Below are positions 1-44,219 of a stretch of DNA of 44,219 nucleotides, one piece after another (positions within the stretch are counted from its first letter, which is position 1; every line of letters begins with the position of its first letter). This DNA comes from an uncultured Paracoccaceae bacterium (GTDB lineage Bacteria > Pseudomonadota > Alphaproteobacteria > Rhodobacterales > Rhodobacteraceae). The position numbers and the translations under genes were made by a program. Where the stretch lies: positions 1-44,219 of the forward strand of contig CANMPL010000015.1 of the NCBI GenBank assembly GCA_947499715.1, in the 5' to 3' direction. The notes under the pieces were generated by a model. It was not told where the DNA came from. It did not search any database and saw nothing but the letters and a program-made list of their open reading frames with translations.

Positions 1-321
1 GCCTGACAAGAAAGGCACGCGCGCCTCGTTCAGGCCGCCACTTTCTGCGCCAGCAACGCGTTGTTTTTCCACAGAATCGGGCGTAAGCGGACCTTCGCTG
101 CAAATGCGAGAACTTCCCGACCTTTCTACCAAAGCTGCCATTCTGGAAAAGTGGTGCACCATCAAGCCCATGTTAGTTCGGGTTCGTTCTGTGGCTCGCG
201 GCGCAACTGTCCCCACTCTACAAAGCCATGAGGCGTCTGAACATGGCATTGGTCACCTGGAGCTTGCGTTGATCTCTTGGTTCGATTTCTGCGATGCAAC
301 GGTTTGCGTCTAGCACTCCAC
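1..321. other. Gene-free left edge with degenerate sequence
   Basis: I see no convincing gene here. The only sizeable open frame (104-313, plus) has no ribosome-binding site and an unremarkable composition. On the minus strand a stretch of about 28 codons ends in a stop at 30-32 and is preceded in frame by a stop near 127. It could be the tail of a decayed gene, but I do not recognise it. Positions 129-143 carry a 15-mer that recurs, with one or two changes and in the other orientation, at 9080-9094, so this is probably a degenerate dispersed intergenic sequence. Confidence 0.4.
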
Positions 322-2904
322 CTAAGTGTGTTTGACGCTCAAGTTCGAAAAATCGGTTCTACTGCTAAATCCACCGCAATCTGGAGAGCTGTTTTTTGCA
401 CCAAATTCCTTTGTGCAATTTCGCTTTAGGATCTTCGAAAGGCTTTCCGAACTCACTGGTTTTTCTATGAATAGAACACTGTTCGACTGAACAGCGCGCA
501 GTGATGATTTCCCGCTGATCAAAATGCGCTGCGTGTCTGGGTCCTGTTTTTCCAGTGAGGTCAAAACATCCAGACCGTCTTTGGCGCCTCCAAGTTCAAA
601 GTCGCTGACAAAAAGGTCGAATTCTCCTTGTTTTGCTAATCGCAGCGCCTCTTGTGCGGTTGTGCAGGACGTCACCTCATAACCAAGAAATTTCAATGCT
701 TTGGCTGTTGTTTTCAAGTCGGTTTCATTGTCGTCCAACAACAAGGCACGTCCTGCACCACGCACCTGAGTGGCGCTGCCGTGGGTATCAACACATGGCA
801 AACGAACCGTTACGCGCGTGCCCTTGCCCTTCTGGCTGTCGATGTCCAGCTTGCCGCCGCTTTGATTGATAAAGCCATAGACAATTGACAGGCCAAGCCC
901 GGTTCCGCCGTCCCCTGCCCGGGTCGTAAAGAACGGCTGAATCGCTTTTTCTTGGGTACTTTTCGACATTCCCGATCCTGTGTCGGACACGACAATTTGC
1001 GCCCCGCCGCCCTTGGTCTTGGTTAAGGTGACGCGGATGGTTCCTGCGTCTTCGATGGCATGGTTGCTGTTCAAGACTAGGTTCACGATCGCAGACTCAA
1101 GCTGGCCGGGGTCCGCAAGGACATTTAGTGGTTCGGCGGCGGGAACGACCTCAAGCGTGACATTGGGTTTGAGCCCGATCTCAATAAGTTCGACCATGCC
1201 CTCGACCAGCGCGTTCAGATCAAAGGCCTCTGGTGAGAGAGGCTGTTTGCGCGCAAAAGCCAACAGACGGTCGGTGAGCGCCGCGCCGTAGTCCACGGCG
1301 TTTTCGATGGCAGACACATTGGCCGTTTCCGACCTGGTGTCATCCAGTAGGTGCGCGTGGGTGCGGATGGTCGACAGGATATTGGCGAAGTCGTGCGCCG
1401 TGTCGCCGGCCAGTTTGCCAAGTAATTCGATCCGATCAATCTGCGCAACCCGTTCCGCAACGCGATGCTGTTCGGTCACATCCGAGATCAGCCACACGCG
1501 GCCTTTATCCGGCAAACGACTGGCGCGGATTTCCAGCACGTCACCTTTCGCGGAGTCCAGAACCAGATGGCCCCGATGTTGCACGCTAAGACCGGCGTCT
1601 TTGGCGCTGCGCCCAAAGGCGGATCGATACAGCCAGTCGACGAAGGACTCTCTCAGGTTGCCGATACCCAAGATGCGTTCAAACGCAGGGTTGGAGGCGG
1701 TCAGTTTGCCCGTACTGTCTGTAATCGCGATGCCGTCGGTGATGTTGGCAAAGACCTTTTCGAACAGCGCGTTGCGTTGATCGAGCTGGCGGTTTGAGCG
1801 GTCCAATCGCAAAGCGTTCGCGCGAAAGCTGCGAAAGGAGCGAAACAAATCGCCAATCTCGTCATCACCACCCAAACGGCGCGGCAAAACGCTGCTGCGG
1901 TCTCCGTTGGCAAGGCGCACCATAGCCTCGGACACGCGGCCCACGTTGAACGCCACGTAGCGTGACACATAAAGGGCGGCGACCAAGGCAAGACCAAGGG
2001 CGGCAAGGCTGATGGCGGCCACCGACACCCGCGTGAACTGGATCGTGCTGGAGGACGAGCTGCGTTCTTGCGTCAAGACGGCCTCGGCCCGTTTGGCAAA
2101 GTCGGTTGCCAGTTCGTTGATGTGGTTGGCGTCACGCCGGATGCGGAACAATGCGTTCTGCGCATCAAGGGTTAGGTCCAGTTCTTGCCGTCGCAGCTCA
2201 AAGATGCCTACATCGCCTCGGACCAGTGTGTTCAGCCGATTCAGATACAAGGATTGCGCAAAGGTCATTGGACCATCTGATGCAAGTTGTGCTTTGCGTT
2301 GAAAGTGGCGCTGTTCTTCGCCGACGCCGATAAGATTATCCGCATAAGCCGCATTCAACGCATCCGCATTCATGCTGTGCAGCGTCCACCACGTCAGCCG
2401 CTCTTGTGTTTCCGAAGCCTGATCTTCGACGCGCAAAGTCACGTCTTCGCGCAAGGTGCTCAGTTCAGCGACACGGGCGCGCACCACGGCCTGCACTTGG
2501 TCCAGCGATTGGGACGCTTTGACCAGATCACGGATGCCGTTTTCCATCTCAAGCGTCAGCGCGCTCAGCGCTTCTCGGTCGGTTTCCGTCGTGCTCGACG
2601 TCGGCCATTCGTCCCGTACCTGCGCCAATACGTCCAACAGCTTTTCACCCTCTTGCTGGATCAGAAAATTGGATCGTTGGTTCAACAAGTAAGGGGCCGA
2701 GGTCGCAAGGTCGGACGAGCGTTTGGACAGATCAATCGCTTGCGCCACCTGACCAAGCGATTGTTGGTGCAGGTCTTGAAGGCGCGCATCGACCCGCTGC
2801 AAGGCAATCCATGTCAACGTGCTGATACAGACGATCGCCAACGCCAACAGCCCAAGGGCGGTCCATAGACGCCCGCGCACAGACCGGGGGATCAGCCGCA
2901 TCAT
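322..2904 (-). CDS. Hybrid sensor histidine kinase (HAMP-PAS-HisKA-HATPase-REC)
   Basis: An 860-residue membrane sensor kinase with its own receiver domain. One membrane helix lies at about 12-34 and a second at about 293-315. Between them is a long helical periplasmic segment of the TorS/PgtB four-helix kind. HAMP follows (about 315-370), then a PAS domain (about 380-485). The phosphoacceptor is His504 in a HDFAN box, the N box is around Asn613, and the G boxes are DTGSG (641-645) and GTGLGL (667-672). The C-terminal receiver starts at LLLDDNE (721-727) with probable phospho-acceptor Asp768 and Lys815. Its ATG overlaps the stop of the upstream regulator by 4 bases, so the two are translationally coupled. 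It is divergent from the ABC importer and probably controls it. The ligand is unknown; a phosphorylated sugar is the inference from context. Confidence 0.93.
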   Translation of the reverse strand: MMRLIPRSVRGRLWTALGLLALAIVCISTLTWIALQRVDARLQDLHQQSLGQVAQAIDLSKRSSDLATSAPYLLNQRSNFLIQQEGEKLLDVLAQVRDEWPTSSTTETDREALSALTLEMENGIRDLVKASQSLDQVQAVVRARVAELSTLREDVTLRVEDQASETQERLTWWTLHSMNADALNAAYADNLIGVGEEQRHFQRKAQLASDGPMTFAQSLYLNRLNTLVRGDVGIFELRRQELDLTLDAQNALFRIRRDANHINELATDFAKRAEAVLTQERSSSSSTIQFTRVSVAAISLAALGLALVAALYVSRYVAFNVGRVSEAMVRLANGDRSSVLPRRLGGDDEIGDLFRSFRSFRANALRLDRSNRQLDQRNALFEKVFANITDGIAITDSTGKLTASNPAFERILGIGNLRESFVDWLYRSAFGRSAKDAGLSVQHRGHLVLDSAKGDVLEIRASRLPDKGRVWLISDVTEQHRVAERVAQIDRIELLGKLAGDTAHDFANILSTIRTHAHLLDDTRSETANVSAIENAVDYGAALTDRLLAFARKQPLSPEAFDLNALVEGMVELIEIGLKPNVTLEVVPAAEPLNVLADPGQLESAIVNLVLNSNHAIEDAGTIRVTLTKTKGGGAQIVVSDTGSGMSKSTQEKAIQPFFTTRAGDGGTGLGLSIVYGFINQSGGKLDIDSQKGKGTRVTVRLPCVDTHGSATQVRGAGRALLLDDNETDLKTTAKALKFLGYEVTSCTTAQEALRLAKQGEFDLFVSDFELGGAKDGLDVLTSLEKQDPDTQRILISGKSSLRAVQSNSVLFIEKPVSSESLSKILKRNCTKEFGAKNSSPDCGGFSSRTDFSNLSVKHT

Positions 2905-3626
2905 CGGCTCGCGCGCGCACTGTCGGTGACGAAGATATAGCCTTGCCCCCGCCGCGTTTGCAGGTGCACGGGTTTGGACGGATTTTCTTCGATCTTGCGG
3001 CGCAACCGCAGGATCAGCACATCGACGGTGCGATCGACATATTTAGTCAGATCGCTGCCCAGTTCGGTCAGCAATTCGACCCGCGGGATGACCTCGTTGG
3101 GACGTTTCAGGAAATAATCCAAAAGGCGGTATTCAGCGTTGGTGAGCGATATTTCGGTGTTGGCCTCGTCAAATAGGATGCGTTGCTTTTGATCCACCGT
3201 TAGCCGCCCGAAAGACACGCAGCTTGGGTCAATGTCTGCGCTTGGGCGGTCTTCGGATTTGCCATAGCGGCGCAGGACAGCGCGGATACGGGCGACCAGT
3301 TCGCGCGGGTTGAAGGGTTTCAGGACGTAGTCATCGGCACCGATTTCAAGCCCGACAATCTTGTCGGTTTCATCGCCGCGCCCGGTCAGCATGACAATCG
3401 GTAAATCCTGCGTGCGGCGGATGTCCATTGCCAGCGTCAGACCGCTTTCATCGCGCAATTGCAGATCGATCAGCACAAGGTCGAGCGCGGTGTTGGCCTG
3501 TGCTGCGTGGAATTGCGCGATATTGGCCAGCGGCACGGGATCAAACTGGTTCTCAGCCAGCAGCGCCACCAATGCATCACGCATGGACGCTTCGTCGTCT
3601 ACAATTCCGATTTTGGGTCGCGACAC
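2901..3626 (-). CDS. OmpR-family response regulator
   Basis: A 241-residue response regulator. The receiver domain shows the acidic pair Asp10/Asp11, phosphoacceptor Asp54 (LIDLQ), Thr81 and Lys103 (the KPF motif). A winged-helix DNA-binding domain of the OmpR/PhoB type fills about residues 130-235. It is the first gene of a two-gene unit with the hybrid kinase, whose start overlaps its stop (ATGA). It lies divergent to the ABC importer across about 240 bases that contain two inverted repeats, plausible binding sites. The likely role is to activate the importer operon on sensing its substrate, in the manner of PgtA or TorR. This is inferred from position only. Confidence 0.93.
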   Translation of the reverse strand: MSRPKIGIVDDEASMRDALVALLAENQFDPVPLANIAQFHAAQANTALDLVLIDLQLRDESGLTLAMDIRRTQDLPIVMLTGRGDETDKIVGLEIGADDYVLKPFNPRELVARIRAVLRRYGKSEDRPSADIDPSCVSFGRLTVDQKQRILFDEANTEISLTNAEYRLLDYFLKRPNEVIPRVELLTELGSDLTKYVDRTVDVLILRLRRKIEENPSKPVHLQTRRGQGYIFVTDSARASR

Positions 3627-3686
3627 GCTCGGCCTCCGTTGCTCGGACCTGTCTTAGCACCAAGATCGCAGCGACGTCGCAGGCAT

Positions 3687-3708
3687 ATTTGTTTCATTCG
3701 TTACAAAT
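3687..3708. promoter_or_regulatory. Inverted repeat near the response regulator start
   Basis: ATTTGT and ACAAAT form perfect 6-base arms around a 10-base spacer in the divergent region between the response regulator and the binding-protein gene. It is a candidate site for the adjacent OmpR-type regulator. There is no further evidence. Confidence 0.35.
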
Positions 3709-3758
3709 CTTGGGCGCGCTTGTAAGGATGTTAACGAAGTGAAGGGCTCCCTGTAGCT

Positions 3759-3787
3759 TTGTTCACAAGGCTTGTATGTCGGTGAAC
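3759..3787. promoter_or_regulatory. Inverted repeat upstream of the ABC importer
   Basis: GTTCAC (3761-3766) and GTGAAC (3782-3787) are perfect inverted arms 15 bases apart. The left arm also lies inside a small palindrome, TTGT-TC-ACAA (3759-3768). The element is about 80 bases upstream of the binding-protein ATG, a suitable place for an activator site. It could be the operator of the neighbouring response regulator, but a typical direct-repeat OmpR box was not identified. Confidence 0.35.
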
Positions 3788-3865
3788 ACAACCAGTCCTT
3801 AGGGATGAAGGGGCATGGACACGTGGAGGAATGTGGACCGTGCTGGAACTCTAAGGGAGGAAGAC

Positions 3866-4888
3866 ATGAAGAATCTTGGACTAATTTCTGTTGCCGCACT
3901 TTTGGCATCCGGAGCTGCCGCTTGGGCAGATGAACTCAGCGTTGTGTGCAGCGCCGAGCAAGACTGGTGCGATTTGATGGTGTCAGCGTTTGAAGCTGAA
4001 AACCCAGACACCGACGTCTTGATGGTGCGCAAATCGACCGGTGAGACGCTAGCGCAGATCCGCGCCGAAGCGGGCAACCCAAAGATTGACGTTTGGTGGG
4101 GTGGTACGGGTGATCCACACTTGATCGCCGCCGAAGAAGGCCTGACACAACCTTCTGGCGTAGACACAAGCGAATTGCTTGGCTGGGCGCAGAACATGGC
4201 CGAAATTTCCGAAGGTCGTGCGATTGGCATCTATGCGGGTGCATTGGGTATTGCCTACAACACCGAGATCCTGGCGGAAAAAGGCATTGCAGCACCAGAG
4301 TGCTGGGCCGATCTGGAAGACCCGCGTTTCATGGGTGAAATTCAGGTGGCGAACCCGAACAGCTCGGGCACGGCCTACACCGAACTGGCGACATTCGTTC
4401 AGCTCTTTGGCGAAGACGAAGCCATGTTGAAGTTAGCGGCGATTGGCCTGAACGTGAACTCCTACACCAAGTCCGGCTCTGCCCCATCCAAGGCAGCGGC
4501 GCGCGGTGAAACGGGTGTTTCCATCGGCTTCATGCACGACATGGTGAAACTGGCCGCCCAAGGCTTCCCACTGGCGATCGTCGCCCCGTGCGAAGGCACA
4601 GGCTACGAAGTGGGTGCGGTGTCCATCATCGAAGGCGCACGCAACTTTGAAGGTGCGCAGGCATGGGTCGAATTCGCCCTGAGCGCGGACACACAGTCCC
4701 GCGCACCGGAAGTGGGTGCGTTTCAGGTTCCGTCCAATTCAAACGCGCAAGTCGCGCCTGAGTCACCGGACCTCGCCTCGATCAAGCTGATTGACTACGA
4801 CTTCGCCACATACGGCTCCAGCGACACCCGTGGTCGTCTGTTGGCCCGTTGGGATGAAGAAGTCGGCGATCCGAACCCAGAGCAGTAA
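3866..4888 (+). CDS. ABC transporter substrate-binding protein, AfuA-like (hexose-phosphate type)
   Basis: A periplasmic binding protein of 340 residues. The ATG at 3866 is preferred over the in-frame start at 3815 because a strong ribosome site (AAGGGAGG, 3853-3860) precedes it and the protein then begins with a clean signal peptide ending near ASGAAAWA. The family is usually annotated as iron(III)-binding (FbpA/AfuA). I do not see the adjacent tyrosine pair that binds iron in FbpA. His224, Asp225 and Glu248 are present with the same spacing as the His205/Asp206/Glu229 cluster that, as I recall, contacts glucose-6-phosphate in Actinobacillus AfuA. The downstream permease, ATPase and HAD phosphatase make one unit. 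Phosphorylated-sugar uptake is an inference; another small anionic ligand is possible. Confidence 0.85.
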   Translation: MKNLGLISVAALLASGAAAWADELSVVCSAEQDWCDLMVSAFEAENPDTDVLMVRKSTGETLAQIRAEAGNPKIDVWWGGTGDPHLIAAEEGLTQPSGVDTSELLGWAQNMAEISEGRAIGIYAGALGIAYNTEILAEKGIAAPECWADLEDPRFMGEIQVANPNSSGTAYTELATFVQLFGEDEAMLKLAAIGLNVNSYTKSGSAPSKAAARGETGVSIGFMHDMVKLAAQGFPLAIVAPCEGTGYEVGAVSIIEGARNFEGAQAWVEFALSADTQSRAPEVGAFQVPSNSNAQVAPESPDLASIKLIDYDFATYGSSDTRGRLLARWDEEVGDPNPEQ

Positions 4889-4898
4889 ACCTCCCGAT

Positions 4899-4960
4899 CT
4901 CTTGGCCTGCTGTCTATGCGGGCCAAGAGGCACAGATGCCCTGCTCACAGGCGGGGCATC
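4899..4960 (+). terminator. Two tandem stem-loops between binding-protein and permease genes
   Basis: The first hairpin pairs CTCTTGGCC (4899-4907) with GGCCAAGAG (4921-4929) around a 13-base loop. The second pairs GATGCCC (4935-4941) with GGGCATC (4954-4960) around a 12-base loop. Neither has a U-tract, so these look like RNA-stabilising or partially attenuating structures. Such structures keep periplasmic binding-protein mRNA more abundant than permease mRNA. Confidence 0.5.
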
Positions 4961-4983
4961 ACCCTACTCAAGCGGATAGATTG

Positions 4984-7155
4984 ATGAAAAAGACAGTCCT
5001 CATTTGGCTGGCTCTCGGGCTTGCCGGTTTTGTTTTGCTGCCTTGGCACATGACCGATGACGGTTTGTTGGACCCAAGCTGGATCACCGACGGCGTTGCC
5101 GCCACGGGCCTGTTTGGCACTTTTGCAGGCCAATGGTGGTTGGCCCCTGCAGGTTTGGCGCTGCTGGTTGCGCTGATTTTCCAGTTCACAATTCCTGAAC
5201 CCGTCAAACGGGCGCGTCTGACGTTGGGCACCGCGATTGCGGGTCTGTTTTTCATGGCCATGCAAGGGCTTATCATTGTTCGCGCAGGACCGCGTGTGTT
5301 TGAAAACCTGCTAACGGGCGATGTGATCATGGCCGGACAGGCGGGCATGGGCGCGGGCGCGGGCATTTGCGCGATTGCGCTGTTGTTTGCGGCCACCATT
5401 TCGCTGTCTCAGTCCGGCAAAGGGCAGGGCGATGCTTTTGTCATCAGTACCATCGGCCTGATCATTGCGCTTGTGGGCATCTTCGTTTTCTTCCCTGTCA
5501 TCCATATTCTGGTGCGCGCGTTCGAGGTCGAGGGCGGCTATTCCCTGACCGAATTTTTCCCGCGTTTCTTTAGCGCTGACATTTGGGGGCTTGGCTGTCT
5601 CATTGGGCCGCGCTCCTGTGGTGTGGCGATCAACTCGCTCTTCCTTGGGGTGATGACGGGCATAGGCACCACGATCCTTGGCCTGACCTTCGCGCTGATC
5701 TTCACCCGCACCAATTTTCGCGCCAAGAAATTCCTGCGCATCCTGACGGTGCTGCCGATCATCACGCCGCCCTTCGTGATTGGTCTTGCGCTGATCCTTC
5801 TCTTTGGCCGCGCGGGCACCGTGACGGAATTTTTCGCCGATATGCTAGGCTGGGAAAAGACCCGCTGGGTTTACGGCTTCTGGGGCGTCTATTTCGCACA
5901 GCTTTTGTCCTTCACGCCCATCGCGTTTCTGGTCCTGATTGGCGTCGTCCAAGGCGTCAGCCCGTCGATGGAGGAAGCCTCTCAAACACTCGACGCTGAC
6001 CGCTGGCAGACCTTCCGATTTGTGTCCCTGCCCCTGATGCGCCCCGGTCTGGCCAACGCCTTCCTGCTTGGCTTCATCGAAAGCATCGCAGACTTCGGCA
6101 ACCCCTTGGTCTTGGGCAGCGGGTATGAGGTCCTCTCGACCGAGATATTCTTCGCGATTGTTGGCTCTGTCGCTGATCCGGCGAAGGCTGCGATCCTCGC
6201 CATTGCCCTGTTGTCGCTGACCATGACAGCCTTCATCGCGCAGCGCATGTGGCTTGGGAAAAAGTCCTATGCGACGATCACAGGCAAGGCGGACAGCGGT
6301 CAGAACGCGGCGCTGAACCCTGTGCTTAGAGGGTTTTGCTATGCCATCGCGTTGCCATGGGCGGCGCTGACGCTGATCGTCTATTCGATGATCGTCTTCG
6401 GCAGTTTCGTGAAACTTTGGGGTTACAACCACAGCTTTACCTTTGATCACTACATCCGCGCCTTCGGCATCGATTTCCAAAACTGGCGGCTGACGGGCGT
6501 GGCGTGGGACAGCTATTTCACCACCCTGACGATTTCATCCATCGCCGCCCCGCTGACGGCCATCGTCGGTCTGGCCACGGCCTACCTGCTGGTGCGTCAG
6601 AAATTCGTCGGCAAGGATGCCTTTGAGTTTTCAACCATGCTCAGCTTTGCCATTCCGGGCACAGTGATCGGCGTCAGCTACATCATGGCATTCAACTTCC
6701 CGCCGATTGAGCTGACGGGCACGTCAATCATCCTGATCATCGTCTTCGTCTTTCGCAACATGCCCGTGGGCGTGCGCGGCGGGATCGCGGCGATGAGCCA
6801 GCTGGACAAGAGCCTTGATGAGGCATCTATCACCCTTGGCGCGAACAGTTTCACCACGGTGCGCCGTGTGATCCTGCCGCTCATGGGGCCTGCGATCCTG
6901 GCCGCGCTCACCTATAGCTTTGTGCGGGCGATCACGTCCGTCAGCGCGGTGATCTTCCTTGTCAGCGCCAAGCACAACATGGCCACGGCGTTCATCGTCG
7001 GGCGAGTTGAGAACGGCGAATTTGGCCTCGCCATCGCTTACTCGGCCGTGCTGATTGTCACGATGCTGGCGGCCATGCTTCTTATGCAACTTCTGGTCGG
7101 AACGCGCCGCCTGCGCCGCACCGACCGTGTCCAACAAGCCGCAAAACCGGCGTGA
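4984..7155 (+). CDS. ABC transporter permease, fused double-domain (AfuB/FbpB type)
   Basis: An inner-membrane permease of about 723 residues with two homologous membrane domains in one chain and roughly 14-16 hydrophobic segments. Each half carries an EAA loop that docks the ATPase: EEASQTLDADRW near residue 330 and DEASITLGANSF near residue 612, both followed by LPLM. The ATG at 4984 starts directly before a positively charged residue pair and a membrane helix. An in-frame start at 4936 would add a poorly conserved leader that runs through the intergenic hairpins. Fused permeases of this size are typical of the AfuB/FbpB group. The gene belongs to the importer operon. Confidence 0.9.
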   Translation: MKKTVLIWLALGLAGFVLLPWHMTDDGLLDPSWITDGVAATGLFGTFAGQWWLAPAGLALLVALIFQFTIPEPVKRARLTLGTAIAGLFFMAMQGLIIVRAGPRVFENLLTGDVIMAGQAGMGAGAGICAIALLFAATISLSQSGKGQGDAFVISTIGLIIALVGIFVFFPVIHILVRAFEVEGGYSLTEFFPRFFSADIWGLGCLIGPRSCGVAINSLFLGVMTGIGTTILGLTFALIFTRTNFRAKKFLRILTVLPIITPPFVIGLALILLFGRAGTVTEFFADMLGWEKTRWVYGFWGVYFAQLLSFTPIAFLVLIGVVQGVSPSMEEASQTLDADRWQTFRFVSLPLMRPGLANAFLLGFIESIADFGNPLVLGSGYEVLSTEIFFAIVGSVADPAKAAILAIALLSLTMTAFIAQRMWLGKKSYATITGKADSGQNAALNPVLRGFCYAIALPWAALTLIVYSMIVFGSFVKLWGYNHSFTFDHYIRAFGIDFQNWRLTGVAWDSYFTTLTISSIAAPLTAIVGLATAYLLVRQKFVGKDAFEFSTMLSFAIPGTVIGVSYIMAFNFPPIELTGTSIILIIVFVFRNMPVGVRGGIAAMSQLDKSLDEASITLGANSFTTVRRVILPLMGPAILAALTYSFVRAITSVSAVIFLVSAKHNMATAFIVGRVENGEFGLAIAYSAVLIVTMLAAMLLMQLLVGTRRLRRTDRVQQAAKPA

Positions 7156-7165
7156 GGTAATGAAC

Positions 7166-8227
7166 ATGACAGATACACAAACAGGCTCCGTGCGCTTTGA
7201 AGGCGTCGTTAAGAAATACGGCGATGTCACAGCGCTCAAGAAACTGGACATTGCCATTGAGCCCGGCAAACTTGTCACCCTGCTTGGGCCCAGCGGCTGC
7301 GGCAAAACCACGACCCTACGTCTGATCGCTGGGCTGGAAATGGCGACCGAAGGCAAGATTTTCATCGGTGGTGAAAACGTCACCCACCTGACGGCGACAT
7401 ACCGCAAAGTGTCGATGGTGTTTCAATCCTACGCGCTGTTCCCGCATATGACCGTGCGCGAAAACGTGGCCTATGGGCTGACGGTGAAATCCGTGCCCAA
7501 GGCCGAAGCCAACGCAAAGGCCGAACATGGGCTGGAGCTTGTCGGCCTCGCCGGGTTCGGCGACCGCCTCCCAAGTGAGCTGTCGGGCGGCCAACAACAA
7601 CGCGTTGCCGTGGCCCGCGCCATCGTGCTGGAACCCGAGGTTCTTCTGCTCGACGAACCGCTGTCAAACCTAGACGCGAAGCTGCGCCGTCATGTGCGCG
7701 AAGAAATCCGTCAGATCCAGCAGCGCCTTGGCCTGACGGCGGTCTACGTGACCCACGACCAAGAAGAAGCGATGGCGGTGTCTGACAACATCATCGTCAT
7801 GAACGACGCCGAAATCGCGCAGATCGGCACGCCCGCTGACCTGTACGAAGCCCCCTCTTCCGCCTTCATCGCGGACTTCATCGGGGATGCGAACCTTGTG
7901 GCTTGTGACGTCGAAAATTCGGCAAAGGGTGTTGCGACCGCCGTTCTGGACGGCCAACGCTATACCGTTCCAAGCCCTGATATCGCAAAAGGGGCCGCCC
8001 AAATGGTGCTGCGCCCCCATGCCCTGAACCTCGGCGCGCCGGGGCAGCCGGGGCTAAAGGGCGAAGTCACCTATGCCGCCTATCTGGGTAAGGAAATCCA
8101 ATACACTGTGGAAACGGACGTCGGTTCCCTGTTCATCATCGCGCCCGTTCAGGCCGACCCGTTCAAACAGGGCGACTCCGTATCGGTCGGCATTGTAGAG
8201 GATCACGCAAGGATCGTCGCGGCCTAA
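7166..8227 (+). CDS. ABC transporter ATP-binding protein (AfuC/FbpC/PotA-like)
   Basis: A cytoplasmic ATPase of about 353 residues. The Walker A motif GPSGCGKTT is at 41-49, the signature LSGGQQQR at 139-146 and the Walker B motif LLLDEP at 160-165, followed by the switch histidine in VTHDQEE. A C-terminal TOBE-like regulatory region follows. The start is ATG 7166, 8 bases after GAGG. ATG 7160 is also possible but sits too close to the ribosome site. The gene begins 10 bases after the permease stop and belongs to the same operon. Sequence alone does not tell the substrate; see the binding protein. Confidence 0.93.
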   Translation: MTDTQTGSVRFEGVVKKYGDVTALKKLDIAIEPGKLVTLLGPSGCGKTTTLRLIAGLEMATEGKIFIGGENVTHLTATYRKVSMVFQSYALFPHMTVRENVAYGLTVKSVPKAEANAKAEHGLELVGLAGFGDRLPSELSGGQQQRVAVARAIVLEPEVLLLDEPLSNLDAKLRRHVREEIRQIQQRLGLTAVYVTHDQEEAMAVSDNIIVMNDAEIAQIGTPADLYEAPSSAFIADFIGDANLVACDVENSAKGVATAVLDGQRYTVPSPDIAKGAAQMVLRPHALNLGAPGQPGLKGEVTYAAYLGKEIQYTVETDVGSLFIIAPVQADPFKQGDSVSVGIVEDHARIVAA

Positions 8228-8229
8228 AC

Positions 8230-8874
8230 ATGCAATCAATATTGCACCACCGGGGTGAGCCCCATGCCCTAACGTCAGACCATTGGCAGTCCTTCATCAC
8301 GGCGGAGAAATTCGACGCCGTGATCTTTGACTGCGACGGGACGTTGATCGACAGCGCGGACGTGCACCTTCAGTGCTTGCTGGCGGGCACGCAGGATCAA
8401 GGGCACGAGATGTCACCCGAGTGGTATGCGGCGCGCGACGGGCTGGACCGGATCAGCCTGTTTGACGCGTTTCGCCAGTCTTTGGACGCCACTTTTGATG
8501 TTGAACGGGCCTGCCAGATAAGCATCGCGCACTACGACCAAGCCGTGCACCGCGCGCGGCCTATTCGTGAAACCATTACCTTGGCAAAGACCTTGCGGGA
8601 TCGCGCGATGCCATTGGCTGTTGCCACCAATGGTGAACGCCCCGTTTGTGAACTGTTGCTGGCGACAGTCAATATTCGGGACTTGTTTGATACCGTCGTG
8701 TGTATTTCCGACGGCGTTCCACCCAAACCATCTCCCGCAATGTTTCAACTTGCAGCGGATCAGCTAGGGCAGGAATACAGCAAGGTGCTTGTCATTGAAG
8801 ACTCCCCGCAAGGTGTTCAAGCCGCCAAGGCCGCAGGAATGTCGGTTATCCAATTATGCCAACCAACGCACTAA
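8230..8874 (+). CDS. HAD-superfamily hydrolase, beta-phosphoglucomutase-like
   Basis: A 214-residue soluble HAD subfamily IA protein. Motif I is DCDGT with nucleophile Asp34 and acid/base Asp36, motif II is Thr133 (ATNGE), motif III is Lys166 (PKPSP), and motif IV is Glu190-Asp191. A helical cap lies between residues about 45 and 115, as in beta-phosphoglucomutase and sugar-phosphate phosphatases. It starts 3 bases after the ATPase stop and is the last gene of the importer operon. The natural inference is that it dephosphorylates or isomerises an imported sugar phosphate. This supports the non-iron reading of the transporter. The exact substrate is unknown. Confidence 0.88.
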   Translation: MQSILHHRGEPHALTSDHWQSFITAEKFDAVIFDCDGTLIDSADVHLQCLLAGTQDQGHEMSPEWYAARDGLDRISLFDAFRQSLDATFDVERACQISIAHYDQAVHRARPIRETITLAKTLRDRAMPLAVATNGERPVCELLLATVNIRDLFDTVVCISDGVPPKPSPAMFQLAADQLGQEYSKVLVIEDSPQGVQAAKAAGMSVIQLCQPTH

Positions 8875-9279
8875 GCCGTCCAACCGAGTCAAGAATGAAC
8901 GGACGCTCAAACGGCGCAAGCTTTGACCCTACCACAAGCATGCAATTAAAGCGGCTGTCCAACTGGTCCTACAATACATTGGGCTTTCCCTTGTATAGCG
9001 AGTTGGTCCCGATCGATCTGCGCGGTCGCGGCGAATGTCACCTATGGCGGGCTGCAATGCAGCAACTTTTGGGTCGTTCGAACGGCAGCTTTGGGCTGGA
9101 ATTTCCGAGAAATCTTGTCAGCTCCCCGAGATAGGACATTCATGCAAGCCGCAGCATCGGTCGCTCCGGGCTGTTTGCGGTCATCTGACGATTTCGCTCG
9201 AGCTTGTTCGCTTGCCCGATGCCCTCCAAAGACTGCATCGCGGACGAAGTGGACCTTGGCGGCACTCTGGGGTAGCCGC
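8875..9279. other. Gene-poor stretch with degenerate intergenic sequence
   Basis: About 400 bases without a convincing gene. Several short open frames exist on the plus strand, but none has a ribosome site or a recognisable protein. Positions 9080-9094 resemble 129-143 in inverted orientation. The stretch may be a decayed gene or a dispersed intergenic sequence. Confidence 0.4.
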
Positions 9280-9675
9280 TCAAGCGAGCCGCTCCAGTCG
9301 CCCTTTCCTCTTTTGAATATTCTTGTAGTCCCACTGAATACGACGGCCTTTTTCCAACCATCTCATCAGGTCGTCGTTGTCGACCTGATGAGCATCGGTG
9401 TAGCGAATTGAAGCGTCCTTGAACTTTCCTGTTCCCGGTCTCAGCATCGGCTCATCGAAATCTGCACCGCTCCAAAACATTAGGCGAATACAGTCCTTAA
9501 GCTTGCTGTACCCGGCAATTGGGTTGCCATTCAAAAACCAGACAGGATGACCGTGCCATATCTTGCTTTCTGCTTCCGGAAGGCCCTCATCATTGGCCTT
9601 TTTCAAAGCATCACAGATCGCCCGATCTTCAAGTGTTTGCAGAGCGTGAAATTCATCTATGGAGGATGGTTTCAT
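9280..9675 (-). CDS. DUF1801 family protein
   Basis: A small soluble protein of 131 residues that matches the DUF1801 family (YdhG-like fold). It has an N-terminal helical part, then the characteristic stretch ESKIWHGHPVWF, then the GxFKDAxIRY region near residue 85 and a basic C-terminal tail. The function of the family is unresolved. The gene stands alone between two gene-poor stretches with no operon partner, so its context gives no clue. The start at 9675 gives a normal family N-terminus. Confidence 0.8.
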   Translation of the reverse strand: MKPSSIDEFHALQTLEDRAICDALKKANDEGLPEAESKIWHGHPVWFLNGNPIAGYSKLKDCIRLMFWSGADFDEPMLRPGTGKFKDASIRYTDAHQVDNDDLMRWLEKGRRIQWDYKNIQKRKGRLERLA

Positions 9676-9997
9676 GATTTTACTTTACCACTTCAGACAC
9701 CCCAAGGAAAGATCTGCTCTGGGCTCATAGCTGACCTTGTAAACGGCTCCCAGCCCGGAACAAGCGGAGCGCGGGGCCATCGATCGTCTTTTGTCTCGCC
9801 ATCGGTCCGAGAGACAATGGACGATGCCACCCCGACGGGCAGGCGATTTCTATGATCTTGGTGTGTCTTCGGTGAGTTATCCCGAAGCTGAAAGATAAAG
9901 TGTCAAATGACAATCGATTGGTTGCCAACCCGCGGGCCGCCGACGGCCCGATAACGCGAAACCGATAAAGACTCAAAGCCCTCATTCCCACATAAGG
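9676..9997. other. Gene-poor stretch with a GC hairpin
   Basis: About 320 bases between the DUF1801 and M48 genes. A hairpin pairs CGGGCC (9933-9938) with GGCCCG (9945-9950) around 6 bases and could stop transcription of the M48 gene (minus strand), though it has no U-tract. An 88-codon open frame (9725-9991, minus) has no ribosome site and reads like translated intergenic sequence. I do not call it a gene. Confidence 0.4.
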
Positions 9998-10681
9998 CTA
10001 GCCCAGCCACTTGGCCTCATTCGCCACAATCGCAGCGATGCGTTGGTCGGTTTTGGGGTGGCTCATGACCCAGGCAGGTGTCGCCGCACCACGGGCGCCG
10101 GTCAAGGTCTCTAGTTTTTTGAACAGGCTGATTTGCGGCCCAGTGCCAATCCCCGCCTTCATCAGCAAGGCAGAGGCATAGGCGTCCGCCTCGAACTCAT
10201 CCTTGCGCGACAGGCCCGCGGCCAGCAAAGTCATCAGACCATTTGCCACAAGCACCCCGATCCCTGGCAAAAACCGATTGAGGACCATCGCGATCGCCGT
10301 CCGCGCGGCATTCTGGCCCGAGAAATCAATCATGCGACGGCGCGAATGACCAAGTGCCACGTGACCCAATTCATGCGCGATCACACTGGCCAATTCCTCA
10401 GCCGTGACCTTGCCCGCCTTGTAACGGTCCATGAACCCGCGGGTGATGAAGATACGGCCGTCCGGGGCGGCCAGGCCGTTGATCGGTTCAATCTCGTAGA
10501 CATGCACCTTGATCTTGGGCAGATCCAAAGCCTCTGCCATCTGATTGCACATCACGCGTAGCACCGGGTCAGTCAGTTCGGTCGATTTCGCATCCAGCTC
10601 TCGCCCGAGCCGCCAGACCGAAAACCGATACATCGCCAGCCCATAAAGCACGGCCAGCAGGATAGGGGTGAGTTTCAACAT
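9998..10681 (-). CDS. Small M48-family zinc metalloprotease
   Basis: A 227-residue membrane-anchored peptidase. A hydrophobic N-terminal segment (residues 1-18) is followed by the M48 domain with the zinc motif HELGH in the context VIAHELGHVALGH, and a downstream EFEADAYA that supplies the third ligand (Glu). This is the short form, without the extra domains of HtpX or BepA. Such proteins act in envelope or lipoprotein quality control, but the target here is unknown. It starts 30 bases after the M24-family gene and is probably co-transcribed with it. The GAAGG directly next to the ATG is too close for a normal ribosome site, so the exact start is slightly uncertain. Confidence 0.9.
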   Translation of the reverse strand: MLKLTPILLAVLYGLAMYRFSVWRLGRELDAKSTELTDPVLRVMCNQMAEALDLPKIKVHVYEIEPINGLAAPDGRIFITRGFMDRYKAGKVTAEELASVIAHELGHVALGHSRRRMIDFSGQNAARTAIAMVLNRFLPGIGVLVANGLMTLLAAGLSRKDEFEADAYASALLMKAGIGTGPQISLFKKLETLTGARGAATPAWVMSHPKTDQRIAAIVANEAKWLG

Positions 10682-10711
10682 CCTTCTTATATAGGGGCTA
10701 CACGGGCGATG

Positions 10712-11857
10712 TCACCGGGTCAGCAGTGCGGTATCGTGCCGCGACAACCGTTCGCAGCCCGTGGCCGTCACCAAGACCGAATGGCCCAGTGTCATCGCCA
10801 GACCAGCGTCGCTGTCCATCAGGATCATATGCAGAAAGAACACCTGATTTTCACGCATGGTCAGCGGATTGCCTGCCGTGAACATCGGGAAATCAACCCA
10901 GATCGGGTTATAGATCGCCCCCATGCCATAGCCACAGGCCTGCAACCTTGCATGGCCAAACCCCGCCTTGTCGAAAACCCGGCAATGGGCGGCGTGGACG
11001 TCCCCCATCGGCGCGCCGGGTCTGATCGCCGCCTCGCAAGCCAAGAGCGCCTCTTCGGTGACCGCGTGCATGCGGATCTGGGCCTCTGACGGCGCACCGA
11101 TGATGATCGTGCGCATCATGGCGGCGTGATAGCGGGCATAGGCGCCCGACCATTCCAGCGTCAGTTGATCGCGCGCATCCAGATGGCGACGACCCGAATA
11201 ATAGCGGCACAGCAATGCGCCGGGGCCGGACCCGATGATGAATTCATTGCCCGCATAATCGCCGCCACCTTTGAAGACCGCACCCTGCATCGCGGCTAGA
11301 ATGTCACCCTCGAACGCGCCTGCGCCGGTGGCCGCAAGGCCTGCATCCAGCGCGTCGTCAGACAGGGCCGCAGCCCGGCGGTGCATTGCGATTTCGGCTT
11401 TGGATTTGTCGCGCCGCAGATCACGGATCAGATCGGATGCTGGCACAAGGCCGGGCAGGGCGACGCGCAAGAGCTGACCGTTGTGATCAGTCAGCCCCGC
11501 CGTGGCGCTTTCATAGCCAATGCGCCCCGCCACTCCCAGATCCGCCAGCAGGCGGGCCAGATCCGTTGCAGGGTTGCTGTCATGGCGTTCCTCCCAGATG
11601 TGGATATGGTCGCGGGGCAGGGTGCTTGTCAGCTCCGCCTGCCGCAAATCAGGCATCCGGGTCAGCAAATGCAGATCGCCCTGTGACGTCAGCACAAGGC
11701 ATTGGAACATCGCAAAGCCAAAGGTGTCATAGCCGCAAATCCAGAACTGGCTCTCAGGCGCAAACATCAGCAACGCGTCCAAACCTGCGTCTTTCATCGC
11801 CGCGTGGGCGCGGGACTGGCGGGCGGCATATTCGGTGGCGTCAAAGTGTAGTGTCAT
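10712..11857 (-). CDS. M24-family peptidase-like protein, creatinase-like, metal ligands missing
   Basis: A 381-residue protein with the two-domain creatinase/aminopeptidase-P layout: an N-terminal domain (1-145) and a pita-bread domain (150-375). The five metal ligands of M24 aminopeptidases (Asp, Asp, His, Glu, Glu) are not in their usual places. The first Asp region reads LTLEWSGAY (Glu235), the second reads YHAAMMRT, the GHGIG-type segment reads GYGMG (Tyr310 in place of His), and the C-terminal Glu of the VTE-type motif is Ala. This pattern resembles creatinase and related metal-free amidinohydrolases, or ectoine-hydrolase-like proteins, more than a true Xaa-Pro peptidase. The substrate is unknown. 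It is probably co-transcribed with the M48 protease. Confidence 0.85.
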   Translation of the reverse strand: MTLHFDATEYAARQSRAHAAMKDAGLDALLMFAPESQFWICGYDTFGFAMFQCLVLTSQGDLHLLTRMPDLRQAELTSTLPRDHIHIWEERHDSNPATDLARLLADLGVAGRIGYESATAGLTDHNGQLLRVALPGLVPASDLIRDLRRDKSKAEIAMHRRAAALSDDALDAGLAATGAGAFEGDILAAMQGAVFKGGGDYAGNEFIIGSGPGALLCRYYSGRRHLDARDQLTLEWSGAYARYHAAMMRTIIIGAPSEAQIRMHAVTEEALLACEAAIRPGAPMGDVHAAHCRVFDKAGFGHARLQACGYGMGAIYNPIWVDFPMFTAGNPLTMRENQVFFLHMILMDSDAGLAMTLGHSVLVTATGCERLSRHDTALLTR

Positions 11858-11895
11858 GGCGTGACCGTCGCGGCCGCTGCCCCATGCGTCAAGTC

Positions 11896-12621
11896 CTAGG
11901 CGTTATTTCGTTTTGACCGACGATAGAGCATCGCGACCCCAGTGAGCAGCAACAAGCCGCCTGCGGGAAGTGGAACAACACCGGAAATCTCACTTGCGCT
12001 AAGTGCACCATCATAAATTTTGATGTTGTCCAAATTGCCTCGGAAATACTCGGTACAGCAAAACTGTTCGCCGAACCGGGTTTGGATGCCGCCAGCATTA
12101 TTGTTCAACGCGATTGCGCTCGAAAACACGAGTGCGCCATCGATATAGACATTCGTCCCGACACCGACTTGGCTCGTCAGTACATAGGTATGAAACAGAC
12201 CGTCCGTTGGAAAGACGACCGGTGTCGACAGAAAACCATCGCCGAAGCGCATTGTGCCATCGGCTTTGTAGCCCATATAGAACCCGTGCGGAGCGCCCAA
12301 GCTGGAAGATCCCTGAGAGATCATTTCCACAAAGTCGTTCTTCAACCCACCCAACGCTTGTGCGTCAATCGATACGGAAAAGTCGGTCAGCCCAGTCGGA
12401 ACCGCATAGCCGTTTAGCTGAGCGTAATCGCCATTTCCGTCAAGTGAGAGTACGCCGCCAACAATCGCCGCGTCGCCAACAAGCGCACCATCGATGCCGC
12501 CGACACTGTCGGTCACCGTACCAGAATTGAAGTCATAAGAATGAATAAGAGCTGCCGCCGTTCCCATTGTTGCGGTGGTAAGCGACAGAGCACAAGTCAG
12601 AAAAAAGGTGAGTGTTTTCAT
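11896..12621 (-). CDS. LamG-like exported protein with VPLPA-CTERM sorting signal
   Basis: A secreted or surface protein of 241 residues. It starts at ATG 12621, which follows GGGG by 9 bases; the upstream in-frame TTG is not needed. A signal peptide covers residues 1-23. The body has the pattern of concanavalin A/LamG jellyroll domains (SYDFNSGTVTDSVG near 28, SLDGNGDYAQL near 59, VYIDGALVFSS). The C-terminus has VPLPA (216-220), a hydrophobic helix and a basic end RRSKRNNA, the classic PEP-CTERM-type signal processed by an exosortase. No exosortase is in the window. It probably decorates the outer surface or an extracellular polymer. The gene appears to be monocistronic. Confidence 0.85.
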   Translation of the reverse strand: MKTLTFFLTCALSLTTATMGTAAALIHSYDFNSGTVTDSVGGIDGALVGDAAIVGGVLSLDGNGDYAQLNGYAVPTGLTDFSVSIDAQALGGLKNDFVEMISQGSSSLGAPHGFYMGYKADGTMRFGDGFLSTPVVFPTDGLFHTYVLTSQVGVGTNVYIDGALVFSSAIALNNNAGGIQTRFGEQFCCTEYFRGNLDNIKIYDGALSASEISGVVPLPAGGLLLLTGVAMLYRRSKRNNA

Positions 12622-12730
12622 CAAATTGGTCCCCAACTAAAATGAGTTTAATAAATGAGCCAAGTTTTGATAACACAAATGCGGTCTAAAAACCAGTTTA
12701 GTGCCCAGACTGGAGAAAGGACGGCGTTGA

Positions 12731-13333
12731 TCAGTTGGACTGTTTTGCGTGTTTGGCGCTGACCTTCCACAGCCAAAGCCCCAAACCAAACGTCATCAGC
12801 GCCGCCGTCACAAAGCCGCTGATATTGCCCAAAAGATCCGACAAGGCGCCAATGTTGTCGGCAAAACTATAGCCGAGCCCGACGTATAGCCCGACCCAGA
12901 CGATTTCGCCCAGGATTCCCCACATGGCAAACCTGACCCATGTGAACCGGGTCAAGCCGCTGATGTAATTGACATAAGGCCCAAGTGGGGCGACCAGCCA
13001 GCACGAAAAGAACACTGACGACCCACCCCATTTGTCCATATAGGCCTCTCCCTTTTTGCGCAGCGCTGCCCGCTTGGGGTTTCGGCCCAGCCAATCGCCA
13101 AAGCGTTTGGAACGACGCGCAATCCAATAGCCCGAATTGTCGCCCATCACCGCCCCCGCAAAGGCCGCCAAAAGCACCGCAGACAGCGCCAGATCACCCG
13201 TCGCCGCAAACCCGCCAGAGGCGAGCATCAGCAATGACGATGGCACCGGCAGGGCAAGGCAGGACAGGAAGGTGACACAGAACACAATCGGCACGCCATA
13301 ATCCGCGACCAGCGATAGGGCGAGCGCGCTCAT
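12731..13333 (-). CDS. DedA family membrane protein
   Basis: A 200-residue inner-membrane protein of the DedA/SNARE-associated family. It has the reentrant-loop signatures: a proline-rich LPVPSSLLML near residue 29, GAVMGDNSGYWIAR near 60, and LVAPLGPYVNYISG near 112, with four to five membrane helices. DedA proteins act in membrane lipid flipping and proton-motive-force homeostasis. Its ATG overlaps the stop of the upstream gene by 4 bases (ATGA), so it is the last gene of the MoxR/VWA operon. Confidence 0.92.
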   Translation of the reverse strand: MSALALSLVADYGVPIVFCVTFLSCLALPVPSSLLMLASGGFAATGDLALSAVLLAAFAGAVMGDNSGYWIARRSKRFGDWLGRNPKRAALRKKGEAYMDKWGGSSVFFSCWLVAPLGPYVNYISGLTRFTWVRFAMWGILGEIVWVGLYVGLGYSFADNIGALSDLLGNISGFVTAALMTFGLGLWLWKVSAKHAKQSN

Positions 13334-13686
13334 TTATCCTGACTTTCGCGCCAGGCCGCTGCGGCCGCATCAATGCGGGCCTGTAGCGCATCCAAGGTCA
13401 GATCTTGCTCTTTGGCGATGGCATCCAAGGAAATCCGGCGCGGAGTTTCGTCCTTGACCAAAAACAAGGCAGGGCCAAGCACCTCGGGGGGGAGCTGATA
13501 TGAATTCGCCACATAGCGCGGTGTCATCCAACCCGCGAGCGGCTGATCCTGATGCGCTGGGTCCATCCAATAGATCGTCGCGGCCAGTGATTTAAAACCG
13601 AAAAAGCCAAGGGCGCATAACGCGATTACAAAGGCCATTAACGCCAGCCGATGCTCTGCCCAAAGATGTGCAATCCGCGCGCGCAT
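13330..13686 (-). CDS. Single-pass membrane protein of unknown function
   Basis: A 118-residue protein with one membrane helix at about residues 14-36, a short charged N-terminus (MRARIAHLW) and an exported or cytoplasmic C-terminal part ending in a helical QARIDAAAAAWRESQDK. I do not recognise the family. The start is fixed by operon structure: its ATG at 13686 overlaps the VWA stop (TGATG), and its own stop overlaps the DedA start (ATGA). It is therefore translationally coupled on both sides and probably works with the MoxR/VWA system. The upstream in-frame extension to 13860 only reads through the VWA gene. Confidence 0.8.
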   Translation of the reverse strand: MRARIAHLWAEHRLALMAFVIALCALGFFGFKSLAATIYWMDPAHQDQPLAGWMTPRYVANSYQLPPEVLGPALFLVKDETPRRISLDAIAKEQDLTLDALQARIDAAAAAWRESQDK

Positions 13687-14870
13687 CAGGTCAGCACCTT
13701 CATACCGCGTTCGATCCCGGCCAGCGTCATCGGCACCATGCGATCCGCACCGAAGATGTCTTGGATCATCTCGATCGACTGGGTGTAGGGCCAGTATTTC
13801 TCGGCCAGCGGATTGATCCACAGGTGGTTGGGCCATTGATCGCGCGCGCGGGCCAGCCATGTGTGGCCCGCCTCTGGGTTCATATGTTCGTTGGCGCCGC
13901 CGGGATAGGCGATTTCATAGGGCGACATCGACGCGTCGCCCACAAAGATGCATTTGTAATCAGACCCATAGGTGCGCAGCACCTCCCACGTCGGTGTCTG
14001 CGCGTTCCAGCGGCGGCGGTTATCGCGCCAGACGCCTTCATACAGGCAATTGTGGAAATAGAAGTGCTCAAGGTGCTTGAATTCCACCTTGGCCGCGCTG
14101 AACAGCTCTTCCACAACTTTGATATGCGGATCCATCGACCCCCCGACATCCAAAAACAGCAACACCTTCACGGCATTGCGCCGCTCCGGTCTTGTTTGAA
14201 CGTCAAGGTATCCGTTTTCCGCCGTTTTGCGGATGGTGCCATGCAGATCAAGCTCTTCATCCGCGCCATCCCGCGCCCAGCGACGCAGGCGTTTCAGTGC
14301 CACCTTGATGTTGCGGGTGCCAAGCTCAACGCTGTCATCAAGGTTGCGGAACTCACGCTTGTCCCAGACCTTGACCGCACGCTGGTGGCGGCTTTCGTTC
14401 TGGCCAATACGCACACCTTCGGGGTTATAGCCATAGGCGCCAAAGGGCGACGTCCCCCCAGTGCCGATCCATTTGGACCCGCCTTGATGGCGGCCCTTTT
14501 GTTCCTCAAGCCGTTTCTTCAGCGTTTCCATCAACTTATCGAAGCCGCCTAATGCTTCAATCTCGGCTTTCTCTTCGGCTGTCAGGTGCTTTTCCACCAT
14601 CTTGCGTAGCCATTCTTCGGGGATGTCGACGGCCTCAACCACGGCGCTGTCGGGGATGTTTTCCAGGCCCTCAAAGGTCGCGGCAAAGGCCTGATCAAAA
14701 CGGTCCAGATGGCGTTCATCCTTGACCATGATCGTGCGCGCCAGAAAGTAGAACGCTTCGATATCATAGGTCGCAAGGCCCGCCTTCATCCCCTCAAGAA
14801 AGGCCAGAAATTCGCGCAAACTGACCGGGACATTCGCCCGGCGCAGATTGTCGAAAAAAGGCAGGAACAT
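13686..14870 (-). CDS. VWA domain protein, CoxE-like, MoxR partner
   Basis: A cytoplasmic protein of 394 residues of the CoxE-like VWA family. The N-terminal helical part (about 1-120) is followed by a Gly-rich linker (GGTSPFGAYGYNPEG) and a VWA domain from about residue 230. Its MIDAS motif reads DVGGSM, so the first Ser of DxSxS is Gly, while the last motif element GDASMS is kept. Such proteins pair with MoxR ATPases in metal-cofactor or complex maturation. The MoxR gene lies upstream in the same operon. The start at ATG 14870 overlaps the stop of the small membrane gene (TGATG). Confidence 0.9.
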   Translation of the reverse strand: MFLPFFDNLRRANVPVSLREFLAFLEGMKAGLATYDIEAFYFLARTIMVKDERHLDRFDQAFAATFEGLENIPDSAVVEAVDIPEEWLRKMVEKHLTAEEKAEIEALGGFDKLMETLKKRLEEQKGRHQGGSKWIGTGGTSPFGAYGYNPEGVRIGQNESRHQRAVKVWDKREFRNLDDSVELGTRNIKVALKRLRRWARDGADEELDLHGTIRKTAENGYLDVQTRPERRNAVKVLLFLDVGGSMDPHIKVVEELFSAAKVEFKHLEHFYFHNCLYEGVWRDNRRRWNAQTPTWEVLRTYGSDYKCIFVGDASMSPYEIAYPGGANEHMNPEAGHTWLARARDQWPNHLWINPLAEKYWPYTQSIEMIQDIFGADRMVPMTLAGIERGMKVLT

Positions 14871-15040
14871 CAGGTGTAGCTGCGTTCGATGAACACAAGG
14901 ACAAACATGCCGATCACGCCAAAGATCATCGCAAAGACGGCGGCCCATTGCAGCATGTCACGCGCGTTGCCGCCGCGCGCGAGCGCGCGCGCTGCGCCCA
15001 ATACTGCACCAAAAATGAGGCCCGCAACAGGAAAGATCAT
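14870..15040 (-). CDS. Small two-helix membrane protein
   Basis: A predicted 56-residue protein with two hydrophobic segments separated by a basic, glycine-containing loop (ARALARGGNARD). It starts at ATG 15040, 13 bases after the DUF2927 lipoprotein stop. A longer reading from 15076 would overlap that gene. Its stop overlaps the VWA start, which supports its being translated. The function is unknown; its place in the operon suggests an accessory role to the MoxR/VWA pair. Confidence 0.75.
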   Translation of the reverse strand: MIFPVAGLIFGAVLGAARALARGGNARDMLQWAAVFAMIFGVIGMFVLVFIERSYT

Positions 15041-15053
15041 AGGCGGTGGTCCC

Positions 15054-16400
15054 TTAGAAAGGGCGCAGCGCCGCAATCTCTGCCAGACGGGCCTGCACGT
15101 TCAAATCAGTGCCAAAGCCGTAGCGCGCCCAACCCAAACTGTCCAGCCGCAGCGCATCCGCCTCAACCGTATTGCCGGTCATCGACAGCGCCTCTGCCTT
15201 GAACATCATCAAGGTGGCCAGCAGCGCCGCGTTCTGGTGCCGCTTGGCCACCGGAATGGCGTCATCTGCCAGACGGATCGTGGTCTGCGCATCACCTGCC
15301 GCAAGGGCAAAGGCGGCTTTTTGCACCGCGATATGCGCGGTGTGAACAGATGTCACCGGACTTGCCCGGTAAACCGCTTCGGCGGCATTGAATGACGCAA
15401 GTGCGGCCGCGGAATCGTGGCCAACCTGCAAGCGCCCATTGGCATATAACGCAAAGCCTGCGCGGGTATCACGCCAGCCAAATGCCTCGCCCAGCTGGAT
15501 CGCGCGGGCTGCGGCCTGTCGGCGACGGTTAGGCGTGCTGCCTGCCGTCAGCGCTGTTTCCATCGCTGTGATCCAGTCGCGCGAGGTATCGGCCTGTGCC
15601 GGGCGACCAGCGCGTTCGCCGCCGGGATTCAGCCGTGCCAAAATCGCCGGGATCTTTTGTGCGACATCAGTGCGTGTCATGCCGCTGGACAGCTCTGGGG
15701 CATAAAACGCCCGCAGCACCAACATATCAAAGCCGGTCAAAACGGTGTGGATGTTGTCGTCGTTGAAAACACTGTCGGGCAGGCGATAAAGGTCATTCAA
15801 CGGCCCCAATGCCTGCGCCAGCTCTTCATGCAAACAATCGCGAATTTCCTGTGGGGCGGCATCAGCAGGCACAAAAATCACCGCACGTTCACGGGTTTTC
15901 AGCGTCGTCCAATCCACCTGACTGGAATGGCGCGTCAGCAGGAACTCTTCCCAACTGGTGATGCGCGGCACCACAAAACACGCAGCCCGCGGCACGGCGC
16001 GCTGCAACGCGGCCTGCGGCACAGCCTCAACCGTGATCGAGGCCTGCGCGCTGTCGGTCGATGTGATATCAATCCCGGCCTCGCGGCGCATCCGCGTCAG
16101 CAACTGTTCCAGATCGCGGGCCATGCTGTCGGGCGCCGGGCCGGCCATGCGTACCGTGATCGGCCCCTCAAAGCGTGACATAGCGGGGATCGTGCGCCCG
16201 CTTTCCATCCGAAAACTCAGGTCCAGAAAATCCTGCGCCATCTCTGCATTGGGGCGCGTGGCGGGTGTAACCGCCTCGGACGTAAAGGCCTTCATCGGGG
16301 GCAGGGTGTTCATCAGCGTCACGGCCCGGCTGGGCGGCGCATCCGGCACAGGCGCACAAGACGCAAGAACGCCAAGCGCAAAGGCAGCAAGTCTATTCAA
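15054..16400 (-). CDS. DUF2927 domain lipoprotein
   Basis: A predicted 448-residue lipoprotein. The signal peptide MNRLAAFALGVLASC has a lipobox with Cys15. The middle part carries the DUF2927 region with the typical run CLHEELAQALGPLNDLY and DDNIHTVLTGFD (about 190-230), and the C-terminal third is helical and TPR-like. It starts with TTG at 16400; no better start exists because the signal peptide begins there. The TTG overlaps the stop of a 39-codon upstream frame, a coupling that would explain translation from a weak codon. It lies between MoxR and VWA genes. DUF2927 function is not known. Confidence 0.85.
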   Translation of the reverse strand: MNRLAAFALGVLASCAPVPDAPPSRAVTLMNTLPPMKAFTSEAVTPATRPNAEMAQDFLDLSFRMESGRTIPAMSRFEGPITVRMAGPAPDSMARDLEQLLTRMRREAGIDITSTDSAQASITVEAVPQAALQRAVPRAACFVVPRITSWEEFLLTRHSSQVDWTTLKTRERAVIFVPADAAPQEIRDCLHEELAQALGPLNDLYRLPDSVFNDDNIHTVLTGFDMLVLRAFYAPELSSGMTRTDVAQKIPAILARLNPGGERAGRPAQADTSRDWITAMETALTAGSTPNRRRQAAARAIQLGEAFGWRDTRAGFALYANGRLQVGHDSAAALASFNAAEAVYRASPVTSVHTAHIAVQKAAFALAAGDAQTTIRLADDAIPVAKRHQNAALLATLMMFKAEALSMTGNTVEADALRLDSLGWARYGFGTDLNVQARLAEIAALRPF

Positions 16401-16516
16401 TGGTCTGCCCCCATGTTGGGGCAGTGGGGGTCTTTAACGGTCCGCATACCAGCCGTGACCGCCAAAATGGCGGGGCTGCGCTGGCATAGATCGACCGGCA
16501 TATTTGCCTTGGTCAC
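16397..16516 (-). CDS. Candidate small ORF coupled to the DUF2927 gene
   Basis: A 39-residue frame starting with GTG at 16516, 6 bases after a very good ribosome site (GAGGAG within 16521-16528). Its TGA stop overlaps the TTG start of the lipoprotein gene. Third-position GC is fairly high, as in real genes here. The peptide contains two cysteines and no membrane segment. I do not recognise it. It could be a coupling leader or a true small protein; it may also be chance. Confidence 0.45.
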   Translation of the reverse strand: MTKANMPVDLCQRSPAILAVTAGMRTVKDPHCPNMGADH

Positions 16517-16774
16517 TCTGCTCTCCTCAATATCGTCAGCCCTATCTGCCTTAGAACTGCGGCCCCTTCTGGGCGCGATTTGGGCAATGCCAAGAACGCG
16601 CCTGTGGGCCACCCGATTAACTATGTCAGGCAGGGGTTAAGCGACTGATAATTTGAGAAGAGTCCCTGAAAATATCGGGGCGTTGCGCGAAAGACTCAGA
16701 ATGGGTTGTGGTGGGCGGAATTCAGCACACCAAATCTAGAAATGCAGATTAACCTTGCGTCAATTTTTTGCGTT
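16517..16774. other. Gap between MoxR gene and the small ORF
   Basis: About 260 bases without a gene, inside an otherwise tightly packed operon. A plus-strand frame (16413-16640) has no support. A separate promoter for the lipoprotein-to-DedA part may lie here; a TTGACG occurs on the minus strand at about 16757-16762, but no convincing -10 element follows. Confidence 0.35.
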
Positions 16775-17614
16775 TTAGCGTTGGCCACGCGCCATAAACG
16801 CCAAGCGTTCGAACAGATGCACGTCCTGTTCGTTCTTCAACAATGCCCCGTGCAGCTTGGGCAGGGCGTCGGCCCCGTCGCGGCGCAGATCCTCTGCGCT
16901 CAGGTCTTCGGCCAGCAGCAGTTTCAGCCAATCCAGCACTTCCGACGTCGATGGTTTCTTCTTCAACCCTTGCGTTTCACGCACCTCATAGAATTGCGTC
17001 AGCGCCGCCGTCAGCAGCGCCTCTTTGATGCCAGGGTGATGCACTTCCACGATCTTGCGCAACGTCTCAATCTCGGGAAAGCGGATATAGTGGAAAAAGC
17101 AGCGCCGCAGGAAGGCATCAGGCAGTTCTTTTTCGTTATTCGACGTAATGATGACAATTGGACGCACTTTTGCTGCGATGGTCTCACCCGTCTCGTAGAC
17201 GTGAAATTCCATCTTATCGAGTTCTTGCAGCAGATCGTTCGGAAACTCGATATCCGCCTTGTCGATCTCATCAATCAGCAAGACAACCTTACTCTCGGCG
17301 GCAAAGGCCTGCCAAAGCTTGCCGCGCTTGATGTAATTGCCGACGTCATGCACCTTTTCATCGCCCAGCTGGCTGTCCCGCAATCGGCTGACCGCGTCAT
17401 ATTCATATAGGCCTTGCTGGGCTTTGGTGGTTGATTTGATGTGCCACTCGATCATCGGCAGGCCAAGTGCGGCACTGACCTGACGGGCCAGTTCTGTCTT
17501 GCCGGTGCCGGGCTCGCCCTTGACCAGCAACGGGCGTTCCAGCGTCACCGCCGCATTCACCGCCATCGTCAGATCGTCGGTGGCCACATAGGCCTCTGTG
17601 CCTTCGAATTTCAT
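16775..17614 (-). CDS. MoxR-family AAA+ ATPase
   Basis: A cytoplasmic ATPase of 279 residues. The Walker A motif is GEPGTGKT (33-40), Walker B is LLIDEIDKAD (112-121), sensor 1 is TSNN (157-160), and the arginine pair Arg170-Arg171 is the likely finger. The start at ATG 17614 follows GGAAA; the upstream extension to 17641 has no support. MoxR ATPases act as chaperones that load or activate metal- or cofactor-containing complexes together with a VWA protein, and here the CoxE-like VWA gene lies downstream in the same direction. It is the first gene of the operon. The target complex is unknown. Confidence 0.93.
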   Translation of the reverse strand: MKFEGTEAYVATDDLTMAVNAAVTLERPLLVKGEPGTGKTELARQVSAALGLPMIEWHIKSTTKAQQGLYEYDAVSRLRDSQLGDEKVHDVGNYIKRGKLWQAFAAESKVVLLIDEIDKADIEFPNDLLQELDKMEFHVYETGETIAAKVRPIVIITSNNEKELPDAFLRRCFFHYIRFPEIETLRKIVEVHHPGIKEALLTAALTQFYEVRETQGLKKKPSTSEVLDWLKLLLAEDLSAEDLRRDGADALPKLHGALLKNEQDVHLFERLAFMARGQR

Positions 17615-17800
17615 ATCATTTCCAATTTGTTCGCGGTGCAACTTATCAACTTCTGTTAACCCTTCAACACATCGTTTTCACTGCTTTTGGGGGGTGACAT
17701 GGCCGCTGCTTGGGGCTAAACGAACCCAAGTTTTGAGGGGAACCGTTGTATGTCAGGATCAGCCGAAGAAATGACAGCCAACAACTTGAGAGGGGATGCA

Positions 17801-18223
17801 ATGAAAGCTGAAGTTTTCTTGCCTGACGATTACCGTCCCGCCGAGGACGAGCCGTTTATGAATGACCGCCAGACAGAGTATTTCCGCCGCAAGCTGCTTG
17901 ATTGGAAATCCGAAATTCTGGATGACAGCCGCGACACCGTGGCGTCAATGAAGGATCAGACGCGCAATATTCCCGACGTCGCCGACCGCGCGTCAGAGGA
18001 AACAGATCGCGCGCTGGAACTGCGCACCCGCGACCGCGAACGCAAGCTGGTTGCCAAGATCGACGCCGCACTGCGTCGCATCGAAGAAGGTGAATTCGGC
18101 TATTGTTCGATAACGGGCGAGGCGATCTCGCTCAAGCGTCTGGATGCCCGCCCCATCGCCACCATGAGCCTTGAGGCGCAAGAACGCCACGAGCGTGGCG
18201 AGAAGGTTCATCGCAAAGACTAA
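17801..18223 (+). CDS. dksA: DksA/TraR-family transcription regulator, single-Cys form
   Basis: A predicted 140-residue RNA-polymerase-binding regulator. ATG 17801 follows a strong site (GAGAGGGG, 17788-17795) and is chosen over 17750. The coiled-coil tip motif D-x-x-D-x-A is intact (Asp59, Asp62, Ala64). The zinc-finger region keeps only Cys102; the other three cysteine positions are replaced (CSITGE then ARPIAT). Such low-cysteine versions are seen in alphaproteobacterial DksA proteins and can fold without zinc. It would modulate rRNA and amino-acid promoters with ppGpp. The FAD monooxygenase starts one base after its stop. Confidence 0.88.
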   Translation: MKAEVFLPDDYRPAEDEPFMNDRQTEYFRRKLLDWKSEILDDSRDTVASMKDQTRNIPDVADRASEETDRALELRTRDRERKLVAKIDAALRRIEEGEFGYCSITGEAISLKRLDARPIATMSLEAQERHERGEKVHRKD

Positions 18224-18224
18224 G

Positions 18225-19319
18225 GTGAGCGCGCCGCATAACACGGTCGTCGGCGGCGGGCTCGCTGGCTTGGCTGTGGCGGCGGCCTTGGCGCAAAGTG
18301 GTGCCACGGTACAGCTTCATGAACGTGCATCGGCCCTGCGCACCCAAGGGGCCGGTTTGCAAATCTCTCCCAATGGCGCACGTGTCTTGCACGCCCTTGG
18401 CCTTGCCAAGCCACTTCGCGAAAAATCCATTGTTTCCAAGGCTGTCGTGCCCATAGATGGGCTGACGGGCCGCGCAGTGACACGCTTTGCATTTCCTGCG
18501 CAGGCGGCAGACGCGCCGGGATTTTCGCTTTTGCACCGGGGTGATCTGCTCGACATGCTGGCAGAGGCGTGTCGCGCCGCTGGTGTGCAGATCGTGACCG
18601 ATAGCCACCTCACACCCGACACTGCCCCCCACACCGGACGATTGCTTGCCGCAGATGGGCTGCATTCCGAATTTCGCCCTATTCTGAACGGGTTAGGGCA
18701 GCCGTTTTTCACCGGACAGGTGGCTTGGCGGGCGGTGATTGACGGCGATGCCCCACAAGAGGCCCGGATCTGGATGCTTCCGGGGCGGCATGTGGTCAGC
18801 TATCCGTTGCCGGGCGGCAAAATCAACATTGTGGCGGTGCAAGAACGCGACGCATGGGCGGAGGAAGGCTGGTCGCACACCGATGATCCAGCACATCTGC
18901 AATCTGCATTTGATGATGCAGCTTCGCCTTTGAAGACTTTGTTATCACAAGTAAAAACCGTCAATTTGTGGGGGCTTTTCCGTCACGATGTCGCAGAGAC
19001 ATGGGCCGAAGATGAGGTCTATTTGCTTGGTGATGCGGCCCATCCAACATTGCCGTTTTTGGCCCAAGGCGCGAACCTCGCGCTGGAAGACGCCTGGGTT
19101 CTTTCGCAATGTCTGTCGCGCGGTGGCGACTATCAAGCACTGCGGCGCACGCGGGTCAAACGCGCGATTGCGGCGGCGAATGCCAATGCCGTCAACTATC
19201 ATCTTTCAGGGCTGCGCCGCACAGCGTCACATGCTGCCTTGCGGGCGATTGGCGCGGTGGCGCCGAACGCATTTCTGTCAAGATTATCATGGCTTTATGA
19301 CCATGACGTCACCCGCTAG
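18225..19319 (+). CDS. FAD-dependent monooxygenase (salicylate-hydroxylase-like)
   Basis: A predicted 364-residue flavoprotein of the class A hydroxylase group. The FAD fold starts with VVGGGLAGL (residues 9-17), the NAD(P)H-linked DG motif reads AADGLHSEF, and the second FAD motif reads LLGDAAHPTLPFLAQG with the flavin-binding GD. The best start is GTG 18225, one base after the DksA stop; the upstream ATG at 18171 lies inside DksA. No good ribosome site precedes it, so it may rely on coupling to DksA. The substrate is unknown; candidates in this group include salicylate, 6-hydroxynicotinate and ubiquinone precursors. It overlaps the convergent next gene by 11 bases. Confidence 0.85.
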   Translation: MSAPHNTVVGGGLAGLAVAAALAQSGATVQLHERASALRTQGAGLQISPNGARVLHALGLAKPLREKSIVSKAVVPIDGLTGRAVTRFAFPAQAADAPGFSLLHRGDLLDMLAEACRAAGVQIVTDSHLTPDTAPHTGRLLAADGLHSEFRPILNGLGQPFFTGQVAWRAVIDGDAPQEARIWMLPGRHVVSYPLPGGKINIVAVQERDAWAEEGWSHTDDPAHLQSAFDDAASPLKTLLSQVKTVNLWGLFRHDVAETWAEDEVYLLGDAAHPTLPFLAQGANLALEDAWVLSQCLSRGGDYQALRRTRVKRAIAAANANAVNYHLSGLRRTASHAALRAIGAVAPNAFLSRLSWLYDHDVTR

Positions 19320-19647
19320 GCCAATTCGCCCCGGCCTCTGCCGTGGCGCGTTCCAGCACCTCCATCGTTTGAAAATCGACGCGGTAAACGTCGTCTTCGA
19401 TGCGGAAATAGACCCAACCGTCTTTGGCGTCCGGCAGGCTATACCAGCGGGCGTTCAGGACCATGGAGTATTTGCCGCGTTCGAGGATCTCTCCGATCTC
19501 GACAGGGGGCGGGCCAAGGTCGCGCGTCGTCTTGGGAACGCTGATGATCTTGGCCGTCGCACATCCGGCGCCGGTATTGGCGGTCAGACATTGGGCCGAT
19601 AGTTCGGCAGGCAATAAAGCTAATGATATGATCGCGATACGCAGCAT
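19309..19647 (-). CDS. Small exported protein of unknown function
   Basis: A 112-residue protein with a signal peptide (MLRIAIISLALLPAELSAQ, cleavage after about residue 18), then two cysteines (positions 20 and 29) that could form a disulfide, and a compact beta-rich C-terminal part. I do not recognise a family. It starts 3 bases after the exonuclease III stop and is probably co-transcribed with it. Its 3' end overlaps the convergent monooxygenase gene. Confidence 0.75.
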   Translation of the reverse strand: MLRIAIISLALLPAELSAQCLTANTGAGCATAKIISVPKTTRDLGPPPVEIGEILERGKYSMVLNARWYSLPDAKDGWVYFRIEDDVYRVDFQTMEVLERATAEAGANWPSG

Positions 19648-19650
19648 TCT

Positions 19651-20457
19651 TTAAGCGGCCAACTCGACCCAAACCGGCACGTGATCGGACGGTTTTTCGC
19701 GTCCTCGGACAGCGCTTTCGATCCAGCAGCCTTGCAGCAGATCGGCACATTGCGGGGTCAGTAGAAAGTGGTCGATGCGGATGCCGTCGTTGCGATCCCA
19801 TGCGCCCGCTTGGTAGTCCCAGAAGGAATAATGCCCGTCACCAAGGGTCGTGGCGCGAAAAGCTTCCGTAAAACCAAGGTGTTGGATGCGGCGGAAAGCC
19901 TCTCGTGAGGGCAGGCGATGAAGGGCGTCCTTGGTCCAGGCCTCTGGCCTCTTGGCGTCTTCTGCCTGTGGTATGATGTTGTAATCGCCTGCCATTAGTG
20001 CTGGTATCTCATTCGCCATAAGTGTCTGAGCACGTTGATATAATCTGTCCATCCAGCCCATTTTATAGGCGTATTTACCGCCCTCTACTGGGGTGCCGTC
20101 ATCGTTGAGCTCCACCGGATTGCCGTTGGGCAGGTAAAGCCCGCAAACACGGACCGGGGTGTCGCCCATGACGGTCGCTTCGATCCAGCGGGCCTGTGCG
20201 TCACTGTCATCGCCGGGCAGGCCGCGGGTGATGTCCTCGAGCGGGATTTTGGACAGGATGGCCACACCGTTAAAGCCTTTTTGTCCATGTGTTTCAACGA
20301 TATAGCCCATGTCTTCAAAGTGGGTGCGCGGAAAGTTTTCGTCGACCGACTTGATCTCTTGCAGCAGCGCGACATCCGGTTGGCTTTCGTTGAGCCAGTC
20401 CGTCAGGGCGCCGATGCGCGCCTTGATGCCGTTGATGTTGAATGTCGCGATCTTCAT
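19651..20457 (-). CDS. xthA: Exodeoxyribonuclease III
   Basis: A 268-residue member of the ExoIII/AP-endonuclease family. Catalytic residues are in place: Glu34 in LLQEIK (metal), Asp158 and Asn160 in GDYN (a variant of the usual GDFN), Asp229 in IDHFLL, and the final Asp258-His259 pair in SDHVP. It cuts abasic sites and degrades DNA from 3' ends in base excision repair. It is the first gene of a short leftward unit. Upstream there is a striking array of three 11-base repeats. In Rhodobacterales I recall xthA lying close to erpA and the dGTPase gene; here about 10 kb separate them. Confidence 0.95.
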   Translation of the reverse strand: MKIATFNINGIKARIGALTDWLNESQPDVALLQEIKSVDENFPRTHFEDMGYIVETHGQKGFNGVAILSKIPLEDITRGLPGDDSDAQARWIEATVMGDTPVRVCGLYLPNGNPVELNDDGTPVEGGKYAYKMGWMDRLYQRAQTLMANEIPALMAGDYNIIPQAEDAKRPEAWTKDALHRLPSREAFRRIQHLGFTEAFRATTLGDGHYSFWDYQAGAWDRNDGIRIDHFLLTPQCADLLQGCWIESAVRGREKPSDHVPVWVELAA

Positions 20458-20490
20458 GAAATCCTACCCCTGCGTTCGCCCGAATATCGA

Positions 20491-20523
20491 CCATGCAGAA
20501 ACCATGCACAACCCATGCACATA
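20491..20523. repeat. Three 11-base direct repeats upstream of xthA
   Basis: CCATGCA occurs at 20491, 20502 and 20513, exactly 11 bases apart, so all copies face the same side of the helix. A related ATGCATG sits at about 20540. The array lies 34-66 bases before the xthA start and could be a regulator binding site or a small tandem duplication. Confidence 0.6.
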
Positions 20524-20617
20524 GTGGCAACATACCATATGCATGAGAGTGTTAATGTCGGTTAACTAAAACAGCAGAGGAAAAAGCGGTCGACATTCCA
20601 AGGGCCGAACTGGCGCC

Positions 20618-21313
20618 TTAAATGCTGATCCGCCTACCATTCCAAACGCCATCGAATGACTTGACCAAGCAACGGGTGAATGACCCGCGAACGAGATCGT
20701 CATGGTGCATCACGTCCATCGCGCTTTTGTGCGGATCATTTTTGTAAGCAAAATTCATCACGGCAGACAGATTGTCCCACATTGACAGGGTGGCGCCGTC
20801 AATCGCCGGACTGTCGGCCAAGATCTGCGCTTCGAATTGGACCGTATCTAGATCTTGAATGGCCTTTCGCACGACATGGGTGCCTTGCCCAAAAGCAAGC
20901 GCCCCCGGTCCCAAGTTGCCGATGCCTGCCGAAGTAATGATGAAAACGGGGGCGTCTTTCTGAGGACGCGCAGCGAGTGTTAGAGGCAAGGGATTGGGGT
21001 GCCCGCCAATCCAATTGACATCACCATGGGTCGCAAAGGGCAGGAAAAGTCCGGTTGAGACGGTTTTGGCGGTCTTGAGAAGAGGAATAAGCGTGTTTCG
21101 CTGTTCAAGGTACTGGCTCGCGGCACTTTCATTTGGCCAAAACGTCAGCCAACTGCGGATGTTGCGTCCGCGACTTGGGTAGCCGCCCACCGACCAAAGG
21201 GTTTCTGATCCGGCGACTTGCCCCATTGCCTTTGCAGGCATGGAACTTTGGTCAGATCCGGCCGAGAGATTGCCATCGAAATGCGCAGAAATCAGAGAAA
21301 TTGCGTTGGTCAT
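20618..21313 (-). CDS. CrtA-like (spheroidene monooxygenase-like) protein
   Basis: A predicted 231-residue soluble protein. The start at ATG 21313 is chosen because the upstream in-frame start is a TTG without support. The layout resembles CrtA: a strand region VFIITSAGIG near residue 125 and the region GATLSMWDN followed by FAY and, near the C-terminus, FDGVWNG. These match the order of GxxSxW, FAYG and the terminal Trp-Gly in the carotenoid ketolase family. No other carotenoid genes are nearby, so the substrate is unclear and it may be only a distant relative. It sits between xthA and the erpA fragment. Confidence 0.5.
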   Translation of the reverse strand: MTNAISLISAHFDGNLSAGSDQSSMPAKAMGQVAGSETLWSVGGYPSRGRNIRSWLTFWPNESAASQYLEQRNTLIPLLKTAKTVSTGLFLPFATHGDVNWIGGHPNPLPLTLAARPQKDAPVFIITSAGIGNLGPGALAFGQGTHVVRKAIQDLDTVQFEAQILADSPAIDGATLSMWDNLSAVMNFAYKNDPHKSAMDVMHHDDLVRGSFTRCLVKSFDGVWNGRRISI

Positions 21314-21472
21314 ATGCGTTGTCCAATGGGTGCGTGGTTTCAAAAGTCGTTTGAATTGACGCTATCCGCAGATGGGAAAATCACCAAACGAAAGACGTCA
21401 ATGGATGGTGCGGCCAGACAAAGACGAGAGTGGGGGTAAGGCCCCACCTACATCCTTGCAGGACCGTTACAT

Positions 21473-21673
21473 CTAAAGGGACGTGCCGCAGCCGCACGAA
21501 GAAGTCGCATTTGGGTTGTTGATGGCGAAGCGCGCGCCGACCAGTACGACGGTGAAGTCGGTGTCGGTTACGGTCATGCAGGGCCGCGATACGTTGCCGA
21601 TCATGACCTTTTCGCCCGCGCCTTCAAGGACCAGATTGTCGCTTTTGATCAGGGAAAGCATACGGTCCACCAT
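21473..21673 (-). pseudogene. 5'-truncated erpA copy
   Basis: The open frame matches the second half of ErpA (from DDLVLEGAGEK to the C-terminal SCGCGTS). It lacks the first half, including the first cluster cysteine, so it cannot bind an Fe-S cluster in the normal way. By eye the nucleotide match with 30222-30385 is about three quarters, which means an old copy. Upstream of the matching part the frame reads unrelated basic sequence back to a stop at 21725-21727. It has the same orientation as intact erpA on the far side of the RTX gene. Confidence 0.8.
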
Positions 21674-21782
21674 GCCCTTTGACTTTGCGCGGATCTTAAC
21701 GGCGATCTTAGCCTTTCGTTTACTTTATTGGCTTTGTCCCTCAAACTAGATCTAGCGGGTTAAGGGTGGGTTGGATCAAGAT

Positions 21783-24700
21783 ATGACGACAGTGACGATT
21801 AACGATCCATCGGATCTTCATCCTTGGTTTCAACGCGTCGTGACGCGCGATACGGATGGGTTTCTGCTCAGCCAGCAGATCACTTACGACGACGGTCGTA
21901 TCCAATTTGTCAGCTATAGCGCCGGATCTGTCGTGAGCCGGACGTGGACAGACCCATCGGATCAATGGGGCTGGACGTCCCGTTCGCTCACGTTTGATGC
22001 TGTCAGCGGGTATAAAACGACCCAGACGCTGACCCGCGATGACGGATCGGATGTGACGACCACCTTTGTGGATTCAAAGGTGTCGACCAGGTCAACGCAA
22101 GATTCGGGGAATGTTCAGAGCTGGTCCAGCAAACTTGACACATTTGATGCCAGCGGGCGCATTGCCAGCACGACAACGCGTTTTGATGACGGGCGCCTGT
22201 CTTCTATCGGGTATCAGGATGGTGTCCTTGCGTCGCGGACAGACACGGATGCGCTGGATGCCTTCAACTGGTCTACAAAGGTCTTCAGTTATGACGCGAA
22301 TGGACGCGTTGTTGATGTTACGACGACGCGCGACGATGGCGTCGTTGTGGTCACGACACCCGCGGCTGGGCCTGCGTCATCCACGGTGGTGCGCACAGAT
22401 ACGGCGGATGTGTTCAATTGGAACGAAATTCGTATTTCATATGACGCGTCAGGTGACATTGCCCAAAGGGTCGTGGTCAATGACGACGGGCAGGAAAGCA
22501 CAACGCAATATGTGAACGGGCAGCGCAGCCAGACCACATTGCTTGATCTGAATGATGTGGACGGATTGACCAGTCGGGTCACGACCTATCTGGCGGATGG
22601 CCGCGTTGCTGCGGTGACAACCACCTATGATGACGGACGGGTCGCAGACAAAAGCTTTGGCAACGGCGTTGCCGCGACACTGACAATCACAGACCATGGC
22701 GATAACTATGTTTGGGGAACATGCACGACGACGTTTGGTGTTGATGGTGTCATCAGCCAACAACAACAAACCTTTGACGATGGTCGCGTGCAGGTCACTG
22801 ATTTTGCGGCGGGTTTGCGCGATCATGCGATATGGTCGGACCCGCTGAATGCCTATGGTTGGTCGAGCATTCAACAGACCTTTGGAAGCAATGGCGCGCT
22901 GCTGTTCAGTGAATTTGCCTTTGACGATGGGCGCTTGGCCTTTCGTGACGCGCGGGGGCAGGACATTGTGGGTGGTCAAATATCCGGCGGCGTGACCGAG
23001 GATTCCGCCGCAACATTGGAAACCTCGGGTTCGCTGTCGATCAACGCGACCTTTCAGGGCAACCAAAGCTTTGTTGCCCAAGACGGAACGGCTGGCAGCA
23101 ACGGGCACGGCACCTTCTTTTTGCTGGCCAACGGGGATTGGCGGTATGAGGCCGACAACAGTCAAGGCGCGATTGACGCGCTACCGGCAGGGGCCACGCT
23201 AACCGACAGCTTTGTCGCACTGACGCCAGATGGGGTCGCGCAAACCGTCACGGTGACCATCACCGGCGCAAACGACGCACCTGTTGTTGCCCCGCTGATG
23301 GCAACAACGGATGAAACACAAACGGCGTTTGATATCGCACTCTTGGCGTCGGCCAGCGACGTGGACACTGGCGATATGTTGTCGGTGGAAAACCTGGCCG
23401 AAGACGCAACCAACTTTGGCGGTTTCACGCTTTCCGGTGCGACGCTGACCTATGACGCGTCGGCGTTCGAGGGGCTGGCTGCGGGCGAAAGTCAGATCAT
23501 CAATTTCACCTACGACGTTGTGGATACAAACGGTGGTCGCACGGCAAACGCGCTGGAATTGACCGTTGAAGGGCGTGATCCGGCTTTTGAGGCAGCGGAC
23601 GACGATTTTTCGACCGATGAAGACACGTCCTTTTCCGGCGATGTTTCAACCAATGATGAACCCAATGGCGGCGTCTATTCTGTTGTTTCGGGGCCGGATG
23701 GCGATCTGACGTTGAATGCGGATGGATCGTTTGATTATGAACCGGGCGCATTCTTTGCGGGGCTGGCCGATGGCGATACGGCAACGGACAGCTTTACCTA
23801 TCAGATCGACACCGGCAGCGATGTGACGCAGGCCACGGTGACGATCGAAATCAGCGGGCTGAATGATGGGCCGACGCAGGTCGCGCCGCGCGTGGTGGAT
23901 GTGCGTCTGGTCACCGAAGATCAGACCGAAACGCAAGGCGGCAATGGTCATTCTTTGGCACCGTCTATTTCGGCGGATGGCGACAGCATTTCGTATGATT
24001 CATCGGCAAGCGATCTGATTTCCGGTGACACAAATGCGCGTACCGATGTCTATGTCGAAGACGCGAGCGAAACCAACAGCCGGGCCAATGTTCAAAACGG
24101 CACCAACGCGCAAACCATCACCGACGGTGCATCCGGTGCCGCTTTGAGTGCGGACGGGGGCGTGGTCGTATTCCAATCGCGTGCCAGTGATCTTGTGCCG
24201 ATGGATGGTGATGGTGATCCGGTCCCGAACAACAATCGGATCGACATTTATGTGCGGGACGTTGTCAGTGGAGGAACCGCGCTGCTGATACAAGATGGCG
24301 TTGACGGGCAGCGTCTGGACGGCAATTCGCAGAATGCTTCGGTCTCTGCGGACGGACGCTTTGTGGTCTTCCAAAGCAATGCGACCAATCTGGTCACGGC
24401 GGTTGATGATAATTCATCAGGTGGCAGTAGCCTTGATGATATCTTCCTGCACGATCGCCAGACTGGCGAGACTGTGATGATCTCTCAGGATGTGGGAACG
24501 GTTGAGGCCGCGGCGGCGTTCAATCCATCCATTTCGGCTGATGGCAAGACGGTGGTCTTCCTGACCGCGAACAGCTTTGACGTGGCCGACACCAATGGGT
24601 TGGTCGACATTTATGCCTATGACGTCGCCCTTGGCGGATTGACGTTGGTGTCGCAAAGCACCGGCGGTGTCGTTGGCAATCAGGACGCGATATCGTTCAC

Positions 24701-27700
24701 AGGTGGGCAGGCCGTATCGACCCCGTCGGTGTCGGCGAATGGACGGTTTGTGACGTGGGTATCGCGGGCCGACAACTTGGTGGCGGGTGACACCAACAAC
24801 AGCGATGACGTTTTTGTTCACGACCTTGAGACGGGCGAAACCTCGCGCGTTTCAGTCTCATCCACTGGGGTTGAAGGCGACGGGGCGAGTTTTGATGCCC
24901 AAATCTCGGACAACGGGCGGTTCGTGGCGTTTGAATCGCAGGCAACCAATCTTGATGGCGTGACGCCCGACACTAATGGCGCCAACGATATCTTTGTCCA
25001 TGATCGCCTGACGGGCGAGACGATCCGCGTTTCGGTGACGCCTGACCTTGCCAATGAACCGGCCGGAAGCCAGCCGGATATCTCGGCGGATGGATCGCAC
25101 GTTGTCTTTTCCTCTGCCACGGTGGCTGCGAATTTTGACGACCGCGTCACGACAGGCAATGTCAGCGATATTTATGTCGCCGAGATTGATACGTCAGGCT
25201 TTGCGCTGACGGCCAATGCCGCGCAGCTTTTGATTGATCTGCGGAACGATTGGACGGATGTCGATGGCGGCGATCTGGACTTTGCAAACATCACCGTCAC
25301 AACAGATGATCCTACTTTGGGGCGCGCGATTACCTTCACAGAAGTGGTGGACGGCGCTGGCAATGTGACGGGCATCACACTGGATCCGGCGCAATTCGTG
25401 TCGCTGGGTCAATACGATACGGAATTGCTGAGCGTGAGTTATGACGTGTCCGACGGGATCGACACCGTGTCTGGTGTGTCGGGCGTCGCGGTCAACGGCG
25501 TCAATGACGCGCCTGTCGGTGTGGATGGGACTTTTGACGTCAATCAGGGCACGACCCTGAACGGCAGCTTTATGGCCACCGATGCGGATGGCGATGCGCT
25601 GAACTTTGCAAACCTGTCGACCGGGCTTTCAGGGTCGTTGACGGTGCTGGAGAATGGCAGCTTTAGCTATACGGCAGGCGCTGGGCAGACGGTCGGCGAT
25701 GTGGTTTCGATTGGCGTTTTCGATGACGCCGGCGGGATCACCACCCTGACAGCCACATTTGATGTGAATGTTGCGCCGACCTTTACGGCCCCTGCGGCGG
25801 TGCAGGTTGCCCTGACCCAAGAGATTGACCCAAATGCTGCCAACGCCATTGATATCAGCGCGTTCTTCGATGATGCCGCCGGATCCAGTCTGACCTATGA
25901 CGCGGTGATTGCCGGGCAATCGGCTTTGCCCAGCGGGCTGCGCATCGACAGTGCCACAGGGATAATCAGCGGCACGCCGACGACCAATGAAGTGGTGCGC
26001 ATCGCGGTGACGGCCACAGATGCTGGCGGGTTGGCGACGACAGGTGCATTCTGGCTGGGCATCGTTGATGGCACGCTGACAGGCGGTGCCACAGCAGAGG
26101 TTCTGACGGACGATGGTTTCTCGCGTCTGGTAGACGGGCAGGCGGGAAACGACAGCCTGTTTGGTGGCGATCAGGCGGACATTTTCGTGCATCGGTTGGG
26201 TGATGGTCTGGATATCATCGACGAAACGGGCCTTTCGGACACGGATCACCTGGTGTTGGTTGGCTATGCCTCTACCGACGTGGTGTTTGAGCGTCTGTCA
26301 GCCAATCCCTTTGAACAAAAGGGTCTTGATTTGCTGATCCGCCCTGCTGCCGGGGACTTTGATTTCAGCCAAGGTGTGATCGTGCGTAACGGTCTTGGTA
26401 CGGAAGGTTCTACCCGACGGATATCTGAGTATCATTTTGACGATGGCGTAACCCTGACAGACACTGAGGTTCGCGCGCTTATCCTTGCTGGGGAAACCAC
26501 AAGTGGGATGGATGATATCCGTGGTTTTGGGGGGGCGGATACCCTTGATGGTGGCGCAGGCGATGATGTGCTGCGTGGTGGGGACGGCAGTGATCTTTAT
26601 ATTTATGAGGCAGGCAACGGGCATGACACGATCCGGGAGACTGGCCGTCTTGACACCGATATCGTCCAGATCGGCTATGACATTGGTGATGCAAGTTTTG
26701 CCCAAGGCGCCGGATCCGATGACCTGCTTATCGACTTTGGCGGCGGCGATGCGCTGACACTGATCAACACGATCAACGGCTCAGTTGTCGACGGGATTGA
26801 GACGTTGCGTTTTGCGGATGGTGATCTGTCGATGGCGGACGTGCGCAATATCCTGACCGAACAACAGGCCACAAGCGGGGACGACGTTGTCATTGGTTTT
26901 GACCGGAGTGAAACGCTTGATGGTAAAGCGGGCAACGATACGCTGGTCGGTGGCGATGGGGCAGATACCTATGTCTATCGGGCTGGTGGCGGTGATGACG
27001 TCGTGCTGGACCAGGGCGCGGGGGACTACGATAACCTGACGGTCTTTGATTTCACGATTGATTACGACCATGTCGATGGCGTCATAAACCCCGGTAGTCA
27101 GGTCACTTTCGCGCGGAGCGCTGACGTTGAAGCGCATTTTGTGACCGACGATCTTGTTGTGCTTTTGGACGACGGCGCGGGGGCCACCGGGCAGGTCACA
27201 TTGATTGATGCGCTGACGGGCGATCCACAAAATGGGATCGAAGGTCTGATTTTCGATGCGAGCGGTGTGACGCTTACGATGGCGCAGGTCCGCTCTGATC
27301 TGATCGCCCAGCAACAAACTGCGGGCGATGATCTGGTCTATGGGTTTTCAACAGGCGATACCATTGTGGGCGGCACCGGGAACGATACGCTGACCGGGCG
27401 CGACGGACTTGATATCTACGTCTTCAGCGCCGGGGATGGCCATGATGTTGTTGCGGACATGGGGAATGGTGACAACGACCGTGTTCAATTCACGGACCGC
27501 AACTTGGCCGATTTCACAATCACTTATGGCCTTGGGGATGACAAAACCATCATTTTCGAAGCGGGCAGCGACCGGATTGAGGTCATTGGCGCGCTTGGTG
27601 GTGGGACGCTCAACAACATCGCGTTCTTTGACTTTGCCGATCAGACGCTGACCGAGTTGGAGATGCGTCAGCATGTCGTTGATCAAGCCCTGACGCAGGG

Positions 27701-30134
27701 CCGTGATCTGATTGGCGCGGACGGTTCGCAGTTTATGCCATCTTCGCCGGGTTCGGACCGGTTCATCTCGGGGGGAGAGGGGTCGGACACGTATTCTTAT
27801 GTTGTCGGTGACGGCAATGACCGTATTTTGGATGGCGGTTCCGGGTCCGGTGACATCATTGATGTGACGGGCTTCACTTCCACCGACTTTGCGCTTGCTG
27901 GGCCTCATTCGATCCGCTTCGACCCGGCCTTCAGCGGTGATGTTCAGCTTTTCATCGACGCCAATAACACGCTCGACATTCTGGCGATGGCGGACTTTGA
28001 ACAGATTCAGTTTGCCGATGTCACATTTGACAATGACGCTGACGATCTGGACGGCGCGACGAACTTTGAAGCCTTCATCGCCTCACTTGTGGCCGAGGCC
28101 GTGGCGGCGGACCCGAATGAAGATGTGATCACCAAGGTTGCCGTCGCGGACCCGGGTGGAAACAACACATTCACGTCGACTGCGGCCAACGAACATTTCG
28201 CCCTGGATAACAGCAGTGACGATCAATTGATCTTCAACGTTGGCCAGATTGGTGATGACAGTGTGACAAAGACAATCGCGACAACAGGCGGTTATGACAT
28301 TACAATCGATTTCAGCGGGATTGTGGCCGACAACGTCTTGCAGCAGGACGTTATCCTGAGGGCAAGTGAGGTTAATTCCGAAGATGTCATTATCGACATC
28401 ATTTACGAAGACACGGCGTTCATAGACCCCGTGCAGGGGATCGGCCGCGTCGAGGAAACGATCACCCTTATCGGTGCCCTGGCGCAATTTTCCGGCGTGG
28501 ATTCGATTACGATTATCGACAATTCCGGTTCGACCAGTGGCTTTGCTTCGACAACTGAAGTGCAGCAGTTCTTGGTCGATCAACAGGTCACGAGCGGTGA
28601 TGATATCATCGCAGGATATGTCGGGTCTTTGACCCTGCGCGGGGGCGGCGGACACGACATATTGGTCGGTAACCGTGGCGGTGACACCTATGAATATGGC
28701 AGCAGTGATGGAAACGTCGTCATTGCGGAAGGGTCCTTCACGAGCGGAACCGATGTCTTGCGCGTTCTGGACTATGCGCTAGCTGATGCCAGCCTGTCCC
28801 GGTCACCGATCGATCCTGACGACCTTGTGCTTGATTTTGGCGGCGGAGATGTTCTGACAATCCGCGACTTTGGTCAGACATTTCGGCTGGAACAGATCGT
28901 GTTTAACGCAGATTCAGCGATACCGGAGAGCTCAACCTTCGCCGAGGTATCGTCGGCTTATCTTTCGCAGCAACGCTCTACTGGGGACGACATTCTGATC
29001 GGAATGGCCGCGTTGAACGAAACGCTTGAGGGGGGGCTGGGGAACGATCTGTTGGATGGTGGCGAAGGCTCTGACACCTATATTGTGCGTCGGGGCGAGG
29101 GCGACCATGAGATCCGGGACACCGGGATCGGGGACACCGATGCGATCTTTTTCGATGTGACCTCCACCTCTGTGACATTCGTTCAGGATCGTATTGATCC
29201 GGCGGATTTTCATATCGTTATGGATGATGGCACCGCGATCAAGGTGGTCAATTTTGCCAATGGCGGGATCGAACAATTCGTATTTACCGATGCGACGCTT
29301 TCGGCGGAAGACGCCCGCACGCAGGCTTACGACGATATTGCCACGACAGGCGATGACCTGATCATTGGCGGTGATGCGGTCGACAATTTGCGCGGCGGTC
29401 TTGGTGACGATGTGGTCTCGGGCGGGAGTGGCGCGGATGTCTTCCACTACGTTTTTGGTGACGGTGACGACACTCTGTTGGCTAATGCCAGCGCAAGTCG
29501 TTTTGAGCTTATCCAGATTTCCGGTGTGAGCCTTTTGGATCTTCGGGTTGAATCTGTGCCGGGCTCGCGCGATTTGGCCAACGGCACGCCGTCCAATGAT
29601 CAGGATATGTTGATCAGCTTTGCCAGCGGGGCAGGGTCAATCCTGGTGCAAAACGGCCTTTCCGCCAACGACAGCACGGTTTTGGTCCGGTTGGACGACG
29701 ACGGCACGATGCTGACAACCGCAGAACTGACGCTGATGGCGCTTGAAGCTGATATCGCGGCCGGACGCACCATTCTGGAGGGACCGGCCACGGGTGGCAC
29801 GGTATTTGGCAATGGGGCCACATTTATCCTAAGCGATCAAGGCGATGACACGTTTGCATTTGCGGCAGGCGACGGCACGCTGACGATCCTTGATGATGCG
29901 CCACAATCGGGGACCAACCGGCTCGAAATTACCGGCTACAGCTCTACTGATGCGACACTTGACCGTCTCGCCGCCGGATCAGAAGATTTCGTGATCCGCC
30001 TGCCAAATGGTGATCAGATCGTGGCACTGGGCGACTTTGATGCCAACCCGATCAATGGCGTGAACGAGATCTTCTTTGCCGGTGATGGTGTAACGCTGGA
30101 CGACGCGGCGATAACCACGGTGCTGGATGGCTAG
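21783..30134 (+). CDS. Giant RTX-type secreted adhesin/surface protein
   Basis: A protein of about 2783 residues without a signal peptide, as expected for type I secretion. The start is ATG 21783; TTG 21771 is also possible. In order it has: eight N-terminal repeats of about 49 residues ending in DDGR-like motifs (about 25-393); a VCBS domain (395-500, ending TITGANDAPV); cadherin-like domains (500-700); seven PD40/TolB-like motifs of the SISADG type spaced about 60 residues apart (723-1136), enough for a closed seven-bladed propeller; VCBS/cadherin domains (1140-1335); an Ig-like domain (SGLRIDSATGIISGTP, about 1380); and about ten RTX-type calcium-binding modules (1440-2773) built on GGxGxDxYxY and GDGxD. 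No type I secretion genes are in the window. The role is probably adhesion, biofilm or surface coat. Confidence 0.9.
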   Translation: MTTVTINDPSDLHPWFQRVVTRDTDGFLLSQQITYDDGRIQFVSYSAGSVVSRTWTDPSDQWGWTSRSLTFDAVSGYKTTQTLTRDDGSDVTTTFVDSKVSTRSTQDSGNVQSWSSKLDTFDASGRIASTTTRFDDGRLSSIGYQDGVLASRTDTDALDAFNWSTKVFSYDANGRVVDVTTTRDDGVVVVTTPAAGPASSTVVRTDTADVFNWNEIRISYDASGDIAQRVVVNDDGQESTTQYVNGQRSQTTLLDLNDVDGLTSRVTTYLADGRVAAVTTTYDDGRVADKSFGNGVAATLTITDHGDNYVWGTCTTTFGVDGVISQQQQTFDDGRVQVTDFAAGLRDHAIWSDPLNAYGWSSIQQTFGSNGALLFSEFAFDDGRLAFRDARGQDIVGGQISGGVTEDSAATLETSGSLSINATFQGNQSFVAQDGTAGSNGHGTFFLLANGDWRYEADNSQGAIDALPAGATLTDSFVALTPDGVAQTVTVTITGANDAPVVAPLMATTDETQTAFDIALLASASDVDTGDMLSVENLAEDATNFGGFTLSGATLTYDASAFEGLAAGESQIINFTYDVVDTNGGRTANALELTVEGRDPAFEAADDDFSTDEDTSFSGDVSTNDEPNGGVYSVVSGPDGDLTLNADGSFDYEPGAFFAGLADGDTATDSFTYQIDTGSDVTQATVTIEISGLNDGPTQVAPRVVDVRLVTEDQTETQGGNGHSLAPSISADGDSISYDSSASDLISGDTNARTDVYVEDASETNSRANVQNGTNAQTITDGASGAALSADGGVVVFQSRASDLVPMDGDGDPVPNNNRIDIYVRDVVSGGTALLIQDGVDGQRLDGNSQNASVSADGRFVVFQSNATNLVTAVDDNSSGGSSLDDIFLHDRQTGETVMISQDVGTVEAAAAFNPSISADGKTVVFLTANSFDVADTNGLVDIYAYDVALGGLTLVSQSTGGVVGNQDAISFTGGQAVSTPSVSANGRFVTWVSRADNLVAGDTNNSDDVFVHDLETGETSRVSVSSTGVEGDGASFDAQISDNGRFVAFESQATNLDGVTPDTNGANDIFVHDRLTGETIRVSVTPDLANEPAGSQPDISADGSHVVFSSATVAANFDDRVTTGNVSDIYVAEIDTSGFALTANAAQLLIDLRNDWTDVDGGDLDFANITVTTDDPTLGRAITFTEVVDGAGNVTGITLDPAQFVSLGQYDTELLSVSYDVSDGIDTVSGVSGVAVNGVNDAPVGVDGTFDVNQGTTLNGSFMATDADGDALNFANLSTGLSGSLTVLENGSFSYTAGAGQTVGDVVSIGVFDDAGGITTLTATFDVNVAPTFTAPAAVQVALTQEIDPNAANAIDISAFFDDAAGSSLTYDAVIAGQSALPSGLRIDSATGIISGTPTTNEVVRIAVTATDAGGLATTGAFWLGIVDGTLTGGATAEVLTDDGFSRLVDGQAGNDSLFGGDQADIFVHRLGDGLDIIDETGLSDTDHLVLVGYASTDVVFERLSANPFEQKGLDLLIRPAAGDFDFSQGVIVRNGLGTEGSTRRISEYHFDDGVTLTDTEVRALILAGETTSGMDDIRGFGGADTLDGGAGDDVLRGGDGSDLYIYEAGNGHDTIRETGRLDTDIVQIGYDIGDASFAQGAGSDDLLIDFGGGDALTLINTINGSVVDGIETLRFADGDLSMADVRNILTEQQATSGDDVVIGFDRSETLDGKAGNDTLVGGDGADTYVYRAGGGDDVVLDQGAGDYDNLTVFDFTIDYDHVDGVINPGSQVTFARSADVEAHFVTDDLVVLLDDGAGATGQVTLIDALTGDPQNGIEGLIFDASGVTLTMAQVRSDLIAQQQTAGDDLVYGFSTGDTIVGGTGNDTLTGRDGLDIYVFSAGDGHDVVADMGNGDNDRVQFTDRNLADFTITYGLGDDKTIIFEAGSDRIEVIGALGGGTLNNIAFFDFADQTLTELEMRQHVVDQALTQGRDLIGADGSQFMPSSPGSDRFISGGEGSDTYSYVVGDGNDRILDGGSGSGDIIDVTGFTSTDFALAGPHSIRFDPAFSGDVQLFIDANNTLDILAMADFEQIQFADVTFDNDADDLDGATNFEAFIASLVAEAVAADPNEDVITKVAVADPGGNNTFTSTAANEHFALDNSSDDQLIFNVGQIGDDSVTKTIATTGGYDITIDFSGIVADNVLQQDVILRASEVNSEDVIIDIIYEDTAFIDPVQGIGRVEETITLIGALAQFSGVDSITIIDNSGSTSGFASTTEVQQFLVDQQVTSGDDIIAGYVGSLTLRGGGGHDILVGNRGGDTYEYGSSDGNVVIAEGSFTSGTDVLRVLDYALADASLSRSPIDPDDLVLDFGGGDVLTIRDFGQTFRLEQIVFNADSAIPESSTFAEVSSAYLSQQRSTGDDILIGMAALNETLEGGLGNDLLDGGEGSDTYIVRRGEGDHEIRDTGIGDTDAIFFDVTSTSVTFVQDRIDPADFHIVMDDGTAIKVVNFANGGIEQFVFTDATLSAEDARTQAYDDIATTGDDLIIGGDAVDNLRGGLGDDVVSGGSGADVFHYVFGDGDDTLLANASASRFELIQISGVSLLDLRVESVPGSRDLANGTPSNDQDMLISFASGAGSILVQNGLSANDSTVLVRLDDDGTMLTTAELTLMALEADIAAGRTILEGPATGGTVFGNGATFILSDQGDDTFAFAAGDGTLTILDDAPQSGTNRLEITGYSSTDATLDRLAAGSEDFVIRLPNGDQIVALGDFDANPINGVNEIFFAGDGVTLDDAAITTVLDG

Positions 30135-30206
30135 TCGCTGGTTTGCGAATGGCAGTTTGTTGTGCCCGCTTCCGGGGCATTCCAGACCCAAATCTGCGCC
30201 GAAAGG

Positions 30207-30533
30207 TTACATCGAGAAGGATGTGCCGCAGCCACACGAAGATGTCGCATTGGGGTTGTTGATGACAAAACGCGCGCCGATGAGCTCTTCTGTGAAGTCG
30301 ATCTCGGCTTCGGTCAGGAAGGGCAGCGATACGCTGTCGATCACGACTTTTTCGCCAGCGCCTTCAAGGACCAGATCGTCGTCTTTGACGTCATCAAGGT
30401 CAATCTCGTACTGAAACCCAGAACAGCCGCCGCCTTCGACGGCAACGCGCAGGGCCTTGCCTTGGGCAGAGGCACCAATCTCGGACAGACGCTCGAAGGC
30501 GCGGGGCGTGACTTTGGGGGGAAGGGTCAGCAT
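30207..30533 (-). CDS. erpA: Iron-sulfur cluster insertion protein, A-type carrier
   Basis: A 108-residue A-type carrier (ErpA/IscA/HesB family). The three cluster cysteines are present: Cys37 in GGGCSGF and Cys100/Cys102 in the SCGCG motif, with the normal spacing. It accepts a cluster from the Isc/Suf machinery and hands it to apoproteins. The gene is divergent from the dGTPase gene, an arrangement I recall as common in Rhodobacterales. A truncated relative lies at 21473-21673 on the other side of the RTX gene. Confidence 0.93.
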   Translation of the reverse strand: MLTLPPKVTPRAFERLSEIGASAQGKALRVAVEGGGCSGFQYEIDLDDVKDDDLVLEGAGEKVVIDSVSLPFLTEAEIDFTEELIGARFVINNPNATSSCGCGTSFSM

Positions 30534-30606
30534 GAAGGAACCTATCAGTCTGGTATCTGTTCAGATATAGAGACGACAGGCAAAGACGACAAGGCAGGGC
30601 AGGGAC

Positions 30607-31779
30607 ATGGCAGCCCCATATGCGACCGATCCCGCAAACGCGCGGGGGCGGCTTTATGCGGAAGAAGAGAGCAACTTTCGCTCTCCGTTTCAGCGTGACC
30701 GCGACCGGATCATTCATGCAAGCGCGTTTCGGCGGCTCAAGCATAAGACACAGGTGTTTATTGAGCACGAGGGCGATTACTTTCGCACGCGGCTGACGCA
30801 CTCGATTGAGGTGGCGCAGGTGGCGCGAACGGTGGCGGCCGCACTGGATCTGAACGTAGAGCTGACAGAGGCCGTGGCACTGGCCCATGATCTGGGCCAC
30901 ACGCCCTTTGGCCATACCGGAGAGGAAGCGCTGGACCGGCTGATGCAGCCCTACGGCGGGTTTGATCATAATGCGCAGGCGCTGCGGATCGTGACGGATC
31001 TAGAGCGTCATTATGCCGAATGGGACGGGCTGAACCTGACGTGGGAGACGCTGGAAGGCATCGCCAAGCATAATGGGCCGGTCACGGGCGACATCCCTTG
31101 GGCGCTGGAGGATTACAACAAGCGGCACGATCTGGAACTGCACACCCATGCCAGCGCAGAGGCGCAGGTGGCCGCCTTGGCCGATGACATTGCCTACAAC
31201 AATCACGACCTGCATGACGGCCTGCGAGCAGAGCTGTTCAGCACAGATGAACTGGCCGAATTGCCGGTGTTGCAGGATTGTTTTGCCGATGTGGATCGCA
31301 AGTATCCCAGCCTGAATTATTACCGGAGGCGGCACGAGGCCTTGCGGCGTTTCTTTGGCATCCTGGTGGAGGATGTGATCATCGTCAGCCGCCGCAATCT
31401 GGCAGAATTCGACCCCGCGAGCGTGGCTGACGTCCGCCATGCGGGACGGATGATGGTGCAGTTTACGCCGGCACTCTGGGATGATCTTAAGGTGATCCGG
31501 CTCTTCCTGTTTGAGCGCATGTACCGCGCCCCGGCGGTGGTCAAGATGCGGGTGGCTGTGACCCATATGATCGATGAGATATTCCCGTTTTTCATTCATA
31601 ATTCCAACGAGTTACCCAAGCAGTGGCGCAAGGATGTGGCCGATGCGCGGGACGAGCAGGCGCTGGCCCGGATCGTGGCGGATTACATCGCGGGCATGAC
31701 CGACCGGTTTGCCATTCAGGAACATCAAAGGCTGATCGGTGGCACGCCGGTCCCCGCAGGAGTGACCGATGGCGATTGA
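30607..31779 (+). CDS. dgt: Deoxyguanosinetriphosphate triphosphohydrolase-like protein
   Basis: A 390-residue HD-domain phosphohydrolase of the dGTPase family (type 2 length). The metal ligands are visible: His65 in RLTHSIEV, the HD pair His94-Asp95 in ALAHDLGHTPFGH, and a later Asp in ALADDIAYNNHD. The N-terminal SPFQRDRDRIIHASAFRRL block is the family signature. It removes triphosphate from dNTPs, mainly dGTP, and so balances nucleotide pools. It overlaps the antiporter gene by 11 bases. Confidence 0.93.
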   Translation: MAAPYATDPANARGRLYAEEESNFRSPFQRDRDRIIHASAFRRLKHKTQVFIEHEGDYFRTRLTHSIEVAQVARTVAAALDLNVELTEAVALAHDLGHTPFGHTGEEALDRLMQPYGGFDHNAQALRIVTDLERHYAEWDGLNLTWETLEGIAKHNGPVTGDIPWALEDYNKRHDLELHTHASAEAQVAALADDIAYNNHDLHDGLRAELFSTDELAELPVLQDCFADVDRKYPSLNYYRRRHEALRRFFGILVEDVIIVSRRNLAEFDPASVADVRHAGRMMVQFTPALWDDLKVIRLFLFERMYRAPAVVKMRVAVTHMIDEIFPFFIHNSNELPKQWRKDVADARDEQALARIVADYIAGMTDRFAIQEHQRLIGGTPVPAGVTDGD

Positions 31780-33601
31780 AGGTGAAGCCGGGGCGATGGC
31801 CCCCGTTGTGGCTTTTGCGTTGGTGGGCGCGCTGGGTGTCGGCAGCCAGTGGCTCGCTTGGCGTTTGCGGATGCCTGCGATTGTGCTGATGCTGGTGGCG
31901 GGCATTCTGGTCGGGCCGGTGCTGGGGGTCTTTGATCCTGCGCGCGATATCGGGCCGCTGATGGGGCCGATGATCAGCATCGCCGTGGCGATTATCCTGT
32001 TCGAGGGCGGTCTGACGCTGAACTTTCATCAGCTGCGTGATGCCGCGGTGGGGGTCAAACGGCTGGTCTTTGTCGGTGCGCCCCTGGGCTGGGTCACCTC
32101 TGCCTTGGCCCTGCATTACGGGGCGGGGCTGACGTGGCAAGCCTCTGCCGTCTTTGGCGGAATTATGATCGTGACCGGCCCGACGGTCATCGCGCCCTTG
32201 CTACGCACCGCCAGGCTCTCTCGCAGGCCCGCGGCCTTGCTGCAATGGGAAGCGATTGTGAACGACCCCATCGGCGCGCTGGCGGCCGTGTTAGCGTTTG
32301 AGGTCGTCGTGGTTTTGCATACGGCGACGACAGTGGGGGCTGCGGTCACAGACCTGATCGTGGGCATTGGCATTGCCACGGTGCTGGGGGCGGCAGGCGG
32401 ATTTGGCCTCGCGCGGGCGTTCAAGCGCGGCTGGGTGCCGGAATACATGAAGGTGCCGGTGCTTTTTGCGCTGCTCTTGGCGGTCTTTGGTGTCTCTGAC
32501 GCCGTGCTGCATGAAAGTGGGCTGTTGGCTGTGACGATCATGGGGATCGTGATCGCGAACGCCGATTTGCCGTCTTATGTCGAGCTGCGGCGTTTCAAGG
32601 AACACGCGACGGTGTTACTTGTCTCTGGCGTGTTCATCCTGCTGGCGGCGGGTCTGGATTTTGCGGCATTGGGCGCGCTGGATTGGCGCGCGGCGGTCTT
32701 TGTGGCCGCTGTCGTGCTGGTAGCGCGGCCCTTGACGGTCTTTGTGTCGCTGATCGGATCCGGCCTGCCGTGGCGGGAACAGGTGCTTGTGGCCTTTACC
32801 GGCCCGCGCGGCGTGGTGCTGGTGGCGGTGGCCGGGCTGTTTGGTGAAAGACTGCTCTCGCTGGGGTTCGAAGACGCGGCCCTGATCGCGCCTTTGGCCT
32901 TTGTGCTGGTGGCCTTCACCGTGGTGTTGCACGGCTTCACGCTGGCGCCGTTTGCCCGCGCCTTGGGGCTGACGGGGGCGGATACGCCGGGGGTAATCAT
33001 CATCGGGGGGGCCAACTGGTCGACCGCTCTGGCAGAGGCTTTGACCCGCGCAGAAGTGCCCGTGCTGATGACTGATCCCAACTTTGGCCATCTGCGGGCG
33101 GCGCGGGCGGCAGGCATCGCGACCTTCAGCGGTGATATCCTGTCCGAAGGGGCAGAGCAGCGGTTGGAGCTGGTCAGCTACGCTACGCTGATCGCCGCCA
33201 CCGATAATGACGCCTATAACACGCTGGTGGCGACGGATCTGGCACCAGAGTTTGGCCGCGACAATGTCTTTCAGATCGCGCGTGCCAAATCCGACAACGC
33301 CCGCCATCAACTGCCCACGACACTGGGCGGCAAAGCCCTGGGCGTGGATGCGACCTATACCGAAATGGAAGAGATGTTCCGCGCTGGCTGGACCTTCCGG
33401 GTGACCCGGCTGACGGATGAATTCACGCTGGCAGATTGGCGGGCCGAACGCGCGGATGCGCGCCTGGTGGCGCGGATTTCCCCGAAAGGAGAGATCAAGC
33501 TGATCAGCCGCGACGAAGACGTCAAACCCGCTCCAGACGTGCGCCTTCTCGCGTTTCGCCCCGCCGATGCAGGCGAAGTGGATCAACCCCCCGCTGGGTA
33601 G
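31769..33601 (+). CDS. CPA1-type cation:proton antiporter with TrkA-like tail
   Basis: A 610-residue membrane protein. About twelve membrane helices fill residues 1-400, with the CPA1 features FEGGLTL near 70 and NDP (a single acidic residue, as in electroneutral exchangers) near 166. The cytoplasmic tail from about 408 has a Rossmann-like TrkA-N region (VIIIGGANWS, then ATDNDAYN), though the usual GxGxxG is altered. It exchanges Na+ or K+ for protons and may be gated by a nucleotide. The start at ATG 31769 has a good site (AGGAG) inside the dGTPase gene. Confidence 0.9.
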   Translation: MAIEGEAGAMAPVVAFALVGALGVGSQWLAWRLRMPAIVLMLVAGILVGPVLGVFDPARDIGPLMGPMISIAVAIILFEGGLTLNFHQLRDAAVGVKRLVFVGAPLGWVTSALALHYGAGLTWQASAVFGGIMIVTGPTVIAPLLRTARLSRRPAALLQWEAIVNDPIGALAAVLAFEVVVVLHTATTVGAAVTDLIVGIGIATVLGAAGGFGLARAFKRGWVPEYMKVPVLFALLLAVFGVSDAVLHESGLLAVTIMGIVIANADLPSYVELRRFKEHATVLLVSGVFILLAAGLDFAALGALDWRAAVFVAAVVLVARPLTVFVSLIGSGLPWREQVLVAFTGPRGVVLVAVAGLFGERLLSLGFEDAALIAPLAFVLVAFTVVLHGFTLAPFARALGLTGADTPGVIIIGGANWSTALAEALTRAEVPVLMTDPNFGHLRAARAAGIATFSGDILSEGAEQRLELVSYATLIAATDNDAYNTLVATDLAPEFGRDNVFQIARAKSDNARHQLPTTLGGKALGVDATYTEMEEMFRAGWTFRVTRLTDEFTLADWRAERADARLVARISPKGEIKLISRDEDVKPAPDVRLLAFRPADAGEVDQPPAG

Positions 33602-33703
33602 TGTGATGTTGTGAAAACGTCGTTGCGCATTGGCAGATCAGCCGCGGCACGGACCAACGCGGAGTGACGGGCGACAGGCTGGTCATGTGATGTCAGCGTG
33701 ACG

Positions 33704-34084
33704 CTACGCCACAAAAATCAGGGCGATGGCACCCACTATGACAATATTTGCGAATGCGAAGATGTGATACCGACGCAGGAATCTCTGACCTTCGGGGTTG
33801 AGCTTGTCTTTCAGGTCAAGACTGCCAAAAAAGCCGATGGATTTAATGCGCCATATCCATTCGGGCAGGAGGTTTTGGTGAATTTTTGATTTGAGATGAT
33901 TGTGATAAAGATTCAAAGCCGCCGAAAGAATAAGCAGTGGCGTAAGCCAGATCCAAAGTGAGCCGCTTGAGAGGACGCTCCAGAATCCGACTGGGTCTTG
34001 GGCCCCGTCGCGTAGTCCGGTGACACCATCGACAACATCGGTCGTGATGCCAACCCCATCCAGAACACTGTCAATCTTACTCAT
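33704..34084 (-). CDS. Small membrane protein of unknown function
   Basis: A 126-residue protein with two hydrophobic segments (about 43-60 and 108-125) and a basic stretch between them (HNHLKSKIHQN). I do not recognise the family. It lies beyond the TRAP operon, downstream of the DctP gene, but a strong hairpin separates them, so it may be read from its own promoter. Confidence 0.65.
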   Translation of the reverse strand: MSKIDSVLDGVGITTDVVDGVTGLRDGAQDPVGFWSVLSSGSLWIWLTPLLILSAALNLYHNHLKSKIHQNLLPEWIWRIKSIGFFGSLDLKDKLNPEGQRFLRRYHIFAFANIVIVGAIALIFVA

Positions 34085-34098
34085 CAGGAACCTTGTCT

Positions 34099-34126
34099 CC
34101 TCTGGGGCGGAATACCGCCCCAGAGG
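34099..34126. terminator. Strong hairpin after the TRAP operon
   Basis: CCTCTGGGGCGG (34099-34110) pairs perfectly with CCGCCCCAGAGG (34115-34126) around a 4-base loop, just after the DctP stop. It lacks a clear U-tract on either strand but is the likely end of the TRAP/monooxygenase transcript. Confidence 0.65.
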
Positions 34127-34137
34127 TGTATCAGACC

Positions 34138-35202
34138 TTAGTTCAGGTCTTTGGCGTAGTCAGCGGCCAATGCGCCTTCGGCTTCGGCCACGGCTGCGAT
34201 CAGCGCGTCGAGGATCTCTTCGCCACCGTCAACATTGCCACGGAACCAGTCCTGCACGGGGGCAGCGGCTTCGGCGAATGCGGCTTTCTCTTCTGGGGTT
34301 GGGACATAGAGGTCACCACCGCCAGCGACGAAAGCTTCATAGGCTTCGATCGACTTGCGCTTGGGCGAGGCGAAGGTCGCCTGCTGCAGCTGGCTAAAGC
34401 CATCGACGACGACTTTGCGCAGGTCTTCTGGCATCGCCATGAAGTTGGCATTCGACATCCACCACAGCGCACCCATGTAGGCGTGGCCATCAAGGGTGAC
34501 ATACTGCAGGCCCGCATCAGGGAACTTCATGCCCATGATATCGGTGATGCCGTTCTTGGAGCCTTCAACAACGCCGGTCTGGAAAGAGGTGAAAAGCTCT
34601 GGCCATGGGATCGGTGTCGGGGAGGCACCCAAGGCGCGGACCAACTCCTGCGGCAGGTCGGCGACCACGGTGCGGATCTTGAGACCTTCCATGTCCGATG
34701 GCATCGCCACACGACGCTGCGTGTTGGCAAAGTTGCGCCAGCCGCCGGTGTTACCGATAGTCATCAGGCGGATGCTGTCGTCAGACGTCGCCAGCGCCAT
34801 TTCGCGCATCTTGCGGGTGAAGTCGCCTGTCAGCACGGCCTCTGCCACGCGGTCGTCGGCCATCAGGTATGGCAGATCAAGCACCTGCACATAAGGGAAG
34901 ATGCCCGCCGCACCACCAGAGGTGGAGATGTAGACGTCGATGGAGCCTTCGGCCACACCTTCAAGGCATTCCGCGCCCGTCGCGCAAAGCTGCGTGCCGA
35001 TGAAAAGTTCCACGCCGATGCGCCCGTTAGAGGCGGCCTCAACGTAGTTTTTGAAGACGACCAGACCGTCATAGTCTTCGTCGTTTTCGTTCGAGTTTGC
35101 AGTCGCGCGGATCGTGAACTCTTGATGGCCGTCAGCCATCGCAGTTGACGCGCCGGCAAGCAGCGTGGCGGCAAGTGCGCCTTTGAGTAGACCTTTGAGC
35201 AT
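34138..35202 (-). CDS. dctP: TRAP transporter solute-binding protein (DctP family)
   Basis: A 354-residue periplasmic binding protein. The signal peptide ends in STAMADG (about residue 24). The family pattern is present: the FIGTQLC region, SIDVYISTSGGAAG, MEGLKIRTV with the conserved Arg that pairs with a carboxylate or other anion, and the GVVEGSKNGITDIMGMKF region. It delivers an acidic solute to the DctQM permease encoded upstream in the same operon. Its enzyme neighbours suggest an organosulfonate such as sulfoquinovose or its glyceryl glycoside, an inference from context. Confidence 0.92.
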   Translation of the reverse strand: MLKGLLKGALAATLLAGASTAMADGHQEFTIRATANSNENDEDYDGLVVFKNYVEAASNGRIGVELFIGTQLCATGAECLEGVAEGSIDVYISTSGGAAGIFPYVQVLDLPYLMADDRVAEAVLTGDFTRKMREMALATSDDSIRLMTIGNTGGWRNFANTQRRVAMPSDMEGLKIRTVVADLPQELVRALGASPTPIPWPELFTSFQTGVVEGSKNGITDIMGMKFPDAGLQYVTLDGHAYMGALWWMSNANFMAMPEDLRKVVVDGFSQLQQATFASPKRKSIEAYEAFVAGGGDLYVPTPEEKAAFAEAAAPVQDWFRGNVDGGEEILDALIAAVAEAEGALAADYAKDLN

Positions 35203-35245
35203 TATTCTCTCCCTGTCATTGGTCGGTTATGGGAACACAGTCCCT

Positions 35246-36736
35246 TTATTGAACGAAGCCCGTCAAGCGCGGAATCGTCATGGAAATGGCTGGGACATAG
35301 GTGATCAGGAAGATCACGAATACCTCAACCGCGAGGAAGGGCAGGATTGCCTTGGCAATCGTCTCGACCTTTTCGCCCGAGACGGTACTCGCGACAAAAA
35401 GGACAAGGCCCATGGGCGGGGTCGCCAGACCAACCGTCAGGTTCACTGACATGATGATGGCAAAGTGGACGGGGTGGACGCCAAGGTCGACAAAGATCGG
35501 CCCCAGAATTGGCCCCAGGATGATGATCGCAGGCCCCGCATCAAGGAACATGCCCACGATGAACAGCAGGATGTTGATCAGGAACAGCAGGATCAGCGGG
35601 TTTTCGGACAGCGACAGGATGTAGTCTGACATGATCTGCGGCGCATAGGACAGCGACACAACGGTCTTGAAGCTGACCGCAGCGCCCACCAGCAGCAGGA
35701 CCGCCGAAGTCGACAGCGCGGATTTGGTCAGCACCTGCCACAGGTCTTTGCCGTTCATCGAGCGCAGCACAAAGAAGGACACGATCAGCGCATAAAAGAC
35801 CGCCATCGCCGAGGCCTCTGTCGGGGTCATGATACCCACAAGGATGCCGCCCAGAATGATGATCGGGGTTTGCAGCGGGGCCACGGCCTTTTTCGCGACC
35901 ATGCGGAAATCATGGCTGCACCGTTTGCGATATCCCATCAGGATAAAGTGTGCCGGGATCAGCATGATCAGCGTGGTCCAGCCCGCAGGGAGCGAGGTCT
36001 CTGCCCCGGTCAGGCGGATCACCAGTGCACCCAACGCATAAAGGATGAACGCGAGGTTGAGGCGCAGCAGCGCAAAGCTCACCCAATATTCCACCGGGCT
36101 GATTGTCTGGTTCTTGGTGACGATGCGTTCGGCCTTGGGCAGGTCATAGCGGTCGGCCAGAAGCCGGACCATGACCATCAGGCCGACACCCACCATGATC
36201 CCGGGCACGATGCCCGCAAGGAAGAGTGCAGCGACACTTTCGCCCATGACATAGGCGTAGATGATCATGATGCCCGAGGGCGGAATGATCGGGCCGATCA
36301 CCGAGGACGCGGCGGTAATCGCGGCGGCAAAACGGCGTGTATAGCCGTTCTTTTCCATCGCCGGGATCAGGGTTGACCCCAGCGCGGATGTATCCGCCAC
36401 AGCAGAGCCGGAAAGACCGGCGAAGAGAATCGAGGAGAGGATGTTGACGTGCGCCAATCCCCCCCTCAGGTGGCCCATGAAGGCTTGGGAGAATTCAACG
36501 AGGCGCACGGTGATGCCGCCCCGGTTCATGACTTCGCCTGCGAGCATAAAGAACGGCAGGGCCATCAGCGGAAAGCTGTCCATGCCGTTGTAAAGGTTGC
36601 GGTAAAGGCCTGCGACGACATTGCGGGTGTCGCCTTCGATCAGGATCAGCGCGATGGGGGATGCCAGCAGCGCAAAGACCACGGGCAGGCCGACCATGAT
36701 GAGGATCAAAAAGAGCGGAAGGAACCATAACAGCAT
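35246..36736 (-). CDS. dctM: TRAP transporter large permease (DctM family)
   Basis: A 496-residue inner-membrane protein with about twelve to thirteen helices, somewhat longer than the usual 430 residues because of an extra segment near residues 215-290. Typical DctM motifs are present, including FVLMALPFF-like MALPFFMLAGEVMNRGG, SVIGPIIPPSG and the C-terminal VNLTVGLATPPMGL. It uses the sodium gradient to import the solute delivered by DctP. Its ATG overlaps the DctQ stop (TGATG). Confidence 0.93.
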   Translation of the reverse strand: MLLWFLPLFLILIMVGLPVVFALLASPIALILIEGDTRNVVAGLYRNLYNGMDSFPLMALPFFMLAGEVMNRGGITVRLVEFSQAFMGHLRGGLAHVNILSSILFAGLSGSAVADTSALGSTLIPAMEKNGYTRRFAAAITAASSVIGPIIPPSGIMIIYAYVMGESVAALFLAGIVPGIMVGVGLMVMVRLLADRYDLPKAERIVTKNQTISPVEYWVSFALLRLNLAFILYALGALVIRLTGAETSLPAGWTTLIMLIPAHFILMGYRKRCSHDFRMVAKKAVAPLQTPIIILGGILVGIMTPTEASAMAVFYALIVSFFVLRSMNGKDLWQVLTKSALSTSAVLLLVGAAVSFKTVVSLSYAPQIMSDYILSLSENPLILLFLINILLFIVGMFLDAGPAIIILGPILGPIFVDLGVHPVHFAIIMSVNLTVGLATPPMGLVLFVASTVSGEKVETIAKAILPFLAVEVFVIFLITYVPAISMTIPRLTGFVQ

Positions 36737-37335
36737 CAGGAAGACCCCGCGATTTCTTCGTCAGAGGCAAAGGAGGTGAGGCGGTCGCCTTGCCCTCCCA
36801 GCGTGATGAGCTGACGAATGATAAGTTCGATGTTCACAAGGATCAGCAGGTTCACGCCAACCCAAAGGGCCGCGTATTGGAACCGGTTCTGGAATTTCTC
36901 GGCGCATTTGCCGACCTCGATGCCCAAGGGCCAGCGCAGGGTCGAGGAGCAGCCACGGCCCGAGAGCGTGTCGATATGGTTGTTCAGCCCGCGTTCCCAG
37001 AAGATGAACAGCACCCAAAGCGAGATCGCAAACAGCACCAGCGAAAGCAGGCCCGCAAGCAGGCGGGGCAGGGCGCGTTCGACCATGTCGATGGCGACAA
37101 AGCCGCCCATGCGATAGGCGATCGGGGCCATCAGGCCGGTCATCCAGAGCATCCCAAAGCGCGCGGCTTCTTCTGTCCAGTTCGGTGCATCGTTGAGCAC
37201 GTAGCGGAAGAAGACCTGCCCCAGAATAAAGCAAACCATGATCGCCAAAGCGAAGACCGATATGTAACGGCCAACAGCGAGAATCGCGGTGTTGAACCGT
37301 TCTAAGGGCCAAAGGACCCCAAACAGGACCGACAT
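36736..37335 (-). CDS. dctQ: TRAP transporter small permease (DctQ family)
   Basis: A predicted 199-residue membrane protein with four main helices and the typical RYVLNDAPNWTEEAARF motif after helix 2. ATG 37335 follows a strong site (AGGGGAGG). The longer in-frame reading to 37575 is only shadow of the flavin reductase gene. It stabilises the DctM permease and contacts DctP. Coupled to dctM by a one-base overlap. Confidence 0.92.
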   Translation of the reverse strand: MSVLFGVLWPLERFNTAILAVGRYISVFALAIMVCFILGQVFFRYVLNDAPNWTEEAARFGMLWMTGLMAPIAYRMGGFVAIDMVERALPRLLAGLLSLVLFAISLWVLFIFWERGLNNHIDTLSGRGCSSTLRWPLGIEVGKCAEKFQNRFQYAALWVGVNLLILVNIELIIRQLITLGGQGDRLTSFASDEEIAGSS

Positions 37336-37389
37336 TGCGGCTCCTCCCCTGTTATATGGTGACCGCTGTGCGGTCGCTTCATTTTTTGT

Positions 37390-37440
37390 TTGGGGGCCAG
37401 CCCCCAATCCCCCGGGATATTTTTGGCCAAAAGAAGGCCC
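37390..37440. repeat. Intergenic palindrome between flavin reductase and TRAP genes
   Basis: A near-perfect palindrome, TTGGGGGC-CA-GCCCCCAA (37390-37407), is followed by a GATATTTTTGGCCAAAAG segment (37416-37433). I recall this composite as a common intergenic element in Rhodobacterales. Inside this operon it may reduce read-through from the enzyme genes to the transporter genes. Confidence 0.55.
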
Positions 37441-37949
37441 TAGGGGGCGATATTGAACGTGCCGTATTTGCCCGCATGGAACACAAGCGGTTCGCCAACG
37501 GTGTGGTGTGCCTTGGTGACGCGGCCGACGATGATAACGTGATCGCCAGCGTCGTGGGTCGCTTCGAGATTGCATTCAAACGTGGCCAGCGCGCCTTCGA
37601 TAATCGGCATGCCGCAATGGCTCAGGTGGGTGGGCACATCCGCGATGGCGGTTTTTGATTTGACGATGGCCGCACAAATGTCGCGTTGGTCGGCGGCAAG
37701 GACATGCACGGCGAACCGGCGCGAACCGGCGAAATGTTCGAACCGTTTCGACGATTTCGCAGGTGACCAAAGCACCAAGGGCGGATCAAGCGAGACGGAG
37801 GCAAAGGAATTGGCGACAATCGCCACAGGGCCTTCGGGACTGTCGGTCGTGACGACCGTGACACCGGTGACAAAGGTGCCAAGGGCGCCGCGAAAGCTGC
37901 TGGCGTCGGTGGAAGGATCGAAGGTGGCGATTGTTCCGGCGTCCATCAT
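37440..37949 (-). CDS. Flavin reductase (FMN-binding split barrel)
   Basis: A 169-residue member of the flavin reductase domain family (DIM6/NTAB, SsuE-independent type). Diagnostic blocks are the N-terminal FRGALGTFVTGVTVVT, the FMN-binding VANSFASVSLDPPLVLW and the FAVHVLAADQ strand, with the conserved GKYG near the end. It would reduce FMN with NAD(P)H and supply FMNH2 to the SsuD-like monooxygenase two genes upstream. Its start overlaps the stop of the aldo/keto reductase gene by 4 bases. In the Smo pathway the matching protein is SmoA. Confidence 0.92.
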   Translation of the reverse strand: MMDAGTIATFDPSTDASSFRGALGTFVTGVTVVTTDSPEGPVAIVANSFASVSLDPPLVLWSPAKSSKRFEHFAGSRRFAVHVLAADQRDICAAIVKSKTAIADVPTHLSHCGMPIIEGALATFECNLEATHDAGDHVIIVGRVTKAHHTVGEPLVFHAGKYGTFNIAP

Positions 37950-38836
37950 GGTACCTCTTGGCCCAAGGCCGCTGTATAGATTTCATACCAGGTCTGGCGG
38001 TCCATATCGACTTTCAAAGCGTCCGATAAGGTGTTGATCCGGTTCATGTTATTGGTACCCATCACGGGCATGATATTGGCGGGATGCGCCAAGAGCCACG
38101 CCACCGCAACGGCGGCATTGTCGACGCCATGTTCTGCCCCGACAGCGGCCAGCGCATCCTGCACCGGGCCGATGCCTGTCATCAGGCTGCCGCCACCCAA
38201 GGGCGACCACGCCATGATCGGCTTGGCGCGTTCCTGCAGATAGGCCACGTCACCGTTGGTGAAGCCGTCATGCGCCGTGACGCTGAGTTCAATCTGATTG
38301 GTGGCAAGCTGGGTTTTCATCGCCGATTGCAGCAGCGTCCAGTCGTGCAGTTTGAAGTTGGACACGCCCACAGCGCCGACCTTGCCGGAGGCCACGACCT
38401 CATCCAGAACAGCGCCGGTTTCGAGGTGATCCATGAAGGGATCGGGGCGGTGGACCAGCAACATGTCGATGTGGTCGATGTTCATCAACCGCAAGGAGTG
38501 ATCGACGGACGACCGGATATAGTCGGCCGATGTATCGTAGTACTTCACCCGCGCATCGGCGTAGCGGCCTGCCGGGGCCACGATATCGCATTTGGTCACG
38601 ATCTGGATCTGGTCGCGCAACGCGGGGGCGGCTTTCAGGGCCGCGCCAAAGACTTCTTCGGCCTCGTAGCCGCCATAGATATCGGCCTGATCCATGGTGG
38701 TGATACCCTGTGCCAGACAAGCCTCGACCTTGGCCTGCACATGGGCAGGAGAGGTATTGTCAGCCTCTGCCAGTCGCCACATACCATAAACGATGCGGCT
38801 GAAGTCGAGGGTCGGTGTGATTTGGACGCGATCCAT
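37946..38836 (-). CDS. Aldo/keto reductase (possible 6-oxo-glucose reductase)
   Basis: A 296-residue NAD(P)H-dependent reductase with the classical tetrad: Asp49, Tyr54, Lys82 and His129 (MLLVHRPDP). The YdhF-like pattern VGVSNF and IELSVTAHDGF is present. It lies directly after the monooxygenase gene (ATG one base past the TAA) and before the flavin reductase (ATGA overlap). By the Smo model, it would reduce the aldehyde left after desulfonation (6-oxo-glucose) to the free sugar, as SmoB does. Another short-lived aldehyde product is possible. Confidence 0.9.
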   Translation of the reverse strand: MDRVQITPTLDFSRIVYGMWRLAEADNTSPAHVQAKVEACLAQGITTMDQADIYGGYEAEEVFGAALKAAPALRDQIQIVTKCDIVAPAGRYADARVKYYDTSADYIRSSVDHSLRLMNIDHIDMLLVHRPDPFMDHLETGAVLDEVVASGKVGAVGVSNFKLHDWTLLQSAMKTQLATNQIELSVTAHDGFTNGDVAYLQERAKPIMAWSPLGGGSLMTGIGPVQDALAAVGAEHGVDNAAVAVAWLLAHPANIMPVMGTNNMNRINTLSDALKVDMDRQTWYEIYTAALGQEVP

Positions 38837-38837
38837 A

Positions 38838-39998
38838 TTAGCGGCGTTCTCCTGTGCCTAAGGGCGTGGCAGGTGTGTCGGCTGGCACACGGCCATAGGC
38901 GTGTGGTAGCGAGCAGGTTTTCAGTTCAGGCATCACGCGGGCACCAAAGTGTTTTGCTTCGTCGATGTGCGGATAGCCTGAAAAGATGAAAGCACGGATG
39001 CCCATCTTCTTGTAACCCTCAATCTTTGTCAGGATCTGATCGGTGGACCCGACAAGGGCCGCACCGCAACCAGACCGTGCGCGCCCGACACCAGTCCAAA
39101 GGCCGGGTTCGGTATAGCCGAATTTGTCTGCCAGTTCGCGCGCGCGGGCCTGGTGGGCGACGCCAAGGCTGATGCTGTCATGGGCGCGGTCGCGGATCAG
39201 CTTGCCATATTCGTCATCAAGCTTTGAAGCGATGTAATCGGCGTATTCCTTCGCCTCTTGTTCGGTATCGCGCACGATCATGTGGACGCGCAGCCCGTAA
39301 TCAAGGGTGCGGCCATGGGCCTGGGCGCGCGCATGCACGTCCTTCATCCGCTGTGCCAGCTGGTCCTGCGTTTCGGGCCACATCAGATAGACGTCGCATT
39401 GCGCACCACAGAGTTCCAGCGCCGCAGGTGAATAGCCGCCAAAGTAAAGCAGCGGCCCGCCGTTTTGCTGGTAGGGTCGCGCCGGATCAGTCGGCACATT
39501 CGCGAATTGATAAACCTCACCATCGTGGTTGATTTCATCGCGCGTCCAGGCCTGACGCAGAATTTCAACGACCTCATGGCTCCGCTTGTAGCGATATGCG
39601 CTATCGGCGACCTCTCCGGGGAAATCGCTGCTGATGACATTCAGGGTCAGGCGCCCCTTGAGCATGTGATCAAGTGTGGCCACGGTGCGGGCCAGCATTA
39701 TCGGCTGCATCTCTCCGCAGCGGATCGCGGCGAGGAAATTGATCTTTTCGGTCAGCGGCGCCATGCCTGCGACAAAGGACAGGGTGTCCTGGCCCACCTG
39801 AAAAGAAGAGGGCGCAAGGATATTGCGAAACCCCTGCTGTTCAGCGGTCAGTGCGATGTCGCGGCAATGGTCCCAGGACGACCGCAGATCGCCATCGGGC
39901 ACGCCAAGGAATTGGTAGTCATCCGAGCAAAGGGCCGAAAACCATGACACCTCTGCCGCGTCGAGGTCAGCGCTTGTGACCGGGACAACTTGTTCCAT
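38838..39998 (-). CDS. FMNH2-dependent monooxygenase, SsuD-like (possible sulfoquinovose monooxygenase)
   Basis: A 386-residue luciferase-like monooxygenase clearly in the alkanesulfonate monooxygenase branch. ATG 39998 follows GGGGGA. Residues matching the SsuD active site are kept at a constant offset of 11: Arg237 and His239 (LRVH), Arg308 (GRARSG) and Tyr342 (SGYPH), which correspond to Arg226, His228, Arg297 and Tyr331 of E. coli SsuD. The Cys54 loop is replaced (LAPSSFQVGQ), so substrate choice may differ. With FMNH2 and O2 it would release sulfite and an aldehyde. It heads the operon with an aldehyde reductase, a flavin reductase and a TRAP importer. Confidence 0.93.
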   Translation of the reverse strand: MEQVVPVTSADLDAAEVSWFSALCSDDYQFLGVPDGDLRSSWDHCRDIALTAEQQGFRNILAPSSFQVGQDTLSFVAGMAPLTEKINFLAAIRCGEMQPIMLARTVATLDHMLKGRLTLNVISSDFPGEVADSAYRYKRSHEVVEILRQAWTRDEINHDGEVYQFANVPTDPARPYQQNGGPLLYFGGYSPAALELCGAQCDVYLMWPETQDQLAQRMKDVHARAQAHGRTLDYGLRVHMIVRDTEQEAKEYADYIASKLDDEYGKLIRDRAHDSISLGVAHQARARELADKFGYTEPGLWTGVGRARSGCGAALVGSTDQILTKIEGYKKMGIRAFIFSGYPHIDEAKHFGARVMPELKTCSLPHAYGRVPADTPATPLGTGERR

Positions 39999-40051
39999 GA
40001 TTTCCCCCAAAAGAATCTGTTCTTGGGACTTGCGTAGCACGGGCTTTTGAG

Positions 40052-40069
40052 TGAAACAATAGTGTATCA
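40052..40069. promoter_or_regulatory. Candidate GntR operator palindrome
   Basis: TGAAACA-ATAG-TGTATCA is an 18-base inverted repeat with 6 of 7 paired positions. It lies in the 99-base divergent region between the monooxygenase and the GntR gene, 30 bases before the regulator ATG. It is a natural site for control of both transcripts. Confidence 0.55.
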
Positions 40070-40097
40070 ATTTGCGCAGGTCGGGGAGGGCCGCGTT

Positions 40098-40805
40098 ATG
40101 GCCACCGCATCTGCACTGCCGAAATATGTCGCTGTCAGCGAGATGTTGATCCGCGAGATTGCCGCCGGACATCTGCCGGATGGTGCGCGCTTGCCGCCCG
40201 AAAGGGATATGGCGGCAGAGTTGGGGATTTCGGTCGGCACCCTGCGCAAATCATTGGCTGATCTGGAATCCAAGGGCATGTTGGACCGGGTTCAGGGGTC
40301 TGGCAACTACGTGCGCCATAACCCCGGTGTCAAGAGCGTTTATGCCTTCTTTCGGTTGGAAAAAGTGCGCGGTGGCGGGTTGCCGACGGCGGATGTACTG
40401 TCGGTGGATCGGTTGAACAAACCCAAGGACGCGCCCGGGTTTGGCCCCGATACCGCAGGTCACCGGATCCGGCGTTTGCGCCGTCTTGACGGTGATCTGA
40501 TGGCCTTGGAGGAAATCTGGCTGGACGGATCCCTGCGCGACCAGATCACGACGGGGGATCTGTCAGATTCCCTTTATGAGTTTTACCGCGACGAATTGGG
40601 CGTGGTGATCGCCAGCGTTGAAGACCGGATCGGGGTCGCCCAACTGCCGCGCTGGACGCCAAAGGCGTTTCACCTGCGCGCCGGTTTTGCCGTTGGCTAT
40701 ATCGAGCGGATCAGCTGGGCATCGGATGGCACGCCGGTCGAATTCTCCCGGACATGGTTTGATAACAACAAGGCGCGCTATGTGTCGCGTATGGGAAAAG
40801 GGTAG
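40098..40805 (+). CDS. GntR-family regulator, HutC/UTRA subfamily
   Basis: A predicted 235-residue regulator. ATG 40098 follows GGGAGG by 8 bases; an upstream in-frame TTG at 40047 would place the operator inside the coding region. The N-terminal winged helix shows the GntR signature (LPPERDMAAELGISVGTLRKSL, split by residues about 35-58) and the C-terminal domain is of UTRA type (HRIRRLRRLDGDLMALEEIWLDG pattern), which binds a small sugar-like effector. It is divergent from the monooxygenase/TRAP operon and probably represses both until the inducer is present. Confidence 0.92.
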   Translation: MATASALPKYVAVSEMLIREIAAGHLPDGARLPPERDMAAELGISVGTLRKSLADLESKGMLDRVQGSGNYVRHNPGVKSVYAFFRLEKVRGGGLPTADVLSVDRLNKPKDAPGFGPDTAGHRIRRLRRLDGDLMALEEIWLDGSLRDQITTGDLSDSLYEFYRDELGVVIASVEDRIGVAQLPRWTPKAFHLRAGFAVGYIERISWASDGTPVEFSRTWFDNNKARYVSRMGKG

Positions 40806-40811
40806 ATCGGA

Positions 40812-41900
40812 ATGGATATGGTCAACTACGGCCTGATCGGCTGTGGCATGATGGGGCGCGAGCACATCCAGAACATCAAATTGCTGCCACATGGGCGCGT
40901 CAGCATTGTCTATGACCCGGTTGCGGATCTGGCGGCCTCAGCGGCGACTTTGGCCGGTGATGCGGTTGTTGCGGATAGCATTGACGCGCTGATGGATCAC
41001 CCCGAACTGGACGCGGTGGTGATTGTCAGCCCAAACTTTCTGCACGTCGATCAGCTGCACCAGATTGCTGCAAAAAGGACCCTGCCGATCCTGTGTGAAA
41101 AGCCGCTCTATACGGACCCCGCGGACGCCAGCAAAATTGCGGATTTTGCGCGCGAATATGCCGCTCCGGTTTGGGTCGCGATGGAATATCGCTATATGCC
41201 GCCGGTGCAGGCGCTGATCAATCAGGTCGAAAATGCCACCGGCGGGATATCGATGTTGACGGTGCGCGAACACCGCTTTCCGTTTCTGCCCAAGATTGGC
41301 GATTGGAACCGGTTCAACGCCAATACCGGCGGCACGCTGGTGGAGAAGTGCTGCCACTTCTTTGACCTGATGCGGCTGATCCTGAAGGCAGAGCCGGTGC
41401 GCGTGATGGCGTCAGCGGGGCAAACCTTGAACCACAAGGATGAAGACTATGGCGGACGCGTGCCGGACATCTGGGACAATGGCTATGTCATTCTGGATTT
41501 CGACAATGGCGCACGGGCGATGCTGGAACTTTGCATGTTCGCCGAAGGATCGAAGTATCAAGAAGAGATTTCAGCCGTAGGTCCAAAGGGCAAGATCGAG
41601 GCATTGGTGCCGGGGCCGGGGCGGTTCTGGCCGAAACTCTTGGGGCCTGCGCCTGTGCCGCAACTGGTGATCAGCCCGCGCGCACCAAAGGGACCAATCG
41701 TCAGCGAGGTGCCGGTGGATCCTACGTTGCTGGAGGCTGGCGATCACAATGGATCGACCTTTTATCAGCACCAGCGCTTTAACGCGGTGATCCGGGGCGA
41801 AGGCGCGGTAGAAGTCACGCTGGACGATGGCGCACGTGCCGTGGCGATGGGGCTTGCCGCACAGAAAAGCGCTGAAACCGGGCAGGCCGTTTTGATCTAG
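40812..41900 (+). CDS. Gfo/Idh/MocA family protein (oxidoreductase or NAD+-dependent glycosidase)
   Basis: A 362-residue protein. The dinucleotide motif is GCGMMG (10-15), the family lysine is in CEKP (Lys97), and the catalytic-type His182 with Asp185 occurs in GGTLVEKCCHFFD. The C-terminal domain has the usual large beta sheet. Most members oxidise sugars or inositols, but the GH4/GH109/GH188 types use NAD+ for retaining or inverting glycoside cleavage. Next to a probable sulfoquinovose pathway, a GH188-like sulfoquinovosidase is a serious possibility. It starts 6 bases after the GntR stop and is co-transcribed with it. Confidence 0.9.
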   Translation: MDMVNYGLIGCGMMGREHIQNIKLLPHGRVSIVYDPVADLAASAATLAGDAVVADSIDALMDHPELDAVVIVSPNFLHVDQLHQIAAKRTLPILCEKPLYTDPADASKIADFAREYAAPVWVAMEYRYMPPVQALINQVENATGGISMLTVREHRFPFLPKIGDWNRFNANTGGTLVEKCCHFFDLMRLILKAEPVRVMASAGQTLNHKDEDYGGRVPDIWDNGYVILDFDNGARAMLELCMFAEGSKYQEEISAVGPKGKIEALVPGPGRFWPKLLGPAPVPQLVISPRAPKGPIVSEVPVDPTLLEAGDHNGSTFYQHQRFNAVIRGEGAVEVTLDDGARAVAMGLAAQKSAETGQAVLI

Positions 41901-41904
41901 GGGC

Positions 41905-41925
41905 CGATTTTTCGACGAAAAATCG
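41905..41925. terminator. Bidirectional hairpin between convergent genes
   Basis: CGATTTTT (41905-41912) pairs with AAAAATCG (41918-41925) around a 5-base loop, between the Gfo/Idh/MocA gene and the convergent LysR gene. The T-rich arm and A-rich arm can act in both directions. The same core is common in intergenic DNA of this group. Confidence 0.55.
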
Positions 41926-41944
41926 TGGCGCTTGCGGGGATGTT

Positions 41945-43147
41945 TTACGTTTTCACAAAGGCTGCGCTGACCTCTTCCAAAATCTGCATGAAGGCAGATT
42001 GCGCCGCTGTTGGCCGCCAGTTCTTGCGGGTTGTCACACCGATCCGCCGGGGCCTGTCGCCAATATCAATCGTGAGCCGTGCGATGGCTCCGGCATCGAC
42101 AAATTCTTGCGCCTGCGTCACCGACAGGAGCGCCAGCATGTGATTGCCAGCCAGCATATGGCGCGCGGTATCCATTGAGTTGGTTTCAACCGCCGGGCCG
42201 TGCGTTGTAGGCGGCAGCCCGTCAAACAGCGCATTGAAATGCAGCCGGGTCTGGGTCGGACCGCGCGCCACAACCCAGGGGTAGCGGGCAAGCGCTGTCA
42301 GGTTGTGCCTGTCGGCTGCAAGGGCCGGGTGCTGTGGGCCGCAAAAGATACCCAATCTGTCGTCAAACAGGTGATGCTGCCTGACATCCGGTGCCGGATC
42401 GGGATCGCGCAGGGACCCCAGCATCATATCAACGTCGCCTTGGCGCAAGGCTGCAATCAGCGCGGCATAGGCGTTATCAGTGACCGCGACATTCAGGTCA
42501 GGGTGGCGGGCGCGCAGCAGGCTGATCGCCCGTGGCAGTAAGGTGCCGCGCGACAGAGGCAGGCTTGCGATGCGCAGGACCGTGCGCCCGGTGCCATCCA
42601 GCGCCCGAATATCCTCTGCCGCGGCATCAATTTCCACAAACGCCAGCGATGCCGCCTGATTAAGCGTCCGCGCCGCCGGGCGCAGCGTGATGCCACGTTC
42701 GGATTTGCCAAAGAGCGGTGTTTCGCACAGCGCCTCAAGCTCTTTTGCTGCGCGATAAAGCGAGGGCTGCGTGACGCCTTTGGCGCGGGCGGCGGCGGCA
42801 AAGCTGTGGTGCCGGGCCACGCCGATCAGCGCGAGCAGTTGCCGGGTTGTGACAGCACGGGCCCGTTGCTCGCCCAGGATCGGACGCCCACGCAGGGTGG
42901 CATTGGTCAGGAAATCAAATGCTCGCGTCCCGCGTTGGTAAAGGCAATGTCCGGCCTCTGTCGGGAACAGCCCGGCCCGACTGCGAGTAAAAAGCGTGGC
43001 GCCAAATCCCCGCTCTAGCCCCGAAATCGCCTGTGTTATTGCAGGTTGCGACAGATGCACCTGTGACGCGGCGGCGGTAATGCCCCGCTTTTCATAGACT
43101 TGCAGAAACACCCGCAAGTGTTTGAGGTTGTATTTTGCCTGCGCCAT
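41945..43147 (-). CDS. LysR-family regulator with two tandem HTH domains
   Basis: A predicted 400-residue regulator, about 100 longer than a normal LysR protein. Residues 7-66 form a standard LysR winged helix (AAASQVHLSQPAITQAIS). After a linker, residues 100-160 form a second one (AAAARAKGVTQPSLYRAAKELE), and the effector-binding domain follows from about 190. ATG 43147 was chosen over the extension to 43330, which only shadows the divergent gene. It is divergent from the beta-keto acid cleavage enzyme and probably controls it. Confidence 0.9.
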   Translation of the reverse strand: MAQAKYNLKHLRVFLQVYEKRGITAAASQVHLSQPAITQAISGLERGFGATLFTRSRAGLFPTEAGHCLYQRGTRAFDFLTNATLRGRPILGEQRARAVTTRQLLALIGVARHHSFAAAARAKGVTQPSLYRAAKELEALCETPLFGKSERGITLRPAARTLNQAASLAFVEIDAAAEDIRALDGTGRTVLRIASLPLSRGTLLPRAISLLRARHPDLNVAVTDNAYAALIAALRQGDVDMMLGSLRDPDPAPDVRQHHLFDDRLGIFCGPQHPALAADRHNLTALARYPWVVARGPTQTRLHFNALFDGLPPTTHGPAVETNSMDTARHMLAGNHMLALLSVTQAQEFVDAGAIARLTIDIGDRPRRIGVTTRKNWRPTAAQSAFMQILEEVSAAFVKT

Positions 43148-43317
43148 CTTGGCACAGCCAATACCTTTTTTGAATGAATATTGCCAGCTTTGAAATTGCA
43201 ATCCTGCCGCCATCGCCGCAGGATCGCCGCAGCGCGTGGAATCGCACCAGATCCACGCAGGCCAGAAGGGCCGCGCCCCATTGCGTGACCCAAATGTCGG
43301 GGAGGGGCACCAGCACC

Positions 43318-44157
43318 ATGACAAAACCATGCATCATCTGCGTCGCGATCACAGGATCTTTGCCGCGCAAATCGGACAATCCGGCGGTGCCCATCTCCAT
43401 CTCTGAACAGATCGAAAGCACTCATGCGGCGTTCGAGGCCGGTGCAAGCATCCTGCACGCCCATGTGCGCAACGCCGATGAAACGCCAACCAGCGACCCC
43501 GACAAGTTCGCAGCCCTCAAAGAAGGCGTCGAAAAGCATTGTCCGGGCATGATTATTCAGCTTTCCACCGGCGGGCGATCCGGTGCCGGCCTGACCCGCG
43601 GCGGGATGCTGCCGCTGCGCCCCGACATGGCGTCCTTGTCGGTGGGGTCCAACAACTTTCCTACGCGGGTCTATGAAAACCCGCCTGATCTGGTGGATTG
43701 GCTTGCCTCTGAAATGGTGACCTATGACGTGAAGCCAGAGATTGAAGCCTTTGACCTGAGCCATATCCTGAAAGCCAAATCCATGGCCGACAAAGGCGAA
43801 ATCAAGGGCACGCCCTACATTCAATTCGTCATGGGCGTGCAAAACGCCATGCCCGCTGATCGTGATGTCTTTGATTTCTATATCAAAACCGTTGAACGGC
43901 TTTTCGGGGCGGATGCCCCATGGTGTGCGGCGGGGATTGGGCGCAATCAGATCGTGTTGAACGATTGGGCCATCGGCGCGGGCGGTCATGCGCGCACCGG
44001 TCTGGAAGACAACGTGCGGCTGGACAAGAACACGCTTGCCCCCTCAAACGCGGCCCTTGTCGCGCGCACCGCCGAGATTTGTGAAAAATACGAACGCCCC
44101 GTCGCGACATGGCAAGACGCCCGCGCGATTCTGGGGCTCAGAGAGGTAACGCGATGA
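43318..44157 (+). CDS. Beta-keto acid cleavage enzyme (BKACE, DUF849)
   Basis: A predicted 279-residue TIM-barrel enzyme. ATG 43318 follows GGGGAGGGG. The zinc ligands His47, His49 (LHAHVRN) and Glu230 match His46, His48 and Glu230 of Kce, and Arg226 and Asp231, also used in catalysis there, are at the same numbers. These enzymes convert a beta-keto acid plus acetyl-CoA into acetoacetate and a new CoA ester. The actual beta-keto acid cannot be told; dehydrocarnitine and 3-keto-5-aminohexanoate are known family substrates. The next gene (CoA-transferase) could activate the acetoacetate produced. Confidence 0.92.
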   Translation: MTKPCIICVAITGSLPRKSDNPAVPISISEQIESTHAAFEAGASILHAHVRNADETPTSDPDKFAALKEGVEKHCPGMIIQLSTGGRSGAGLTRGGMLPLRPDMASLSVGSNNFPTRVYENPPDLVDWLASEMVTYDVKPEIEAFDLSHILKAKSMADKGEIKGTPYIQFVMGVQNAMPADRDVFDFYIKTVERLFGADAPWCAAGIGRNQIVLNDWAIGAGGHARTGLEDNVRLDKNTLAPSNAALVARTAEICEKYERPVATWQDARAILGLREVTR

Positions 44158-44219
44158 ACAAGATTTACGCCGATGCGTCGCAGGCGCTTGATGGCTTGCT
44201 GCATGACGGGATGTTCATT
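44154..44219 (+). CDS. 3-oxoacid CoA-transferase subunit A, partial
   Basis: Only the first 22 codons are in the window (MNKIYADASQALDGLLHDG and on). They match the N-terminus of succinyl-CoA:3-oxoacid CoA-transferase alpha subunits. The ATG overlaps the stop of the BKACE gene (ATGA), so the two are coupled. The enzyme would turn acetoacetate into acetoacetyl-CoA using succinyl-CoA, closing the pathway started by BKACE. The rest lies beyond the window. Confidence 0.75.
   Translation, partial: MNKIYADASQALDGLLHDGMFI

Follow-up and report, generated by a model that had tools for sequence, protein, structure and literature searches.

The divergent operon pair described here raises the question of whether its enzymes degrade sulfoquinovose (SQ), and whether the TRAP transporter encoded with them brings that sugar into the cell. 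It lies in the genome of an uncultured Paracoccaceae bacterium, in the window analysed (44,219 nucleotides of contig CANMPL010000015.1), and an earlier note made from the sequence had proposed at 34138-40805 a probable oxidative desulfurisation operon for SQ with a TRAP importer. Yearly production of SQ amounts to about 10 billion tons (PMC10755693), and taxa with sulfo-SMO dominated an aquatic stable-isotope study (PMC13372026). For SQ uptake, ABC transporters with SQ-binding proteins have been described in two sources, whose passages on this subject give no description of import by marine degraders (PMC11659671, PMC12421959). A description of a TRAP importer for SQ was not found in the literature searched, the coverage of which was partial, and its absence from print is not claimed here.

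Organisation of the locus

Six leftward genes in the order smoC-smoB-smoA-dctQ-dctM-dctP (34138-39998), all intact, are separated by +1, -4, +104, -1 and +43 bases from smoC to dctP, a spacing such as a single operon would have (Table 1). The gene of a GntR regulator is divergent from smoC and is followed 6 bases downstream, in the same direction, by a GH188 gene. All seven genes that the earlier note had named, the six leftward ones and that of the regulator, are in place and intact. Its leftward operon with a monooxygenase, an aldo/keto reductase, a flavin reductase and a full TRAP set agrees with the Pfam families and the spacing, and both PF00392 and PF07702 are present in its divergent UTRA-type GntR protein. 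The interval that it drew has the right content but ends too early, leaving out the GH188 gene. In a scan for promoters 1 site came up where 2.9 were expected, and 15 terminator-like sites were counted, with 6.5 expected. Neither a sulfite exporter nor a sulfite dehydrogenase was found in the operon, a point against the proposed pathway; one PF00174 protein is encoded in the genome.

Table 1 Features of the probable SQ locus in the window
Feature	Position	Strand	Length	Assignment and basis
dctP	34138..35202	-	354 aa	TRAP solute-binding protein, proposed SQ/SQ-glycerol receptor; PF03480
dctM	35246..36736	-	496 aa	TRAP large permease; PF06808; TIGR00786 399.5 bits vs cut-off 268
dctQ	36736..37335	-	199 aa	TRAP small permease; ATG 37335 within ORF 36736-37575; PF04290
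smoA	37440..37949	-	169 aa	NAD(P)H:FMN reductase; PF01613; overlaps smoB by 4 bases
smoB/squF	37946..38836	-	296 aa	aldo/keto reductase, 6-oxo-glucose to glucose (predicted); PF00248
smoC/squD	38838..39998	-	386 aa	FMNH2-dependent sulfoquinovose monooxygenase, LLM family; PF00296; phmmer vs PDB
22-bp element AATTGATACACTATTGTTTCAC	40051..40072	-	22 bp	between smoC and GntR gene; proposed GntR operator, found by alignment
GntR/UTRA (HutC-type) regulator	40098..40805	+	235 aa	PF00392, PF07702; ORF can start at TTG 40047
GH188 gene (sqgA-like)	40812..41900	+	362 aa	NAD+-dependent sulfoquinovosidase (predicted); PDB matches and contacts

Dozens of loci from Rhodobacterales and Rhizobiaceae show this gene order again, so the arrangement is not one of chance; Ruegeria sp. 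TM1040 has the cluster on its megaplasmid. A GntR homologue stands beside smoC in 80 of 80 SmoC loci, kept as the nearest relatives, and every one of them also carries the 22-bp element upstream of smoC. In the 4.0-Mb genome the copy at 40051-40072 is the only zero-mismatch site. The start of the GntR gene is most likely ATG 40098 and not TTG 40047, because the element would otherwise fall inside the gene. Both transcripts are probably repressed at this element by the GntR/UTRA protein, which would answer to a predicted inducer.

Enzymes of the probable sulfo-SMO pathway

With its start refined to ATG 39998, SmoC has its best phmmer matches among PDB chains in 7olf (756 bits) and 7oh2 (732 bits), which we take to be SmoC structures. 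These lead 7jv3 (201 bits), presumably MsuD, and 1nqk (SsuD, 190 bits) by about 530-565 bits. The molecule names given in the PDB are 'Methanesulfonate sulfonatase' for 7olf and 'Alkanesulfonate monooxygenase' for 7oh2. SmoC is 84% identical to its counterpart in the Agrobacterium loci L044 and L046, and its best NCBIfam match, TIGR03565, reaches 243 bits, which is below the cut-off of 518 for this SsuD model. The monooxygenase is therefore of the Smo type, as the earlier note had it, judging from these scores and from the adjacent SmoB, SmoA and GH188. A monooxygenase siding with methanesulfonate enzymes had been named as the case against that reading, and on the scores SmoC is far closer to 7olf and 7oh2. 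The earlier note had also placed the active-site residues at a constant offset of 11 from SsuD. Among the residues that we took to represent the SsuD active site, this holds for Arg226, His228, Arg297 and Tyr331 (SmoC numbered from ATG 39998) but not for Cys54, which is aligned with a Gly.

SmoB matches 7bby/7bbz, which we assume to be SmoB structures, with 423 bits, followed by 7twz (204 bits) and YdhF (203 bits), and it is 64% identical to the Agrobacterium L044 protein. SmoA reached no cut-off among the NCBIfam models, and its identity of 48-50% to the flavin reductase of L044/L046 was counted against the reading. The SmoC and SmoB scores, together with a SmoA that is a PF01613 reductase, fit the claim that the trio is the Smo enzyme core. 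This core is complete at the locus, with a SmoC orthologue, an adjacent SmoB and a flavin reductase partner, and a genome with SmoB and SmoC is counted as sulfo-SMO-positive elsewhere (PMC13372026).

The GH188 protein is closest to the PDB chains 8zn9 (508 bits) and, among SqgA structures, 8qc3 (372 bits) and 8qc2 (367 bits), the next family following at 67 bits (4hkt). All eight of the ArSqgA ligand contacts checked are kept: Lys97, Tyr126, Arg155, Leu159, Lys161, Glu178, His182 and His312 correspond to ArSqgA Lys107, Tyr136, Arg166, Leu170, Lys172, Glu189, His193 and His321. Between the published ArSqgA residue numbers (PMC10755693) and the 8qc3 chain there is a fixed shift of 13; the shifted numbering has no Glu at the published Glu163, the next residue being the Glu that is kept as Glu153. 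Characterised GH188 enzymes act on SQ glycosides (PMC10755693). An export signal is not apparent by eye and the enzyme needs NAD+, so the importer should carry the glycoside too, which in turn predicts a roomy DctP pocket. A sulfoquinovosidase of family GH31 elsewhere in this genome was rejected, a search for PF01055 giving no match here and being positive in 6 of 14 control genomes.

The TRAP importer and its relatives

PF03480, PF04290 and PF06808 together make up a full DctPQM set in one operon, and DctQ is 90-91% identical to the proteins of loci L001 and L006 over its full 199 aa. Among the 80 SmoC loci a TRAP importer was found in 53 and an ABC importer without TRAP in 13; neither was found in 14, three of which end at a contig edge. 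Loci received the ABC label by tblastn, for which the queries were four binding proteins together with permeases and an ATPase taken from four loci, and some of the 14 may hold other importers since these queries are limited; for L118 the label was given by eye, on an ABC-type ATPase. In the SmoC tree of 89 rows, L005, L017 and L046 carry no importer label. GH188 is present in 52 of the 53 TRAP-bearing loci, the exception (L070) being cut by the contig end. No TRAP importer was seen in the other 27 loci, so it is not required by the pathway as such. The earlier note had expected a distinct version in a marine bacterium: distinct it is, but it is the commoner one among the 80 nearest loci (53 against 13 ABC) and occurs in Rhizobiaceae as well, and is thus not special to this host or to the sea.

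The DctP protein of the window falls in a clade of 69 rows with SH-aLRT 100, in a quick tree of 82 loci and the window for which SH-aLRT was the only support measure and in which long outer branches meet. Four of the 53 TRAP loci (L019, L021, L031, L061) were left out as their DctP is cut short, and L002/L090 and L006/L116 are identical pairs. All 69 rows are SQ-linked by neighbouring or same-genome genes: SmoC lies nearby in 63 and on another contig in two (G310, G193), sulfo-EMP-type genes accompany three, and TauD, GH188 and SmoB accompany one. On plasmids, 10 of 13 DctP matches have at least 70% identity, and SmoC occurs in each of those ten records. Across 385 alphaproteobacterial genomes, DctP of at least 79% identity is present in 11 and SmoC in 9, with both in 8 (Fisher p=1.3e-13, the bacterium's own genome counted).

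In three of these genomes (L091, L094 and L095) DctP is 81-85% identical over the whole protein and SmoC is missing at E<=1e-120. The TRAP genes there neighbour an SftI-like isomerase, a PfkB kinase, a LacD-type aldolase, GH188, an aldose 1-epimerase and an aldehyde dehydrogenase, the families having been tested on L091 and their counterparts recognised in L094 and L095. By family resemblance this set would be the make-up of a sulfo-EMP pathway acting on SQ; the isomerase reaches 252 bits, where the cut-off is 700. Locus L111 combines a DctP of 68-71% identity with a TauD-family enzyme, GH188, GntR and SmoB. TRAPs of about 40% identity have as neighbours, in L084 and L105, proteins that match the sulfolactaldehyde-reductase model (cut-off 348) with 509 and 485 bits, respectively, and in L108 a match of 981 bits (cut-off 553) to PRK10426, which we take to be YihQ. 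L084 also has a YihS-like protein, for which D-mannose isomerase is the nearest model at 500 bits (cut-off 600). Three candidates were set aside: L109 as a sulfo-ED case, since its dehydratase, at 937 bits, passes the cut-off of 882 for L-arabinonate dehydratase; L100 as a case of SQ use, its GH31 protein being nearest to alpha-xylosidase and below cut-off; and L102, where a LacD-type aldolase occurs with a PfkB kinase but DctP has 38-41% identity and lies far out in the tree, and which was kept as 'other'. Near the TRAP genes of L092 the window's SQ enzymes were searched for and none matched.

In a Foldseek search the DctP model has the isethionate-binding protein IseP at ranks 1 and 2, at about 25% identity. 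IseP holds the sulfonate by Arg156, Arg177, Asn217, Ser95, Asn98 and Tyr153 (PMC11668362). Three of these six contacts (Arg156, Arg177, Asn217) are identical in DctP, and the others are changed to Thr94 (conservative), Gly97 and Gly153, respectively; the three Arg and Asn residues and Trp200 stand at equal residue numbers in both proteins. All four are invariant in the 69 SQ-linked DctP rows. The ligand cannot be read from this triad, however, since all eight 'other' rows have the Arg pair and seven have Asn217 as well; the corresponding Arg pair binds carboxylates in other family members (PMC11668362). Asn217 falls in a low-confidence stretch of the model (208-229, pLDDT under 50). Across the 69 core rows Arg32, Thr70 and Pro184 do not vary, and none of the 14 rows outside has any of them. 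Binding of a sulfonated sugar by DctP may be inferred from the genomic context and is compatible with the anion-binding residues.

Proposed pathway and alternatives

It is proposed that DctP would take up SQ or its glycerol glycoside SQGro in the periplasm, with the sulfonate gripped by Arg156, Arg177 and Asn217, and would pass it to the DctQM permease, TRAP permeases being ion-driven. In the cytoplasm GH188 would free SQ from the glycoside by a transient NAD+ oxidation at C3, SmoA would supply FMNH2 to SmoC, SmoC would cleave the C-S bond of SQ with O2 to give sulfite and 6-oxo-glucose, and SmoB would reduce the latter to glucose; for GH188 and SMO this chemistry is carried over from published work on relatives. 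Given the observed gene content, order and orthology, the conserved residues and element and the tie of the TRAP clade to more than one SQ pathway, the operon pair is very probably complete for the uptake and desulfonation of SQ and SQGro, a pathway-independent TRAP importer for both feeding sulfo-SMO.

The enzymes could be true SQ enzymes while the TRAP transporter serves for some other acid or sulfonate, such as isethionate, DHPS, sulfolactate or a hexuronate, SQ entering via a transporter encoded elsewhere. Isethionate and DHPS TRAP systems are listed for Ruegeria pomeroyi (PMC9038784), the top Foldseek match is an isethionate binder, and the 14 SmoC loci with neither TRAP nor a searched-for ABC binding protein point the same way. 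However, no gene for isethionate, DHPS or hexuronate breakdown was recognised among the operon families, the DctP clade switches enzyme partners (SMO, sulfo-EMP type, TauD type) with SQ as the constant, and the clade has its own invariant Arg32, Thr70 and Pro184, all of which make another ligand unlikely.

It is far less probable still that SmoC is a general SsuD/MsuD-type sulfonatase for sulfur scavenging. The best NCBIfam model, the four shared SsuD catalytic residues and the PDB molecule names of 7olf and 7oh2 would suit such an enzyme, but an alkanesulfonate or methanesulfonate sulfonatase was rejected on the shortfall against TIGR03565 and the wide lead of 7olf/7oh2 over MsuD and SsuD, and the linked SmoB and GH188 fit a sugar sulfonate. 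A related sulfosugar such as sulfofucose, or another sulfonated glycoside, might also be the substrate, and sulfofucose catabolism does exist in Paracoccus (PMC12421959); the sulfofucose clusters in that source have a different enzyme set and, by its authors' account, ABC transporter systems, and the SQ glycosides on which GH188 enzymes act (PMC10755693) also leave this reading with very little probability.

Relation to known systems and significance

Sulfo-SMO (sulfo-ASMO) is known from SmoA/B/C of Agrobacterium tumefaciens and SquD/F of Novosphingobium (PMC12890257), with which the window has in common the monooxygenase, flavin reductase, aldo/keto reductase and GntR neighbour. The 22-bp element is also found upstream of smoC in Agrobacterium loci, but in loci of that type the importer is an ABC system, preceded by a further copy of the element, and GH188 is lacking, whereas the window has TRAP and GH188. 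The locus is a member of the Roseobacter-clade sulfo-SMO clusters, where GH188 is near-universal; the main text of that study is silent on the importer, although TRAP genes may be drawn in its figures or supplement (Kaur et al. 2023, PMC10755693). Such clusters are already published; less is known of the TRAP importer, whose genes carry generic TRAP or DctP names in annotated relatives. In Vibrio mediterranei AbY-1905 grown on SQ, a cluster of 10 genes was raised over 20-fold (PMC13372026). TRAP import of an organosulfonate, proposed for the window, is shared with IseP and the DHPS and isethionate systems of R. pomeroyi (PMC11668362, PMC9038784), but the proposed ligand is a C6 sulfosugar, unlike the isethionate of IseP. 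ABC-type SQ importers serve the same role of supplying a cytoplasmic pathway, yet belong to an unrelated, ATP-driven family.

Overall, a dedicated TRAP family for sulfosugars is likely to exist, which would take up SQ and SQ-glycerol whatever the pathway that follows. It would be joined with enzyme sets of the sulfo-SMO, sulfo-EMP and TauD (sulfo-SDO-like) types and with sulfoquinovosidases of both GH188 and GH31, be swapped with ABC importers, and share one operator with GntR in some of its members; it may well be a main ion-driven SQ route in some Gammaproteobacteria and in marine Alphaproteobacteria. Because this TRAP clade is linked to several SQ pathways, it points to DctP as the protein of interest, and the DctP clade together with the 22-bp element would serve as a marker for SQ uptake in genomes and metatranscriptomes.

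Gene organisation and pathway enzymes

As the earlier note had proposed, a leftward sulfoquinovose (SQ) gene set lies opposite a divergent GntR/UTRA gene; all its genes are intact and tightly packed, the gaps between successive genes from smoC to dctP being +1, -4, +104, -1 and +43 bases. A GH188 gene (the NAD+-dependent sulfoquinovosidase family) starts 6 bases past the GntR/UTRA gene, beyond the interval covered by that note.

Features of the SQ operon and other genes of the window
Feature	Coordinates	Direction	State
smoC	38838-39998	leftward	intact
smoB	37946-38836	leftward	intact
smoA	37440-37949	leftward	intact
dctQ	36736-37335	leftward	intact
dctM	35246-36736	leftward	intact
dctP	34138-35202	leftward	intact
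GH188 gene	40812-41900		
LysR-type ORF	41945-43330	-	
BKACE-family gene	43174-44157	+	
2787-aa ORF	21771-30134	+	

The SmoC protein scores 756 and 732 bits against the PDB chains 7olf and 7oh2, which we take to be SmoC structures, and much less against 7jv3 (201 bits), presumably MsuD, and SsuD (190 bits); at 243 bits it does not reach the cut-off of 518 of the SsuD equivalog model. On these scores the monooxygenase is closer to SmoC than to SsuD or MsuD, as proposed. The constant offset of 11 to the SsuD active site holds in the alignment for Arg226, His228, Arg297 and Tyr331 and fails for Cys54. SmoB matches 7bby/7bbz, assumed here to be SmoB structures, at 423 bits, with the next-best chain at 204. 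Independently of the PDB, both names are supported by identities of 84% (SmoC) and 64% (SmoB) to proteins of two Agrobacterium loci (L044 and L046), the genus in which, according to an excerpt of PMC12890257, the SMO pathway was identified.

Against PDB chains the GH188 product reaches 508 bits (8zn9), 372 (8qc3) and 367 (8qc2), and the next family 67. The latter two chains are presumably the SqgA structures of the GH188 paper. This is supported by the residue numbers of PMC10755693: a single constant shift places them on the correct positions in 8qc3. All eight SQ contacts named there for the enzyme ArSqgA are kept. Because a genome-wide search returned no GH31 match, the product is likely to be the SQ glycosidase of this genome.

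Two further observations concern the remaining window. The LysR-type ORF has an unusual layout, with two HTH_1 stretches ahead of one substrate domain, which may in part be due to upstream extension of the ORF; its best model is PcaQ, below cut-off, and the adjoining BKACE-family gene scores 493 bits (cut-off 350) with a 3-oxoadipate:acetyl-CoA acetyltransferase model. The 2787-aa ORF contains bacterial cadherin, Ig-like and RTX calcium-binding repeats and probably encodes a secreted adhesin-like protein.

Importers among SmoC loci

A scan of genome contigs yielded at least 584 stretches encoding SmoC relatives. Among the best 80 of these, several of them short contigs, GntR is found in 80, SmoB in 77, SmoA in 75 and GH188 in 73. 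For import, 53 loci have a TRAP system and 13 an ABC solute-binding protein; in the remaining 14, three of them truncated by contig ends, neither was found. GH188 accompanies 52 of the 53 TRAP loci, the exception (L070) being cut off by a contig end; the only others without it are six loci of the Agrobacterium type, of which five carry the ABC label. The SmoC tree (89 rows) requires at least seven switches between TRAP and ABC. Plasmids of Ruegeria sp. TM1040, Rhizobium sp. SL42, Roseicitreum, Roseivivax and Paracoccus seriniphilus carry a matching annotated arrangement, and Marinovum algicola has an ABC set instead. Next to the SmoC and TRAP genes of Qingshengfaniella, none of SmoB, SmoA and GH188 is annotated.

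The operon of the window contains no sulfite exporter. A PF03601 gene lies downstream in 15 of the 80 loci (by clustering; the family was tested in two) and is annotated as a sulfate exporter in some plasmid relatives; the window genome encodes a single PF00174 protein.

Identity of SmoA is 64% or higher in 30 of its 75 matching loci and lower in 45, whereas SmoC never falls below 83% across the 80, which suggests that the flavin reductase was swapped out in one lineage. Three loci (L062, L074 and L079, with SmoC at 10001) hold SmoC, GntR, GH188 and an ABC binding protein with no SmoB or SmoA match inside the flanks compared. On a Spirosoma oryzicola plasmid (6198-12408) a 52% SmoC relative, perhaps acting on another sulfonate substrate, neighbours an amidohydrolase, an amino acid permease, a cytochrome c and a sulfite dehydrogenase.

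One binding-protein clade with several probable SQ pathways

Ten of 13 plasmid DctP matches are at 70% identity or more, and all ten records also hold SmoC. Among 385 alphaproteobacterial genomes, the window's own included, DctP occurs at 79% or more in 11 (the next identity down is 49%), SmoC at E<=1e-120 in nine and both together in eight (Fisher p=1.3e-13). Three genomes, L091, L094 and L095, have a close DctP and no SmoC match. Around their TRAP genes lie those for a kinase (PfkB), an aldolase (LacD type), an isomerase resembling SftI (252 bits, under its cut-off of 700), an aldose 1-epimerase, a dehydrogenase of the succinate-semialdehyde type and GH188 (51-52%), together with a DeoR regulator; this set resembles the make-up of the sulfo-EMP pathway. 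In L111, whose genome falls on the gammaproteobacterial side (the same phylum but another class), a 68-71% DctP is partnered by a TauD-family protein scoring 535 bits against 9yut and by GH188 (55%), GntR (43%) and SmoB (53%), a combination that fits sulfo-SDO.

More distant TRAPs have comparable surroundings. At about 40% identity they lie beside a YihS-like protein, a class II aldolase and a kinase in L084, L105 and L106; a sulfolactaldehyde-reductase model gives 509 bits in L084 and 485 in L105 (cut-off 348), and the L106 gene shares 84% identity with its L084 counterpart. L108 encodes an aldo/keto reductase, a TauD-family protein and a match of 981 bits to PRK10426 (library name alpha-glucosidase), which we take to be YihQ, and L110 (DctP 50-52%) has the sulfo-EMP-type set plus GH188. 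L105 (6480-18465) holds a hybrid sulfo-EMP-type set and, immediately past dctP, an aldo/keto-reductase-like ORF, recognised by eye, plus a TauD-family gene, as if two SQ pathways shared a single TRAP importer.

The DctP tree groups 69 rows in a single clade (SH-aLRT 100) comprising 63 SMO rows, three nested sulfo-EMP-type rows, L111, and L092 and L097, in which SmoC lies on a different contig of the same genome. None of eight other rows (37-50% identity) is counted as SQ-linked; L083 and L100 among them group with L110. Because one DctP clade pairs with SMO, sulfo-EMP-type and L111 sets, the importer stayed while enzyme sets were exchanged, SQ being their shared feature.

The AlphaFold model of DctP (mean pLDDT 77; below 50 in residues 1-25 and 208-229, the latter including Asn217) has 230 matching PDB chains at E<=0.001, the top ones being the isethionate-binding TRAP protein IseP, apo and isethionate-bound. 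An excerpt of PMC11668362 describes the sulfonate of IseP as contacted by Arg156, Arg177, Asn217, Ser95, Asn98 and Tyr153 above Trp200. By alignment, the window DctP shares Arg156, Arg177, Asn217 and Trp200 at identical numbers, all four invariant in the 69 clade members, but has Thr94, Gly97 and Gly153 in place of Ser95, Asn98 and Tyr153. Such a site fits an anion without naming which, since the arginine pair is general across the family. Three residues, Arg32, Thr70 and Pro184, occur in every clade member and in none of the 14 rows outside it; a Cys73/Cys79 pair is shared with the five SQ rows from the gammaproteobacterial side, with L110 and with four of the eight other rows.

A shared element upstream of smoC

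The aligned smoC upstream regions (79 loci and the window) contain the block AATTGATACAcTATTGaTNNAC, which, with up to three mismatches allowed, is present in the 160 bases preceding smoC in 79 of the 80 loci (46 exact); L041 has an exact copy at 165 bases. Five Agrobacterium-type loci carry a second copy with two mismatches on the opposite strand, about 950 bases upstream and between the GntR and ABC genes, and L111 has three copies (2-3 mismatches), located ahead of SmoB-TRAP and of the TauD-type gene. The block was not found at up to four mismatches in the sulfo-EMP-type loci L091, L094 and L095, which agrees with their DeoR regulator. The window genome has one exact site and one other place at three mismatches. 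Occurring in TRAP and ABC loci alike and always with a GntR gene, the block is likely to be the GntR operator.

Relation to known SQ systems

The enzyme pathway and GH188 are already known for this clade; for GH188 this follows from PMC10755693, an excerpt of which calls it near-universal within Roseobacter-clade sulfo-SMO clusters. Among the papers listed by literature searches on SQ and TRAP, with figures, supplements and several key papers outside their scope, none was seen to describe TRAP import of SQ, and an existing figure or supplement may already show this gene arrangement. Neither PMC13372026 nor PMC12890257 has a word starting with 'trap' in its main text, and a 2025 paper, in the part consulted, ascribes SQ uptake to ABC transporters (PMC12421959). 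The contribution here is evidence, drawn from sequence comparison, that the TRAP clade quite probably serves as a pathway-independent SQ uptake module, together with the shared element AATTGATACAcTATTGaTNNAC.
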